From positions 1 through 40,735 of the forward strand of contig NZ_MWLO01000142.1 in the NCBI RefSeq assembly GCF_002198735.1: 40,735 nt of DNA, read 5' to 3'. Under the pieces are notes generated by a model, which ran no database searches, was not told where the DNA came from, and was given only the letters and a program-made list of their open reading frames with translations. This stretch comes from Ideonella sp. A 288. GTDB taxonomy: Bacteria; Pseudomonadota; Gammaproteobacteria; Burkholderiales; Burkholderiaceae_C. Shown here one piece after another: positions 1-40,735 of the stretch. Made by a program: the position numbers and the translations under genes. Every line of letters begins with the position of its first letter. Positions within the stretch are counted from its first letter, which is position 1.

Positions 1-12
1 TCGCAGCGCAGT

Positions 13-89
13 CGGCGCAGCCGACCGCCACAGTCAGCGCCACCGTCGGCTGCCGCCTGCCGCGCCGCGCAGATCGTCGGACGGAATGA
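13..89. repeat. Hairpin-containing repeat, left copy (inverted at window end)
   Basis: Bases 13-59 are an exact reverse complement of 40689-40735 (47 of 47). After a short GC-rich variable part, bases 72-89 match the reverse complement of 40629-40646 with one mismatch. The 47-bp core folds on itself: CAGCCGAC near its left end pairs with GTCGGCTG near its right end, extended by GGC/GCC pairs, giving a stem of about 12 bp and a loop of about 19 nt. This copy lies just downstream of the glutathione transferase gene. It could be a dispersed extragenic palindrome or terminator family. Confidence 0.85.
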
Positions 90-147
90 ACTGCTGCTAT
101 GAGCCCCAAGCCGCACAAGAAGTCGAGGCGGAGAGTCCCGGACCGCT

Positions 148-876
148 TCAGAAATCCATGTCCAGTTCCTCGATCTCGTCGGGTTCGAGCTTGGCGGCGG
201 CCACCCACTCCTTCATCTCGGGCATCGCCATGATCGTCTTGCCGTACTCCGCGCAGACCGCGGGCACCTTGACGTCGTAGGTGATGAAGCGCGTGACCAC
301 CGGCGCGAACATCGCATCGGCCGCGCTGCGCTGCTTGCCGAAGAGGAACGGGCCGCCATAGGTGGCCAGGCAGTCGGTCCAGATGTCGATCACGCGGTCG
401 ATGTCGGGCTGGGCGCCGGCCCACACCTTGTGCTTGGGGAAGCGCCCCTTCAGGTTCACCGGCAGCGACGAACGCAGGTTGGCGAAGCCCGAGTTCATCT
501 CGCCGCACACCGCCAGGCAGTGCGCGCGGGCCAGGCGGTCGGCCGGCAGCAGCCCCGTCTCGGGGTGCAGCTCATGCAGGTACACGGCGATGGCCATGGT
601 GTTCCACACCTTCGCGCCGTCGTGCTCTAGGCAGGGCACGCGGATCGACGGGGCCAGCAGCAGCAGTTCCTTGCGCGCGTCGGCATCGTCGGGCGAGACC
701 ATCACCTCGGTGAAGGGCAGCCCCGCGAAGCGCACCAGCAGCCAGCCGCGCAGCGACCACGACGAATAGTTGCGGCTGCTCAGCGTCAGCGTGGTGGTGG
801 TGCTGGCTGCGGGCACGCGTGCGCGCCCACCGGAGGCCGCGGCGCGGCGGGGCTTGGACACGGTGGCAGAGGGCAT
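148..876 (-). CDS. Glutathione S-transferase family protein
   Basis: A 242-residue protein. The N-terminal thioredoxin-like half has the GST pattern: a beta strand, then SSRNYSSWSLRGWLL at about residues 32-46, with Ser/Tyr candidates for glutathione activation. A conserved Pro follows in RVPCLEHDG, then the VWNTMAIAVYLHE segment, where a Ser/Thr-Met/Ile pair normally contacts the gamma-glutamyl group. The C-terminal half is helical and contains the conserved aspartate in SAADAMFAPV (the GST N-capping box). The ATG at 876 is preceded by CTGGAG at a good distance. The first roughly 25 residues are Ala/Arg/Ser-rich and not part of the fold. Substrate cannot be told. The gene stands alone and diverges from the depolymerase gene. 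Confidence 0.88.
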   Translation of the reverse strand: MPSATVSKPRRAAASGGRARVPAASTTTTLTLSSRNYSSWSLRGWLLVRFAGLPFTEVMVSPDDADARKELLLLAPSIRVPCLEHDGAKVWNTMAIAVYLHELHPETGLLPADRLARAHCLAVCGEMNSGFANLRSSLPVNLKGRFPKHKVWAGAQPDIDRVIDIWTDCLATYGGPFLFGKQRSAADAMFAPVVTRFITYDVKVPAVCAEYGKTIMAMPEMKEWVAAAKLEPDEIEELDMDF

Positions 877-1049
877 CGGCGGACTCCAGGGCTGGTGCAG
901 CCCCGGTCATCACGCAAGCCCTGTGCCACATGCACCGCCGGGGTGCCGGGGCCCGCTTCGGGGGCGCCGATGGTCGACCCTGGGGCGTCGCTGGCTCGCT
1001 TGTTGCATGCGCCGCTGCACTCGCTGCCCCTGCCGCGATCGGAGATCCC

Positions 1050-2267
1050 ATGATGTACCAGGCCTACCAGGCACAGTCGGATCTGATGTGGCCGATGCGC
1101 ACGCTGGCATCGCTGATGCCGCCCGCGCTCGATCTCCATGGCGCCTCGCTGGCCGCGCCGCGCCTGTCGCGCCGGCTGGCGGCGGCCTGCAAGGTGCTGG
1201 ACCTGGCGCAGGTGACGCACAGCTGCCCGCCCTGGGGCATCGACAGCGTGGACGTCAAGGGCGAGGCGGTGCCGGTGACCGAGGAAGAGGTGATGGTCAC
1301 GCCCTTCGCCACGCTGCGGCGCTTTCGCAAGGCCGGTGCGCCCGATCAACCCAAGGTGCTGGTGGTGGCGCCGATGTCGGGCCACTTCGCCACGCTGCTG
1401 CGCGACACGGTGCGCACCGCGCTGGCCGACCACGACGTGCACGTCACCGACTGGCACAACGTGCGCGACGTGCCGCTGTCGGACGGCCGCTTCGGGCTGG
1501 ACGAGTACACCCAGCACATCATCGACTTCCTGGCCGCGATGGGGCCGGGCGCCAACATCATCGCGGTGTGCCAGCCCTGCGTGGCCTCGCTGGCCGCGGT
1601 GGCGCTGATGTCCGAGGACGACCACCCCGCCACGCCCGCCAGCCTGACGCTGATGGCCGGCCCGATCGACTGCCGCATCAGCCCGACCGAGGTCAACAAG
1701 CTGGCCACCACCAAGCCGATCGAGTGGTTCGAGAAGAACCTGATCAGCCGCGTGCCCTGGCGCCACCGCGGTGCGGGCCGCCGGGTGTACCCGGGCTTCG
1801 TGCAGCTGTCGGCCTTCATCAGCATGAACAAGGAGCGCCACACCCAGGCCTTCAAGTCGTACTACAAGCACCTGGTGGACGGCGAGTTCGAGCAGGCCGA
1901 GATCACTCGCACCTTCTACGAGGAGTACATGGCGGTGGCCGACCTGGCCGCCGATTTCTACCTCGAGACGGTGCGCCTGGTGTTCCAGGAGTACGCGCTG
2001 CCCAAGGGCGAGTTGCATTTCCGCGACCGCCTGGTCAACCCGGCCGCGATCCGCCGCACCGCGCTGCTGACGGTGGAGGGCGAGCGAGACGACATCTGCG
2101 CCATCGGCCAGACCCTGGCCGCGCAGGACCTGGCGTCCAGCCTGCGGCCCTACATGCGCACGCACTACGTGCAGCCCAACGTCGGCCACTATGGCGTGTT
2201 CAGCGGCAAGCGCTGGCAGAACCACATCTACCCGGTGGTGCGGGACGTGATCCACGTGTCGCAATAG
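1050..2267 (+). CDS. phaZ: Intracellular polyhydroxyalkanoate (PHB) depolymerase
   Basis: A 405-residue alpha/beta hydrolase that mobilises stored poly-3-hydroxybutyrate granules in the cytoplasm. The N-terminus MMYQAYQAQSDLM is typical of the intracellular PhaZ family, as is the overall length. The CQPC box at residues 174-177 sits where the family has its cysteine nucleophile in place of a serine, and the NVGHYGVFSG segment near the C-terminus supplies the conserved histidine. The ATG at 1050 follows GGAGA at 1041-1045. The reading frame stays open upstream, but that part has no family resemblance. The gene converges on the nif-operon glycosyltransferase gene. It implies that the host stores PHB. 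Confidence 0.93.
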   Translation: MMYQAYQAQSDLMWPMRTLASLMPPALDLHGASLAAPRLSRRLAAACKVLDLAQVTHSCPPWGIDSVDVKGEAVPVTEEEVMVTPFATLRRFRKAGAPDQPKVLVVAPMSGHFATLLRDTVRTALADHDVHVTDWHNVRDVPLSDGRFGLDEYTQHIIDFLAAMGPGANIIAVCQPCVASLAAVALMSEDDHPATPASLTLMAGPIDCRISPTEVNKLATTKPIEWFEKNLISRVPWRHRGAGRRVYPGFVQLSAFISMNKERHTQAFKSYYKHLVDGEFEQAEITRTFYEEYMAVADLAADFYLETVRLVFQEYALPKGELHFRDRLVNPAAIRRTALLTVEGERDDICAIGQTLAAQDLASSLRPYMRTHYVQPNVGHYGVFSGKRWQNHIYPVVRDVIHVSQ

Positions 2268-2281
2268 CGCCGCTGGCCGGC

Positions 2282-2305
2282 CCGCGGTCGCTGATGGCGA
2301 CGCGG
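2282..2305. terminator. Possible bidirectional terminator hairpin
   Basis: CCGCGGTCGC (2282-2291) can pair with GCGACGCGG (2297-2305) with one bulged base and a 5-nt loop. It lies in the 43-bp gap between the convergent phaZ and glycosyltransferase stop codons. There is no U-run, so this is only a candidate. Confidence 0.35.
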
Positions 2306-2310
2306 CCCCG

Positions 2311-3717
2311 TCAGCAGATGGCCTGCGGCGGCAGGCCGCTGCAGTGCCGCCGCCACATCGCGTCGTACAGCGATTCCAGGTCGGTGGTGTAGGCCGGCAC
2401 GTCGAACAACGGCGCGTCCCGCCTCAGCACCTCGAGCCGCGCGCGCAGCGCGGCCAGCCGCGGGGCGTCGGTGGCCAGGGCCACGGCCAGCGCGGCGTAG
2501 TCGTCCAGCGAATGCGTCACCAGCTCGGGCAGGCCCACCGCGTGCAGCAGGCTGCCGGCGACGCGCGACGCGAAGGTGTCGCCGGCGCAGGTGAGCATCG
2601 GCACGCCGGCCCACAGCGCGTCGCTGGCGGTGGTGTGGGCGTTGCAGGGCAGCGTGTCCAGCACCAGGTCGGCCAGCGGCAGGCGGGCCAGGTGCTCGTC
2701 CTGCGGCAGGTGCGGTGCGAACACCAGCCGGTGCGGGGCGACGCCGCGGGCCATGGCCTCGCGCCGCAGGTTGCCCTCGGCGGCCTCGCTGCCCAGCAGC
2801 CACAGTACGCTGCCCGGCGCCTGGTCGAGCACCGTGCACCACAGGCCGAAGACCTCGGGCGTGAACTTGAAGGCCTGGTTGAAGCAGCACAGCACCAGGC
2901 CGTCGTCGGGCAGGCCGGCGGCTGCGCGCGTGGACGTGGCGGCCACCGTGGCCGGCCGGCCGTGCGGCTGGTAGCTGTGCGGCAGGCAGGCCAGCGCCTC
3001 GCTGTAGTCGGCCGCCGCGGCCGCCGGCGTGACGAAGCGGTCGCTCACCAGGTAGTCGCAGAAATCGCCGCCCAGCGTGCCCGGGTAGCCGAGGAAGCCC
3101 ACCTGCACCGGCGCCGGCCGGTAGGTCAGCAGGCTGGTGCGGCTGCCGGCGGTGTAGCCCTTCAGGTCGACGAGGATGTCGATGCCGTCGGCATGAATGG
3201 CGCGTGCCGCGGCGGTGTCGTCGAGCGCGGCGATGTCGTGGAAGCCGTCGAAGGCGGCGGCCAGCCGCTGGCGCATGCCGCCGCCGACATCGGCACCGTG
3301 GCTGTAGGCGTGCAGTTCGAAGCGCGCATGGTCGTGGGCCTCCAGCATCTCCACCATCAGCCAGGCGGTGGCGTGCTGCTGCAGGTCGCCCGACAGGTAG
3401 CCCAGGCGCAGGCGGCGCGGCGCGCTGTCGCCAGCCGTGCCGTGCTCGGTGGGCCGGTCGGCGCCCGGCCCGTGGTGCTGGCCCGCAAACTCGGCGGCCA
3501 GCCGGTCGCGGTCGCCCTGGTTGGCGCGCAGCCGTGCGGCCATCCAGCGCTCGGCGCAGCGGCGCTGCTCGGCGGCGGTGATGCCGGGCAGCGACAGCAG
3601 GTGGAAGGGCGGCGTGGCCGCCGCGTCGGGGTCGGCCAGCGCGGCCAGCGCGCGCGGCCGCCAGGTGTCGAAGTTTTCCCACTCGCACCAGGCGCGGCTG
3701 CGCGCGTAGTGTTTCAC
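2311..3717 (-). CDS. GT41 (SPINDLY/O-GlcNAc transferase-like) glycosyltransferase without TPR domain
   Basis: About 468 residues matching the catalytic half of O-GlcNAc transferases (family GT41), which move a sugar from a UDP donor to Ser/Thr of proteins. Visible markers are LRLGYLSGDLQQHA (about 103-116) with the conserved His115, DGIDILVDLKGYT (177-189), RPAPVQVGFLGYPGT (200-214), CFNQAFKFTP (278-287) with the UDP-binding Lys284, LDTLPCNAHTT (353-363) and FASRVAGSLL (382-391). The usual N-terminal TPR superhelix is missing; only about 100 poorly conserved residues precede the catalytic region. The GTG at 3717 was chosen because the frame further upstream overlaps the preceding gene and has no family match; the start is uncertain. 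It is the last gene of the nifB operon, 31 nt after the HepT-like gene. Target protein unknown. Confidence 0.85.
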   Translation of the reverse strand: MKHYARSRAWCEWENFDTWRPRALAALADPDAAATPPFHLLSLPGITAAEQRRCAERWMAARLRANQGDRDRLAAEFAGQHHGPGADRPTEHGTAGDSAPRRLRLGYLSGDLQQHATAWLMVEMLEAHDHARFELHAYSHGADVGGGMRQRLAAAFDGFHDIAALDDTAAARAIHADGIDILVDLKGYTAGSRTSLLTYRPAPVQVGFLGYPGTLGGDFCDYLVSDRFVTPAAAAADYSEALACLPHSYQPHGRPATVAATSTRAAAGLPDDGLVLCCFNQAFKFTPEVFGLWCTVLDQAPGSVLWLLGSEAAEGNLRREAMARGVAPHRLVFAPHLPQDEHLARLPLADLVLDTLPCNAHTTASDALWAGVPMLTCAGDTFASRVAGSLLHAVGLPELVTHSLDDYAALAVALATDAPRLAALRARLEVLRRDAPLFDVPAYTTDLESLYDAMWRRHCSGLPPQAIC

Positions 3718-3748
3718 CGCGGCGGCCCCGTGGGCTGGGTGGCGGCCG

Positions 3749-4144
3749 TCACGGCGATTCGCCGAACCAGCCGGGCTGCCGGCGGCGCAGCGCGTCGAGC
3801 AGCTCCAGCGTCTGCGGCACCAGGCCGTTGATGGCGTACCAGGTGGCCTCGCGGCGCGGCTGCGCGCTGCCCTGCAGTGCGGCGGGCAGCACGGCCCAGC
3901 CCCGCCAGTCGAGCTGCACCAGCGCCTGCTGCTGCGCCGACGTGGTGCGGCCCAGCGCGTCGACCATCGCGCGCAGGTGGCCCTCGACCGCACCGAGCGT
4001 CAGCGCGCTGGCGAACAGCTCGTCCTCGTCCTGCATCGGGGCCAGCAGCGTGGCGATGGCCCAGCCGTGCTCCGCCACCTGGGCCAGCGGCGGACCGTCG
4101 AGCGAACCCCGGTCGGGCGGGCGCTGGTGCGGCGATGGGGCCAT
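3749..4144 (-). CDS. HepT/HEPN-like (DUF86-type) small protein in nif operon
   Basis: A 131-residue, mostly helical protein. I do not recognise it with certainty. The pattern from about residue 38 onward (DEDELFASALTLGAVEGHL, then LDWRGWAVLPAAL, then ATWYAINGLVPQTLELLDAL) follows the order of HepT/DUF86 proteins: an acidic helix with an IGEA-like turn, a W-x-x-I/W-x-x-L/M-R-N segment, then W-x-x-I-x-x-x-L-P-x-L. The RNase motif R-X4-6-H of active HEPN toxins is not present: the LRN equivalent reads LPA and no His follows. No MNT nucleotidyltransferase partner is adjacent. It starts 14 nt after the 2Fe-2S ferredoxin stop and has no clear Shine-Dalgarno sequence. The reading frame is supported by its place in a tightly packed operon. 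Function unknown. Confidence 0.68.
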   Translation of the reverse strand: MAPSPHQRPPDRGSLDGPPLAQVAEHGWAIATLLAPMQDEDELFASALTLGAVEGHLRAMVDALGRTTSAQQQALVQLDWRGWAVLPAALQGSAQPRREATWYAINGLVPQTLELLDALRRRQPGWFGESP

Positions 4145-4158
4145 GTCGTGGCGGAGGT

Positions 4159-4461
4159 TCAGCCCGACATGGCGCCGAGCAGTTCCACCGTCAGGGGCTC
4201 GGTGCCCACCACCACCTGGCAGGCCAGGCGCGACTTGGCTCCGATGCCCACCAGCGTGTCGAGCTTGGCGTTCTCGGCCGGGCCGATGCGGTTGATGCCC
4301 TTGCGGCCTTCGGTGACGAAGATGTGGCATGAGCCGCATTCGGCCTTGCCGGTGCACTTGTCGAGCAGTTGCTCGCCGGCGTCGATCACGGCCTTGAGCA
4401 GCACGGTGCCGGGCTCGACTTCGACGGTCTTGCCCGAGGGGCGGAGGGTGATGGTGGTCAT
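4159..4461 (-). CDS. 2Fe-2S ferredoxin, nif-associated
   Basis: A 100-residue plant/adrenodoxin-fold ferredoxin. Cys36, Cys42 and Cys45 form the C-X5-C-X2-C loop, and Cys81 in RLACQ completes the [2Fe-2S] site. The N-terminal beta-grasp strands (ITLRPSGKTVEVEPGTVLLKA) are typical. Similar proteins in nif clusters (FdxD or FeSI/Shethna-type) are thought to donate electrons to, or protect, nitrogenase; which of these roles applies here cannot be told from sequence. It lies 42 nt downstream of the SIR2-like gene in the nifB operon. Confidence 0.9.
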   Translation of the reverse strand: MTTITLRPSGKTVEVEPGTVLLKAVIDAGEQLLDKCTGKAECGSCHIFVTEGRKGINRIGPAENAKLDTLVGIGAKSRLACQVVVGTEPLTVELLGAMSG

Positions 4462-4503
4462 GGCAGGGGGTGTCCGTGGGGTCGGTCGGTGGAATCGATG
4501 GGG

Positions 4504-5346
4504 TCAGGCGGTGGCCGTGGCGCCTGCGGCCAGGCGCGCCGCCACCTCGGTCAGCGGCAGCGCGATGCGGGTGATGCCCTGCTCCTCGAGGAAGCGCGCT
4601 TCCATGCGCGTGGGCTCGTCGGGCAGCACCGCGAAGTGCGGGCCGGCGCTGCGCTTCATGATCTGCCGCGCAAAGGCCCGCGGCAACTGGTCGTTGAAGC
4701 GGCAGCCCAGGAAGACGAAGCCCAGGCTGGCGCGTCGCTGCTGCACGAGCGCGGGGATCGGCGTCTGGATGTCGATCTCGGTCAGCACCTCGACGAAGTC
4801 GGAGTCCGAGACGAGGAAGTTGCCCGACGGCACGCGGCCGCCCCAGGGCTTGTAGAGCACCGTGCGCGCGGCCACCGGGTCGGGGCTGGGCGTGCCGTCG
4901 GGCAGCGTCCAGCCGGTCCAGGTGCCGAAGTGCTCGCTCTGGCTCAGGCCCTGCACCTCGGCCCAGTCGCTGCGCGCGGCCAGCGCCTGGCGCAGCGTGT
5001 CGTCGTACCAGGTGTCGACGATCACCGGGCTGCCCAGCGTGGCCAGCCAGCGGTGCAGCGCAGACGGCGCGGCGGCTTGCTTGAACGCCTCGTTCATCGC
5101 CGACACCAGCGTCTTGCGGTGCTTGAAGTTCTCGATGAACTGCGCCGCGGCGGTGAGCCGGTTGCGGATCTTGCCGGGCACCGACACGCGGGCGGTCAGC
5201 ACGGCGGCCAGGGCCACCGGGTCGGCCGGCGGCGTGGGGCCGTCGCACAGCGCCAGCATGCCGGGCCCGAGGTAGGGCGCCAGCGTGCCGGCGGCCAGGC
5301 CATCGGCCACGGTGGCGGGCAGGTCGTACAGAGTGGAAGACGGCAT
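4504..5346 (-). CDS. SIR2-like (SIR2_2) protein lacking the NAD-site Asn and His
   Basis: A 280-residue protein with the SIR2_2 layout: an N-terminal LAPYLGPG segment (22-29) in the place of the GAG(S) nucleotide loop, LHRWLATL (97-104), PVIVDTWYDDTL (107-118) in the place of the TTNYD motif, VLYKPWGG (163-170) in the place of K-L-H-G, FLVSDSDFVEVL (177-188) for the T-x-x-D-Y element, and FVFLGCRFNDQLPRAF (210-225) for the F-x-G-x-S-x-x-D-x-x element. The Asn of TTNYD is Trp113 and the His of KLHG is Trp168, so NAD hydrolase or deacetylase activity looks unlikely. It lies in the nifB operon, 23 nt after the DegT-like gene. The ATG at 5346 is preceded only by a weak GAAAG. Role in nitrogen fixation unknown. 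Confidence 0.82.
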   Translation of the reverse strand: MPSSTLYDLPATVADGLAAGTLAPYLGPGMLALCDGPTPPADPVALAAVLTARVSVPGKIRNRLTAAAQFIENFKHRKTLVSAMNEAFKQAAAPSALHRWLATLGSPVIVDTWYDDTLRQALAARSDWAEVQGLSQSEHFGTWTGWTLPDGTPSPDPVAARTVLYKPWGGRVPSGNFLVSDSDFVEVLTEIDIQTPIPALVQQRRASLGFVFLGCRFNDQLPRAFARQIMKRSAGPHFAVLPDEPTRMEARFLEEQGITRIALPLTEVAARLAAGATATA

Positions 5347-5369
5347 GGGGGGCTTTCGAGGGGGAGGGA

Positions 5370-6593
5370 TCAGTAGATGGCGGCGCCCGCGCCGACGTTG
5401 ACCGACGAGTCCTTCAGCGTCTCGACGATGAAGCGCACGTGGTCGGCGTCGAGCCCGGCGTGGAAGGGCAGGGCCACCGCGCGGTCGGCGATGCGCTCGG
5501 CCAGCGGGAACTGGCCACGCAGCCAGCCCTGCTGGCGGTAGGCGAACTGCTGGTGCAGCGGCTGGCACCAGCGCGCCGCCTCGATGCCCTCGCCGGCCAG
5601 GTCGTCGACGATCTGCGCGCAGGCGCTGGCGGTGAAGCGCTGGCCCAGGTGCACGACGAAGAGCATCCAGTGCACGGCGTCCACACCGGCCGCGCGGAAC
5701 GGCGGCTTGATGCCCTCGAAGCTTTGCATGCGGTCGAGGTACAGCGCGGCCACGGCGGCGCGCCGCTCCAGCAGCTCGGGCAGCCGCGCCAGCTGGCCGG
5801 CGCCGAGCGCGGCGGTCAGCTCGCCCATGCCGGCCTGCAGGGGCACGCGCGCGCCCACCGACACCGAGCGCCGGTCGGCCAGAGACCGCGAGCGCAGGTA
5901 GCGCAGTTCGGTGGCCAGCGCGTCGTCGTCGGTGACCACCATGCCGCCCTCGCCGCAGCACAGCGCCGCCGGCTGCGAGAAGTCGAACACCGACAGGTCG
6001 CCGAAGCGGCCCACCGGCTGGCCGCGCCACAGCGAGCCGATGGCCTCGGTGGAATCCTCGATCAGCGCCAGGCCCTGGCGGGTGGCCAGGGCGCGCAGGG
6101 CCGTCCAGTCGGCGGGGTGGCCGTTCACGTTGCCGGCCAGGATGGCGCGGGTGGCGGGCCCGATCTGCGCCGCCGCGCGCAGCGGGTCGAGGCAGCCCGT
6201 CCAGTAGTGGATGTCCGACAGCACCAGCCGCGCGCCGGTCAGCGTCACCGCGTGGGCCACCTGGTGCCAGCCGTTGGGCGAGGCGATCACCTCGTCGCCC
6301 GGCCCGATGCCCAGCGCGCGCAGGGCCAGCCAGGTGCCGAGCGTGCCGCTGGCCACCGCGACGGCGTGCCGGCGGTTCAGCGAGTCGGCGAACTGGCGCT
6401 CGAAGTGAGCGACCATGCGCCCGCCGGACAGGCGAGGCTGCGCCAGCGCGGCCTGCACCAGGCCGAGCTCGACGTCGCCCAGGTCGGGCTGGCTCAGCGG
6501 GATCTCGGCCTCGACCTCGCCGAGGTCCGCATCGGCCGCGCGGGGGTCGCCCTCGGCCGGATCGACGAGTTCGGGGACGAGGGCCTTGTCCAT
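5370..6593 (-). CDS. DegT/DnrJ/EryC1/StrS-fold protein without catalytic lysine
   Basis: 407 residues with the fold-type I PLP aminotransferase pattern of the DegT family. AVASGTLGTWLALRALGIGPGDEVI (79-103) is the phosphate-binding start. LIEDSTEAIGS (177-187) keeps the ring-binding Asp180. The core DFSQPAALCCGEGGMVVTDD (204-223) keeps Ser206 and the GEGG turn but has Ala-Ala where the family has the Schiff-base Lys, and is about two residues shorter. The whole protein has only three lysines (3, 296 and 394), none near the site. Ordinary sugar transamination is therefore improbable. The ATG at 6593 overlaps the TGA region of the gene before it by spacing of 2 nt, implying coupled translation. 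The first 30 residues are acidic. Function in nif unknown. Confidence 0.87.
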   Translation of the reverse strand: MDKALVPELVDPAEGDPRAADADLGEVEAEIPLSQPDLGDVELGLVQAALAQPRLSGGRMVAHFERQFADSLNRRHAVAVASGTLGTWLALRALGIGPGDEVIASPNGWHQVAHAVTLTGARLVLSDIHYWTGCLDPLRAAAQIGPATRAILAGNVNGHPADWTALRALATRQGLALIEDSTEAIGSLWRGQPVGRFGDLSVFDFSQPAALCCGEGGMVVTDDDALATELRYLRSRSLADRRSVSVGARVPLQAGMGELTAALGAGQLARLPELLERRAAVAALYLDRMQSFEGIKPPFRAAGVDAVHWMLFVVHLGQRFTASACAQIVDDLAGEGIEAARWCQPLHQQFAYRQQGWLRGQFPLAERIADRAVALPFHAGLDADHVRFIVETLKDSSVNVGAGAAIY

Positions 6594-6595
6594 GT

Positions 6596-6880
6596 TCAGG
6601 CCAGGTCGGACACGAAGAGGCCGGCGGCCCGCGCCGCATCGGTGGTGACCTGCCAGCAATGGCCGTCGCTGGCGCCGAAGTACAGCGCGCGGCGGCTGCC
6701 GCTGGCGACGGGGATTTCGCCGCGCATGTCGAAGGCATCGACCACCACCACCTTCAGCGCGCCGTGGCGTGCCCGCAGCGCGGCCGCGGCCTCGCGCACG
6801 GTGCCAGCGGCCTCGGCGATGGCCAGGGCCTCCTGCAGCGCCACGGCGTCCATGGTGGACGATGCAGGCAGGGTGCTCAT
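6596..6880 (-). CDS. Small conserved nif-operon protein of unknown function
   Basis: 94 residues. A helical N-terminal half (MDAVALQEALAIAEAAGTV, then VREAAAALRARHG) leads into LKVVVVDAFDMRGEIP and SDGHCWQVTTDAARAAGLFV, suggesting a small alpha/beta domain with a single Cys near a His. I do not recognise a named function. The start ATG overlaps the nifT stop as ATGA (6877-6880), and the stop lies 2 nt from the DegT-like start, so translation of nifT, this gene and the DegT-like gene is probably coupled. Proteins of this size occur next to nifT in other diazotrophs as far as I recall; that recollection was not checked. Confidence 0.75.
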   Translation of the reverse strand: MSTLPASSTMDAVALQEALAIAEAAGTVREAAAALRARHGALKVVVVDAFDMRGEIPVASGSRRALYFGASDGHCWQVTTDAARAAGLFVSDLA

Positions 6881-7089
6881 TCCGCCGACAGCCTGCGCGC
6901 CTCGACCGTGATCGGCAGCGAGGTGCCCTCGGCCATCTCGGGCAGCGCCAGGGTCCAGCCGTTGGCCAGCGTGATGGTGCCGCCCCACAGGCCGGGCAGC
7001 TCCTGCGACACCACCGGCTCCTCCAGGTCCTTCTTCGGCACGTAGGCCGAGAGCACTCCGGCCGCATTGCGGCGCATCATCACTTTCAT
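6877..7089 (-). CDS. nifT: NifT/FixU protein
   Basis: 70 residues with the full NifT pattern: MKVMMRRN at the start, LSAYVPKKDLEE (13-24), WGGTITLANGWTLALPEM (35-52) and LPITVEARRL at the end. NifT is a small conserved protein of nif operons; mutants in other species show little phenotype and its role is unclear. CTGGAG precedes the ATG at a good distance. It lies 36 nt after nifS and overlaps the next gene by ATGA. Confidence 0.95.
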   Translation of the reverse strand: MKVMMRRNAAGVLSAYVPKKDLEEPVVSQELPGLWGGTITLANGWTLALPEMAEGTSLPITVEARRLSAE

Positions 7090-7125
7090 GGGTTTTCTCC
7101 AGGGGGTCGATCGGTTCGGTTCGTG

Positions 7126-8292
7126 TCAGTCGAGGGCCGCACAGGTGTCGGCGGCCTCGCGGGCCAGCAGCGGGGCGATCGCGCGCACCGCGGCGTCCAG
7201 GGCCCGTTCGATCTCGTCGGCGCGGGTGTCGCGGCCCAGCGAGAAGCGCACGCCGGCCTTGGCCTGCGCGGCGCTCAGGCCCATGGCCAGCAGCACGTGC
7301 GAGGGCTGCGTGCCGCCGGCACTGCAGGCCGCGCCCGACGAGGCCACCACGCCGGCGCGCTCCAGGCGGTCGAGCACGCGCTCGCTGTCCAGCGTGCCGA
7401 AGCGCAGGCAGCAGGTGTTCGGCAGCCGCTCGGCCGCATCGCCCAGCAAGCGCGCCTCGGGCAGGGCCTGCAGCAGCCCGGATTCGAGCCGCTGGCGCAG
7501 CTGCGCCATGCGGGCCAGGTCGGCGCTGAGCGTGTGCGCGGTGCGCTCGCAGGCGGCGGCGAAGCCGGCGATGCCGGGCAGGTTCTCGGTGCCGCCGCGG
7601 CGGTGGCGCTCCTGCCGGCCTTCCAGCAGCGGCTGCAGCGCCAGGCCCTTGCGCACCAGCAGCGCGCCGATGCCCTTGGGGCCGTGCAGCTTGTGCGCCG
7701 ACACGCTGGCCAGGGCGATGCCGCTGCCGGCGAAGTCGAAGTGCGACTTGCCCACCAGCTGCGTGGCATCCACGTGCAGCGGGCAGCCGGCCTCGTGCGC
7801 CAGCGCGGCGAGGGCGGCGATCGGCAGGTGCACGCCGGTCTCGTTGTTGGCGCCCATCACGCTGACCAGGGCCACGTCGGGGCCGATCAGCGCGCGGGCG
7901 GCCGCCAGGTCGAGCCGGCCCTGCGCGTCCACCGGGATCAGGTCGACCGGCACGCCCTCGGCCTGCAGCCGGCGCGCCAGGGCCAGCAGGCCGGGGTGTT
8001 CCACCGCCGACAGCACCAGCCGGCGCCGCTCGGTGCCGCGGGCCAGCGCCAGGGCGCCGCGCACCGCCATGTGGTTGGCCTCGGTGGCGCCGCTGGTGAA
8101 CACCAGCTCGGCACCCTGGCAGCCCAGGAAGCTGGCCACCCGCGTGCGCGCATCGACCAGCAGCCGGCGCGCGCGCTGGCCCGGCGCGTGGGTGGACGAC
8201 GGGTTGGCCCAGGCGCCCTGCAGGGCGTCGAGCATCTCGGTCACCACCTCGGGCGAGGGGGCGGTGGTGGCGTTGTGGTCGAGGTAGATCAT
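7126..8292 (-). CDS. nifS: Cysteine desulfurase NifS
   Basis: 388 residues. A PLP enzyme that takes sulfur from cysteine for nitrogenase Fe-S cluster assembly, normally delivering it to NifU. The family start MIYLDHNATT is present. The PLP lysine is Lys201 in SAHKLHGPKG, the ring-stacking His is in AVEHPG (96-101), and RRGGTEN (231-237) is the conserved substrate loop. The persulfide-forming Cys323 is in SSGAACSAG. The length is normal for NifS. Its ATG overlaps the stop of the preceding gene as ATGA (8289-8292). No nifU is found in the window, so the scaffold must be encoded elsewhere or replaced, perhaps partly by the IscA-like protein of this operon. Confidence 0.95.
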   Translation of the reverse strand: MIYLDHNATTAPSPEVVTEMLDALQGAWANPSSTHAPGQRARRLLVDARTRVASFLGCQGAELVFTSGATEANHMAVRGALALARGTERRRLVLSAVEHPGLLALARRLQAEGVPVDLIPVDAQGRLDLAAARALIGPDVALVSVMGANNETGVHLPIAALAALAHEAGCPLHVDATQLVGKSHFDFAGSGIALASVSAHKLHGPKGIGALLVRKGLALQPLLEGRQERHRRGGTENLPGIAGFAAACERTAHTLSADLARMAQLRQRLESGLLQALPEARLLGDAAERLPNTCCLRFGTLDSERVLDRLERAGVVASSGAACSAGGTQPSHVLLAMGLSAAQAKAGVRFSLGRDTRADEIERALDAAVRAIAPLLAREAADTCAALD

Positions 8293-8714
8293 GGCCAGTA
8301 CACCCGGTCGGGGTCCTCGCAGACCAGGGCCAGCGCCTCGGCCAGCGACAGGTCGTCGGCGCGCGGCTGCCAGGCGCCGGCGGCGTGGTCGCGCGACAGC
8401 ACCGACCAGCGCCCGTCGCCCTCGGGCACGAAGCGGGCGATGTCGATCTCGCCGCCCTGCTTGTCGATGCTGCGCGAGCAGTTGGGGCTGGCGATGCGCC
8501 AGCCGTCGCCGTCGCGCTCGACGTGCGGTTGCACGTAGCGGTAGCGGGTGCGGCGGCGCAGGGCAGTTTCGATGCGGCGGCGGTCGAGTTCGACCACGGC
8601 GCCGCCCGGGCCGCCCGGGTTACCCGGGCCACCTGGCCCACCCTGGCGTGTGGGCGGCGGGCGCGAGCGGCCATTGCCGCCGCCGCGCCGTCCCGGGGCG
8701 GGCCGTGGGGTCAC
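8289..8714 (-). CDS. Conserved nif-operon protein with Gly-Pro-rich N-terminus
   Basis: 141 residues. The N-terminal 40 residues are low in complexity and include a collagen-like run of GGP/GNP triplets (about 25-38). The folded part follows: RRIETALRRRTRYRYVQPHV (46-65), DGWRIASPNCSRSID (70-84), GGEIDIARF and LSLAEALALVCEDPDRVYW. The SPNCSRSID segment and the closing W-P are probably family signatures. I do not recognise a function. The GTG start overlaps the stop of the NifZ-like gene as GTGA (8711-8714), and its own stop overlaps nifS, so it is translated as part of a coupled nifZ2-this gene-nifS block. Confidence 0.78.
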   Translation of the reverse strand: MTPRPAPGRRGGGNGRSRPPPTRQGGPGGPGNPGGPGGAVVELDRRRIETALRRRTRYRYVQPHVERDGDGWRIASPNCSRSIDKQGGEIDIARFVPEGDGRWSVLSRDHAAGAWQPRADDLSLAEALALVCEDPDRVYWP

Positions 8715-9001
8715 GCCAGCGCCTCCGGGGCAGCCGCCGGGGCTGCCAGCAGGCGCCCGGCCTCGGCGGCGGGCAGCAGCTCTTCCTCGAGGCAGCCCAG
8801 CACGCACAGGCCGAAGTCGACCATGTACAGCGGCAGGTTGGCCTCGGCGTGGTGGCCGATCTGCACGATCTCGCCGGGGCCGCCGGCGACGATCAGCAGG
8901 TGGTCCTCGGGCACCTCGGGCACGCTGCCGTCGTTGTACAGGTCGACGGCCGCGACGACGGACTGGCCCCAGGCGTACTTGGGTTCGCGTGGATCGATCA
9001 T
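8711..9001 (-). CDS. NifZ-like protein (second, shorter copy)
   Basis: 96 residues with the NifZ core: PKYAWGQSVVAAVDLYNDGSVPE (7-29, the G-x-x-V-x-x-x-x-x-x-x-N-D-G element), LLIVAGGPGEIVQIGHHAE (35-53) and YMVDFGLCVLGCLEEELL (59-76, the V-x-F-x-x-x-x-V-G-C-x-E-x-E-L element). NifZ acts in maturation of the second P-cluster of the MoFe protein. This copy lies directly after the longer nifZ in the same operon, 21 nt apart, and has its own cysteines (about 66 and 70). It may have divided the role with its neighbour. Confidence 0.83.
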   Translation of the reverse strand: MIDPREPKYAWGQSVVAAVDLYNDGSVPEVPEDHLLIVAGGPGEIVQIGHHAEANLPLYMVDFGLCVLGCLEEELLPAAEAGRLLAAPAAAPEALA

Positions 9002-9022
9002 GGCGGGTGGTTCCTCGTTGGA

Positions 9023-9403
9023 TCAGCGCAGCGCGCGCAGGGCGGTGATGGGGTCGGTGAGCGAGGCGCCGGGGGTGCCACCGGCCGGGCCGAACTTCTC
9101 GGCCAGCACGGCCAGCACCTCGGGCGGCAGGTGGTCGAGCGTGCACAGCTCCTTGGCGCGCATGCCGACGCGGTGGCCCGATTCGACGAACTCGACCTCG
9201 TAGATGTAGAACTGCTGCAGGAAGGTGCCCACCGAGCGCACGTAGCCGAGCTGGCCCTTCTGCACCAGCACCTCGCCGATGTCGCGGCCCTGGAAGGTGC
9301 CGTCGTTGCGCACCACGCTGCGGCAGACCACGCGCTCGCCGATGTCGAAGCGCGGCGGGTGGGCAAGTTCGACCTCGCCGTCGTCGCGGGCGATGTCAGC
9401 CAT
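9023..9403 (-). CDS. nifZ: Nitrogenase maturation protein NifZ
   Basis: 126 residues. The NifZ domain is clear: FDIGERVVCRSVVRNDGTFQG, then GEVLVQKGQLGYVRSVGTFLQQ, then IYEVEFVESGHRVGMRAKELC. NifZ helps form the P-cluster of the NifDK protein. The ATG at 9403 gives an acidic lead of about 15 residues before the domain; an open frame further upstream overlaps the LRV gene and was not used. The start overlaps the LRV stop region (9396-9398), consistent with coupling. Its C-terminal tail of about 35 residues (LPPEVLAVLAEKFGPAGG and onward) is beyond the core domain. Confidence 0.93.
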   Translation of the reverse strand: MADIARDDGEVELAHPPRFDIGERVVCRSVVRNDGTFQGRDIGEVLVQKGQLGYVRSVGTFLQQFYIYEVEFVESGHRVGMRAKELCTLDHLPPEVLAVLAEKFGPAGGTPGASLTDPITALRALR

Positions 9404-10244
9404 GGGAGGCCTCCAGTTCGTCCTGTCGTTGGGCGGCGCGCTCGCGCACGTCGGGTTCGTCGTCGCGCAGCAGACGCTGCAGCAACGCGCCTTGTGCGCG
9501 GCCGGCCACGGTCCAGCGCACGGTCCAGTCGGTGTCGTGCGACAGCGCATCGAGCAGCGGCGCCGGCAGGCGCTCGGCGACCACGCGGCGCACCTCGGGC
9601 GCCGGGTCGGCCACCAGGCCCAGCAGTGCCGGCATGGGCAGCCGCAGTGCCACCTCGCCGCGCACCTGGCGGTCGGGGTCGTGCATCAGCGCGGCCAGCA
9701 GCGGCGGCGCGATGCGGCGGGCCACGACCAGCCGAACGGCCTCGTCGACATCGCCCAGCAGGGCCGGCAGTTCGGCCTCGGCCAGGCGCCAGGCCACGCG
9801 CAGGCGCACCTCGCGGTGCGGGTCTTGGCGCATCCGAGCGAGCAGGCGTTGCGGCAGCCGCAGGGCCACCTGCAGGCGCACGGTCTCGTCGGGGTCGTCC
9901 ATCAACGCCGGCAGGCTGAACAGCTCGACATGCCGTGCCGCGATCGCCCGCACCTCGAAGTAGGGGTGCTGCAGGTGCGCGCCGGCCAGGGTCGGGTGGC
10001 GGCGGAAGAAGCGGTCGATGCGGCGCGCGTAGGCGTCCTGCATGCAGCAGCGGCCGGGCTCGCAGCCGCCGTCGTCGGCGCTGCGTGCGCGCAGCACGTG
10101 ATGGGCGCAGGCGGTGCAGTCGATGGCGCGGCCCTGCCAGTCGCGGGCGGGGATGTCGTCCCACGCCGGTGACCGGCTGCCCGATCCGTCGGGCAGGGTT
10201 GCGGCAGCCGGCGCGGGCGTGTCCATGGCGGCGTCAGGCGGCAT
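9396..10244 (-). CDS. LRV protein: Fe-S cluster domain plus leucine-rich variant repeats
   Basis: Up to 282 residues. The N-terminal part carries a cysteine cluster, Cys43, Cys46, Cys61, Cys66 and Cys67, within CTACAHHV and CEPGRCCMQDAYARRIDRFF. This is the [4Fe-4S] module known from the Azotobacter LRV protein. From about residue 88 to the end run repeats of roughly 24 residues of the type L-x-x-L-x-x-D-P-D-x-x-V-R-x-x-V-A-x-R-L, forming an alpha/3-10 right-handed superhelix. Genes of this type sit in nif clusters, but their function is not established. The first ATG (10244) overlaps the previous gene by 11 nt. An in-frame ATG at 10226 is the alternative start; neither has a clear ribosome site. 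Confidence 0.9.
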   Translation of the reverse strand: MPPDAAMDTPAPAAATLPDGSGSRSPAWDDIPARDWQGRAIDCTACAHHVLRARSADDGGCEPGRCCMQDAYARRIDRFFRRHPTLAGAHLQHPYFEVRAIAARHVELFSLPALMDDPDETVRLQVALRLPQRLLARMRQDPHREVRLRVAWRLAEAELPALLGDVDEAVRLVVARRIAPPLLAALMHDPDRQVRGEVALRLPMPALLGLVADPAPEVRRVVAERLPAPLLDALSHDTDWTVRWTVAGRAQGALLQRLLRDDEPDVRERAAQRQDELEASHG

Positions 10245-10866
10245 CCGGCGGCGCCAGGGGGCGTTCGGCGGCGTTCGGCCGGCCGGAGGCGCGGGCCCAG
10301 GCCGCCGCGCCGAAGACCGGCGGGGCCTCGTCGCCGGTGGGCGCGTCGTCGTCGAGTTCGCCGACCAGCGCGCGCACGCGCACGGCCTCGATCAGCGCGC
10401 CGCCGACGCGGTCTTCGGGGTCGAGCTCGCGCAGCTTGGCCAGCGCGTCGCGGGCCTCGACGGCGTCGTCCAGGCGCAGGCTCAGGTAGGCGTAGCCCTT
10501 CAGTACGAACAGGTAGAAGCGGGTGCGCGCCTCGGTGCGCGCGCCGGGCAGCGGCTGCCCCGGCACGTCGCGCCACACCGGTGGCAGGCCCAGCGCCTGC
10601 GCACCGACCACCAGCGCCCGGCGCGCCACGTCGCGCGCGGCGGCCAGCCGGTGGCCGTAGAAGTGGTGGCGGTAGAAGGCGATCAGCACCGCCGGGTGCC
10701 CCGGCGCCAGGGCCTGCGCCCGCATCAGCTGGGCCATGGCCTGGCTGGGGTCCTGGCCGCGCAGTTCGCCGGCCAGGCGCAAGGCCGCTTCGGCCTGCGC
10801 CGGCAGCCCGGCGCCGAGCACCGCGTCGTCGAAGTCGACGGCCGGGTCCATGGCGTCAGGCCGCAT
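10234..10866 (-). CDS. TPR-like helical protein in nif operon
   Basis: 210 residues, predicted all-helical. The segments AEAALRLAGELRGQDPSQAM, AQALAPGHPAVLIAFYRHHFYGHRLAAARDVARRAL and RFYLFVLKGYAYLSLRLDDAVEARDALAKLRELDPED have the spacing of tetratricopeptide-like helical pairs, including the D-P turn. The C-terminal 40 residues are low in complexity (Ala/Pro). The start at 10866 has AAGGTG six bases upstream; an in-frame ATG at 10851 is possible. It lies 3 nt after the IscA-like stop. A protein-protein adaptor role is inferred from the repeats only. Confidence 0.75.
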   Translation of the reverse strand: MRPDAMDPAVDFDDAVLGAGLPAQAEAALRLAGELRGQDPSQAMAQLMRAQALAPGHPAVLIAFYRHHFYGHRLAAARDVARRALVVGAQALGLPPVWRDVPGQPLPGARTEARTRFYLFVLKGYAYLSLRLDDAVEARDALAKLRELDPEDRVGGALIEAVRVRALVGELDDDAPTGDEAPPVFGAAAWARASGRPNAAERPLAPPDAA

Positions 10867-10869
10867 GCG

Positions 10870-11265
10870 TCACACCTTGGCGACGCGCTTGATCGAGCCG
10901 GCCAGCACGCTGGCCTCGGCCGGTCGCGCCGGGGCGGCATCGCCCGAGGTCGAGCAGCCGCAGGCCGCCTGCGCCGGGTTGAAGAAGGTCAGGCCGCCCT
11001 GCGTGGGCGACTCGGAGAAGTCCACCGTCACGCCGTCGAGCATCAGGCGGCTCTCGGCGGGCAGGAACAGGCGCAGACCGTTCACCGCCACCACGGCGTC
11101 GCCGTCGCGTGGTGCGGCTTCCACCGTGAATTCGCTCGAGTAGCCCGAGCAGCCGCCGGGCGACACCGTCAGGCGGAAGCCGCCGGTGGGGTGCTCGGAG
11201 AACCGCACCATGCGGGCCATGAACTTTTCCGCCGCGGCGGTGACGGTCATCTGGGGTTGCAGCAT
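10870..11265 (-). CDS. HesB/IscA-type Fe-S carrier (nif IscA-like)
   Basis: 131 residues. It has the three A-type carrier cysteines: Cys39 in SPGGCSGY, and Cys102 and Cys104 in AACGCS. These bind an iron or Fe-S cluster for transfer to target proteins. The N-terminus AAEKFMARMV and the strand pattern fit the HesB fold. Beyond the CGC motif is an extra tail of about 27 residues rich in Ala, unlike the usual IscA of about 107 residues that stops soon after CGC. A second start (MTVT, ATG at 11250) is possible. It lies between fdxN and the TPR-like gene and is a likely partner of NifB/NifS cluster assembly. Confidence 0.9.
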   Translation of the reverse strand: MLQPQMTVTAAAEKFMARMVRFSEHPTGGFRLTVSPGGCSGYSSEFTVEAAPRDGDAVVAVNGLRLFLPAESRLMLDGVTVDFSESPTQGGLTFFNPAQAACGCSTSGDAAPARPAEASVLAGSIKRVAKV

Positions 11266-11273
11266 CGGGGGCC

Positions 11274-11468
11274 TCAGGCTTTCTTGATGCAGCCGTCGAC
11301 CGGGCACACGGCCACGCACTGCGGCGCGTCGAACTGGCCTTCGCACTCGGTGCACTTCTTCGGGTCGATGGTGTAGGTGCCGCCCTTCTCGCGGATGGCA
11401 ACGTTGGGGCACTCGGGCTCGCAGGCCGAGCAGGCGGTGCACATGGAGGCGATGATCTTCAGGGCCAT
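11274..11468 (-). CDS. fdxN: 2[4Fe-4S] ferredoxin FdxN
   Basis: 64 residues. The first motif has Cys10, Cys13, Cys16 and Cys20 (C-X2-C-X2-C-X3-C-P). The second has Cys39, Cys42, Cys51 and Cys55 (C-X2-C-X8-C-X3-C-P), with a further Cys60. The eight-residue spacing in the second motif marks the Alvin-like ferredoxins that accompany nifB. FdxN is known in other diazotrophs to support NifB in FeMo-cofactor synthesis or to carry electrons to nitrogenase. It lies 66 nt downstream of nifB, with CAGGAGAAC upstream of the ATG. Confidence 0.94.
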
Positions 11469-11534
11469 GGGGTTCTCCTGGGGGGTGTGGTGGGGAGGGG
11501 GAAGCGGTTGCCGGCTGGACGCGTTTTTGGAAGG

Positions 11535-13124
11535 CTAGGCGGCGGATTCGACGGCGCCGGTGAACGCACCCTGGCGGATGCGCGCATCGCCGCGCGGCTG
11601 GTGCACGATGGCGCCGCTGGCCACGCGGGCGCAGTAGTCGGCAAACCACTGCAGCGCGGCCTTCTCGATGAAGTCGTGCGCGTACTGGTCGACCGGTTCG
11701 ATGCCGGCGGCGGTGAGTTCGTCGCGCGGGCAGGCGCCGATCTTGGACACCAGCACCGCATGGCAGTCGTTGATGGCGCTGACGATGGACGGCAGCTGCT
11801 CGTCCTCGCCAAAGCCGCCCTGGCAGTACAGGTCCACTCGGCGATGGCCGACGAAGAGCGCCTGCTTGCGGCTGACTTCATAGATCTGGAATTCGGTGGC
11901 GTGGCCGAAGTGCTGGTTGACGCGGCCCTGGCCCTCGGTGGCCACGGCCACGAGCACGCTCAGGTCCTCTTCACCGGCAATGAGGCTGGCGTCCAGCGCA
12001 TCGGCCAGCGCGTCCACCTTGGCCTGGTGCTGGGCCGCCCGCTCGGCCTCCACCTTCTGCTGGTAGGCGCGGCGCTTGTCGATGTCGTACACCACGTCCA
12101 TCGCCTCGATCTTGTCGAGGGTGAACTCCTCGCTGCGGTCCTCGCCCAGCAGGCCCACCGCATCGGCGCGGCACTGGCGACAGTGGCGCATCAGGTTGGC
12201 GCCGCCCATGCACGCATCCTGCACGGCCTTCAGCTCCTGTGCGGTGGGGCCGCGCTGGCCGGTCAGGCCGAAGACGGTGCCGTGCTCGGCCTCGCTGATC
12301 AGCGGCATGATGTTGTGCAGGAAGGCGCCGCGCTTCTTCACCTCGCGGTTCACCTCGATCAGGTGCTCGTCGTTGATGCCCGGGATCAGCACCGAGTTGA
12401 TCTTGGTGAGCACGCCGCGGGCGGTGAGCATCTCCAGGCCCAGCATCTGCCGCTCGTGCAGGATCTTCGCGGCCTCGTAGCCGGTCACACGCTTGTGGTC
12501 CCAGAAGATCCAGGGGTAGATCTTCTCGCCCACCGCCGGGTCGACCATGTTGATGGTGATGGTGACGTGGTCGATGTTGTACTTGCAGATCTCGTCGACC
12601 ATGTCCGGCAGCGCCAGGCCGTTGGTGGACAGGCACAGCTTGATGTCCGGCGCCTTCTCTGACAGTTCGCGCATGGTGTCGAAGGTCTTCTTCGGGTTGG
12701 CCAGCGCGTCGCCCGGGCCGGCGATGCCCAGCACCGTCATCTGCGGGATCTCGCTGGCCACCGCCAGCACCTTCTTCACCGCCTGCTCGGGCGTGAGCTT
12801 CTGGCTCACCACGCCGGGGCGGCTTTCGTTGCTGCAGTCGTACTTGCGATTGCAGTAGTTGCACTGGATGTTGCAGGCCGGCGCCACGGCCACGTGCATG
12901 CGCGCAAAGTGGTGGTGCGCCTCTTCCGAGTAGCAGGGGTGGTTCTTGACCTTCTCCCAGATCTCGGCCGGCATGTCGTCGGGGCCACCGGACGAGCCGC
13001 AGCTGGCCTTTCCCTCGCCGCCCTGCGTGCTGCAGCCGCCGGCCGCCACCTCGACGGGGGCACTGACCGCACTGCGGCCCTTGCGCAGGTCGCCGATCGA
13101 AACAAACGCCGTGGTGCTGGACAT
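11535..13124 (-). CDS. nifB: FeMo-cofactor biosynthesis radical SAM protein NifB
   Basis: 529 residues. NifB fuses two [4Fe-4S] clusters and inserts a SAM-derived carbide to make NifB-co. The radical SAM motif is Cys84-X3-Cys88-X2-Cys91 within [25 protein letters not shown] (134-144) is the conserved SAM-domain segment, and [15 protein letters not shown] (315-329) holds the extra cysteines for a K-cluster. Residues about 387-500 form the C-terminal NifX/NafY-like domain ([18 protein letters not shown] and onward) that binds the product. The N-terminus has an additional Cys-Gly-rich stretch (about 29-47). It is the first gene of the long leftward nif operon, with a sigma-54 promoter about 42 bp upstream of the ATG. 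Confidence 0.97.
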
Positions 13125-13165
13125 GGGGGACGCCTCGGTGTGCAGGTGGGAGTTGAGTCCCCCAT

Positions 13166-13181
13166 TGCGAGAGGCGTGCCA
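13166..13181 (-). promoter_or_regulatory. Sigma-54 (RpoN) promoter of nifB operon
   Basis: Read on the minus strand, TGGCAC-GCCTC-TCGC matches the -24/-12 consensus TGGCAC-N5-TTGC in all but one base, with exact GG-to-GC spacing. The start site would fall near 13155, about 30 nt upstream of the nifB ATG at 13124. A NifA site and an IHF-like site lie upstream. Confidence 0.88.
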
Positions 13182-13209
13182 GACCGTGCCGGCCGGAAAA
13201 AGCCTTGTG

Positions 13210-13222
13210 GATCAGGGGCTTG
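13210..13222 (+). promoter_or_regulatory. IHF-like site, nifB promoter
   Basis: GATCAGGGGCTTG fits WATCAA-N4-TTR with two mismatches. It sits between the UAS (13248-13263) and the sigma-54 element, as IHF does in NifA-activated promoters. A weak match, supported mainly by position. Confidence 0.45.
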
Positions 13223-13247
13223 GCGCTGTCGGCCGGGCCGTGCCGGC

Positions 13248-13263
13248 TGTTGGGTTGGCGACA
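13248..13263. promoter_or_regulatory. NifA upstream activator sequence (UAS), nifB
   Basis: TGT-TGGGTTGGCG-ACA is a perfect TGT-N10-ACA element. Its centre lies about 82 bp upstream of the sigma-54 element centre, the usual distance for NifA activation through DNA looping. Confidence 0.85.
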
Positions 13264-13412
13264 AACCCGACAGGTGGCGGAGCGCTCGCACGGCGGGCGG
13301 GGCGTGGCTATGATCCGCGGGCCGGCCCGGGGCCACCGGGCCCGGCCACGGCACCGTCGGGTCGCGACGGGGTCGCCGCGCCTCCTCGAACCCCCTCACC
13401 GAAGGAACGCAG

Positions 13413-14177
13413 ATGGATCTCGGACTCAAGGGCCTGAAGGCCATCGTCACCGGCGGCACCAAGGGCATCGGACGCGCCATCGCGCAGACGCTGGCCGCCG
13501 AGGGCGCCGACGTGGCGCTGTGCGCCCGCAACGCCGCCGAGGTCGCGGCCACCGCGGCCGATTTCGGCCAGCGCTATGGCGTCAAGGTCGTCGGCCGCGC
13601 CGTCGACGTGGCCGACGGCCCCGGCCTGGCCGCCTGGGTCGACGAGTCCGCCGCCGCGCTGGGCGGCATCGACATCGTGGTGGCCAACGTCAGCGCGTTG
13701 GCCATCGCGCCCGACGAGGCGGCGTGGCAGAAGGGCTTCGAGGTCGACATGATGGGCACGGTGCGGCTGGTCAATGCCGCGATGCCCTGGCTCGAGAAGA
13801 GCACGAACGCGTCGATCGTCACCATCTCCAGCGTGTCGGGCCGCGAGATCGACTTCGCCTCCGGCCCCTACGGCGCGTTCAAGGCGGCCATCATCCACTA
13901 CACGCAGGGCGTGGCCTACCACCTGGCGGGCAAGCGCATCCGCGCCAATTCGGTGTCGCCCGGCAACACCTATTTCGAAGGCGGTGTGTGGGACCAGATC
14001 GAGCACGGCAACCCCGAACTATTCAAGCTGGCCATGAGCCTGAACCCCACCGGGCGCATGGGCACGCCGCAGGAGATGGCCAATGCGGCGGCCTTCCTGG
14101 CCAGCCCGGCGGCCAGCTTCATCACCGGCACCAACCTGGTGGTCGACGGCGCGCTGACCAAGGGCGTGCAGTTCTGA
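13413..14177 (+). CDS. SDR family oxidoreductase
   Basis: 254 residues, classical short-chain dehydrogenase/reductase length. The dinucleotide-binding motif is TGGTKGIG (13-20). The active site has Ser139/140 and Tyr153-X3-Lys157 (Y-G-A-F-K). ANVSAL (91-96) stands in the place of the NNAG motif. The C-terminal segment with ASFITGTNLVVDGAL is typical of fabG-like SDRs. GAAGGAA precedes the ATG at a good distance. The cofactor-preference residue after strand 2 is Arg39 (CARN), which leans toward NADP(H). The gene diverges from nifB; nothing ties it to nitrogen fixation. Confidence 0.9.
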   Translation: MDLGLKGLKAIVTGGTKGIGRAIAQTLAAEGADVALCARNAAEVAATAADFGQRYGVKVVGRAVDVADGPGLAAWVDESAAALGGIDIVVANVSALAIAPDEAAWQKGFEVDMMGTVRLVNAAMPWLEKSTNASIVTISSVSGREIDFASGPYGAFKAAIIHYTQGVAYHLAGKRIRANSVSPGNTYFEGGVWDQIEHGNPELFKLAMSLNPTGRMGTPQEMANAAAFLASPAASFITGTNLVVDGALTKGVQF

Positions 14178-14190
14178 ACGCCCCAAGGCC

Positions 14191-14238
14191 CGCCAGGGCC
14201 GGCCGCCCCCGACGGGGCCCGCGGCGTAGGCCCTGGCG
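14191..14238 (+). terminator. Terminator-like hairpin after SDR gene
   Basis: CGCCAGGGCC (14191-14200) pairs perfectly with GGCCCTGGCG (14229-14238), and an inner GCCCC-GAC-GGGGC hairpin lies in the loop. No U-run follows. It lies 14 nt past the SDR stop codon. Confidence 0.5.
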
Positions 14239-14317
14239 CCCTGCTGACGACGTGTTCATCCCGGCTGCATAGAATCGCCAGCTTTTGCTGCAGTGCAGCG
14301 CCCTGGGGAAGAACACC

Positions 14318-15016
14318 GTGAAACGCTCGATCGTCCTGGCCTTGGCTGCCACCGTGTGCCTGGCGGCCTGTTCCAAGGGTGAGCAGGCGGCCGCACCTGC
14401 GACCACCGCTGCCGCCCCCGCCGCGCCCGCTCCGGCGGCTGCGCCGGCGGCACCGTCAGTGCCGTCACAGGTTCGCTCGCTCGAGCCCGCGCCCAACACC
14501 GGCAAGGTGATGCAGGTGCAGCACGCCGGCAGCTACACCTACGCCGAGGTCGAAGGCCCCAACGGACAGCGCGCCTGGATCGCCGGCACGGTGATCGCCG
14601 TCAACGTCGGCGACGAGGTGCAGTGGGGCGACTATTCGGTGATGCGCAACTTCACCGCCAAGTCGATCGGCCGCACCTTCGACTCGATCCTGTTCGTCAA
14701 CAGCTGGGGCAAGGCCGGCGCGCCCGTAGTGGCCACACCGGTGCACGGCAGCATGCCCACGCCCACGGTGGCCGACGTGGCCGACGCCAACAACACGGGT
14801 GTCGTCAAGAGCGTGGCCGTGGCCGGCGGCTACAGCTACGTCGAGGTCGACCGCGGCGGCAAGGTGGTCTGGGTGGCCGCAATGGAAACCCCGATGAAGC
14901 CCGGCGACAAGGTGCAGTGGCAAGGCGGCGCCGAGATGCGCAACTTCAACGCCAAGTCGCTGGGTCGCACCTTCGACCAGATCGTCTTCGCGCAGGCGAT
15001 CGCGGTCGTCCGCTGA
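14318..15016 (+). CDS. Lipoprotein with two tandem NrfJ-like domains
   Basis: 232 residues from GTG at 14318. The start KRSIVLALAATVCLAAC is a lipoprotein signal with lipobox LAAC, followed by about 35 residues of Ala/Pro linker. Two copies of the same domain follow. Copy 1 runs GKVMQVQHAGSYTYAEVEG to RNFTAKSIGRTFDSILFV; copy 2 runs GVVKSVAVAGGYSYVEVDR to RNFNAKSLGRTFDQIVFA. Each has the GG/AGSYxYxEV, W-I/V-A, GDxVQW and MRNFxAKSxGRTFD blocks, resembling OB-fold proteins annotated as NrfJ-related. GGGGAAG precedes the GTG. Exact function unknown; probably an envelope protein. The upstream in-frame start at 14285 would break the signal peptide. Confidence 0.85.
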   Translation: MKRSIVLALAATVCLAACSKGEQAAAPATTAAAPAAPAPAAAPAAPSVPSQVRSLEPAPNTGKVMQVQHAGSYTYAEVEGPNGQRAWIAGTVIAVNVGDEVQWGDYSVMRNFTAKSIGRTFDSILFVNSWGKAGAPVVATPVHGSMPTPTVADVADANNTGVVKSVAVAGGYSYVEVDRGGKVVWVAAMETPMKPGDKVQWQGGAEMRNFNAKSLGRTFDQIVFAQAIAVVR

Positions 15017-15088
15017 GCCCCGGCCCTTGCCAGAGGGCCCCTCGCGGTCTCGGCCCCCGTCCGCCGCCGGTCGCTGCGCCGAGCCTCG

Positions 15089-15319
15089 TCAGGGCGTCGG
15101 CTGCCGCGCCAGCGCCGCGCGGATGCGCTCGATGGTGTCTTCCACCCGCGCCCGGGTGGACACCTCCAGCCCCAGCTGCCGCGCGATGTCGTTCACCCGC
15201 GCCGGGTTCAGCGGCACGCCGCCGGCATCCACCGCGGCGATGAGGTCGAGCGCGCGCTGGCGCTCCGACAGCACCTTCGGTCGACGCCGCTCCAGCCAGG
15301 CCCGAAACCACTTCATCAC
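15089..15319 (-). CDS. Small conserved hypothetical protein
   Basis: 76 residues, highly basic at the start (MMKWFRAWLERRRP), then helical: LSERQRALDLIAAVDAGGVPLNPARVNDIARQLGL and TRARVEDTIERIRAAL. The NPARVNDIARQLGL segment looks like a helix-turn-helix-type fragment, and the whole seems a small helical domain. I know no function. Coding is supported by a plausible amphipathic pattern and by the absence of a better frame. It is convergent with the lipoprotein gene. Confidence 0.6.
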   Translation of the reverse strand: MMKWFRAWLERRRPKVLSERQRALDLIAAVDAGGVPLNPARVNDIARQLGLEVSTRARVEDTIERIRAALARQPTP

Positions 15320-15425
15320 GCCAGTTTAGGGTGGCGGGCGGGCGTTGCGCCTAAGGGGTCGGCCCGACCCGCGTGGGCGGCCGATGCGGGTATGGTGGCG
15401 CATCGCCATGCCAGGACACCCGCCC

Positions 15426-16277
15426 ATGAAGATCGCCTTTTTCGGAACCGGCCTGATGGGCTCGGGCTTCGTCCGCCGGCTGCGCGCCACCGGCCACGAA
15501 CTGCAGGTGTGGAACCGCAGCCCCGCCAAGGCCCGCGCGCTCGAGGCCGACGGCATCCGCGCCTTCGACGACCCCGCCGAGGCGCTGGCCGGCGCCGACC
15601 GGCTGCATCTGTCGCTGGGCGACGACGCGTCGGTCGATGCGGTGCTCGAGCCGATCGCCGCCAGCATTTCCACCACCACCTGGATCGTCGACCACACCAC
15701 CACCGCCGTGGCGCCCACCGCCGCGCGCATCGCGCGCTGGACGGTGCGTGGCCGCAGCTTCGTGCACGCCCCGGTCTTCATGGCCCCGGCCAATGCGCTG
15801 GAAGGCACCGGGCTGATGCTGGTGTCCGGCGCGCAGGCGCGCCACGACGTGCTGCTGCCGTCGCTGCAGAAGATGACCGGCACCGTGCTCTACCTGGGCG
15901 AGGCGCCCGAGCGGGCGGCGGCCTTCAAGCTCTTCGGCAACCTCACGCTGCTGGGCATCATGGGCGTGCTGGGCGACGTCAACCGCCTGGCGCAGTCGGT
16001 GGGCATCTCCACGCAGGACGCGTTCTCGCTGTTCAAGCACTTCAACCCGGGCCAGTTCCTGCCGGCGCGGGCCGAGCGCATCGCCACCGGCGACCTGACC
16101 CAGCCCTCGTTCGAGATGGCCATGGCCCGCAAGGACGTGCGCCTGATGATCGAGGAGGCGCAGCGCGGCGGGGTCGACCTGTTCGTGATGCCCGGCGTGG
16201 CGGCGATGTTCGATGCCGCCATCGCGCGCGGCGAAGGCGCGCTGGACGCGGCCGCCGCGGCGCGCGTGGCCCGCTGA
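15426..16277 (+). CDS. NAD(P)-dependent beta-hydroxyacid dehydrogenase (3-hydroxyisobutyrate dehydrogenase family)
   Basis: 283 residues. The N-terminal Rossmann motif is MKIAFFGTGLMGSGF (G-T-G-L-M-G at 7-12), followed by VWNRSPAKA, where Asn30-Arg31 suggests NADP(H) preference. The catalytic lysine is Lys168 in KLFGN (K-X3-N), standard for this family. The segment usually reading DAPVSGG is HAPVFMAP here (114-121), so the substrate is likely not 3-hydroxyisobutyrate itself. The helical C-terminal domain is complete. The dienelactone hydrolase gene follows after 22 nt, so the two are probably co-transcribed. Confidence 0.9.
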   Translation: MKIAFFGTGLMGSGFVRRLRATGHELQVWNRSPAKARALEADGIRAFDDPAEALAGADRLHLSLGDDASVDAVLEPIAASISTTTWIVDHTTTAVAPTAARIARWTVRGRSFVHAPVFMAPANALEGTGLMLVSGAQARHDVLLPSLQKMTGTVLYLGEAPERAAAFKLFGNLTLLGIMGVLGDVNRLAQSVGISTQDAFSLFKHFNPGQFLPARAERIATGDLTQPSFEMAMARKDVRLMIEEAQRGGVDLFVMPGVAAMFDAAIARGEGALDAAAAARVAR

Positions 16278-16299
16278 ACCGACCCGCTGGCGCGCCGCG

Positions 16300-17040
16300 A
16301 TGATCGAACACCACCTCGACCTGCCCACCGCCGACGGCGCGATGAACACCTTCGTCGTCCACCCCGACGAGGGCGGGCCGTTCCCCGTCGTGCTGTTCTA
16401 CATGGACGCGCCCGGCAAGCGCGAAGAGCTGCACGACATGGCGCGGCGCCTGGCCTCGGTGGGCTATTTCGTCGTGCTGCCCAACCTTTACTACCGGCGC
16501 TCGCGCGATTTCAAGCTGCTCGAGCGCACCGAGCCGGCGCTGTCCGAGATGTTCGCGCTGATGGCCACGCTGGACCGCGCCAGCACCGTCTGCGACACCC
16601 GCGCGATGCTGGCGTACGTCGACGCGCAGCCGCTGGCCGACGCCCGCCGGCTGGGTGCCGTCGGCTACTGCATGAGCGGGCCGTTCGTGGTGTGGGCGGC
16701 GGCGGCATTTCCCGACCGGCTGCGCTGCATCGCGTCGATCCACGGTGCCAACATGGCCACCGACCAGCCCGATTCGCCGCACCGCGTGGCCGCCACGCTG
16801 CAGTGCGAGAGCTACTTCGCCTGTGCCGAGACCGACCGCTGGGCGCCGCCGGCCGACATCCAGGCGCTGCAGGCCGGCCTGCAGGCGTCGGCCGCGCCGC
16901 ACCGGGTGGAGTGGTACCCGGGCACCGAGCACGGCTTCGCCTTCCCGCTGCGCGCCGGCGCTTACCACAAGGCCTCAGCCGAGCGGCACTGGGAGCGGCT
17001 GTTCAGCCTCTTCGGGCGGCGGCTGCACCCCGCCGGGTGA
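16300..17040 (+). CDS. Dienelactone hydrolase family protein
   Basis: 246 residues, alpha/beta hydrolase of the carboxymethylenebutenolidase type. The nucleophile is Cys124 in GYCMSG, and the conserved His is in GTEHGFAFP near the C-terminus. An early Glu (Glu43 in REEL) and [10 protein letters not shown]-like strands fit the family. The ATG at 16300 was taken because family similarity ([15 protein letters not shown]) starts there, although the frame is open further upstream in the previous gene. It could act on lactones or small esters; the substrate is unknown. It follows the hydroxyacid dehydrogenase gene closely. Confidence 0.9.
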
Positions 17041-17266
17041 CACCGGCGCGGCGCTTCCGCTCACCGCTGTCACGGGCCGACACACCCGCGGCCGGCCGCG
17101 GCACCTGACGGGCGTCAACTGCGCCGCCATCGAACACCCGCCGGAGCGCCTGCCAGTCAGCGCCGGTACAGCAACCGGTGGCAGAGTGCGCTGCGCGGGC
17201 ACACTGCCAGGCCGCGGGTTCGCCGCCGGCTGGAGACGCCCGACCCCACATCCAGGAGACGCGTCC

Positions 17267-19504
<2,238 letters not shown>

Positions 19505-19549
19505 TCGGCCGGGCGTCGGCCGCGCGCGCCGCGGCCGACAGCGGCGGCA

Positions 19550-20410
19550 TCACAACGATGTCAGCCGCTGCATGGGCCCGCGCATCTGCTCGCTCAGGCG
19601 CTGCACCAGGGCGGCGTCGGTGGACGGCGATGCCGCCAGGATGATCGTCACCCCGGGCAGGGCCGCAAACCCCTGTGACGGGGTCAGCACCACGGCGTCG
19701 GCCGGGACGCAGCTTTCGGCGACCACCGAGACCGCGAAGCCGGCGCGCACGGCCGCCTGGATGGCCGACATGCTGCGGCTGGTGCAGACGATGCGGTGCT
19801 CGCGGCGGCGCTGGCGCAGTTGCGCCAGGGCCCACTTGCGGAAGATGCATCCGTCGGGGAACAGCGCCAGCGGCAGGCAGTCGGTGCTGGTGGCATCGAA
19901 ATGGGCGGACGCCGTCCACACGACGCGTTCGGTGCGCAGCACCATGCCCTCCTGCGTGTCGGTCTCCGCGGACAGGATGGCCAGGTCGAGCTGACCGTCG
20001 GCCACCAGCGGCCGCAGTTCGGCGCTGGGCGCGCACAGCACCTCGATGTGCGCCTGCGGCGCCAGGCGGGCCAGCGTGGCCAGCAGCGGGCCCATCAGCG
20101 CCGCGATGTAGTCGTCCGGCAGGCCCACGCGCAGGTTGCCGCCGAACTCCGGCGCCTGGAAGTGCGCCAGCGCCTCGGCCTGCAGCGCCAGCATGCGGCG
20201 CGCATAGCGCACCAGCTCGTTGCCGTCGTGGGTGAGCGCCAGCCGCCGCCCCTGGCGTTGCAGCAGGTCGCGGTCCAGTTGCTGGCCGAGCTTGCTCAGG
20301 TGCATGCTCACCGCAGACGGCGTCTTGTGCACCAGATGGGCCGCGCCACGGCAGCTGCCGGCGTCGGCGAAGGCCACCAGGGTGCGCAGTTGTTCGAGAT
20401 CCAGGAGCAT
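19550..20410 (-). CDS. LysR-family transcriptional regulator
   Basis: 286 residues. The N-terminal winged helix-turn-helix covers about 1-62: LEQLRTLVAFADAGSCRGAAHLVHKTPSAVSMHLSKLGQQL. The C-terminal effector-binding domain runs from NLRVGLPDDYIAALMGPLLATL to the end. In that domain, CTSRSMSAIQAAVRAGFAVSVVAES is the usual S-x-x-x-x-x-x-V-x-x-G-x-G-V/A-x-V-V region. The effector is unknown. It is divergent from the three-gene operon at 20517-22768, and the 106-bp gap has an AGTT-N11-AACT box, so it most likely controls that operon. Confidence 0.93.
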   Translation of the reverse strand: MLLDLEQLRTLVAFADAGSCRGAAHLVHKTPSAVSMHLSKLGQQLDRDLLQRQGRRLALTHDGNELVRYARRMLALQAEALAHFQAPEFGGNLRVGLPDDYIAALMGPLLATLARLAPQAHIEVLCAPSAELRPLVADGQLDLAILSAETDTQEGMVLRTERVVWTASAHFDATSTDCLPLALFPDGCIFRKWALAQLRQRRREHRIVCTSRSMSAIQAAVRAGFAVSVVAESCVPADAVVLTPSQGFAALPGVTIILAASPSTDAALVQRLSEQMRGPMQRLTSL

Positions 20411-20415
20411 GGGTC

Positions 20416-20434
20416 AGTTGACGAACCGTGAACT
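20416..20434. promoter_or_regulatory. Candidate LysR-type binding box
   Basis: AGTT-N11-AACT is a dyad with the T-N11-A core of LysR-type sites. It lies 6 bp upstream of the lysR start, in the divergent gap with the 20517 operon. The arms are short (4 bp), so this is tentative. Confidence 0.45.
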
Positions 20435-20516
20435 GTCAGCTCACGAAGTTTATGTTTTCAGCAACGCGGCGTCGCCCTACAGTGGCCGCTTCTGTCGAAC
20501 TTCCAAGCGAGACCCC

Positions 20517-21071
20517 ATGGCCGATCTGCGCCTGCGCAAGCTGGTGATCCAGCTCGAGGAAACCCACACCGAGATGGGGCGCGCGGTCGACCCGCCGTCG
20601 CGCAAGGTCACGGTGGCGGCGGTGATCGCCAACCCCTGCGCCGGGCAGTACGTCGAAGACCTGTCGGTGCTGGTCGACCTGGGCGCCCAGGTGGCCGAGC
20701 TGCTGGCCGCGCGCGGCGTGGCCGCGCTGGGCGTGGCGCCGGACGATGTGACGAGCTACGGCAAGGGCGCCATCGTCGGCACCGCCGGTGAGCTGGAGCA
20801 TGCCGCGGCGCTGCTGCACCCGCGCTTCGGCGCGCCGGTGCGGCGTGCGGTGCACAAGGGCGACGACATCATCCCGTCGACCAAGAAGGTCGGCGGCCCG
20901 GGTTCGACGATCGTGATGCCGGTGACCAACAAGAACCGGATCTGGAACTTCGACGACATGGACGCGGCCGAGATCACCGTGCCCGATTCGCCGCGGCCCG
21001 ACGAGGTGCTGGTGGCGCTGGTGCTGGGCATCGGCGGCCGTCCGCTGCACCGCGTGCAGCCGGTCAAGTGA
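20517..21071 (+). CDS. Amino acid synthesis family protein (AA_synth/DUF1185)
   Basis: 184 residues. The pattern MADLRLRKLVIQLEETHTEMG, then VAAVIANPCAGQYVEDL, GKGAIVGTAGELEHAAALLHP, VRRAVHKGDDIIPSTKKVG and PGSTIVMPV matches the AA_synth family of small proteins. A reaction for the family is not known to me with confidence. The ATG at 20517 was preferred over the longer open frame because the family match begins there. It is the first gene of a three-gene operon with an EthD-like gene (10 nt on) and a class III aminotransferase. The set looks like a small catabolic or biosynthetic pathway under LysR control. Confidence 0.82.
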   Translation: MADLRLRKLVIQLEETHTEMGRAVDPPSRKVTVAAVIANPCAGQYVEDLSVLVDLGAQVAELLAARGVAALGVAPDDVTSYGKGAIVGTAGELEHAAALLHPRFGAPVRRAVHKGDDIIPSTKKVGGPGSTIVMPVTNKNRIWNFDDMDAAEITVPDSPRPDEVLVALVLGIGGRPLHRVQPVK

Positions 21072-21081
21072 GGGCCGGGCC

Positions 21082-21399
21082 ATGTTCAAGGCGATCATCC
21101 TGCTGCAGCGGCGCGCCGACATGAGCCGCGCCGAGTTCAGCCATTGGTGGCTGGGGGCCCATGCCCAGCTGGCGCTGGGCCTGCCCGGGCTGCGCGGCCT
21201 CTGCTTCAACCTGGTCGAGGGCGACGCCGCGGGCGACGTCGACGGCGTGTCGGAGCTGTGGTTCGACAGCCAGGCCGCGTTCGAGGCCGCCTACGCCACC
21301 GAGCATGGCCGCGCCGTCGCCGCCGATTCGATGGCCCACGTGGCGCGCCGCGAGCGGCTGTTCGTCACCGAGCACGCGCTGCGCACGCCCGCGGCCTGA
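21082..21399 (+). CDS. EthD-domain protein
   Basis: 105 residues, a dimeric alpha/beta-barrel (ferredoxin-like) protein. MFKAIILLQRRADMSRAEFSHWWLGAHAQLA is the classic EthD start, with the W-x-x-x-H-A element, and VDGVSELWFDSQAAFEAAYAT and ERLFVTEH close the domain. EthD proteins occur beside oxidative or catabolic genes, where they may act on a reactive intermediate. It sits between the AA_synth-type and aminotransferase genes in one operon. Confidence 0.88.
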   Translation: MFKAIILLQRRADMSRAEFSHWWLGAHAQLALGLPGLRGLCFNLVEGDAAGDVDGVSELWFDSQAAFEAAYATEHGRAVAADSMAHVARRERLFVTEHALRTPAA

Positions 21400-21421
21400 A
21401 CCCCTTCGAAGGAGACCTGCC

Positions 21422-22768
21422 ATGACCGACAGCCTGAACGCCGAACTGCTGCGGCGCGACCACCGCCACCTGGTGCACTCGCTGCACAACGAGGCCGCCC
21501 ACCTGGCCGGCAATGTGTGGGTCCGCGGCGAGGGCACCGACCTGATCGACGGCGATGGCAAGCGCTACGTCGACGCGATGTCCGGCCTGTGGAACGTGAC
21601 GCTGGGCTACGGTCGCCGCGAGCTGGTGGACGCGGCCACCAAGCAGATGGGCGAACTGGCCTACGCCTCGGGCTATGCCGGCAACTCCAACCTGCGCGCG
21701 CTGGAGCTGGGTGAGGTGCTGTCCGAGTGCGTCTACCCGAACATCCACCGCTTCTTCTTCACGTCCGGCGGGGGCGAGTCCACCGACAGCACCATCAAGA
21801 CGGCGCGCTACTACTGGAAGGCGATGGGGCGGCCCGGCAAATTCAAGACCATCAGCCTGCTGGGCGGCTACCACGGCGTCACGCTGGCCGCGATGTGCGC
21901 CACCGGCATGCCGGCCTACTGGCCCGCCTTCGAGCCGCGCATGACGGGCTTCGCGCACATCCCCAACCACGACGTCTACCGCTACTCGGTGCCGCCGGGC
22001 GCCGACCCCGACACCGCCGCCGCCGACGAACTCGAGCGCGCCATCCTGGCCGAGGGGCCGGACAGCGTGGCGCTGTTCATCGCCGAGCCGGTGATGGGCG
22101 GCGGGGCCTACGTGCCGCCGCTCGGGTACTTCAAGCGCATCCGCGAGATCTGCGACAAGTACGACGTGCTCTTCGCGGCCGACGAGGTGATCACCGGCTT
22201 CGGCCGCACCGGCCGCCTGTTCGCGCTCGACCACTGGGGCGTCACGCCCGACCTGGTGCAGTTCGCCAAGGGCATCACCAGCGGCTATGTCCCGCTCGGC
22301 GGCATCGGCCTGTCGGACAAGGTGGCGGCGGTCTTCGACCGCCCCGGCGCCGACACCTGGATGCACTGCTACACCTACAGCGGCCACCCGGTGGCCTGCG
22401 CGGTGGCGCTGGCCGCCATCGACGTGGTGCAGCGCGAAGGGCTGGTGGCGCGTGCGGCCACGCTGGGCGAGCGGCTGCATGCGGGCCTGCGCGAGACCCT
22501 GGCCAGCCACCCGCACGTGGGCGACATCCGGGGCCTGGGCCTGATCGCCGCGGTGGAACTGGTGGAGGACCGCGGCCGCAAGGCCAGCTTCGACCCGGCA
22601 CGCAAGATCGGCCCGCAGGTGCTGGCCGAGTTGCGCCGCCTGGGCGTCATCACCCGCGGGCGCGGGGACACGCTGTACCTGGGGCCGGCGCTGGTGAGCG
22701 ACGAGGCCACCGTCGACCGCATCGTCACGGCCGTGGCCGAGGCGGTGACCACGGTGCTGCCGCGCTGA
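21422..22768 (+). CDS. Class III PLP-dependent aminotransferase (omega-transaminase type)
   Basis: 448 residues. The PLP lysine is Lys283 in QFAKGITSGYVPLGG. Asp254 in FAADEVITGFGRTG binds the pyridine nitrogen, and FFTSGGGESTDSTIKTAR (112-129) binds the phosphate. The fold matches the omega-amino acid/diamine:pyruvate group, and WNVTLGYGRRELVDAA at the start is typical. GAAGGAGA precedes the ATG at 21422. The amine donor cannot be told. It is the third gene of the LysR-divergent operon, so the pathway probably handles an amine or amino acid. Confidence 0.94.
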   Translation: MTDSLNAELLRRDHRHLVHSLHNEAAHLAGNVWVRGEGTDLIDGDGKRYVDAMSGLWNVTLGYGRRELVDAATKQMGELAYASGYAGNSNLRALELGEVLSECVYPNIHRFFFTSGGGESTDSTIKTARYYWKAMGRPGKFKTISLLGGYHGVTLAAMCATGMPAYWPAFEPRMTGFAHIPNHDVYRYSVPPGADPDTAAADELERAILAEGPDSVALFIAEPVMGGGAYVPPLGYFKRIREICDKYDVLFAADEVITGFGRTGRLFALDHWGVTPDLVQFAKGITSGYVPLGGIGLSDKVAAVFDRPGADTWMHCYTYSGHPVACAVALAAIDVVQREGLVARAATLGERLHAGLRETLASHPHVGDIRGLGLIAAVELVEDRGRKASFDPARKIGPQVLAELRRLGVITRGRGDTLYLGPALVSDEATVDRIVTAVAEAVTTVLPR

Positions 22769-22867
22769 GCGCGCCGCCGCCGGCCCACGCGGGCGGCTCG
22801 ACCGGCTCACCGGCAGAGTGAGCAGGCGCCTGCCTGGCGGGTGCCCGTGCAGCGGTTCAGCGCGCGG

Positions 22868-23554
22868 TCAGCGCTCGACGGCGGCGCGCCGGCGGCGGGC
22901 CCAGCCCAGCAGCGCCAGGCCGGCGACCATCATCCCGGCGGCGCCGGGTTCGGGCACCGGGGCCAGGGCCGGGTCCAGCCGCAGCTGCAGGTTGTCCATC
23001 ACGAACAGGTTGCGGTCGGTGGTCTCGCCGCCGGCCTTGAAGTTCGCGAAGGTGAAACTGTGCAGCGGGCCCAGCGCGGCGGTGTCGGTGACGGTGGCGA
23101 ACACGAGCGGCTGCGCGACATCGGTAGCGCCGTCGATCTTCAGGTTGTAGACGATCTGCGTCCCGATGCCGCTCGGGCTGGCGGCGTCGTAGGTGCGCAC
23201 CACGAAGTCGAAGACGATGTTGCCGCCGAACTGCAGCTTGCGGAAGTCGACGCTGTCCAGGAAGAACGGATTGCCGAAGTAGTCGACGGTGAAGGTGCCG
23301 ATGCCGCCGAGCCGCAGTTCGTTGTTGTTGACCAGCGGCGTCGAGGTGGTCTGTCCGTACCAGCCATCGCCCCAGTTCAGCCCGCCCGGCGTGGGTGCCA
23401 ACGTGGTGAGCTGGACGAAGCTGTTGACGGCCAGATCGCCCCAGTTCGACTCGAAATCCAGCGACACCGGCTGCACGGCGGCGTGCGCCGGCAGCACTGC
23501 GGCGGCCAGCAGCCAGGGCAGAAGGAAGGTCGGGGAGGCGGTACAGCGGGTCAT
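22868..23554 (-). CDS. PEP-CTERM sorted exoprotein
   Basis: 228 residues. The N-terminal signal peptide is LLPWLLAAAVLPAHAA. A beta-rich domain of about 165 residues follows (VSLDFESNWGDLAVN to ATVTDTAALGPLHSFTF). The C-terminus has the PEP-CTERM tripartite signal: VPEPGAA, a transmembrane stretch (GMMVAGLALLGWA) and an Arg cluster (RRRRA). Such proteins are cut by an exosortase (EpsH/XrtA), which is not encoded here. The ATG at 23554 has TGGAG upstream. Likely a surface or extracellular matrix protein of unknown ligand. Confidence 0.92.
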   Translation of the reverse strand: MTRCTASPTFLLPWLLAAAVLPAHAAVQPVSLDFESNWGDLAVNSFVQLTTLAPTPGGLNWGDGWYGQTTSTPLVNNNELRLGGIGTFTVDYFGNPFFLDSVDFRKLQFGGNIVFDFVVRTYDAASPSGIGTQIVYNLKIDGATDVAQPLVFATVTDTAALGPLHSFTFANFKAGGETTDRNLFVMDNLQLRLDPALAPVPEPGAAGMMVAGLALLGWARRRRAAVER

Positions 23555-23673
23555 GGGTGCTCCAAGCGCAGGAGGTGGATTGCGGTCGATGCTGCTGGCG
23601 AGCAGGCCATGAACCGACGCAACAGAGCGAGAAAGCCGCGTCAGATACGTGATGTCGCCCACGCCCCCTCGAA

Positions 23674-23691
23674 TCAGGGGGGTGGCCGACC
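23674..23691 (-). terminator. Hairpin downstream of restriction-endonuclease-like gene
   Basis: CCCCCT (23674-23679) pairs with AGGGGG (23686-23691) around a 6-nt loop, 31 nt past the stop of the leftward gene at 23722. There is no U-run. It also lies upstream of the PEP-CTERM gene. Confidence 0.4.
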
Positions 23692-23721
23692 ATCGGTTCA
23701 CCGTCCGCCGATCGGAGCGCG

Positions 23722-24285
23722 TCAGCCCGGCAGGCTCTTCAAGGCCTGCGCCAGCTCGGCCGCGCCCCACACCGCGATGCGATGTTCGGCCGCGAAGGCC
23801 CGCGCGCTGTCGCTCAGCGGGCCCAGGCCGATGTACAGCGCGTCGGGGGCGTCGGTGGCGTCGCGAGCGGTCTGCAATGTGCGCAAGGGCTCCAGGCCGG
23901 TGTGGGCGGACTTCCAGCGGCGCGCGCTCACCAGCATGAGGCGGCCCTTTCGCTCCAGCTCGAAGTCTGCGCCCGAGGCGCCGCCCTGGCGCACCGTGTA
24001 GCCATCCTGCCGGAAGGTCTGCGCCAGCAGCGCCGAGAAGGCCGGCCAGGCCATCGCGGCCACGGCCTGGTGCGTCTGCTCGATGCGCGCGCTGCTGGGC
24101 AGGTGCCACTGGCGCCGCGCGGCGATGATGGCGATCACTGCGAAGGGCAGGCCCGACATCGCGCCGACGACGCGGAACTCGGCCGGGAACAGGGCCGCGC
24201 ACACCAGGCCGACCACCGCGAAGATGAGCAGGCTGATCCACCACGGCTTGCGCAGCAGGATCGCGAACAGCGAGTTCTCCGACAT
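23722..24285 (-). CDS. Membrane-anchored restriction-endonuclease-like (Mrr_cat type) protein
   Basis: 187 residues. Two hydrophobic segments near the N-terminus (about 13-32 and 38-54; WWISLLIFAVVGLVCAALF, VVGAMSGLPFAVIAIIAA) are followed by a soluble domain: FSALLAQTFRQDGYTVRQGGASGADFELERKGRLMLVSARRWK. This is the Mrr/PD-(D/E)XK layout, with a G-x-D aspartate (Asp108 region) and an S-A-R-R-W-K segment where active enzymes have Q-x-K. The usual catalytic Gln/Glu before the Lys looks replaced (LVSARRWK), so nuclease activity is doubtful. The start at 24285 is chosen by similarity and is not well supported by a ribosome site. It is divergent from the LysE gene. Confidence 0.75.
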   Translation of the reverse strand: MSENSLFAILLRKPWWISLLIFAVVGLVCAALFPAEFRVVGAMSGLPFAVIAIIAARRQWHLPSSARIEQTHQAVAAMAWPAFSALLAQTFRQDGYTVRQGGASGADFELERKGRLMLVSARRWKSAHTGLEPLRTLQTARDATDAPDALYIGLGPLSDSARAFAAEHRIAVWGAAELAQALKSLPG

Positions 24286-24431
24286 CTTGAGCTTCAAGCG
24301 GGTCTCCGGGGGCGGTCGTCGTGGACCCGCGATGGTAGGGGCTGCCGCGGGCCCGCGCCGCCCATGCGGCGCCGATCGCACGGGCGGCCGTAGACTGGCC
24401 GCCCCGCACCGACCTGCCTGCGCATCCGACG

Positions 24432-25043
24432 ATGGCCCTGAACACCTGGTTGTTGTATTTCGTCGCGGCCGTCGGCCTGTCGCTCACGCCCGGGCCCAAC
24501 AGCCTGCTGGTGCTGACGCATGGCGCCCTGCACGGCCACCGCCGCACGCTGTTCACCATCGGCGGCGGTGCGCTCGGCTTCCTGGCGCTGATCGCACTGT
24601 CGATGGCCGGCATCGGCGCGCTGCTCGAGACCTCGGCCCATGCGCTGGCCGTGCTCAAGCTGCTGGGCGGCGCCTACCTGGTGTGGCTGGGCGTGCAGCT
24701 CTGGCGTGCGCCTGCGCTGCAACTCGATCCGGCCGCCCCGAGGGCCGATGCGCGCGGCGCCACGCTGTTCCGCCAGGGGCTGCTGACGGCGGTGTCGAAT
24801 CCGAAGGCGCTGCTCTTCTACGGCGCCTTCCTGCCGCAGTTCATCGACCCCGCGCGCGACCTGCTGCTGCAGTTCGTCGTCATGGCCATCGTCTTCGTGC
24901 TGGTCGAGATCGTCGTCGAGATCCTGCTGGCGCGGCTGGCCCACCGCATCCGCCCGGCGTTGCAGCGGGCCGGGCGGCGCTTCAACCGCGCCTGCGGCGG
25001 CATGTTCGTGGCCATGGGCCTGGCACTGCCGATGACGCGCTGA
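24432..25043 (+). CDS. LysE/RhtB family amino-acid exporter
   Basis: 203 residues, about six hydrophobic segments. The family signature LTPGPNSLLVLTHGALHG lies in the first segment (about 18-35), and FRQGLLTAVSNPKALLFYGAFLPQFI (about 115-140) is the other conserved block. It exports amino acids or related compounds across the inner membrane; the substrate is unknown. It is divergent from the endonuclease-like gene, with a 146-nt gap holding both promoters, and is followed by the sensor kinase gene after 141 nt. Confidence 0.93.
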   Translation: MALNTWLLYFVAAVGLSLTPGPNSLLVLTHGALHGHRRTLFTIGGGALGFLALIALSMAGIGALLETSAHALAVLKLLGGAYLVWLGVQLWRAPALQLDPAAPRADARGATLFRQGLLTAVSNPKALLFYGAFLPQFIDPARDLLLQFVVMAIVFVLVEIVVEILLARLAHRIRPALQRAGRRFNRACGGMFVAMGLALPMTR

Positions 25044-25092
25044 GACCGTCGGCGCGCCGGACCCCAGCGCCGATGCAGGCCGCTCACCTGGC

Positions 25093-25106
25093 GTGATGTG
25101 CGTCAA
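25093..25106. promoter_or_regulatory. FNR/CRP-like box upstream of sensor kinase
   Basis: GTGAT-GTGC-GTCAA differs from the FNR consensus TTGAT-N4-ATCAA by one base in each arm. Its centre is about 85 bp upstream of the GTG at 25185. If FNR bound at -41.5, transcription would begin near 25141. Confidence 0.45.
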
Positions 25107-25184
25107 ACCGGCATGGTGGCAAGCGTCCGCGGCATTACCATGGACCCTGGAGGGGCACATGGCCCGTGCACGGCGGTCTGGCAA

Positions 25185-27251
25185 GTGAGCAAGCGACACC
25201 TTCTCGGCGGCGCGGTGGCCGCGCTCGTCGTCGAGCAGGGCCGGGCCGCCGCGGAACCGAAGCGCCTGCGCTACGGCGGCGATGCCGGGTTCGCCCCTTT
25301 TGAATCGCTGGACGGCCAGGGCCGGCCCCAAGGCTTCCAGATTGACCTGCTGGCGGACCTGGGGGCGCTGATGGGCGTGCAGTTCGACATCGCGCTGCAG
25401 CCCTGGGCGCAGACCGAGGCCGCCTTTCGCCAGGGCCGTGTCGACCTGGTGGCCATGGTGGACACCGCCTCGCGGCGCCAGTGGGCGCATTTCGCCCGTG
25501 GCCACGCCACCCCGGCCATGGCGCTGTACCAGCGGCCCGGCCAGGCCCAGGCCCAGAGCCTGCAGGGGCTGGTGGGGCTGCGCATCGCGGTGCTCGATCG
25601 CGAGGCCATGCGCGACACGCTGGGCACCTGGCTGGCCGGCGTGCCGGGGCCCTTCGTGAAGGCGGCTGATGCGCGCCTGGCGCTGCTGGCCGTGCAGCAG
25701 GGCCTGGCCGACGTGGCGCTGTTGCCCCGTGCCTATGCCGATCCGCTGCTGGCCAAGGACAACGCCGGTGGCCTGGTGGCCAGCCACCTGAACCTCGCCT
25801 TGCAGGCCTATGCCTTTGCCGTCGCGCCCGGCCAGGATGCACTGCGTGCCGCCCTGCAGCAGGCCCTCGACCAACTGGAAGGCAACGGCCGCCTCGAGGC
25901 GCTGCGCCAGCGCTGGCTGAGCAGCCACCGCGACCTGGCCCAGCGCGCCGTGCTGGAGCAGGGCCTCAGCCGCCAGCGCAGCTGGACCTGGGGCCTGGCC
26001 GGCGCCTCGGCCCTGGCCGTGATGGCGCTGGGCGGCGGCCTGTGGTGGCGCGGCCGGCGCATCGCCGCCGAACGGCAGCGCCGCGCCGAGGTCGAAGCCG
26101 CGCTGCTGCGCGCCGAAGACCTGCTGGCCCGCACCTTCGCCCACCACCCCGACCCGATGCTCATCGTCGAGCGCGGCAGCGGCCTGGTGCGCGACGCCAA
26201 TGCCGCGCTGCTGGCCCTGCTGGCCGCGCCGGCCGAGGCCGTGATCGGCCGCGCGCTGGCTGACCTGGACCGCCACGTGGATGGCGCCGCGCTGCACCAC
26301 CTGGTGCAGTCGCTGGCCAGCGACGGTGCGCTCGCGGCCGTGCCGCTGCGGCTGCGGCGCGGCGATGGCCGCGCGCTCGACTGCCTGGTCAGCGCCGACG
26401 TGGTGGAGATCGACGGCGCGGGGCATGTCTTCTGCATCGTGCGCGACATCTCGGAGCAACTGGCCGGTGACGCGGCCCTGCGCAGCGCCTACGACGCGCT
26501 GTCCGAGCAGCTGGCGCAGTCGCGCCGCGAGCTGGAGGCCGCCCGCGAGGCACAGGCCCGTGCCGAGGGCTCGCTGAACGAGTTCACCCGCACGGTGGCG
26601 CACGACCTGAAGACGCCGCTGCACGCGGTGCAGGGCTTCGCCGGCCTGCTGCGTCAGCGCCTGGTGGCCGGCCATGTGCAGGAGGCGCTGAAGCACACCG
26701 AGCACATCGAGCGCGCCGCGCGGCGCATGAACTCGATGATCGATTCGCTGGCACGTCTGGCCCAGGTGGCGCGCCAGCCCCTGCAGCGCCGGCCGGTGGA
26801 CATGCGGCAGCTGGCGCAGGACACGTGGGCGCTGCAGTCGTCGTCGCACCCCGAGCGTCGGGCCGAGTGCCGCATCGAGGATCTGCTGCCGACACAGGCC
26901 GACCCCGACCTGGCCGCCCAGGTGTGGCAGAACCTGCTCGAGAACGCTGCGAAGTACAGCGCCGACGTGGCGCAGCCGAAGGTGCGCGTGGACAGCTGGC
27001 GCGACGAACGCGGCACCTGGTACCGCGTCACCGACAACGGCGACGGTTTCGACATGGCCCGCGCCCAGGCGCTGTTCCAGCCCTTCCAGCGCATGCACGC
27101 CGGCGGCCGTTTCGAAGGCACCGGCGTCGGCCTGAGCGTGGTGCGGCGCATCGTCGATCACCATGGCGGCGAGGTGCGCCTGCGCAGCGCCCCCGGCGTG
27201 GGCACGGTGGCCGAGTTCACGCTCGATCCGGCGCCGACGGCGCCGGGGTGA
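25185..27251 (+). CDS. Sensor histidine kinase with periplasmic SBP-type sensing domain
   Basis: About 688 residues from the GTG at 25185. Order: a signal/anchor segment (KRHLLGGAVAALVV); a bacterial solute-binding (family 3) domain of about 230 residues (LRYGGDAGFAPFESLDGQGRPQGF and onward); one transmembrane helix (SWTWGLAGASALAVMALGG); a PAS-like domain (LARTFAHHPDPMLIVERGSG); a coiled coil; then the kinase. The H-box is FTRTVAHDLKTPLHAV, the N-box NLLENAAKYS, the G1 box VTDNGDGFDMA and the G2 box GTGVGLSVVRRIV. No response regulator is adjacent. The start is uncertain: an in-frame ATG at 25140 is possible, while the longer GTG frame from 25098 runs into the FNR-like box and is not credible. 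Confidence 0.88.
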   Translation: MSKRHLLGGAVAALVVEQGRAAAEPKRLRYGGDAGFAPFESLDGQGRPQGFQIDLLADLGALMGVQFDIALQPWAQTEAAFRQGRVDLVAMVDTASRRQWAHFARGHATPAMALYQRPGQAQAQSLQGLVGLRIAVLDREAMRDTLGTWLAGVPGPFVKAADARLALLAVQQGLADVALLPRAYADPLLAKDNAGGLVASHLNLALQAYAFAVAPGQDALRAALQQALDQLEGNGRLEALRQRWLSSHRDLAQRAVLEQGLSRQRSWTWGLAGASALAVMALGGGLWWRGRRIAAERQRRAEVEAALLRAEDLLARTFAHHPDPMLIVERGSGLVRDANAALLALLAAPAEAVIGRALADLDRHVDGAALHHLVQSLASDGALAAVPLRLRRGDGRALDCLVSADVVEIDGAGHVFCIVRDISEQLAGDAALRSAYDALSEQLAQSRRELEAAREAQARAEGSLNEFTRTVAHDLKTPLHAVQGFAGLLRQRLVAGHVQEALKHTEHIERAARRMNSMIDSLARLAQVARQPLQRRPVDMRQLAQDTWALQSSSHPERRAECRIEDLLPTQADPDLAAQVWQNLLENAAKYSADVAQPKVRVDSWRDERGTWYRVTDNGDGFDMARAQALFQPFQRMHAGGRFEGTGVGLSVVRRIVDHHGGEVRLRSAPGVGTVAEFTLDPAPTAPG

Positions 27252-27432
27252 TCCAGCCGATGGCGCGTCGTCGGCGTCCGGGCGCTCCAGCGAGGCGCCA
27301 CGCGCGCCGTGGGCCCCTGCCCGAACGCGCAGCAGCCGGCCGGCGACGCGCCCACCTGTGGTCTGCACCCCTCGACGGGGCTGTCAAGCTGCGGCAAGCT
27401 CGGGGGCAGGGCGTGTCGGAGCGAGGTGTGCA

Positions 27433-29196
27433 TTGACGGAACAGATCGCGGCCAAGCGGCGCAGGGACGATGGGGGGCTGTGCCGGGGGGCCGTGAGCGC
27501 GGTGGCGGCGTTCGCGCTGACCTGTGCGCTCGTGACGGTCGTGGCCGTGGGCGCATCGCCCGCCTGGGCGCAGCCGCTGGACCTGCCGGCGGCCGCGCCG
27601 GCCAAGGACGACACCGCGGCTGCCCCCGCCGCCATCGGCTCGACCGCCTCGCCCGAGGAGGCCGCGACGGTGTCGTTGAACAACCGCCGCATCGTCAGCT
27701 TCCGCGCCACGCTGCTCGGCGATTCGCCGGCCGAGCGGGCCGCGATGGCGCGCGAGGCACTGAAGGCCGCGGTGGCCCAAGGCAGCGCCGGCGTGGTCAC
27801 GCGGACGGCGGCCGGCGAGGCGGTGCGCTTCGAGCTGGACGGCACCACGCTCTTCTTCCTCGTGCCCGACGACGTGCCCGGCCCGCGGCCCGTGGCGATG
27901 CTGGACGCGGCGGCACAGAAGACCGAGGCGCGGCTGCGCATGGCCGTGCAGGAGGCCCGCGAGGCCACCGACCCGCGGCGCCTGGCGCTGGGGGCGGCCT
28001 GGGCCGCCGGTGCCAGCGTGCTGGCGTTCTTGCTGTGGCGGCTGCTCTTCGCACTGCGGCGCCGCGTGGTGGCGCGGCTCGACAGCCAGCTCGAGCGCTG
28101 GCAGCGCGACCATCCCGGCAAGAGCGTGGTCAACACCTACGCCGACCATGCGCAGACGGCGGCCCGTTCCACCGCCACCGCGCTCACCTGGGGCCTGGCG
28201 CTGCTGCTGGCCGACGTCTGGGTCACCTTCGTGCTGCGGCAGTTCGCCTACACCCGGCCGTGGGGCGAGCGCTCGACCGCCTGGCTGCTGGACGTGCTGC
28301 AGCAGTTTGCGCTGGCCGCCGCCGGCGCGGTGCCGGGGCTGCTGACTGCCGCGCTGATCTTCGTCATCGCCCGGCTCATCACGCGCACCAATTCGCTGTT
28401 CATGCGCCGGGTGGAGCGCGGCGACGTGCACGTCGGCTGGCTCGACCGCGACACCGCCGGGCCGACGCGCCGCCTGGGCAACTTCGTCATCTGGCTGTTC
28501 GCGCTGGCCCTGGCCTACCCCTTCCTGCCGGGGGCCAGCAGCGAGGCCTTCAAGGGCGTGTCGGTGCTGGCCGGCCTGATGCTGTCGCTGGGCGCCTCGG
28601 GCGTGGTGGGGCAGGTGGTCTCGGGCCTGAGCCTGATGTACTCGCGCACGCTGCGCGTCGGCGAATACGTGAAGATCGGCGATGTCGAGGGCACGGTCAC
28701 GCTGGTGGGCATGTTCGCCACCAAGGTCCACACCGGCCTGGGCGAGGAGGTGAGCCTGCCCAACGCGGTGGTCTTCAGCCAGTCGGTGCGCAACTTCTCG
28801 CGCCTGGTGCAGGACGGTCAGTTCGTGCTGCACACGCCGCTGACCATCGGCTACGGCACGCCCTGGCGCCAGGTGCATGCGATGCTGCTCGAGGCGGCGC
28901 GGCGCACGCCGGGCGTGGCGCAGGAGCCGCCGCCCTACGTGATGCAGACGGCCTTGTCGGACTTCTACGTCGAGTACCGGCTCTGCGCCCAGGCCGACCG
29001 CGGTGCCCCGCGCCGCCGCGCCGAGGCCATGAACCAGCTGCACGGAAACATCCAGGACGTGTTCAACGAGCACGGCGTGCAGATCATGTCGCCGCACTAC
29101 CGATCCGACCCGCTCGAACCGCAGGTGGTGCCGCCGGCGAAGTGGTTCACGCCCCCAGCGAAGGCTCAACCGGCCGATCCGGCGCCGCCGGCCTGA
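27433..29196 (+). CDS. Mechanosensitive ion channel (MscS family)
   Basis: About 587 residues from TTG at 27433. A signal peptide (VSAVAAFALTCALVTVVAVGASPAWAQ) precedes a periplasmic region of about 140 residues. Several membrane helices follow, then the MscS pore helix and cytosolic domain: FKGVSVLAGLMLSLGASGVVGQVVSGLSLMYSRTLRVGEYVKIGDVEGTV covers TM3 and the start of the beta domain, ending with VSLPNAVVFSQSVRNFSR. The channel releases solutes during osmotic downshock. The start is tentative because the upstream frame has no better start. It converges on nifA with a 24-nt gap. Confidence 0.88.
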   Translation: MTEQIAAKRRRDDGGLCRGAVSAVAAFALTCALVTVVAVGASPAWAQPLDLPAAAPAKDDTAAAPAAIGSTASPEEAATVSLNNRRIVSFRATLLGDSPAERAAMAREALKAAVAQGSAGVVTRTAAGEAVRFELDGTTLFFLVPDDVPGPRPVAMLDAAAQKTEARLRMAVQEAREATDPRRLALGAAWAAGASVLAFLLWRLLFALRRRVVARLDSQLERWQRDHPGKSVVNTYADHAQTAARSTATALTWGLALLLADVWVTFVLRQFAYTRPWGERSTAWLLDVLQQFALAAAGAVPGLLTAALIFVIARLITRTNSLFMRRVERGDVHVGWLDRDTAGPTRRLGNFVIWLFALALAYPFLPGASSEAFKGVSVLAGLMLSLGASGVVGQVVSGLSLMYSRTLRVGEYVKIGDVEGTVTLVGMFATKVHTGLGEEVSLPNAVVFSQSVRNFSRLVQDGQFVLHTPLTIGYGTPWRQVHAMLLEAARRTPGVAQEPPPYVMQTALSDFYVEYRLCAQADRGAPRRRAEAMNQLHGNIQDVFNEHGVQIMSPHYRSDPLEPQVVPPAKWFTPPAKAQPADPAPPA

Positions 29197-29220
29197 AGGC
29201 GTCGACCCCGCGCCGCTGCC

Positions 29221-31041
<1,821 letters not shown>

Positions 31042-31160
31042 CACGCACCTCTTTCGTCCAGTGTGAGCGGCCCGCCGGTGCGGCGCGCCGTCCGCCAGTG
31101 CATGCCGCGCATCGTTGTCGGGCGCGCGGCGCCGCACGGCGGGCCTGTCGGACGTCAAGT

Positions 31161-31175
31161 GCAAGAAGCACGCCG
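31161..31175 (-). promoter_or_regulatory. Weak sigma-54-like element upstream of nifA
   Basis: On the minus strand CGGCGT-GCTTC-TTGC keeps GG and GC at the right distance and has a perfect TTGC, but deviates at three positions of the -24 half. It would start transcription near 31149. Low certainty in such GC-rich DNA. Confidence 0.3.
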
Positions 31176-31220
31176 GATCGGGCCACCGCGGACCCGGCGC
31201 AGGGCACGGACCACCCAATC

Positions 31221-31234
31221 TTGATGCATGTCAA
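31221..31234. promoter_or_regulatory. FNR/ANR-type box upstream of nifA
   Basis: TTGAT-GCAT-GTCAA matches TTGAT-N4-ATCAA with one base difference. It lies in the 338-bp non-coding stretch (31042-31379) upstream of nifA, about 180-193 bp from the nifA ATG. No other coding feature is seen in that stretch, apart from the weak sigma-54-like element. Confidence 0.62.
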
Positions 31235-31379
31235 GAAATGGGGCGCGTCCGTGCGTGTCAGCGCGCGCCGATGCGCCGCCGGGCGGCGGGGCCGGCAGGG
31301 TCGCGGTCGGTGCGGTTGGCGGAGCAACCGGCGGTGCGGGCGGTGACGGGGCCGGCGCGGTGTCCGGCCCGCCCGGGGA

Positions 31380-31988
31380 CTACTTGGCGGTCTTCCTTGC
31401 CACCTTCTTTGCCACCGCCTTCACGGCGGGCTTGGCTGCGGCTCGCCGGGGTGCTGCCTTCTTGGCTGGTGTCGGCTTGGCGGGTGCCGGCTTGGCGGCG
31501 GCCTTCCTGGCGGCCACCGGCTTGGCGGGTGCGGCCTTGGCCACGGCCTTCGTCACGGCGGCCTTCGTGCTGCCGGCCGTCTTCTTCAGCGCCTTGGCCT
31601 CCTTCTCGACCGCCTTCTTCGCGGCCTTGGCCTTGCGCTCGACGCTCAACTGCAGCGCCGCCAACTGCCGCGACGCGTCGCGCTGCGTGGATTCGAGCTT
31701 CTTCTCGGCCGCGACCACGGCCTTGCGTGCGGCGGCGGTGGCCTTCTTCAATTGCTTCTCGGCCTTGCCCAGTTCGGCTTCGGCCATCTTCACCAGTCCG
31801 CCGATGCGGCGCTGGACCTGGTCGCGCTGTTTCAGCACCTTCTTGCGGGCCTTGCCCACGCCTGCGGCGACGGCGTCGCCCACGGCCTCCACCTTGTGCG
31901 ACAGCGCGGTGCCGACTTCCTTCGCCGCCTTGCTGAGGTGCCCGGTGGCTTGTGCGAGTTCCGACTTCTTGGGTTGGCGAGTGGCCAT
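31380..31988 (-). CDS. Histone H1-like / phasin-type Lys-Ala-rich protein
   Basis: 202 residues. The N-terminal half is a helical, phasin-like region (SELAQATGHLSKAAKEVGTALSHKVEAVGDAVAAGVGKARKKV). A coiled-coil segment follows (about 60-115), then a C-terminal tail of KPAA/KKA-type repeats (TPAKKAAPRRAAAKPAVKAVAKK) resembling eukaryotic H1 and PhaF. The tail should bind DNA without much sequence preference. With the PHB depolymerase in the window, a granule-nucleoid role like PhaF/PhaM is possible, but a general nucleoid protein is equally likely. AAGGA precedes the ATG at 31988. Confidence 0.8.
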   Translation of the reverse strand: MATRQPKKSELAQATGHLSKAAKEVGTALSHKVEAVGDAVAAGVGKARKKVLKQRDQVQRRIGGLVKMAEAELGKAEKQLKKATAAARKAVVAAEKKLESTQRDASRQLAALQLSVERKAKAAKKAVEKEAKALKKTAGSTKAAVTKAVAKAAPAKPVAARKAAAKPAPAKPTPAKKAAPRRAAAKPAVKAVAKKVARKTAK

Positions 31989-32350
31989 GGTGGTCCTTCT
32001 CAGGGTGGTGGTTGCCCGCATCATCTCCGCTGCCCGGCCCATCACCGTTGAGCGGACGCCGCCAACGCGCGCGCAGGCCCCGGAGTGGTGCGCAAGCGCA
32101 ACACTGCAGCGCCCGTGACACCGAATCGGCCCGGGTCGCGAGCTCGCGACCCTGCCCGGCCAGGGCAATGCCGTTGGGCCGCAGCGCCACCCCGTGCCGC
32201 CGATCGGCCATCGCGCGACCGAGGAATAAACCCTGTTTGACGCATGTTTGATCTACGGCGCCGGGCGGCGCACACTGGCCGCCCCCGGACTGGCCGGCTC
32301 AGCGACAAGCGAGGGTCGACGAACCCTCGACCCACCCAGAGGAGACACCC
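31989..32350. other. Intergenic region between divergent genes, with direct repeat
   Basis: A 362-bp stretch without a supported gene between the histone-like gene (leftward) and the SMP-30 gene (rightward); both promoters must be here. The only clear structure is TGTTTGA at 32234-32240 repeated at 32245-32251, an 11-bp period, i.e. one helical turn, about 100 bp upstream of the SMP-30 ATG. No ribosome site, RNA gene or sigma-54 element was found. Confidence 0.5.
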
Positions 32351-33496
32351 ATGGAAACCGTTCAAGGCTTGCGGCTCGTCGATCTGACCATCGAGGCGCC
32401 CGACGATGCGTCGGCCCGACTGAAGCAGCGCCGCTCGATGTTGCGCACGGCCGGCATGGCCGCCTTCGCGGCCAGTGCCACCGGCCAGGTCTTCGCCCAG
32501 GCGACCGACCGTTATGCCGCCGACGCGCCGCCGGTGCGTTACCCGGAGCCCGACGTCATCGGCCTGGACAAGCGCTTCAAGTACAAGCTGGGCAACACCC
32601 CCATCGTGCGGCTGTACCGCGGCACGATGTGGGCCGAGGGCCCGGCCTGGAACGGCGCCGCGCGCTGCCTGGTGTGGAGCGACATCCCGAACAACGAGGT
32701 GCTGCGCTGGTCCGAGGAAGACGGCCATGTCGGCCGGCGCTTCCGCTACCCGTCGGGCAACGCCAACGGCAACACCTTCGATGCGCAGGGCCGGCAGATC
32801 TCGTTCTGCCACGGCACGCGCAACGTGGTCCGCTACGAGCACAGCGGCAAGGTCACCGTGCTGGCCGACCGGGCCAACGGCAAGGAACTCAACGCGCCCA
32901 ACGACGGCGCGGTGCACCCGGACGGCTGGCTGTTCTTCACCGACCCCGGCTACGGCAGCCTGATGGAATACGAAGGCAACCGCCTGCCGTCCAGCGCCAG
33001 CAGCCCTCAGCCCATCCAGAAGGAGGCCGTCTACCGCATCGATGCCCCGGGGCAGCTCGAAAAGGTGGCCGACGAGCCGTTCAAGCCGAACGGCATCTGC
33101 TTCTCGCCTGATTACAAGAAGTGCTATGTCGCCGACACCGGCATCTCGCACTACCCCAACGCCAAGAGCGTGATCTGGGTCTACGACGTCGACGGCAAGC
33201 GCCTGCGCAATGCCAGGGTGTTTGCCGAGATGACGTTCAACGGCAAGGTCGGCTTTGCCGATGGCATCCGCTGCGACGAGGACGGCAACGTCTGGGCCGG
33301 CATGGGCTGGGCCGGCGACGGCTTCGACGGCGTGCACGTGTTCGCCCCCGACGGCGTGCGCATCGGCTGGATCCGCATGCCGGAGATCATCGCCAACGTG
33401 TGCTTCGGCGGCAGCAAGCGCAACCGGCTGTTCATGTGCGGCAGCCAGTCGCTCTACGCCGTCTACGTGGAGACGCGCGGCGGCACGCCGACCTGA
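32351..33496 (+). CDS. SMP-30/gluconolactonase-like protein, Tat-exported
   Basis: 381 residues. The N-terminal part has KQRRSMLRTAGMAAFAASATG (about 25-45), a twin-arginine signal (RRSML) with a hydrophobic stretch and an A-x-A-type cleavage site (VFAQA), so it is probably exported folded. The rest is a six-bladed beta-propeller of the SMP-30/LRE family. WAEGPAW holds the metal-binding Glu (about 95), GNANGNTFDAQG and NAPNDGAVHPDG hold conserved Asn/Asp, and FADGIRCDEDGNVW carries the catalytic-type Asp. It likely hydrolyses a sugar lactone in the periplasm; the substrate is unknown. AGAGGAGA precedes the ATG. Confidence 0.88.
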   Translation: METVQGLRLVDLTIEAPDDASARLKQRRSMLRTAGMAAFAASATGQVFAQATDRYAADAPPVRYPEPDVIGLDKRFKYKLGNTPIVRLYRGTMWAEGPAWNGAARCLVWSDIPNNEVLRWSEEDGHVGRRFRYPSGNANGNTFDAQGRQISFCHGTRNVVRYEHSGKVTVLADRANGKELNAPNDGAVHPDGWLFFTDPGYGSLMEYEGNRLPSSASSPQPIQKEAVYRIDAPGQLEKVADEPFKPNGICFSPDYKKCYVADTGISHYPNAKSVIWVYDVDGKRLRNARVFAEMTFNGKVGFADGIRCDEDGNVWAGMGWAGDGFDGVHVFAPDGVRIGWIRMPEIIANVCFGGSKRNRLFMCGSQSLYAVYVETRGGTPT

Positions 33497-33523
33497 GCGC
33501 TGAGCGCTGAGCGCACCCACCTG

Positions 33524-33547
33524 GGCGGCGCCGAAGCCTGCGCCGCC
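33524..33547 (+). terminator. Terminator-like hairpin between convergent genes
   Basis: GGCGGCGC (33524-33531) pairs with GCGCCGCC (33540-33547), 8 bp with an 8-nt loop, between the SMP-30 stop (33496) and the rubrerythrin-like stop (33568). No U-run. It is preceded by a short repeat of GCGCTGA. Confidence 0.4.
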
Positions 33548-33567
33548 GCCCGGCCGCCGGAGGGCGG

Positions 33568-34107
33568 TCAGGCGGTCGCGCGCGCGGCGATCAGCTTCTC
33601 GAGCTCGACGACGTGCTGCGCCTCCTCGTCCGCGAATTCGCGGGCGATGGCGGACAGCTCCTGGTCGGTGGTGGACGCCGCGATGGCGGCGTAGTAGGCG
33701 TGGCCGCGCCGCTCGCTGCCGATCGCCAGCCGCAGCGCGTCGCCGGCGTCCATCTGCGCGTCGACCCCCGCCCATTCGGCGGTTTCGGGCGAGGTGCCCT
33801 CGGGCCACTCGTACTCCTCGGGCGCCATCTTCGGCAGCTCGCGGAAGCCGCCGCGCGCCTTCGCGTCGGCCAGGTGCAGCCGCGAGAAGTGCGCCATGCG
33901 CAGGAAGAAGGCCTTCAGCTCGGCGTTGCCGTCGGTCTGCATGGCCGCGGCCAGCTCTTCGTAGCGGCGCGCGGCCTCGGCCTCGAGCTGGATGGCGTGG
34001 GCCAGGAAGCGTTCGACGGCGCTGCGTTCCACACTGCTCGGGATGCCCCAGGGTGCGGTGGCGTCGTCGGGCGTGTCGTCGGCCCCGGTCGGATCATTGG
34101 AGGTCAT
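33568..34107 (-). CDS. Rubrerythrin/ferritin-like diiron protein, nif-associated
   Basis: 179 residues, four-helix-bundle pattern. The first iron-ligand helix has IQLEAEAARRYEELAAAM (Glu about 43 and 51), and the C-terminal pair is IGSERRGHAYYAAIAAS (Glu about 130) and FADEEAQHVVELEKL (E-E-x-x-H, about 160-165). The four Glu plus His set fits a diiron rubrerythrin-like centre; there is no rubredoxin domain. Such proteins reduce peroxide or consume oxygen. It is the last gene of the nifV-fix operon, 4 nt after fixX, so it is made together with the electron-transfer proteins and may shield them. The first 25 residues are acidic and unordered. Confidence 0.88.
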   Translation of the reverse strand: MTSNDPTGADDTPDDATAPWGIPSSVERSAVERFLAHAIQLEAEAARRYEELAAAMQTDGNAELKAFFLRMAHFSRLHLADAKARGGFRELPKMAPEEYEWPEGTSPETAEWAGVDAQMDAGDALRLAIGSERRGHAYYAAIAASTTDQELSAIAREFADEEAQHVVELEKLIAARATA

Positions 34108-34111
34108 GGTG

Positions 34112-34402
34112 TCAGCCGAACTTGAACAGGATGCCGTGGCCGCCGCGCGGGTACTCCCACGCGACGTTGAAGTGCTCGGTGCAGACCACGCGGCAGCTGC
34201 CGCATTCGAGGCAGCCGTCGGTGATCAGCGTGACGGTGCGGTTGCCCTCGGCCTTGTAGCAGCTGGCCGGGCAGACGTAGGTGCACGATTGCAGCTTGCA
34301 GTCGTTGGCACAGACGGCCGCGTCCTTGATGGTGATGTGCGGCCGACCGTGGTCGACCTTGTAGCGATTCTGGAACAGCTTCTCTTCGACATTGACGTTC
34401 AT
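34112..34402 (-). CDS. fixX: Ferredoxin-like protein FixX
   Basis: 96 residues. The FixX pattern is complete: RYKVDHGRPHITIKD, then VCANDCKLQSCTYVCPASCYK, then CLECGSCRVVC and FNVAWEYPRGGHGI. It carries Fe-S cluster(s) and passes electrons in the FixABCX complex to ferredoxin or nitrogenase. AAGAGG precedes the ATG at 34402. It is separated from fixC by an unusually long 129-bp gap that holds a set of palindromes. Confidence 0.96.
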   Translation of the reverse strand: MNVNVEEKLFQNRYKVDHGRPHITIKDAAVCANDCKLQSCTYVCPASCYKAEGNRTVTLITDGCLECGSCRVVCTEHFNVAWEYPRGGHGILFKFG

Positions 34403-34462
34403 GACGGAACCTCTTCGTGGATCATTGCGCTGGCGCGACGCCGCCAAGCGGACGCCGCGGGA

Positions 34463-34517
34463 CTGGCTTTGCCAGACCGCTGGCGGCGCCCCCTCGAGGG
34501 GGAGCGGCAAAGCCGCT
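34463..34517. repeat. Three consecutive palindromes (REP-like) in the fixC-fixX spacer
   Basis: CTGGC-TTT-GCCAG (34463-34475), the perfect 14-bp palindrome CCCCCTCGAGGGGG (34489-34502), and AGCGGC-AAA-GCCGCT (34503-34517) follow one another inside the operon. Such clustered GC palindromes are typical of extragenic repeat elements. They could attenuate or protect the fixC-fixX transcript. Confidence 0.75.
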
Positions 34518-34531
34518 CGGGGGTGGGCCCA

Positions 34532-35839
34532 TCACCGGAAGGCCCTCCAGAGCTTGAGTGCGTCACCCACCAGGCCGCGAACGCGGCGGGCGGTCCTGAA
34601 ACTGCCGAAGATCGCCTTCTCCTTGGCCTTCTTGTCGATGCCGTCCACCGTGAACATGGTCTTGGCGGCGCGGTTGACGAGTTCGGGGTAGGTGGTGAAG
34701 AAGTGCGGGCTGTCGTGCAGCACCTGCGGCATGTCGCGGTACTTGTGCAGGTCCTTCATCACGAAGCTCTCGTCGAGCTTGTCCTTGTAGGCCTTCAGCG
34801 TCTTGGCGGTGGGCGGCGCGCCGGCGGCCTTGGCGGCGATCACCGTCTCGGCGGCCAGGCGGCCGGTGGTCATGGCCAGGTTGCTGCCCTCGCGGTGCAC
34901 CGCGTTGACGAAGCCGCCCGAGTCGCCGACGATCATCCAGCCGTCGCCGTAGACCTTGGGCACGGCGTGGAAGCCGCCCTCGGGGATCAGGTGGGCGCAG
35001 TACTCCTTCATCTCGCCGCCCTCGATCAACGGCGCGATGCTGGGGTGCTTCTTCAGCTTCTCGAGCAGCGTGTACGGCGCGGTGCGCTGCGGGTTGGCCT
35101 TGAAGTCGCTGAGCATGCAGCCCACGCCGATGGTCAGCGAATCCTTGTTGGTGTACAGGAAGCCGGTGCCCACCATGCCCTCGGTCACCGTGCCCATCAT
35201 CTCGATGACCACGCCCTCGTCTTCCTTGATGTTGAAGCGCGACTGGATCACCTCTTCGGGCAGGAACAGGATCTCCTTCACCGCCAGCGCCACGTCCTTG
35301 GCCAGGATGTCGCCGTGGAAGCCAGCCTTGCGCGCCAGCGTGCTGTTCACGCCGTCGGCCAGGATCACCACGTCGGCATACACCTCGCCGCCCTGGCGGT
35401 CGCAGCGCACGCCGATGCAGCGGTTGCCGTCCATCAGCAGCTCTTCCACCGTGGTCTCGCAGATCAGCAGCGCGCCGGCGGCCCGCACCTTGCTGGAGAA
35501 CCACTTGTCGAACTGCGCGCGGATGATGGTGTAGCGGTTGTACGGCGGCTTGTTGTAGTCGTCGCTGCGGTAGTGCGTGCCGACGAAGCTGTTGTCGTCG
35601 AGCACCCAGATGCGCTGCTCGATGATGTGGCGTTCGAGCGGGGCGTCGTCGCGGAAGTCGGGGATCACCTTCTCCAGCGCGTCGGAGTACAGGATGGCGC
35701 CCTGCACGTTCTTGCTGCCGGGGTACTCGCCGCGCTCGATCTGCAGCACCTTCAGCCCGGCCTTGGCCATCGTGTAGGCCGCGGTGTTGCCAGAGGGGCC
35801 CGCACCGACGACGATGGCGTCGAACTTCTCTTTGGACAT
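34532..35839 (-). CDS. fixC: Electron-transfer flavoprotein-quinone oxidoreductase FixC
   Basis: 435 residues. The N-terminal FAD-binding dinucleotide fold is [33 protein letters not shown] (G-x-G-x-x-G). The second FAD contact is in the [19 protein letters not shown] region (about 308-326), and ILADGVNST (158-166) is typical of the ETF-QO/FixC family. FixC accepts electrons from FixAB and, in the bifurcating FixABCX complex, reduces quinone while FixX takes the low-potential electron. CTGGAG precedes the ATG. It lies 12 nt after fixB. Confidence 0.97.
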
Positions 35840-35851
35840 GTGGTTCTCCAG

Positions 35852-36970
35852 TTAGGCGACTTTGCGCACGCGCTTGTCGAGGTGGGCCCGGAAGGCCTGC
35901 GTGAGCACCGGCAGCACCTGCATCGCGTTGCCGACGATGCCGTGGTGCGCGAAATCGAAGATCGGCGCGTTGGGGTCGGTGTTGATCGCGACGATCACGT
36001 CCGAGCCCTCCATGCCCACCCGGTGCTGGATCGCGCCCGACACGCCGGCGGCGATGTAGAGCTTGGGCCGCACCGTCTTGCCGGTCTGGCCCACCTGGCG
36101 CTCGGTCTCGGTCCAGCCGGCCTGCGTCACCGCGCGGGTGGCGCCCACCTCGGCGCCGAGCACGCGGGCAAGGTCCCACACCAGCTTGAAGTTGTCGGCG
36201 TTCTTCAGGCCCTTGCCGCCGGTGACGATGATGTCGGCGTAGGCCAGGTTGATCGTCTGCCGCGTCGCGTCGGGGATGAAGTCGACCAGCTTGGTGACGA
36301 TGTCGGTCTCGATCATGCCCAGCGGCATCTCGACCACGTCGCCGGTGCGCGTGTCGTCGCGGCGCGGCATCTGCATCACGCGCGGCCGCACCGTGGCCAT
36401 CTGCGGCCGGTAGGCCAGCGTCATGATCGTGCACAGCAGGCTGCCGCCGAAGGTGGGCCGGGTGGCGGCCAGCGCGCGGCCGTCGATGTTCAGCTCGGTG
36501 CAGTCGGCAGTGAGGCCTGTGCCCAGCGTGGTGGCCACCGAGCCGGCCAGGTCGCGGCCCATGGTGGTGGCGCCCAGCAGCATGATCTCGGGCTGGTGGG
36601 TGTTGACCAGGTCGGTCAGGCCCTTGGTGAAGGGCTCGTTGCGGTAGCCCTTGAGCACCGGGTCGCGCATGATGTAGCAGCGGTCGGCGCCGTAGGTGTA
36701 GGCCTCCTTCGCGAAGGCGTCCAGCGGCTCGGCGGGCCCGCCCAGCAGCACGCCGGCCACGCTGACCTGCAGCTTGTCGGCCAGCTTGCGGGCTTCGCCC
36801 AGCAGTTCCCAGCTCACCGGGTTGACGTGGCCTCGGTCGTGCTCGATGAAGACCCAGATGCCCTTGTAGGACTTCAGGTGTTCGGGCAGCTCGGTGTTGC
36901 GTCCGGCACGGCCGGCGGCCTTGGCGGCGGCCGGTGCGGCGGGGGTGACTGGGTTGGGGGCGGCGCTCAT
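35852..36970 (-). CDS. fixB: Electron-transfer flavoprotein alpha subunit FixB
   Basis: 372 residues, the etfA-like subunit. The N-terminal extension of about 20 residues (Ala/Pro) leads into [28 protein letters not shown]. The C-terminal FAD-binding domain has [24 protein letters not shown] (about 288-311) and [19 protein letters not shown] (about 330-348), the classic FAD contact segments. With FixA it forms the heterodimer that passes electrons to FixC. TAGGAGC precedes the ATG at 36970; it lies 16 nt after fixA. Confidence 0.97.
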
Positions 36971-36986
36971 TTGGGGTGCTCCTACT

Positions 36987-37835
36987 TCAGGCCGAAAGCC
37001 GCTCGACGGTTTCTTCTTCCAGCGTCGGGTGGGTGGTGAAGATCTTCTGCAGCAGGTTCAGGCAGACGTCGTTGACGCTCGAGTCCTCGACCACCTGCAT
37101 GTCGGCGCGCTCGTTGCGCGGCTTGGCGCCGAACACCTTGCTGACGATGGTGGGCGAGCCCTTGAGGCCGATCTTGGCGACGTCCTCGATGCCGGCGTCG
37201 TCCTTGCTCCACTTGCGCACCGGGCAGCGGCCGGCGCGCAGCATGTCGTCCATGGTGGCGAAGCGCATCTCGTTGGTGCCTTCGAGCATGGTGATCAGGC
37301 TGGGCAGCGTGGTGTCGAGCACCTGCACGCCGCCTTCGGCGCGCCGCTCCACCTTCAGGCGCCGCTTGTCGAGGTCGACCTCGACGATGCGGCTCACGTA
37401 GGTGAGCAGGTTCATCCCCAGCCGCTTGGCGATGCCCGGGCCCACCTGTGCGGTGTCGCCGTCGATCGTCTGCTTGCCGGTGAACACCAGGTCCACCGCC
37501 TGCTCCTGGCCGATCTTGCGGATGGCGGCGGCCAGCGCATAGCTGGTGGCCAGCGTGTCGGCGCCGGCGAAGGCGCGGTCGGTGACGAGGATGGCGTCGG
37601 TGGCCCCGAAGCTGATGCACTTGCGCAGCGCGTCCTCGGCCTGCGGCGGGCCCATGCACAGCATCGTGACGCGGCCGCCGAACTGGTCCTTCAGCCGAAG
37701 GGCCTCTTCCAGCGCGAACAGATCGTAGGGGTTGACGATGGCCGGCACCCCTTGGCGCATGATGGTGTTGGTGACCGGATGGACGCGGATCTGCGCCGAA
37801 TCCGGCACCTGCTTGATGCAGACGACGATGTGCAT
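36987..37835 (-). CDS. fixA: Electron-transfer flavoprotein beta subunit FixA
   Basis: 282 residues. [50 protein letters not shown] is the standard FixA/EtfB start, followed by [37 protein letters not shown] (nucleotide-binding region) and [27 protein letters not shown]. It pairs with FixB to form a bifurcating flavoprotein that takes electrons from NADH. CCGGAG precedes the ATG. It starts 35 nt after nifW. Confidence 0.97.
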
Positions 37836-37870
37836 GGAGGGGCTCCGGTGCGGTGGAAGAGGAAGGCCGC

Positions 37871-38218
37871 TCAGGCGGCCATCGGGCGGCGTTGGGCCAG
37901 GCTGTCGAGCAGCGCGCTCACCGGCACGCTCTGGCGGCCGTCGGCGTCCTGGAAGACCTTGAACACCTTCTCCTTGGCCGGCGTGGAGGCCACGAAGTCG
38001 GCATAGGCCTGCACCAGCAGTTCGCGGTAGCGGCGGAACATCTCGATCTCGTCGAGGTTCGACAGGCCCGGGGTCTTGTGCAGGTACTGGTAGAAGCGCT
38101 TCAGGATGTGCAGGCGGTTCACCTGCACGATGCGCGGCTCGTACGGCACGCCGAAGAAGTCCAGGAAGTCCTCTGCGCTGGACAGGGCCTTCAGGCGTTG
38201 GATCAGGGTCGGGTCCAT
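37871..38218 (-). CDS. nifW: Nitrogenase-stabilizing/protective protein NifW
   Basis: 115 residues. The NifW pattern is clear: LIQRLKALSSAEDFLDFFGVPYEPRIVQVNRLHILKRFYQYL and then FRRYRELLVQAYADFVASTPAKEKVFKVFQD. NifW helps protect or mature the MoFe protein against oxygen. AGGAGC precedes the ATG at 38218. It sits between nifV (74 nt upstream) and fixA in one leftward operon. Confidence 0.95.
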   Translation of the reverse strand: MDPTLIQRLKALSSAEDFLDFFGVPYEPRIVQVNRLHILKRFYQYLHKTPGLSNLDEIEMFRRYRELLVQAYADFVASTPAKEKVFKVFQDADGRQSVPVSALLDSLAQRRPMAA

Positions 38219-38292
38219 GGTGGCTTGCTCCTCGTGGTTGTCGGCTGGCAGGGTGGTGGCGTGGGCGTGCGCCGGTGGGGGAACGGCGGTCA

Positions 38293-39456
38293 TCAGGCCT
38301 GCGCCAGCGCCGGCAGGCGCGTGCAGGACTCGAGGAAGAAATGCGTGAGATCCTGGTTGGACGGCTCGCGCTTGGTGTCCATCACATGCGTGCGGATGCG
38401 CTCCAGCAGCACCGGCACATGCTCGGGCTCGAGGTGCAGGCCCAGCCTGGCATAACGGTCGATCACGGCGGCCGAACCCGAGTGCTTGCCCAGCACCAGC
38501 TGGTGCGTGCGGCCCAGTTCCTCGGGCGCGAAGGCCTCGTAGTTGCGGCGGTCCTTCAGCAGGCCGTCCACATGGATGCCCGACTCGTGGCTGAACACCG
38601 CGGCGCCGACGATGCTCTTGCCGGCGGCCACCGGGCGGCCGGAGGCGCGTGCCACCAGGGCGCTGATGCCGGTGAGCGCGGCGGTGTCGATGCCGCATTC
38701 CAGGCCGTACAGGTGGCGCAGGGCCATCACGACCTCTTCGAGCGCGGCGTTGCCGGCGCGCTCACCCAGGCCGTTGACGGTGGTGCTGGCGTGCGTGGCG
38801 CCGGCCAGCACCGCGGCCAGCGTGTTGGCGTTGGCCAGGCCCAGGTCGTCGTGGGCGTGGATCTCGATGTCGAGGTCCACCGCGCGGCGCAGCGCGGCGA
38901 TGCGCTGGTGCGTCTGGAAGGGGTCGAGCAGGCCCAGCGTGTCGGCGTAGCGCACGCGCACCGCGCCGCAGCGCTGCGCCGTCTCGGCGGCCAGCGCCAG
39001 GAAGCCGGCATCGGCGCGCGAGGCGTCTTCGAAGCCCACGCTCACCACCGCGCCGGCGTCGGCCACGGTGCCCACCCAGTGGCGGATCTGCGCCAGCGCC
39101 CAGTCGCGGTCGCGGCCCAGCTTGCGGGTGAGCTGGATGTCGGACACCGGCACCGACACGTGCACGATGTCGGCGCCGCAGCGCAGCGCTGCGCTCACGT
39201 CGGGGGCGGCCATGCGCGCCCACACCATCGTGCGCGCCTGCCGCGTCGATGCGGCGATGGCGGTGATCAACTCCACCTCGTGCGCGCCCATCGCCGGGAT
39301 GCCGATCTCCATCTCCGGCACCCCCGCGGCGTCCAGCGCGGCAGCGATGGCCAGCTTCTCGTCGTCGCTGAAGGCCACGCCCGCGGTCTGCTCGCCATCA
39401 CGCAGGGTGGTGTCGTTGATCGTGACGGGGGGCGGGTCTTGCGGGCGGCGGTTCAT
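38293..39456 (-). CDS. nifV: Homocitrate synthase NifV
   Basis: 387 residues, of the DRE-TIM metallolyase superfamily. It joins acetyl-CoA with 2-oxoglutarate to make homocitrate, the organic ligand of FeMo-co. The entry motif [17 protein letters not shown] (13-29) holds the metal-binding Asp and Arg-Asp. [25 protein letters not shown] supplies the metal-binding His pair (H-A-H), and [13 protein letters not shown] the C-terminal substrate loop. CTGGAG precedes the ATG at 39456; an in-frame ATG at 39471 is less well placed. It is the first gene of the nifV-nifW-fixABCX-rubrerythrin operon, with sigma-54, IHF-like and UAS elements upstream. Confidence 0.96.
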
Positions 39457-39487
39457 GGCGGCTCCAGGCATCTGGACAGAGGCGATT

Positions 39488-39502
39488 GCAAGCGTTGTGC
39501 CA
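39488..39502 (-). promoter_or_regulatory. Sigma-54 (RpoN) promoter of nifV-fix operon
   Basis: On the minus strand TGGCAC-AACGC-TTGC is a perfect -24/-12 element. The start site would be near 39476, 20 nt upstream of the nifV ATG (39456). Confidence 0.93.
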
Positions 39503-39518
39503 CCGCCTGCCGCCACGC

Positions 39519-39531
39519 CAAGTGCTTGATC
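39519..39531 (-). promoter_or_regulatory. IHF-like site, nifV promoter
   Basis: On the minus strand GATCAA-GCAC-TTG matches WATCAA-N4-TTR at all defined bases except the first. It lies between the UAS and the sigma-54 element and overlaps a 6-bp dyad, AAGTGC/GCACTT (39520-39541). Confidence 0.65.
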
Positions 39532-39570
39532 CGATGCACTTTTTTGCCGGTGGGCCGGGTGTGTGGGGAT

Positions 39571-39586
39571 TGTTCGGTTGCCGACA
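39571..39586. promoter_or_regulatory. NifA upstream activator sequence (UAS), nifV
   Basis: TGT-TCGGTTGCCG-ACA is a perfect TGT-N10-ACA element centred about 83 bp upstream of the sigma-54 element, nearly the same spacing as at nifB. The rest of the 389-bp gap 39457-39845 holds only the IHF-like site, the promoter and the leader of the rightward membrane protein gene. Confidence 0.87.
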
Positions 39587-39845
39587 GCGCGGCGGCCGCG
39601 GTGCGATACCGACACGGCGCCGCAGCGCCCCGCATTGATTGCGCGCACTGCGCGACCGGCCACGCGCGGCCATCATCGGCAGGCGGGGCTGGCTTGGTGG
39701 CAGACCTGGGCTGCGGCGGCCGCCCCCAGTGAAGCAAGGCCGTGAGTTCGCTCGAGCACGGCCGCGCCCCATCGCTGTCAGGCCCATGGCTCCCCTCGAA
39801 CGATCCAGCCCACCCGCACCAACACCAGCCCACCGACCGCCGACC

Positions 39846-40589
39846 ATGTCGATCCACCGGCCTGCACCCGCCCTGTTGTTCCCCGGCGTCCTCGCGCTGC
39901 TGGTCGGCTTGGCCGTGGCCCTGCGGTGGGAGACGGTGATGCAGTTGTTCTTCATGGTCGGCCTGGTGCCGGCGATGGCCGCCTGTGCCTGGGGCGCCGC
40001 CTGGCTATGGCGGGCCAGTGCCCAGCTGGCGGTGCGTTGGCGGGTGCGGGCGGTGGCCGTGGCCACGGCGCTGTGGCTGGTGCTGCTGCTGGGCTTCTCG
40101 GTGGGGCCCTGGCACGCGACCGAGGGCGTGGTGGCCGCCGGGTCCATCGTGCTCGGGCTGGCATCGGCCCTGCTGGCCCTGGCCGAATGGCGCGGCCCGC
40201 GTGTGGCGGTGGCCTGGGCGCTGGCCCTGGCGATGCAGTTCGGCCTGTACGTGGCGCTCGATGCCCAGCCCGGCCTGGCCGCCGCCCGCACCGAGCTGGC
40301 CGCGGTCGAACAGCAGATCACGCAGGCAACAGGCACGCCCGCCTGGGCCCACGAAGGCCAGGCGCTTGTTCGCCGCAAGGCGCAGCACGAGGCCACCATC
40401 GAGGCCCTGCTGGCCGAGCGCTGGCAACGCCTGGGCCGTGTGCCGCTGCAATGCGCCGCGGTGTCGCTGCTGCTGGGCGCGCTGATGCGCCGCCGCCTCG
40501 AGCCGCTGGGCCTGGCGTTCTTCATCGCAGCCGGCCTGCAGGCCCTGCTGGGGCTCAGCCACCTCGCCACGGTGGCGCCGCAGTGGTGA
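39846..40589 (+). CDS. Integral membrane protein of unknown function
   Basis: 247 residues from ATG 39846. There are about six hydrophobic segments: LLFPGVLALLVGLAVAL, VMQLFFMVGLVPAMAACAWGAAWLW, VAVATALWLVLLLGFSV, VVAAGSIVLGLASALLAL, VAVAWALALAMQFGLYVAL near residue 130, and two near the C-terminus (LQCAAVSLLLGAL, LAFFIAAGLQALLGL). A soluble coiled-coil-like stretch lies between (about 145-195; AAARTELAAVEQQITQA). I do not recognise the family. The open frame before this ATG has no membrane features. It is divergent from nifV and followed by the right copy of the end repeat. Confidence 0.7.
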   Translation: MSIHRPAPALLFPGVLALLVGLAVALRWETVMQLFFMVGLVPAMAACAWGAAWLWRASAQLAVRWRVRAVAVATALWLVLLLGFSVGPWHATEGVVAAGSIVLGLASALLALAEWRGPRVAVAWALALAMQFGLYVALDAQPGLAAARTELAAVEQQITQATGTPAWAHEGQALVRRKAQHEATIEALLAERWQRLGRVPLQCAAVSLLLGALMRRRLEPLGLAFFIAAGLQALLGLSHLATVAPQW

Positions 40590-40628
40590 CCTGGGCGCGG
40601 TCGTTGTCTTCGGGCTGATTGCAGCCGG

Positions 40629-40735
40629 TCGTTCCGTCCGACGATCCGCGCGGTGCGGTGCGGTGCGGCGCGGCGCGGCCCGGCGCGACAGGCGGCAGCC
40701 GACGGTGGCGCTGACTGTGGCGGTCGGCTGCGCCG
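40629..40735. repeat. Hairpin-containing repeat, right copy (inverted relative to left end)
   Basis: Bases 40689-40735 are the exact reverse complement of 13-59, and 40629-40646 match 72-89 with one mismatch. Between them this copy has about 30 bp of extra pentanucleotide repeats (GCGGT three times, then GCGGC) that the left copy lacks. It lies directly downstream of the membrane protein gene, in the same orientation relative to that gene as the left copy has to the glutathione transferase gene. Confidence 0.85.

Follow-up and report, generated by a model that had tools for sequence, protein, structure and literature searches.

The tail of a nifB operon in Ideonella sp. A 288 encodes a DegT-fold protein and a SIR2-fold protein, probably pseudoenzymes dedicated to nif systems that support nitrogenase through binding. 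Within the samples searched, almost every genome with the SIR2 family also has nitrogenase genes. Many diazotrophs carry both proteins amid their nitrogenase-building genes, and the loss of important active-site residues suggests that their contribution to the assembly or upkeep of nitrogenase would be one of binding, not of catalysis. The residue losses are conserved across nif loci and are therefore a family trait, not decay in one genome. The refuting case named in the original prediction, homologues that keep the catalytic residues, is absent for DegT and seen in half for SIR2, some members of which keep one of the two.

The operon lies on the minus strand of the window, by which we mean the whole stretch analyzed (contig NZ_MWLO01000142.1, positions 1 to 40,735; 40,735 nucleotides). 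From gene calls and profile matches, the order of its tail is nifS-nifT-DUF6129-like-DegT-SIR2-Fdx-HepT-GT41, where Fdx is a 2Fe-2S ferredoxin. The features, starting upstream of the operon head, are as follows.

13248-13263, upstream of nifB: NifA-type site, TGT-N10-ACA
13166..13181, minus strand: sigma54-type -24/-12 site, TGGCACGCCTCTCGCA, 41 nt 5′ of nifB, with one mismatch
11535..13124, minus strand: nifB, the operon head (PF04055 and PF02579)
11274-11468, minus strand: fdxN
10870-11265, minus strand: IscA-like gene, named from its own sequence and the annotation at the same place in loci L111 and L155
10234-10866, minus strand: TPR-like gene
9396-10244, minus strand: LRV FeS protein
9023-9403, minus strand: nifZ-like gene, the first of two, named from its own sequence and the annotation at the same place in loci L111 and L155
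8711-9001, minus strand: nifZ
Stop at 8289, start uncertain, minus strand: DUF3024 gene
7126..8292, minus strand: nifS, named from its sequence and from homologues at the same place (class V aminotransferase in L111)
6877..7089, minus strand: nifT (PF06988, TIGR02934)
6596..6880, minus strand: DUF6129-like protein of 94 aa, named from homologues in other loci
5370..6593, minus strand: DegT-fold pseudoenzyme (PF01041; Lys to Ala, phosphate Ser to Asp)
4504..5346, minus strand: SIR2-fold pseudoenzyme (PF13289; Asn to Trp, His to Trp)
4159..4461, minus strand: 2Fe-2S ferredoxin, closest to the ISC type (Fer2)
3749..4144, minus strand: HepT-like protein, probably of the HEPN fold, with no conserved R-X4-6-H (predicted structure)
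2311..3717, minus strand: GT41 glycosyltransferase domain protein (PF13844; the GTG start is our choice)

From the 94-aa gene to the GT41 gene, the intergenic gaps are 2, 23, 42, 14, and 31 nt, in agreement with the 2 to 42 nt claimed earlier. The DegT gene had also been placed directly after nifT; this is wrong, since the 94-aa DUF6129 relative sits between the two. A pattern search within 2100-13500 found no sigma70-type promoter and no minus-strand terminator pattern. Because a -24/-12 site precedes nifB and no such internal promoter or terminator pattern was seen, it is plausible that the run from nifB to GT41 is a single transcript. The predicted sites 5′ of nifB would fit NifA/sigma54 expression; the window holds four -24/-12 matches vs. 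0.88 expected, and three TGT-N10-ACA matches vs. 3.41 expected, the latter being at chance level.

The DegT protein matches PF01041 with an E value of 4e-82 (276.8 bits, cut-off 19.8) and has the full-length fold, with a profile E value of 1.7e-72 to the perosamine synthetase 3bn1. The column of the catalytic Lys was fixed by alignment to perosamine synthetase, the Lys being expected five residues before GEGG. The window protein has Ala there and so lacks the Lys, as originally predicted. The alignment of nif-locus relatives has 96 rows, six of which do not reach this site. In the remaining 90 (88 distinct sequences, none with the Lys), the residue is Ser in 67, Gly in 13, Leu in six, Ala in two, and Cys in two, so that the loss of the Lys proved to be conserved; Lys is likewise absent from all 29 members of an overlapping genome-level set. 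The phosphate-binding Ser, which we take to lie five residues before the Lys in DegT aminotransferases, is replaced by Asp in all 90 rows (88 distinct), and the Asn-x-Arg site is gone, with Arg in one of 91 rows. An Asp (90 of 90), a Glu (90 of 90), and the stacking Trp (88 of the 88 rows covering it) are kept; presumably, the Asp faces the PLP ring nitrogen and the aromatic residue stacks.

The SIR2 protein matches PF13289 (E 1.7e-18, 67.5 bits, cut-off 24.5). Its Asn site reads DTWYDD and its His site KPWGG, which bears out the replacement of both NAD-site residues by Trp. A Foldseek search with its model gives ThsA at E 2.6e-10 (probability 1.00), and the 50 structural matches listed are chains of ThsA, DSR2, KomBC, and HAM-SIR2. 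Among 110 rows of relatives of the window protein (108 distinct), the Asn site holds Trp in 109 and Gly in one, and no row has His at the His site. A further 37 rows represent 29 distinct genes, eight of them present twice; this set is without the pieces shorter than 180 residues (L130-L134) and the repeat copies of the window and G264 genes (L114, L115). Neither residue is present in seven of these rows, His only in 11, Asn only in 19, and both in none. Rhizobial and some other genomes have a SIR2 protein that lost the Asn only, while a distant group lost the His only. In this distant group, His is absent from all 26 members, and the Asn site is readable by pattern in 22 of the 26; L205, read separately, has Asn and Met there. 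Thus, the claim that the substitutions are conserved stands insofar as no nif SIR2 homologue read has both catalytic residues together, and fails insofar as some keep one. These readings leave out the sequences of PST1325, ZMO1821, and Rcc03262. The distant group was also sought in plasmids, where the matches were all below 60% identity and none was listed under Pseudomonas.

Both families have long invariant blocks. Across the SIR2 family, the loop SDxDxVExLTEIDIQTPIP is highly conserved, and in the AF2 model of the window protein, the sole interior stretch with a pLDDT under 50, residues 182-193, lies inside the most conserved motif.

The SIR2 family is far from being restricted to the Ideonella genome, and its neighborhood recurs in nif loci, as the original prediction required. 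In the order sample of 300 genomes, 47 of the 48 nifD genomes have SIR2, as does one of the 252 others (G135, which has no nifD match); nifD was called at E < 1e-30, a threshold passed by 48 of the 66 genomes that gave a match of any strength, 46 of them over the cut-off and two being fragments. In a sample of the phylum, SIR2 occurs in 16 of 299 genomes, 14 with nifD over the cut-off and two with a nifE-level match. Here, nifD matches at 1e-60 were found in 42 genomes, 39 over the cut-off; the other three (G366, G470, and G538) score about 275-310 bits, the nifE level. A set of 79 nif-positive genomes was obtained from 90 by removing 11 with completeness below 90 or contamination above 5. The SIR2 family is absent from 21 of the 79, and therefore nitrogenase can do without it. 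Two genomes, G591 and G596, are in the set because they bear SIR2; without both, SIR2 is present in 56 of 77. DegT is found in 28 of the 79, all 28 with a group I SIR2 and with nifV over the cut-off; put differently, DegT occurs in 28 of 70 genomes with nifV over the cut-off and in none of the nine without. Few genomes underlie the idea that symbionts drop DegT, and gaps in assembly may account for some of the nine cases without nifV.

Members of the SIR2 family sit in nif operons, adjoining nifT or near nifHDK. The 80 loci given names here were picked for SIR2, as the best 80 of 557 relatives; therefore, they lean to beta lineages, and SIR2 is present in them by construction. In the 67 loci with more than 4 kb upstream, same-strand homologues of nifT (67), nifS (65), nifB (62), DegT (60), and the DUF6129-like gene (59) were found. 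The usual context of DegT is DUF6129-DegT-SIR2-Fdx, and the next gene often encodes an FAD amine-oxidase-like or HepT-fold protein; Fdx and the HepT-fold protein are frequent companions of SIR2/DegT. In profile searches, the 94-aa protein of the window had no family match worth the name, and among its homologues, that of L112 scores above the PF19624 cut-off and that of L111 below. The ferredoxin is of the 2Fe-2S type, as had been stated (Fer2, E 1.3e-8). The HepT-like protein has no Pfam match, and Foldseek alone gave no match for its model at E 0.001. The AF2 model has a pLDDT of 91.7, and in a second structural search, its seven best rows are HepT/HEPN chains. The reported lack of R-X4-6-H was confirmed at the level of the family, as no column has His in half of the 36 rows and any such string occurs in 10 of the 36.

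Between the window and its close relatives, the dN/dS of the tail genes is 0.39-0.84 and that of nifB/nifS/nifT 0.22-0.36. Taken at face value, the difference would mean a weaker constraint on the tail genes; we do not rely on it because G+C bias has brought third positions to saturation.

Published data bear on some members. PMC11332353 calls PST1325 of P. stutzeri A1501 a SIR2 family protein, and in the gene table, it adjoins nifH; by this name and place, it is very probably a member of the distant group. Its inactivation leaves 23% of nitrogenase activity, according to Table 2 of PMC2820453. Hence, the earlier statement that no function has been described has to be qualified for this probable member. 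Table 1 of PMC6925177 indicates that Rcc03262 is not found in a nifA mutant of R. capsulatus. For DegT in nif clusters, the literature searched gave one relevant listing, PMC3899966: BRADO5410-5418 (Fdx, DegT, NifZ, LRV, TPR, SufA-like) are among the genes that nod-independent bradyrhizobia have in common and that B. japonicum USDA110 lacks, and the same cluster is up-regulated in Azorhizobium bacteroids, which speaks against a purely free-living role.

It is tempting to propose a mechanism in which the SIR2 protein would be the core adaptor, its Rossmann-type fold perhaps still holding a dinucleotide or related ligand. It may meet its partner, nitrogenase or a maturation form bound to NifT/NifZ, through the SDxDxVExLTEIDIQTPIP loop. 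DegT would be an additional scaffold, positioning the dedicated 2Fe-2S ferredoxin so that its electrons could reach a reductive Fe-S step in the maturation or upkeep of nitrogenase; this add-on would be wanted mainly by free-living fixers. In its most general form, which we advance tentatively and with some doubt, retired enzymes would form a platform for nitrogenase assembly and upkeep. Many proteobacterial nif systems would share its base, a catalytically dead SIR2 adaptor; free-living fixers would supplement this with a DegT scaffold, likewise dead, and the 2Fe-2S ferredoxin that belongs to it, feeding reducing power to an as yet undescribed cluster-maturation or repair step.

Loss of the textbook residues leaves room for new chemistry, and the two proteins might be enzymes of an altered kind, DegT with another cofactor or substrate, and SIR2 cleaving NAD, or transferring from it, by another route. 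The ring-nitrogen Asp, the stacking aromatic residue, and the new invariant Asp of DegT, the glycine-containing start kept by SIR2, and the invariant blocks of both would suit such enzymes. However, the change of the phosphate Ser and the loss of Asn-x-Arg argue against PLP, and which half of the catalytic pair is missing differs from one SIR2 group to another, a pattern easier to reconcile with relaxed catalysis than with a single new mechanism; we consider this explanation unlikely. Improbable to a greater degree is that the SIR2 protein works as a lysine deacetylase and adjusts nitrogenase through acetylation. Such a role has been proposed for ZMO1821 of Zymomonas, a protein with a SIR2 annotation, up-regulated under N2 fixation, and the subject of an acetylome study (PMC8600466). 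Against it, no SIR2 member read has both catalytic residues (ZMO1821 being outside the set read), and the structural matches listed are all chains of the four kinds named above.

The original prediction saw a four-protein cassette, with DegT, SIR2, and HepT holding a maturation intermediate that the glycosyltransferase modifies. TPR repeats usually precede the GT41 domain; the window protein has the domain (PF13844, E 5.7e-95, 319 bits) and no match to TPR at E ≤ 1, so its description as TPR-less was correct. The genes of the cassette are closely spaced on the same strand, and a 68% relative of the GT41 protein lies in the nif region of the congener G591, albeit elsewhere, between genes read as nifHDK and nifE. 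Nevertheless, GT41 is at this place in one of 110 loci, the window alone (74 of the 110 hold more than 2.5 kb downstream of SIR2). Some GT41 relative is present in 35 of the 50 nif- or SIR2-positive genomes searched, but identity above 54% is reached only in the window genome and G591. These two are also the only genomes in which the relative shares a contig with nif genes and lies within 150 kb of them, a linkage that fragmented genomes may hide; one 53% relative adjoins genes read as flagellins. A role of GT41 in the system is thus unsupported, the cassette has very little probability, and GT41 is, as far as seen, a lineage-specific rider outside the conserved set and confined to this genus. 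We give equally little credence to the view that the operon picked up remnants of anti-phage or toxin-antitoxin genes, which now drift with it. The closest folds, ThsA and DSR2 for SIR2 and HepT for its neighbor, are what it would predict, but it sits poorly with the almost complete match between SIR2 and nifD occurrence across the order, the invariant blocks shared across classes, the nifA-dependent presence of one reported member (Rcc03262), and the mutant phenotype of PST1325, the last two as given in the tables cited above.

Binding by nif-dedicated pseudoenzymes, the reading that we prefer, has practical consequences. Moving nitrogenase into crops or other hosts requires that the whole inventory of nif accessory proteins be known, and a probable SIR2 member in P. 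stutzeri is, by the tabulated value, needed for about three quarters of nitrogenase activity. The database labels "aminotransferase" and "SIR2 family protein" stand on proteins in which the residues for those activities are incomplete in every nif-locus member read. The losses weaken such leads as the proposal of deacetylase activity in Zymomonas and point to binding assays instead. Given the near confinement of SIR2 to nitrogenase genomes in the samples searched and the P. stutzeri mutant, the question is directly testable in laboratory diazotrophs.

The nif SIR2 family has its fold in common with the defence NADases ThsA, DSR2, and KomC. Unlike these, its catalytic pair is incomplete in all members read, and it is nif-linked and consists of one domain, some 280 aa long. 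With the sugar aminotransferases of the DegT/DnrJ/EryC1/StrS family, such as perosamine synthetase, the nif DegT family shares the full-length fold, the ring-nitrogen Asp, the stacking aromatic residue and, in most members, GEGG; it differs in the loss of Lys, phosphate Ser, and Asn-x-Arg, in a C-terminal NVGAGAAIY signature, and in its nif linkage. The PMP-dependent sugar dehydratases ColD/E1 also have a DegT fold without the usual Lys, in place of which they carry His, whereas none of the 90 nif rows has His there. The ferredoxin shares with the ISC type the Fer2 domain, the C-X5-C-X2-C spacing, and its best PDB row (3ah7, E 1.9e-13), but it sits in a nif operon and scores 58.8 bits against TIGR02007, the ISC equivalog, under the cut-off of 132.1. 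Unlike HepT/HEPN toxins, the HepT-like protein lacks a conserved R-X4-6-H, and its window neighbors are Fdx and GT41, not a nucleotidyltransferase antitoxin. NifT, NifZ, and NifW are encoded by accessory genes of nif operons, helpful rather than strictly essential; SIR2 and DegT are likewise encoded in nif operons but, unlike them, are large and derive their architecture from enzyme folds that are now dead.

The genes at issue close a long nifB operon. The window also carries a second nif operon and a regulatory gene:

13124 down to 2311, minus strand: nifB operon, in the order nifB, fdxN, IscA-like, TPR-like, LRV FeS-cluster gene, two nifZ-type genes, DUF3024 gene, nifS, nifT, 94-aa gene, DegT-fold, SIR2-fold, 2Fe-2S ferredoxin, HepT-fold, GT41
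29221-31218, minus strand: GAF-sigma54 activator of NifA type
33568-39663, minus strand: second nif operon, with nifV, NifW domain protein, two ETF/FixAB-type genes, FixC-like gene, weak FixX-like match, rubrerythrin-like gene

From the 94-aa gene to the GT41 gene, the measured gaps are 2, 23, 42, 14, and 31 nt, matching the 2–42 nt of the original prediction, which had placed the DegT gene directly downstream of nifT; in fact, the 94-aa gene intervenes. A motif search places a sigma54-type site with one mismatch 41 nt upstream of nifB and, farther upstream, a NifA-type TGT-N10-ACA, a motif no more frequent in the window than expected. Neither sigma70-type promoters nor minus-strand terminator patterns were found from 2100 to 13500. 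In the second operon, a sigma54-type site without mismatches occupies 39487-39502 and a TGT-N10-ACA motif 39571-39586, and nifV scores over the TIGR02660 cut-off; nifD of this genome lies on a different contig. A PHB depolymerase gene (1050-2267, plus strand) is convergent with the GT41 gene.

The DegT-fold protein matches PF01041 over its full length, and perosamine synthetase is the nearest to the family profile among solved structures. The predicted absence of the catalytic lysine is borne out: the window's protein has Ala at the aligned position, and the 90 of 96 nif-locus homologue rows that cover the site (88 distinct sequences) contain neither Lys nor His (Ser 67, Gly 13, Leu 6, Ala 2, Cys 2). 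An overlapping genome-level set (29 proteins, 28 genomes) likewise has no Lys (Ser 17, Gly 9, and one each of Ala, Leu, and Gln). Five residues earlier, at what we take to be the phosphate-binding serine of these enzymes, all 90 rows have Asp, and the partner-chain Asn-x-Arg site is also altered; the Asp that presumably faces the PLP ring nitrogen is retained in every row. ColD-type dehydratase carries His at the lysine position. Judged by its residues, the nif-locus family is neither an aminotransferase nor, because that His is absent, a ColD-type dehydratase.

The SIR2-fold protein, a PF13289 match, has relatives in which the catalytic pair is broken in more than one way. Across 110 rows, of which 108 are distinct, Trp takes the place of the catalytic Asn in 109 and Gly in one, and the His position holds Ile 47, Trp 35, Leu 24, Phe 2, and Met 2. 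A further 37 rows represent 29 distinct genes: 11 keep His with Asn changed to Trp (the named ones on Rhizobium and Bradyrhizobium plasmids, the others in genomes outside the class); 19, all of a distant group with 27–30% identity to the window's protein, keep Asn with His changed to Met or Leu; seven have neither residue, and none has both. In 26 distant-group proteins, 11 of them from loci newly taken from the class sample, His is always absent (Met 18, Leu 8), and Asn is present in the 22 whose site was readable. Conservation of the substitutions thus holds for DegT and in part for SIR2, in which some groups keep one residue and none of the rows read keeps both. By these alignments, which member of the pair is missing differs between SIR2 groups, the pattern to be expected were catalysis unimportant. 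The stretch of highest conservation, SDxDxVExLTEIDIQTPIP, contains the sole interior segment of the predicted model under pLDDT 50 (residues 182-193) and is a candidate partner-binding loop.

SIR2 follows nitrogenase closely in the order sample, in which 48 of 300 genomes have SIR2 and 48 have nifD (E below 1e-30), 47 of them both (Fisher P about 1e-52, kinship ignored); one genome has SIR2 only (G135) and one nifD only (G132). Among 299 genomes of the phylum sample, the nifD profile matches 42 at 1e-60, 39 over cut-off; 14 of the 16 SIR2 genomes are within the 39, and the remaining two are among three whose nifD-profile score is at nifE level. SIR2 occurs in 58 of 79 nif-positive genomes of good quality, 16 of these distant group (56/77 without two genomes included for their SIR2). 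DegT occurs in 28 of the 79, all 28 with group I SIR2, the window's own group, and nifV over cut-off; in one genome (G047, contigs C18 and C39), SIR2 and DegT are both present twice. The distant-group profile gives 27 matches in the 369 genomes of the class sample (18 strong, 9 weak), the window's group I protein being one of the weak, and nifH lies within the sampled stretch at 13 of 26 distant-group loci. A rhodanese-ankyrin protein is encoded near one distant-group gene (L151 9353-10108).

The best 80 of 557 relatives gave loci from named records, in which SIR2 is present by construction. Same-strand nifT (67), nifS (65), nifB (62), DegT (60), and DUF6129-like genes (59) recur in the 67 with more than 4 kb upstream, and ferredoxin (55) and HepT-like genes (31) in the 70 with more than 4 kb downstream. 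Just 3′, 30 of 110 loci searched have an FAD amine-oxidase-like gene (named by Pfam), lying at L058 (11177-12796) between the ferredoxin and HepT-like genes, and two, both from Azohydromonas (L037 11268-11624; L032), have a frataxin (CyaY) gene adjoining the HepT-like gene. In a plasmid-borne nif cluster of Methylococcus sp. EFPC2, a BolA family gene is immediately 3′ of SIR2 (L111 17638-17907); in a congener, a DUF2779 gene (L164 6515-8167) adjoins a GT41 relative, the two flanked by genes read as nifHDK on one side and as nifE on the other. The set is sometimes split in alpha lineages: a Rhizobium tropici plasmid has nifT-SIR2 with no DegT nearby, and Bradyrhizobium sp. BWA-3-5 has nifT-SIR2 separate from DUF6129-DegT, its DegT gene unannotated and in two pieces. 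Paraburkholderia sprentiae has DegT but only a short SIR2 piece (129-residue open frame); the cluster on the nif plasmid of strain WSM5005 (L155 7976-11041) looks degraded, and the nifS-like gene there is annotated short, at 420 bases.

In P. stutzeri A1501, the gene table places PST1325 beside nifH. The gene is induced in nitrogen-fixing cells, and a non-polar mutant kept 23% of nitrogenase activity, the lowest of nine mutants (PMC2820453). PST1325 is named a SIR2 family protein (PMC11332353) and is taken here as a distant-group member by gene order and name, not by sequence. R. capsulatus Rcc03262, a SIR2 family protein beside NifT, was undetected in a nifA mutant (PMC6925177, Table 1), and Zymomonas ZMO1821 has been proposed as a likely deacetylase (PMC8600466). 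BRADO5410-5418, including 2Fe-2S ferredoxin, DegT, NifZ, LRV, TPR, and SufA-like genes, are listed as common to nod-independent bradyrhizobia and missing from B. japonicum USDA110; the cluster (members named: BRADO5414, 5416, 5418, 5424) is also in Azorhizobium, up-regulated in its bacteroids, and missing from three rhizobia not fixing in the free-living state (PMC3899966). The literature passages searched on DegT and SIR2 in nif clusters yielded no description of catalytic-residue loss or of DegT protein function. The original view that the set has no described function stands, as far as these passages go, for DegT and has to be qualified for SIR2, of which PST1325, with its published mutant (PMC2820453), is a probable member.

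The SIR2 and DegT families are dedicated, conserved, and nif-linked, and their active sites are incomplete. We favor, with some reserve, reading the two tail proteins as pseudoenzymes. The SIR2 protein would serve as an adaptor, with nitrogenase or one of its maturation forms as partner, and the DegT protein may be a scaffold accompanying the ferredoxin; with NifS, NifZ, IscA-like, and FeS-LRV proteins encoded alongside, the most natural place of action would be a reductive Fe-S step. That the altered folds, with the residues they retain, perform a new chemistry seems rather unlikely, and the glycosylation cassette first suggested, with the GT41 gene closing the operon, is very improbable. As for known systems, the predicted SIR2 model (pLDDT 87.3) has structural matches to ThsA and DSR2, the SIR2-type NADases of defence systems.
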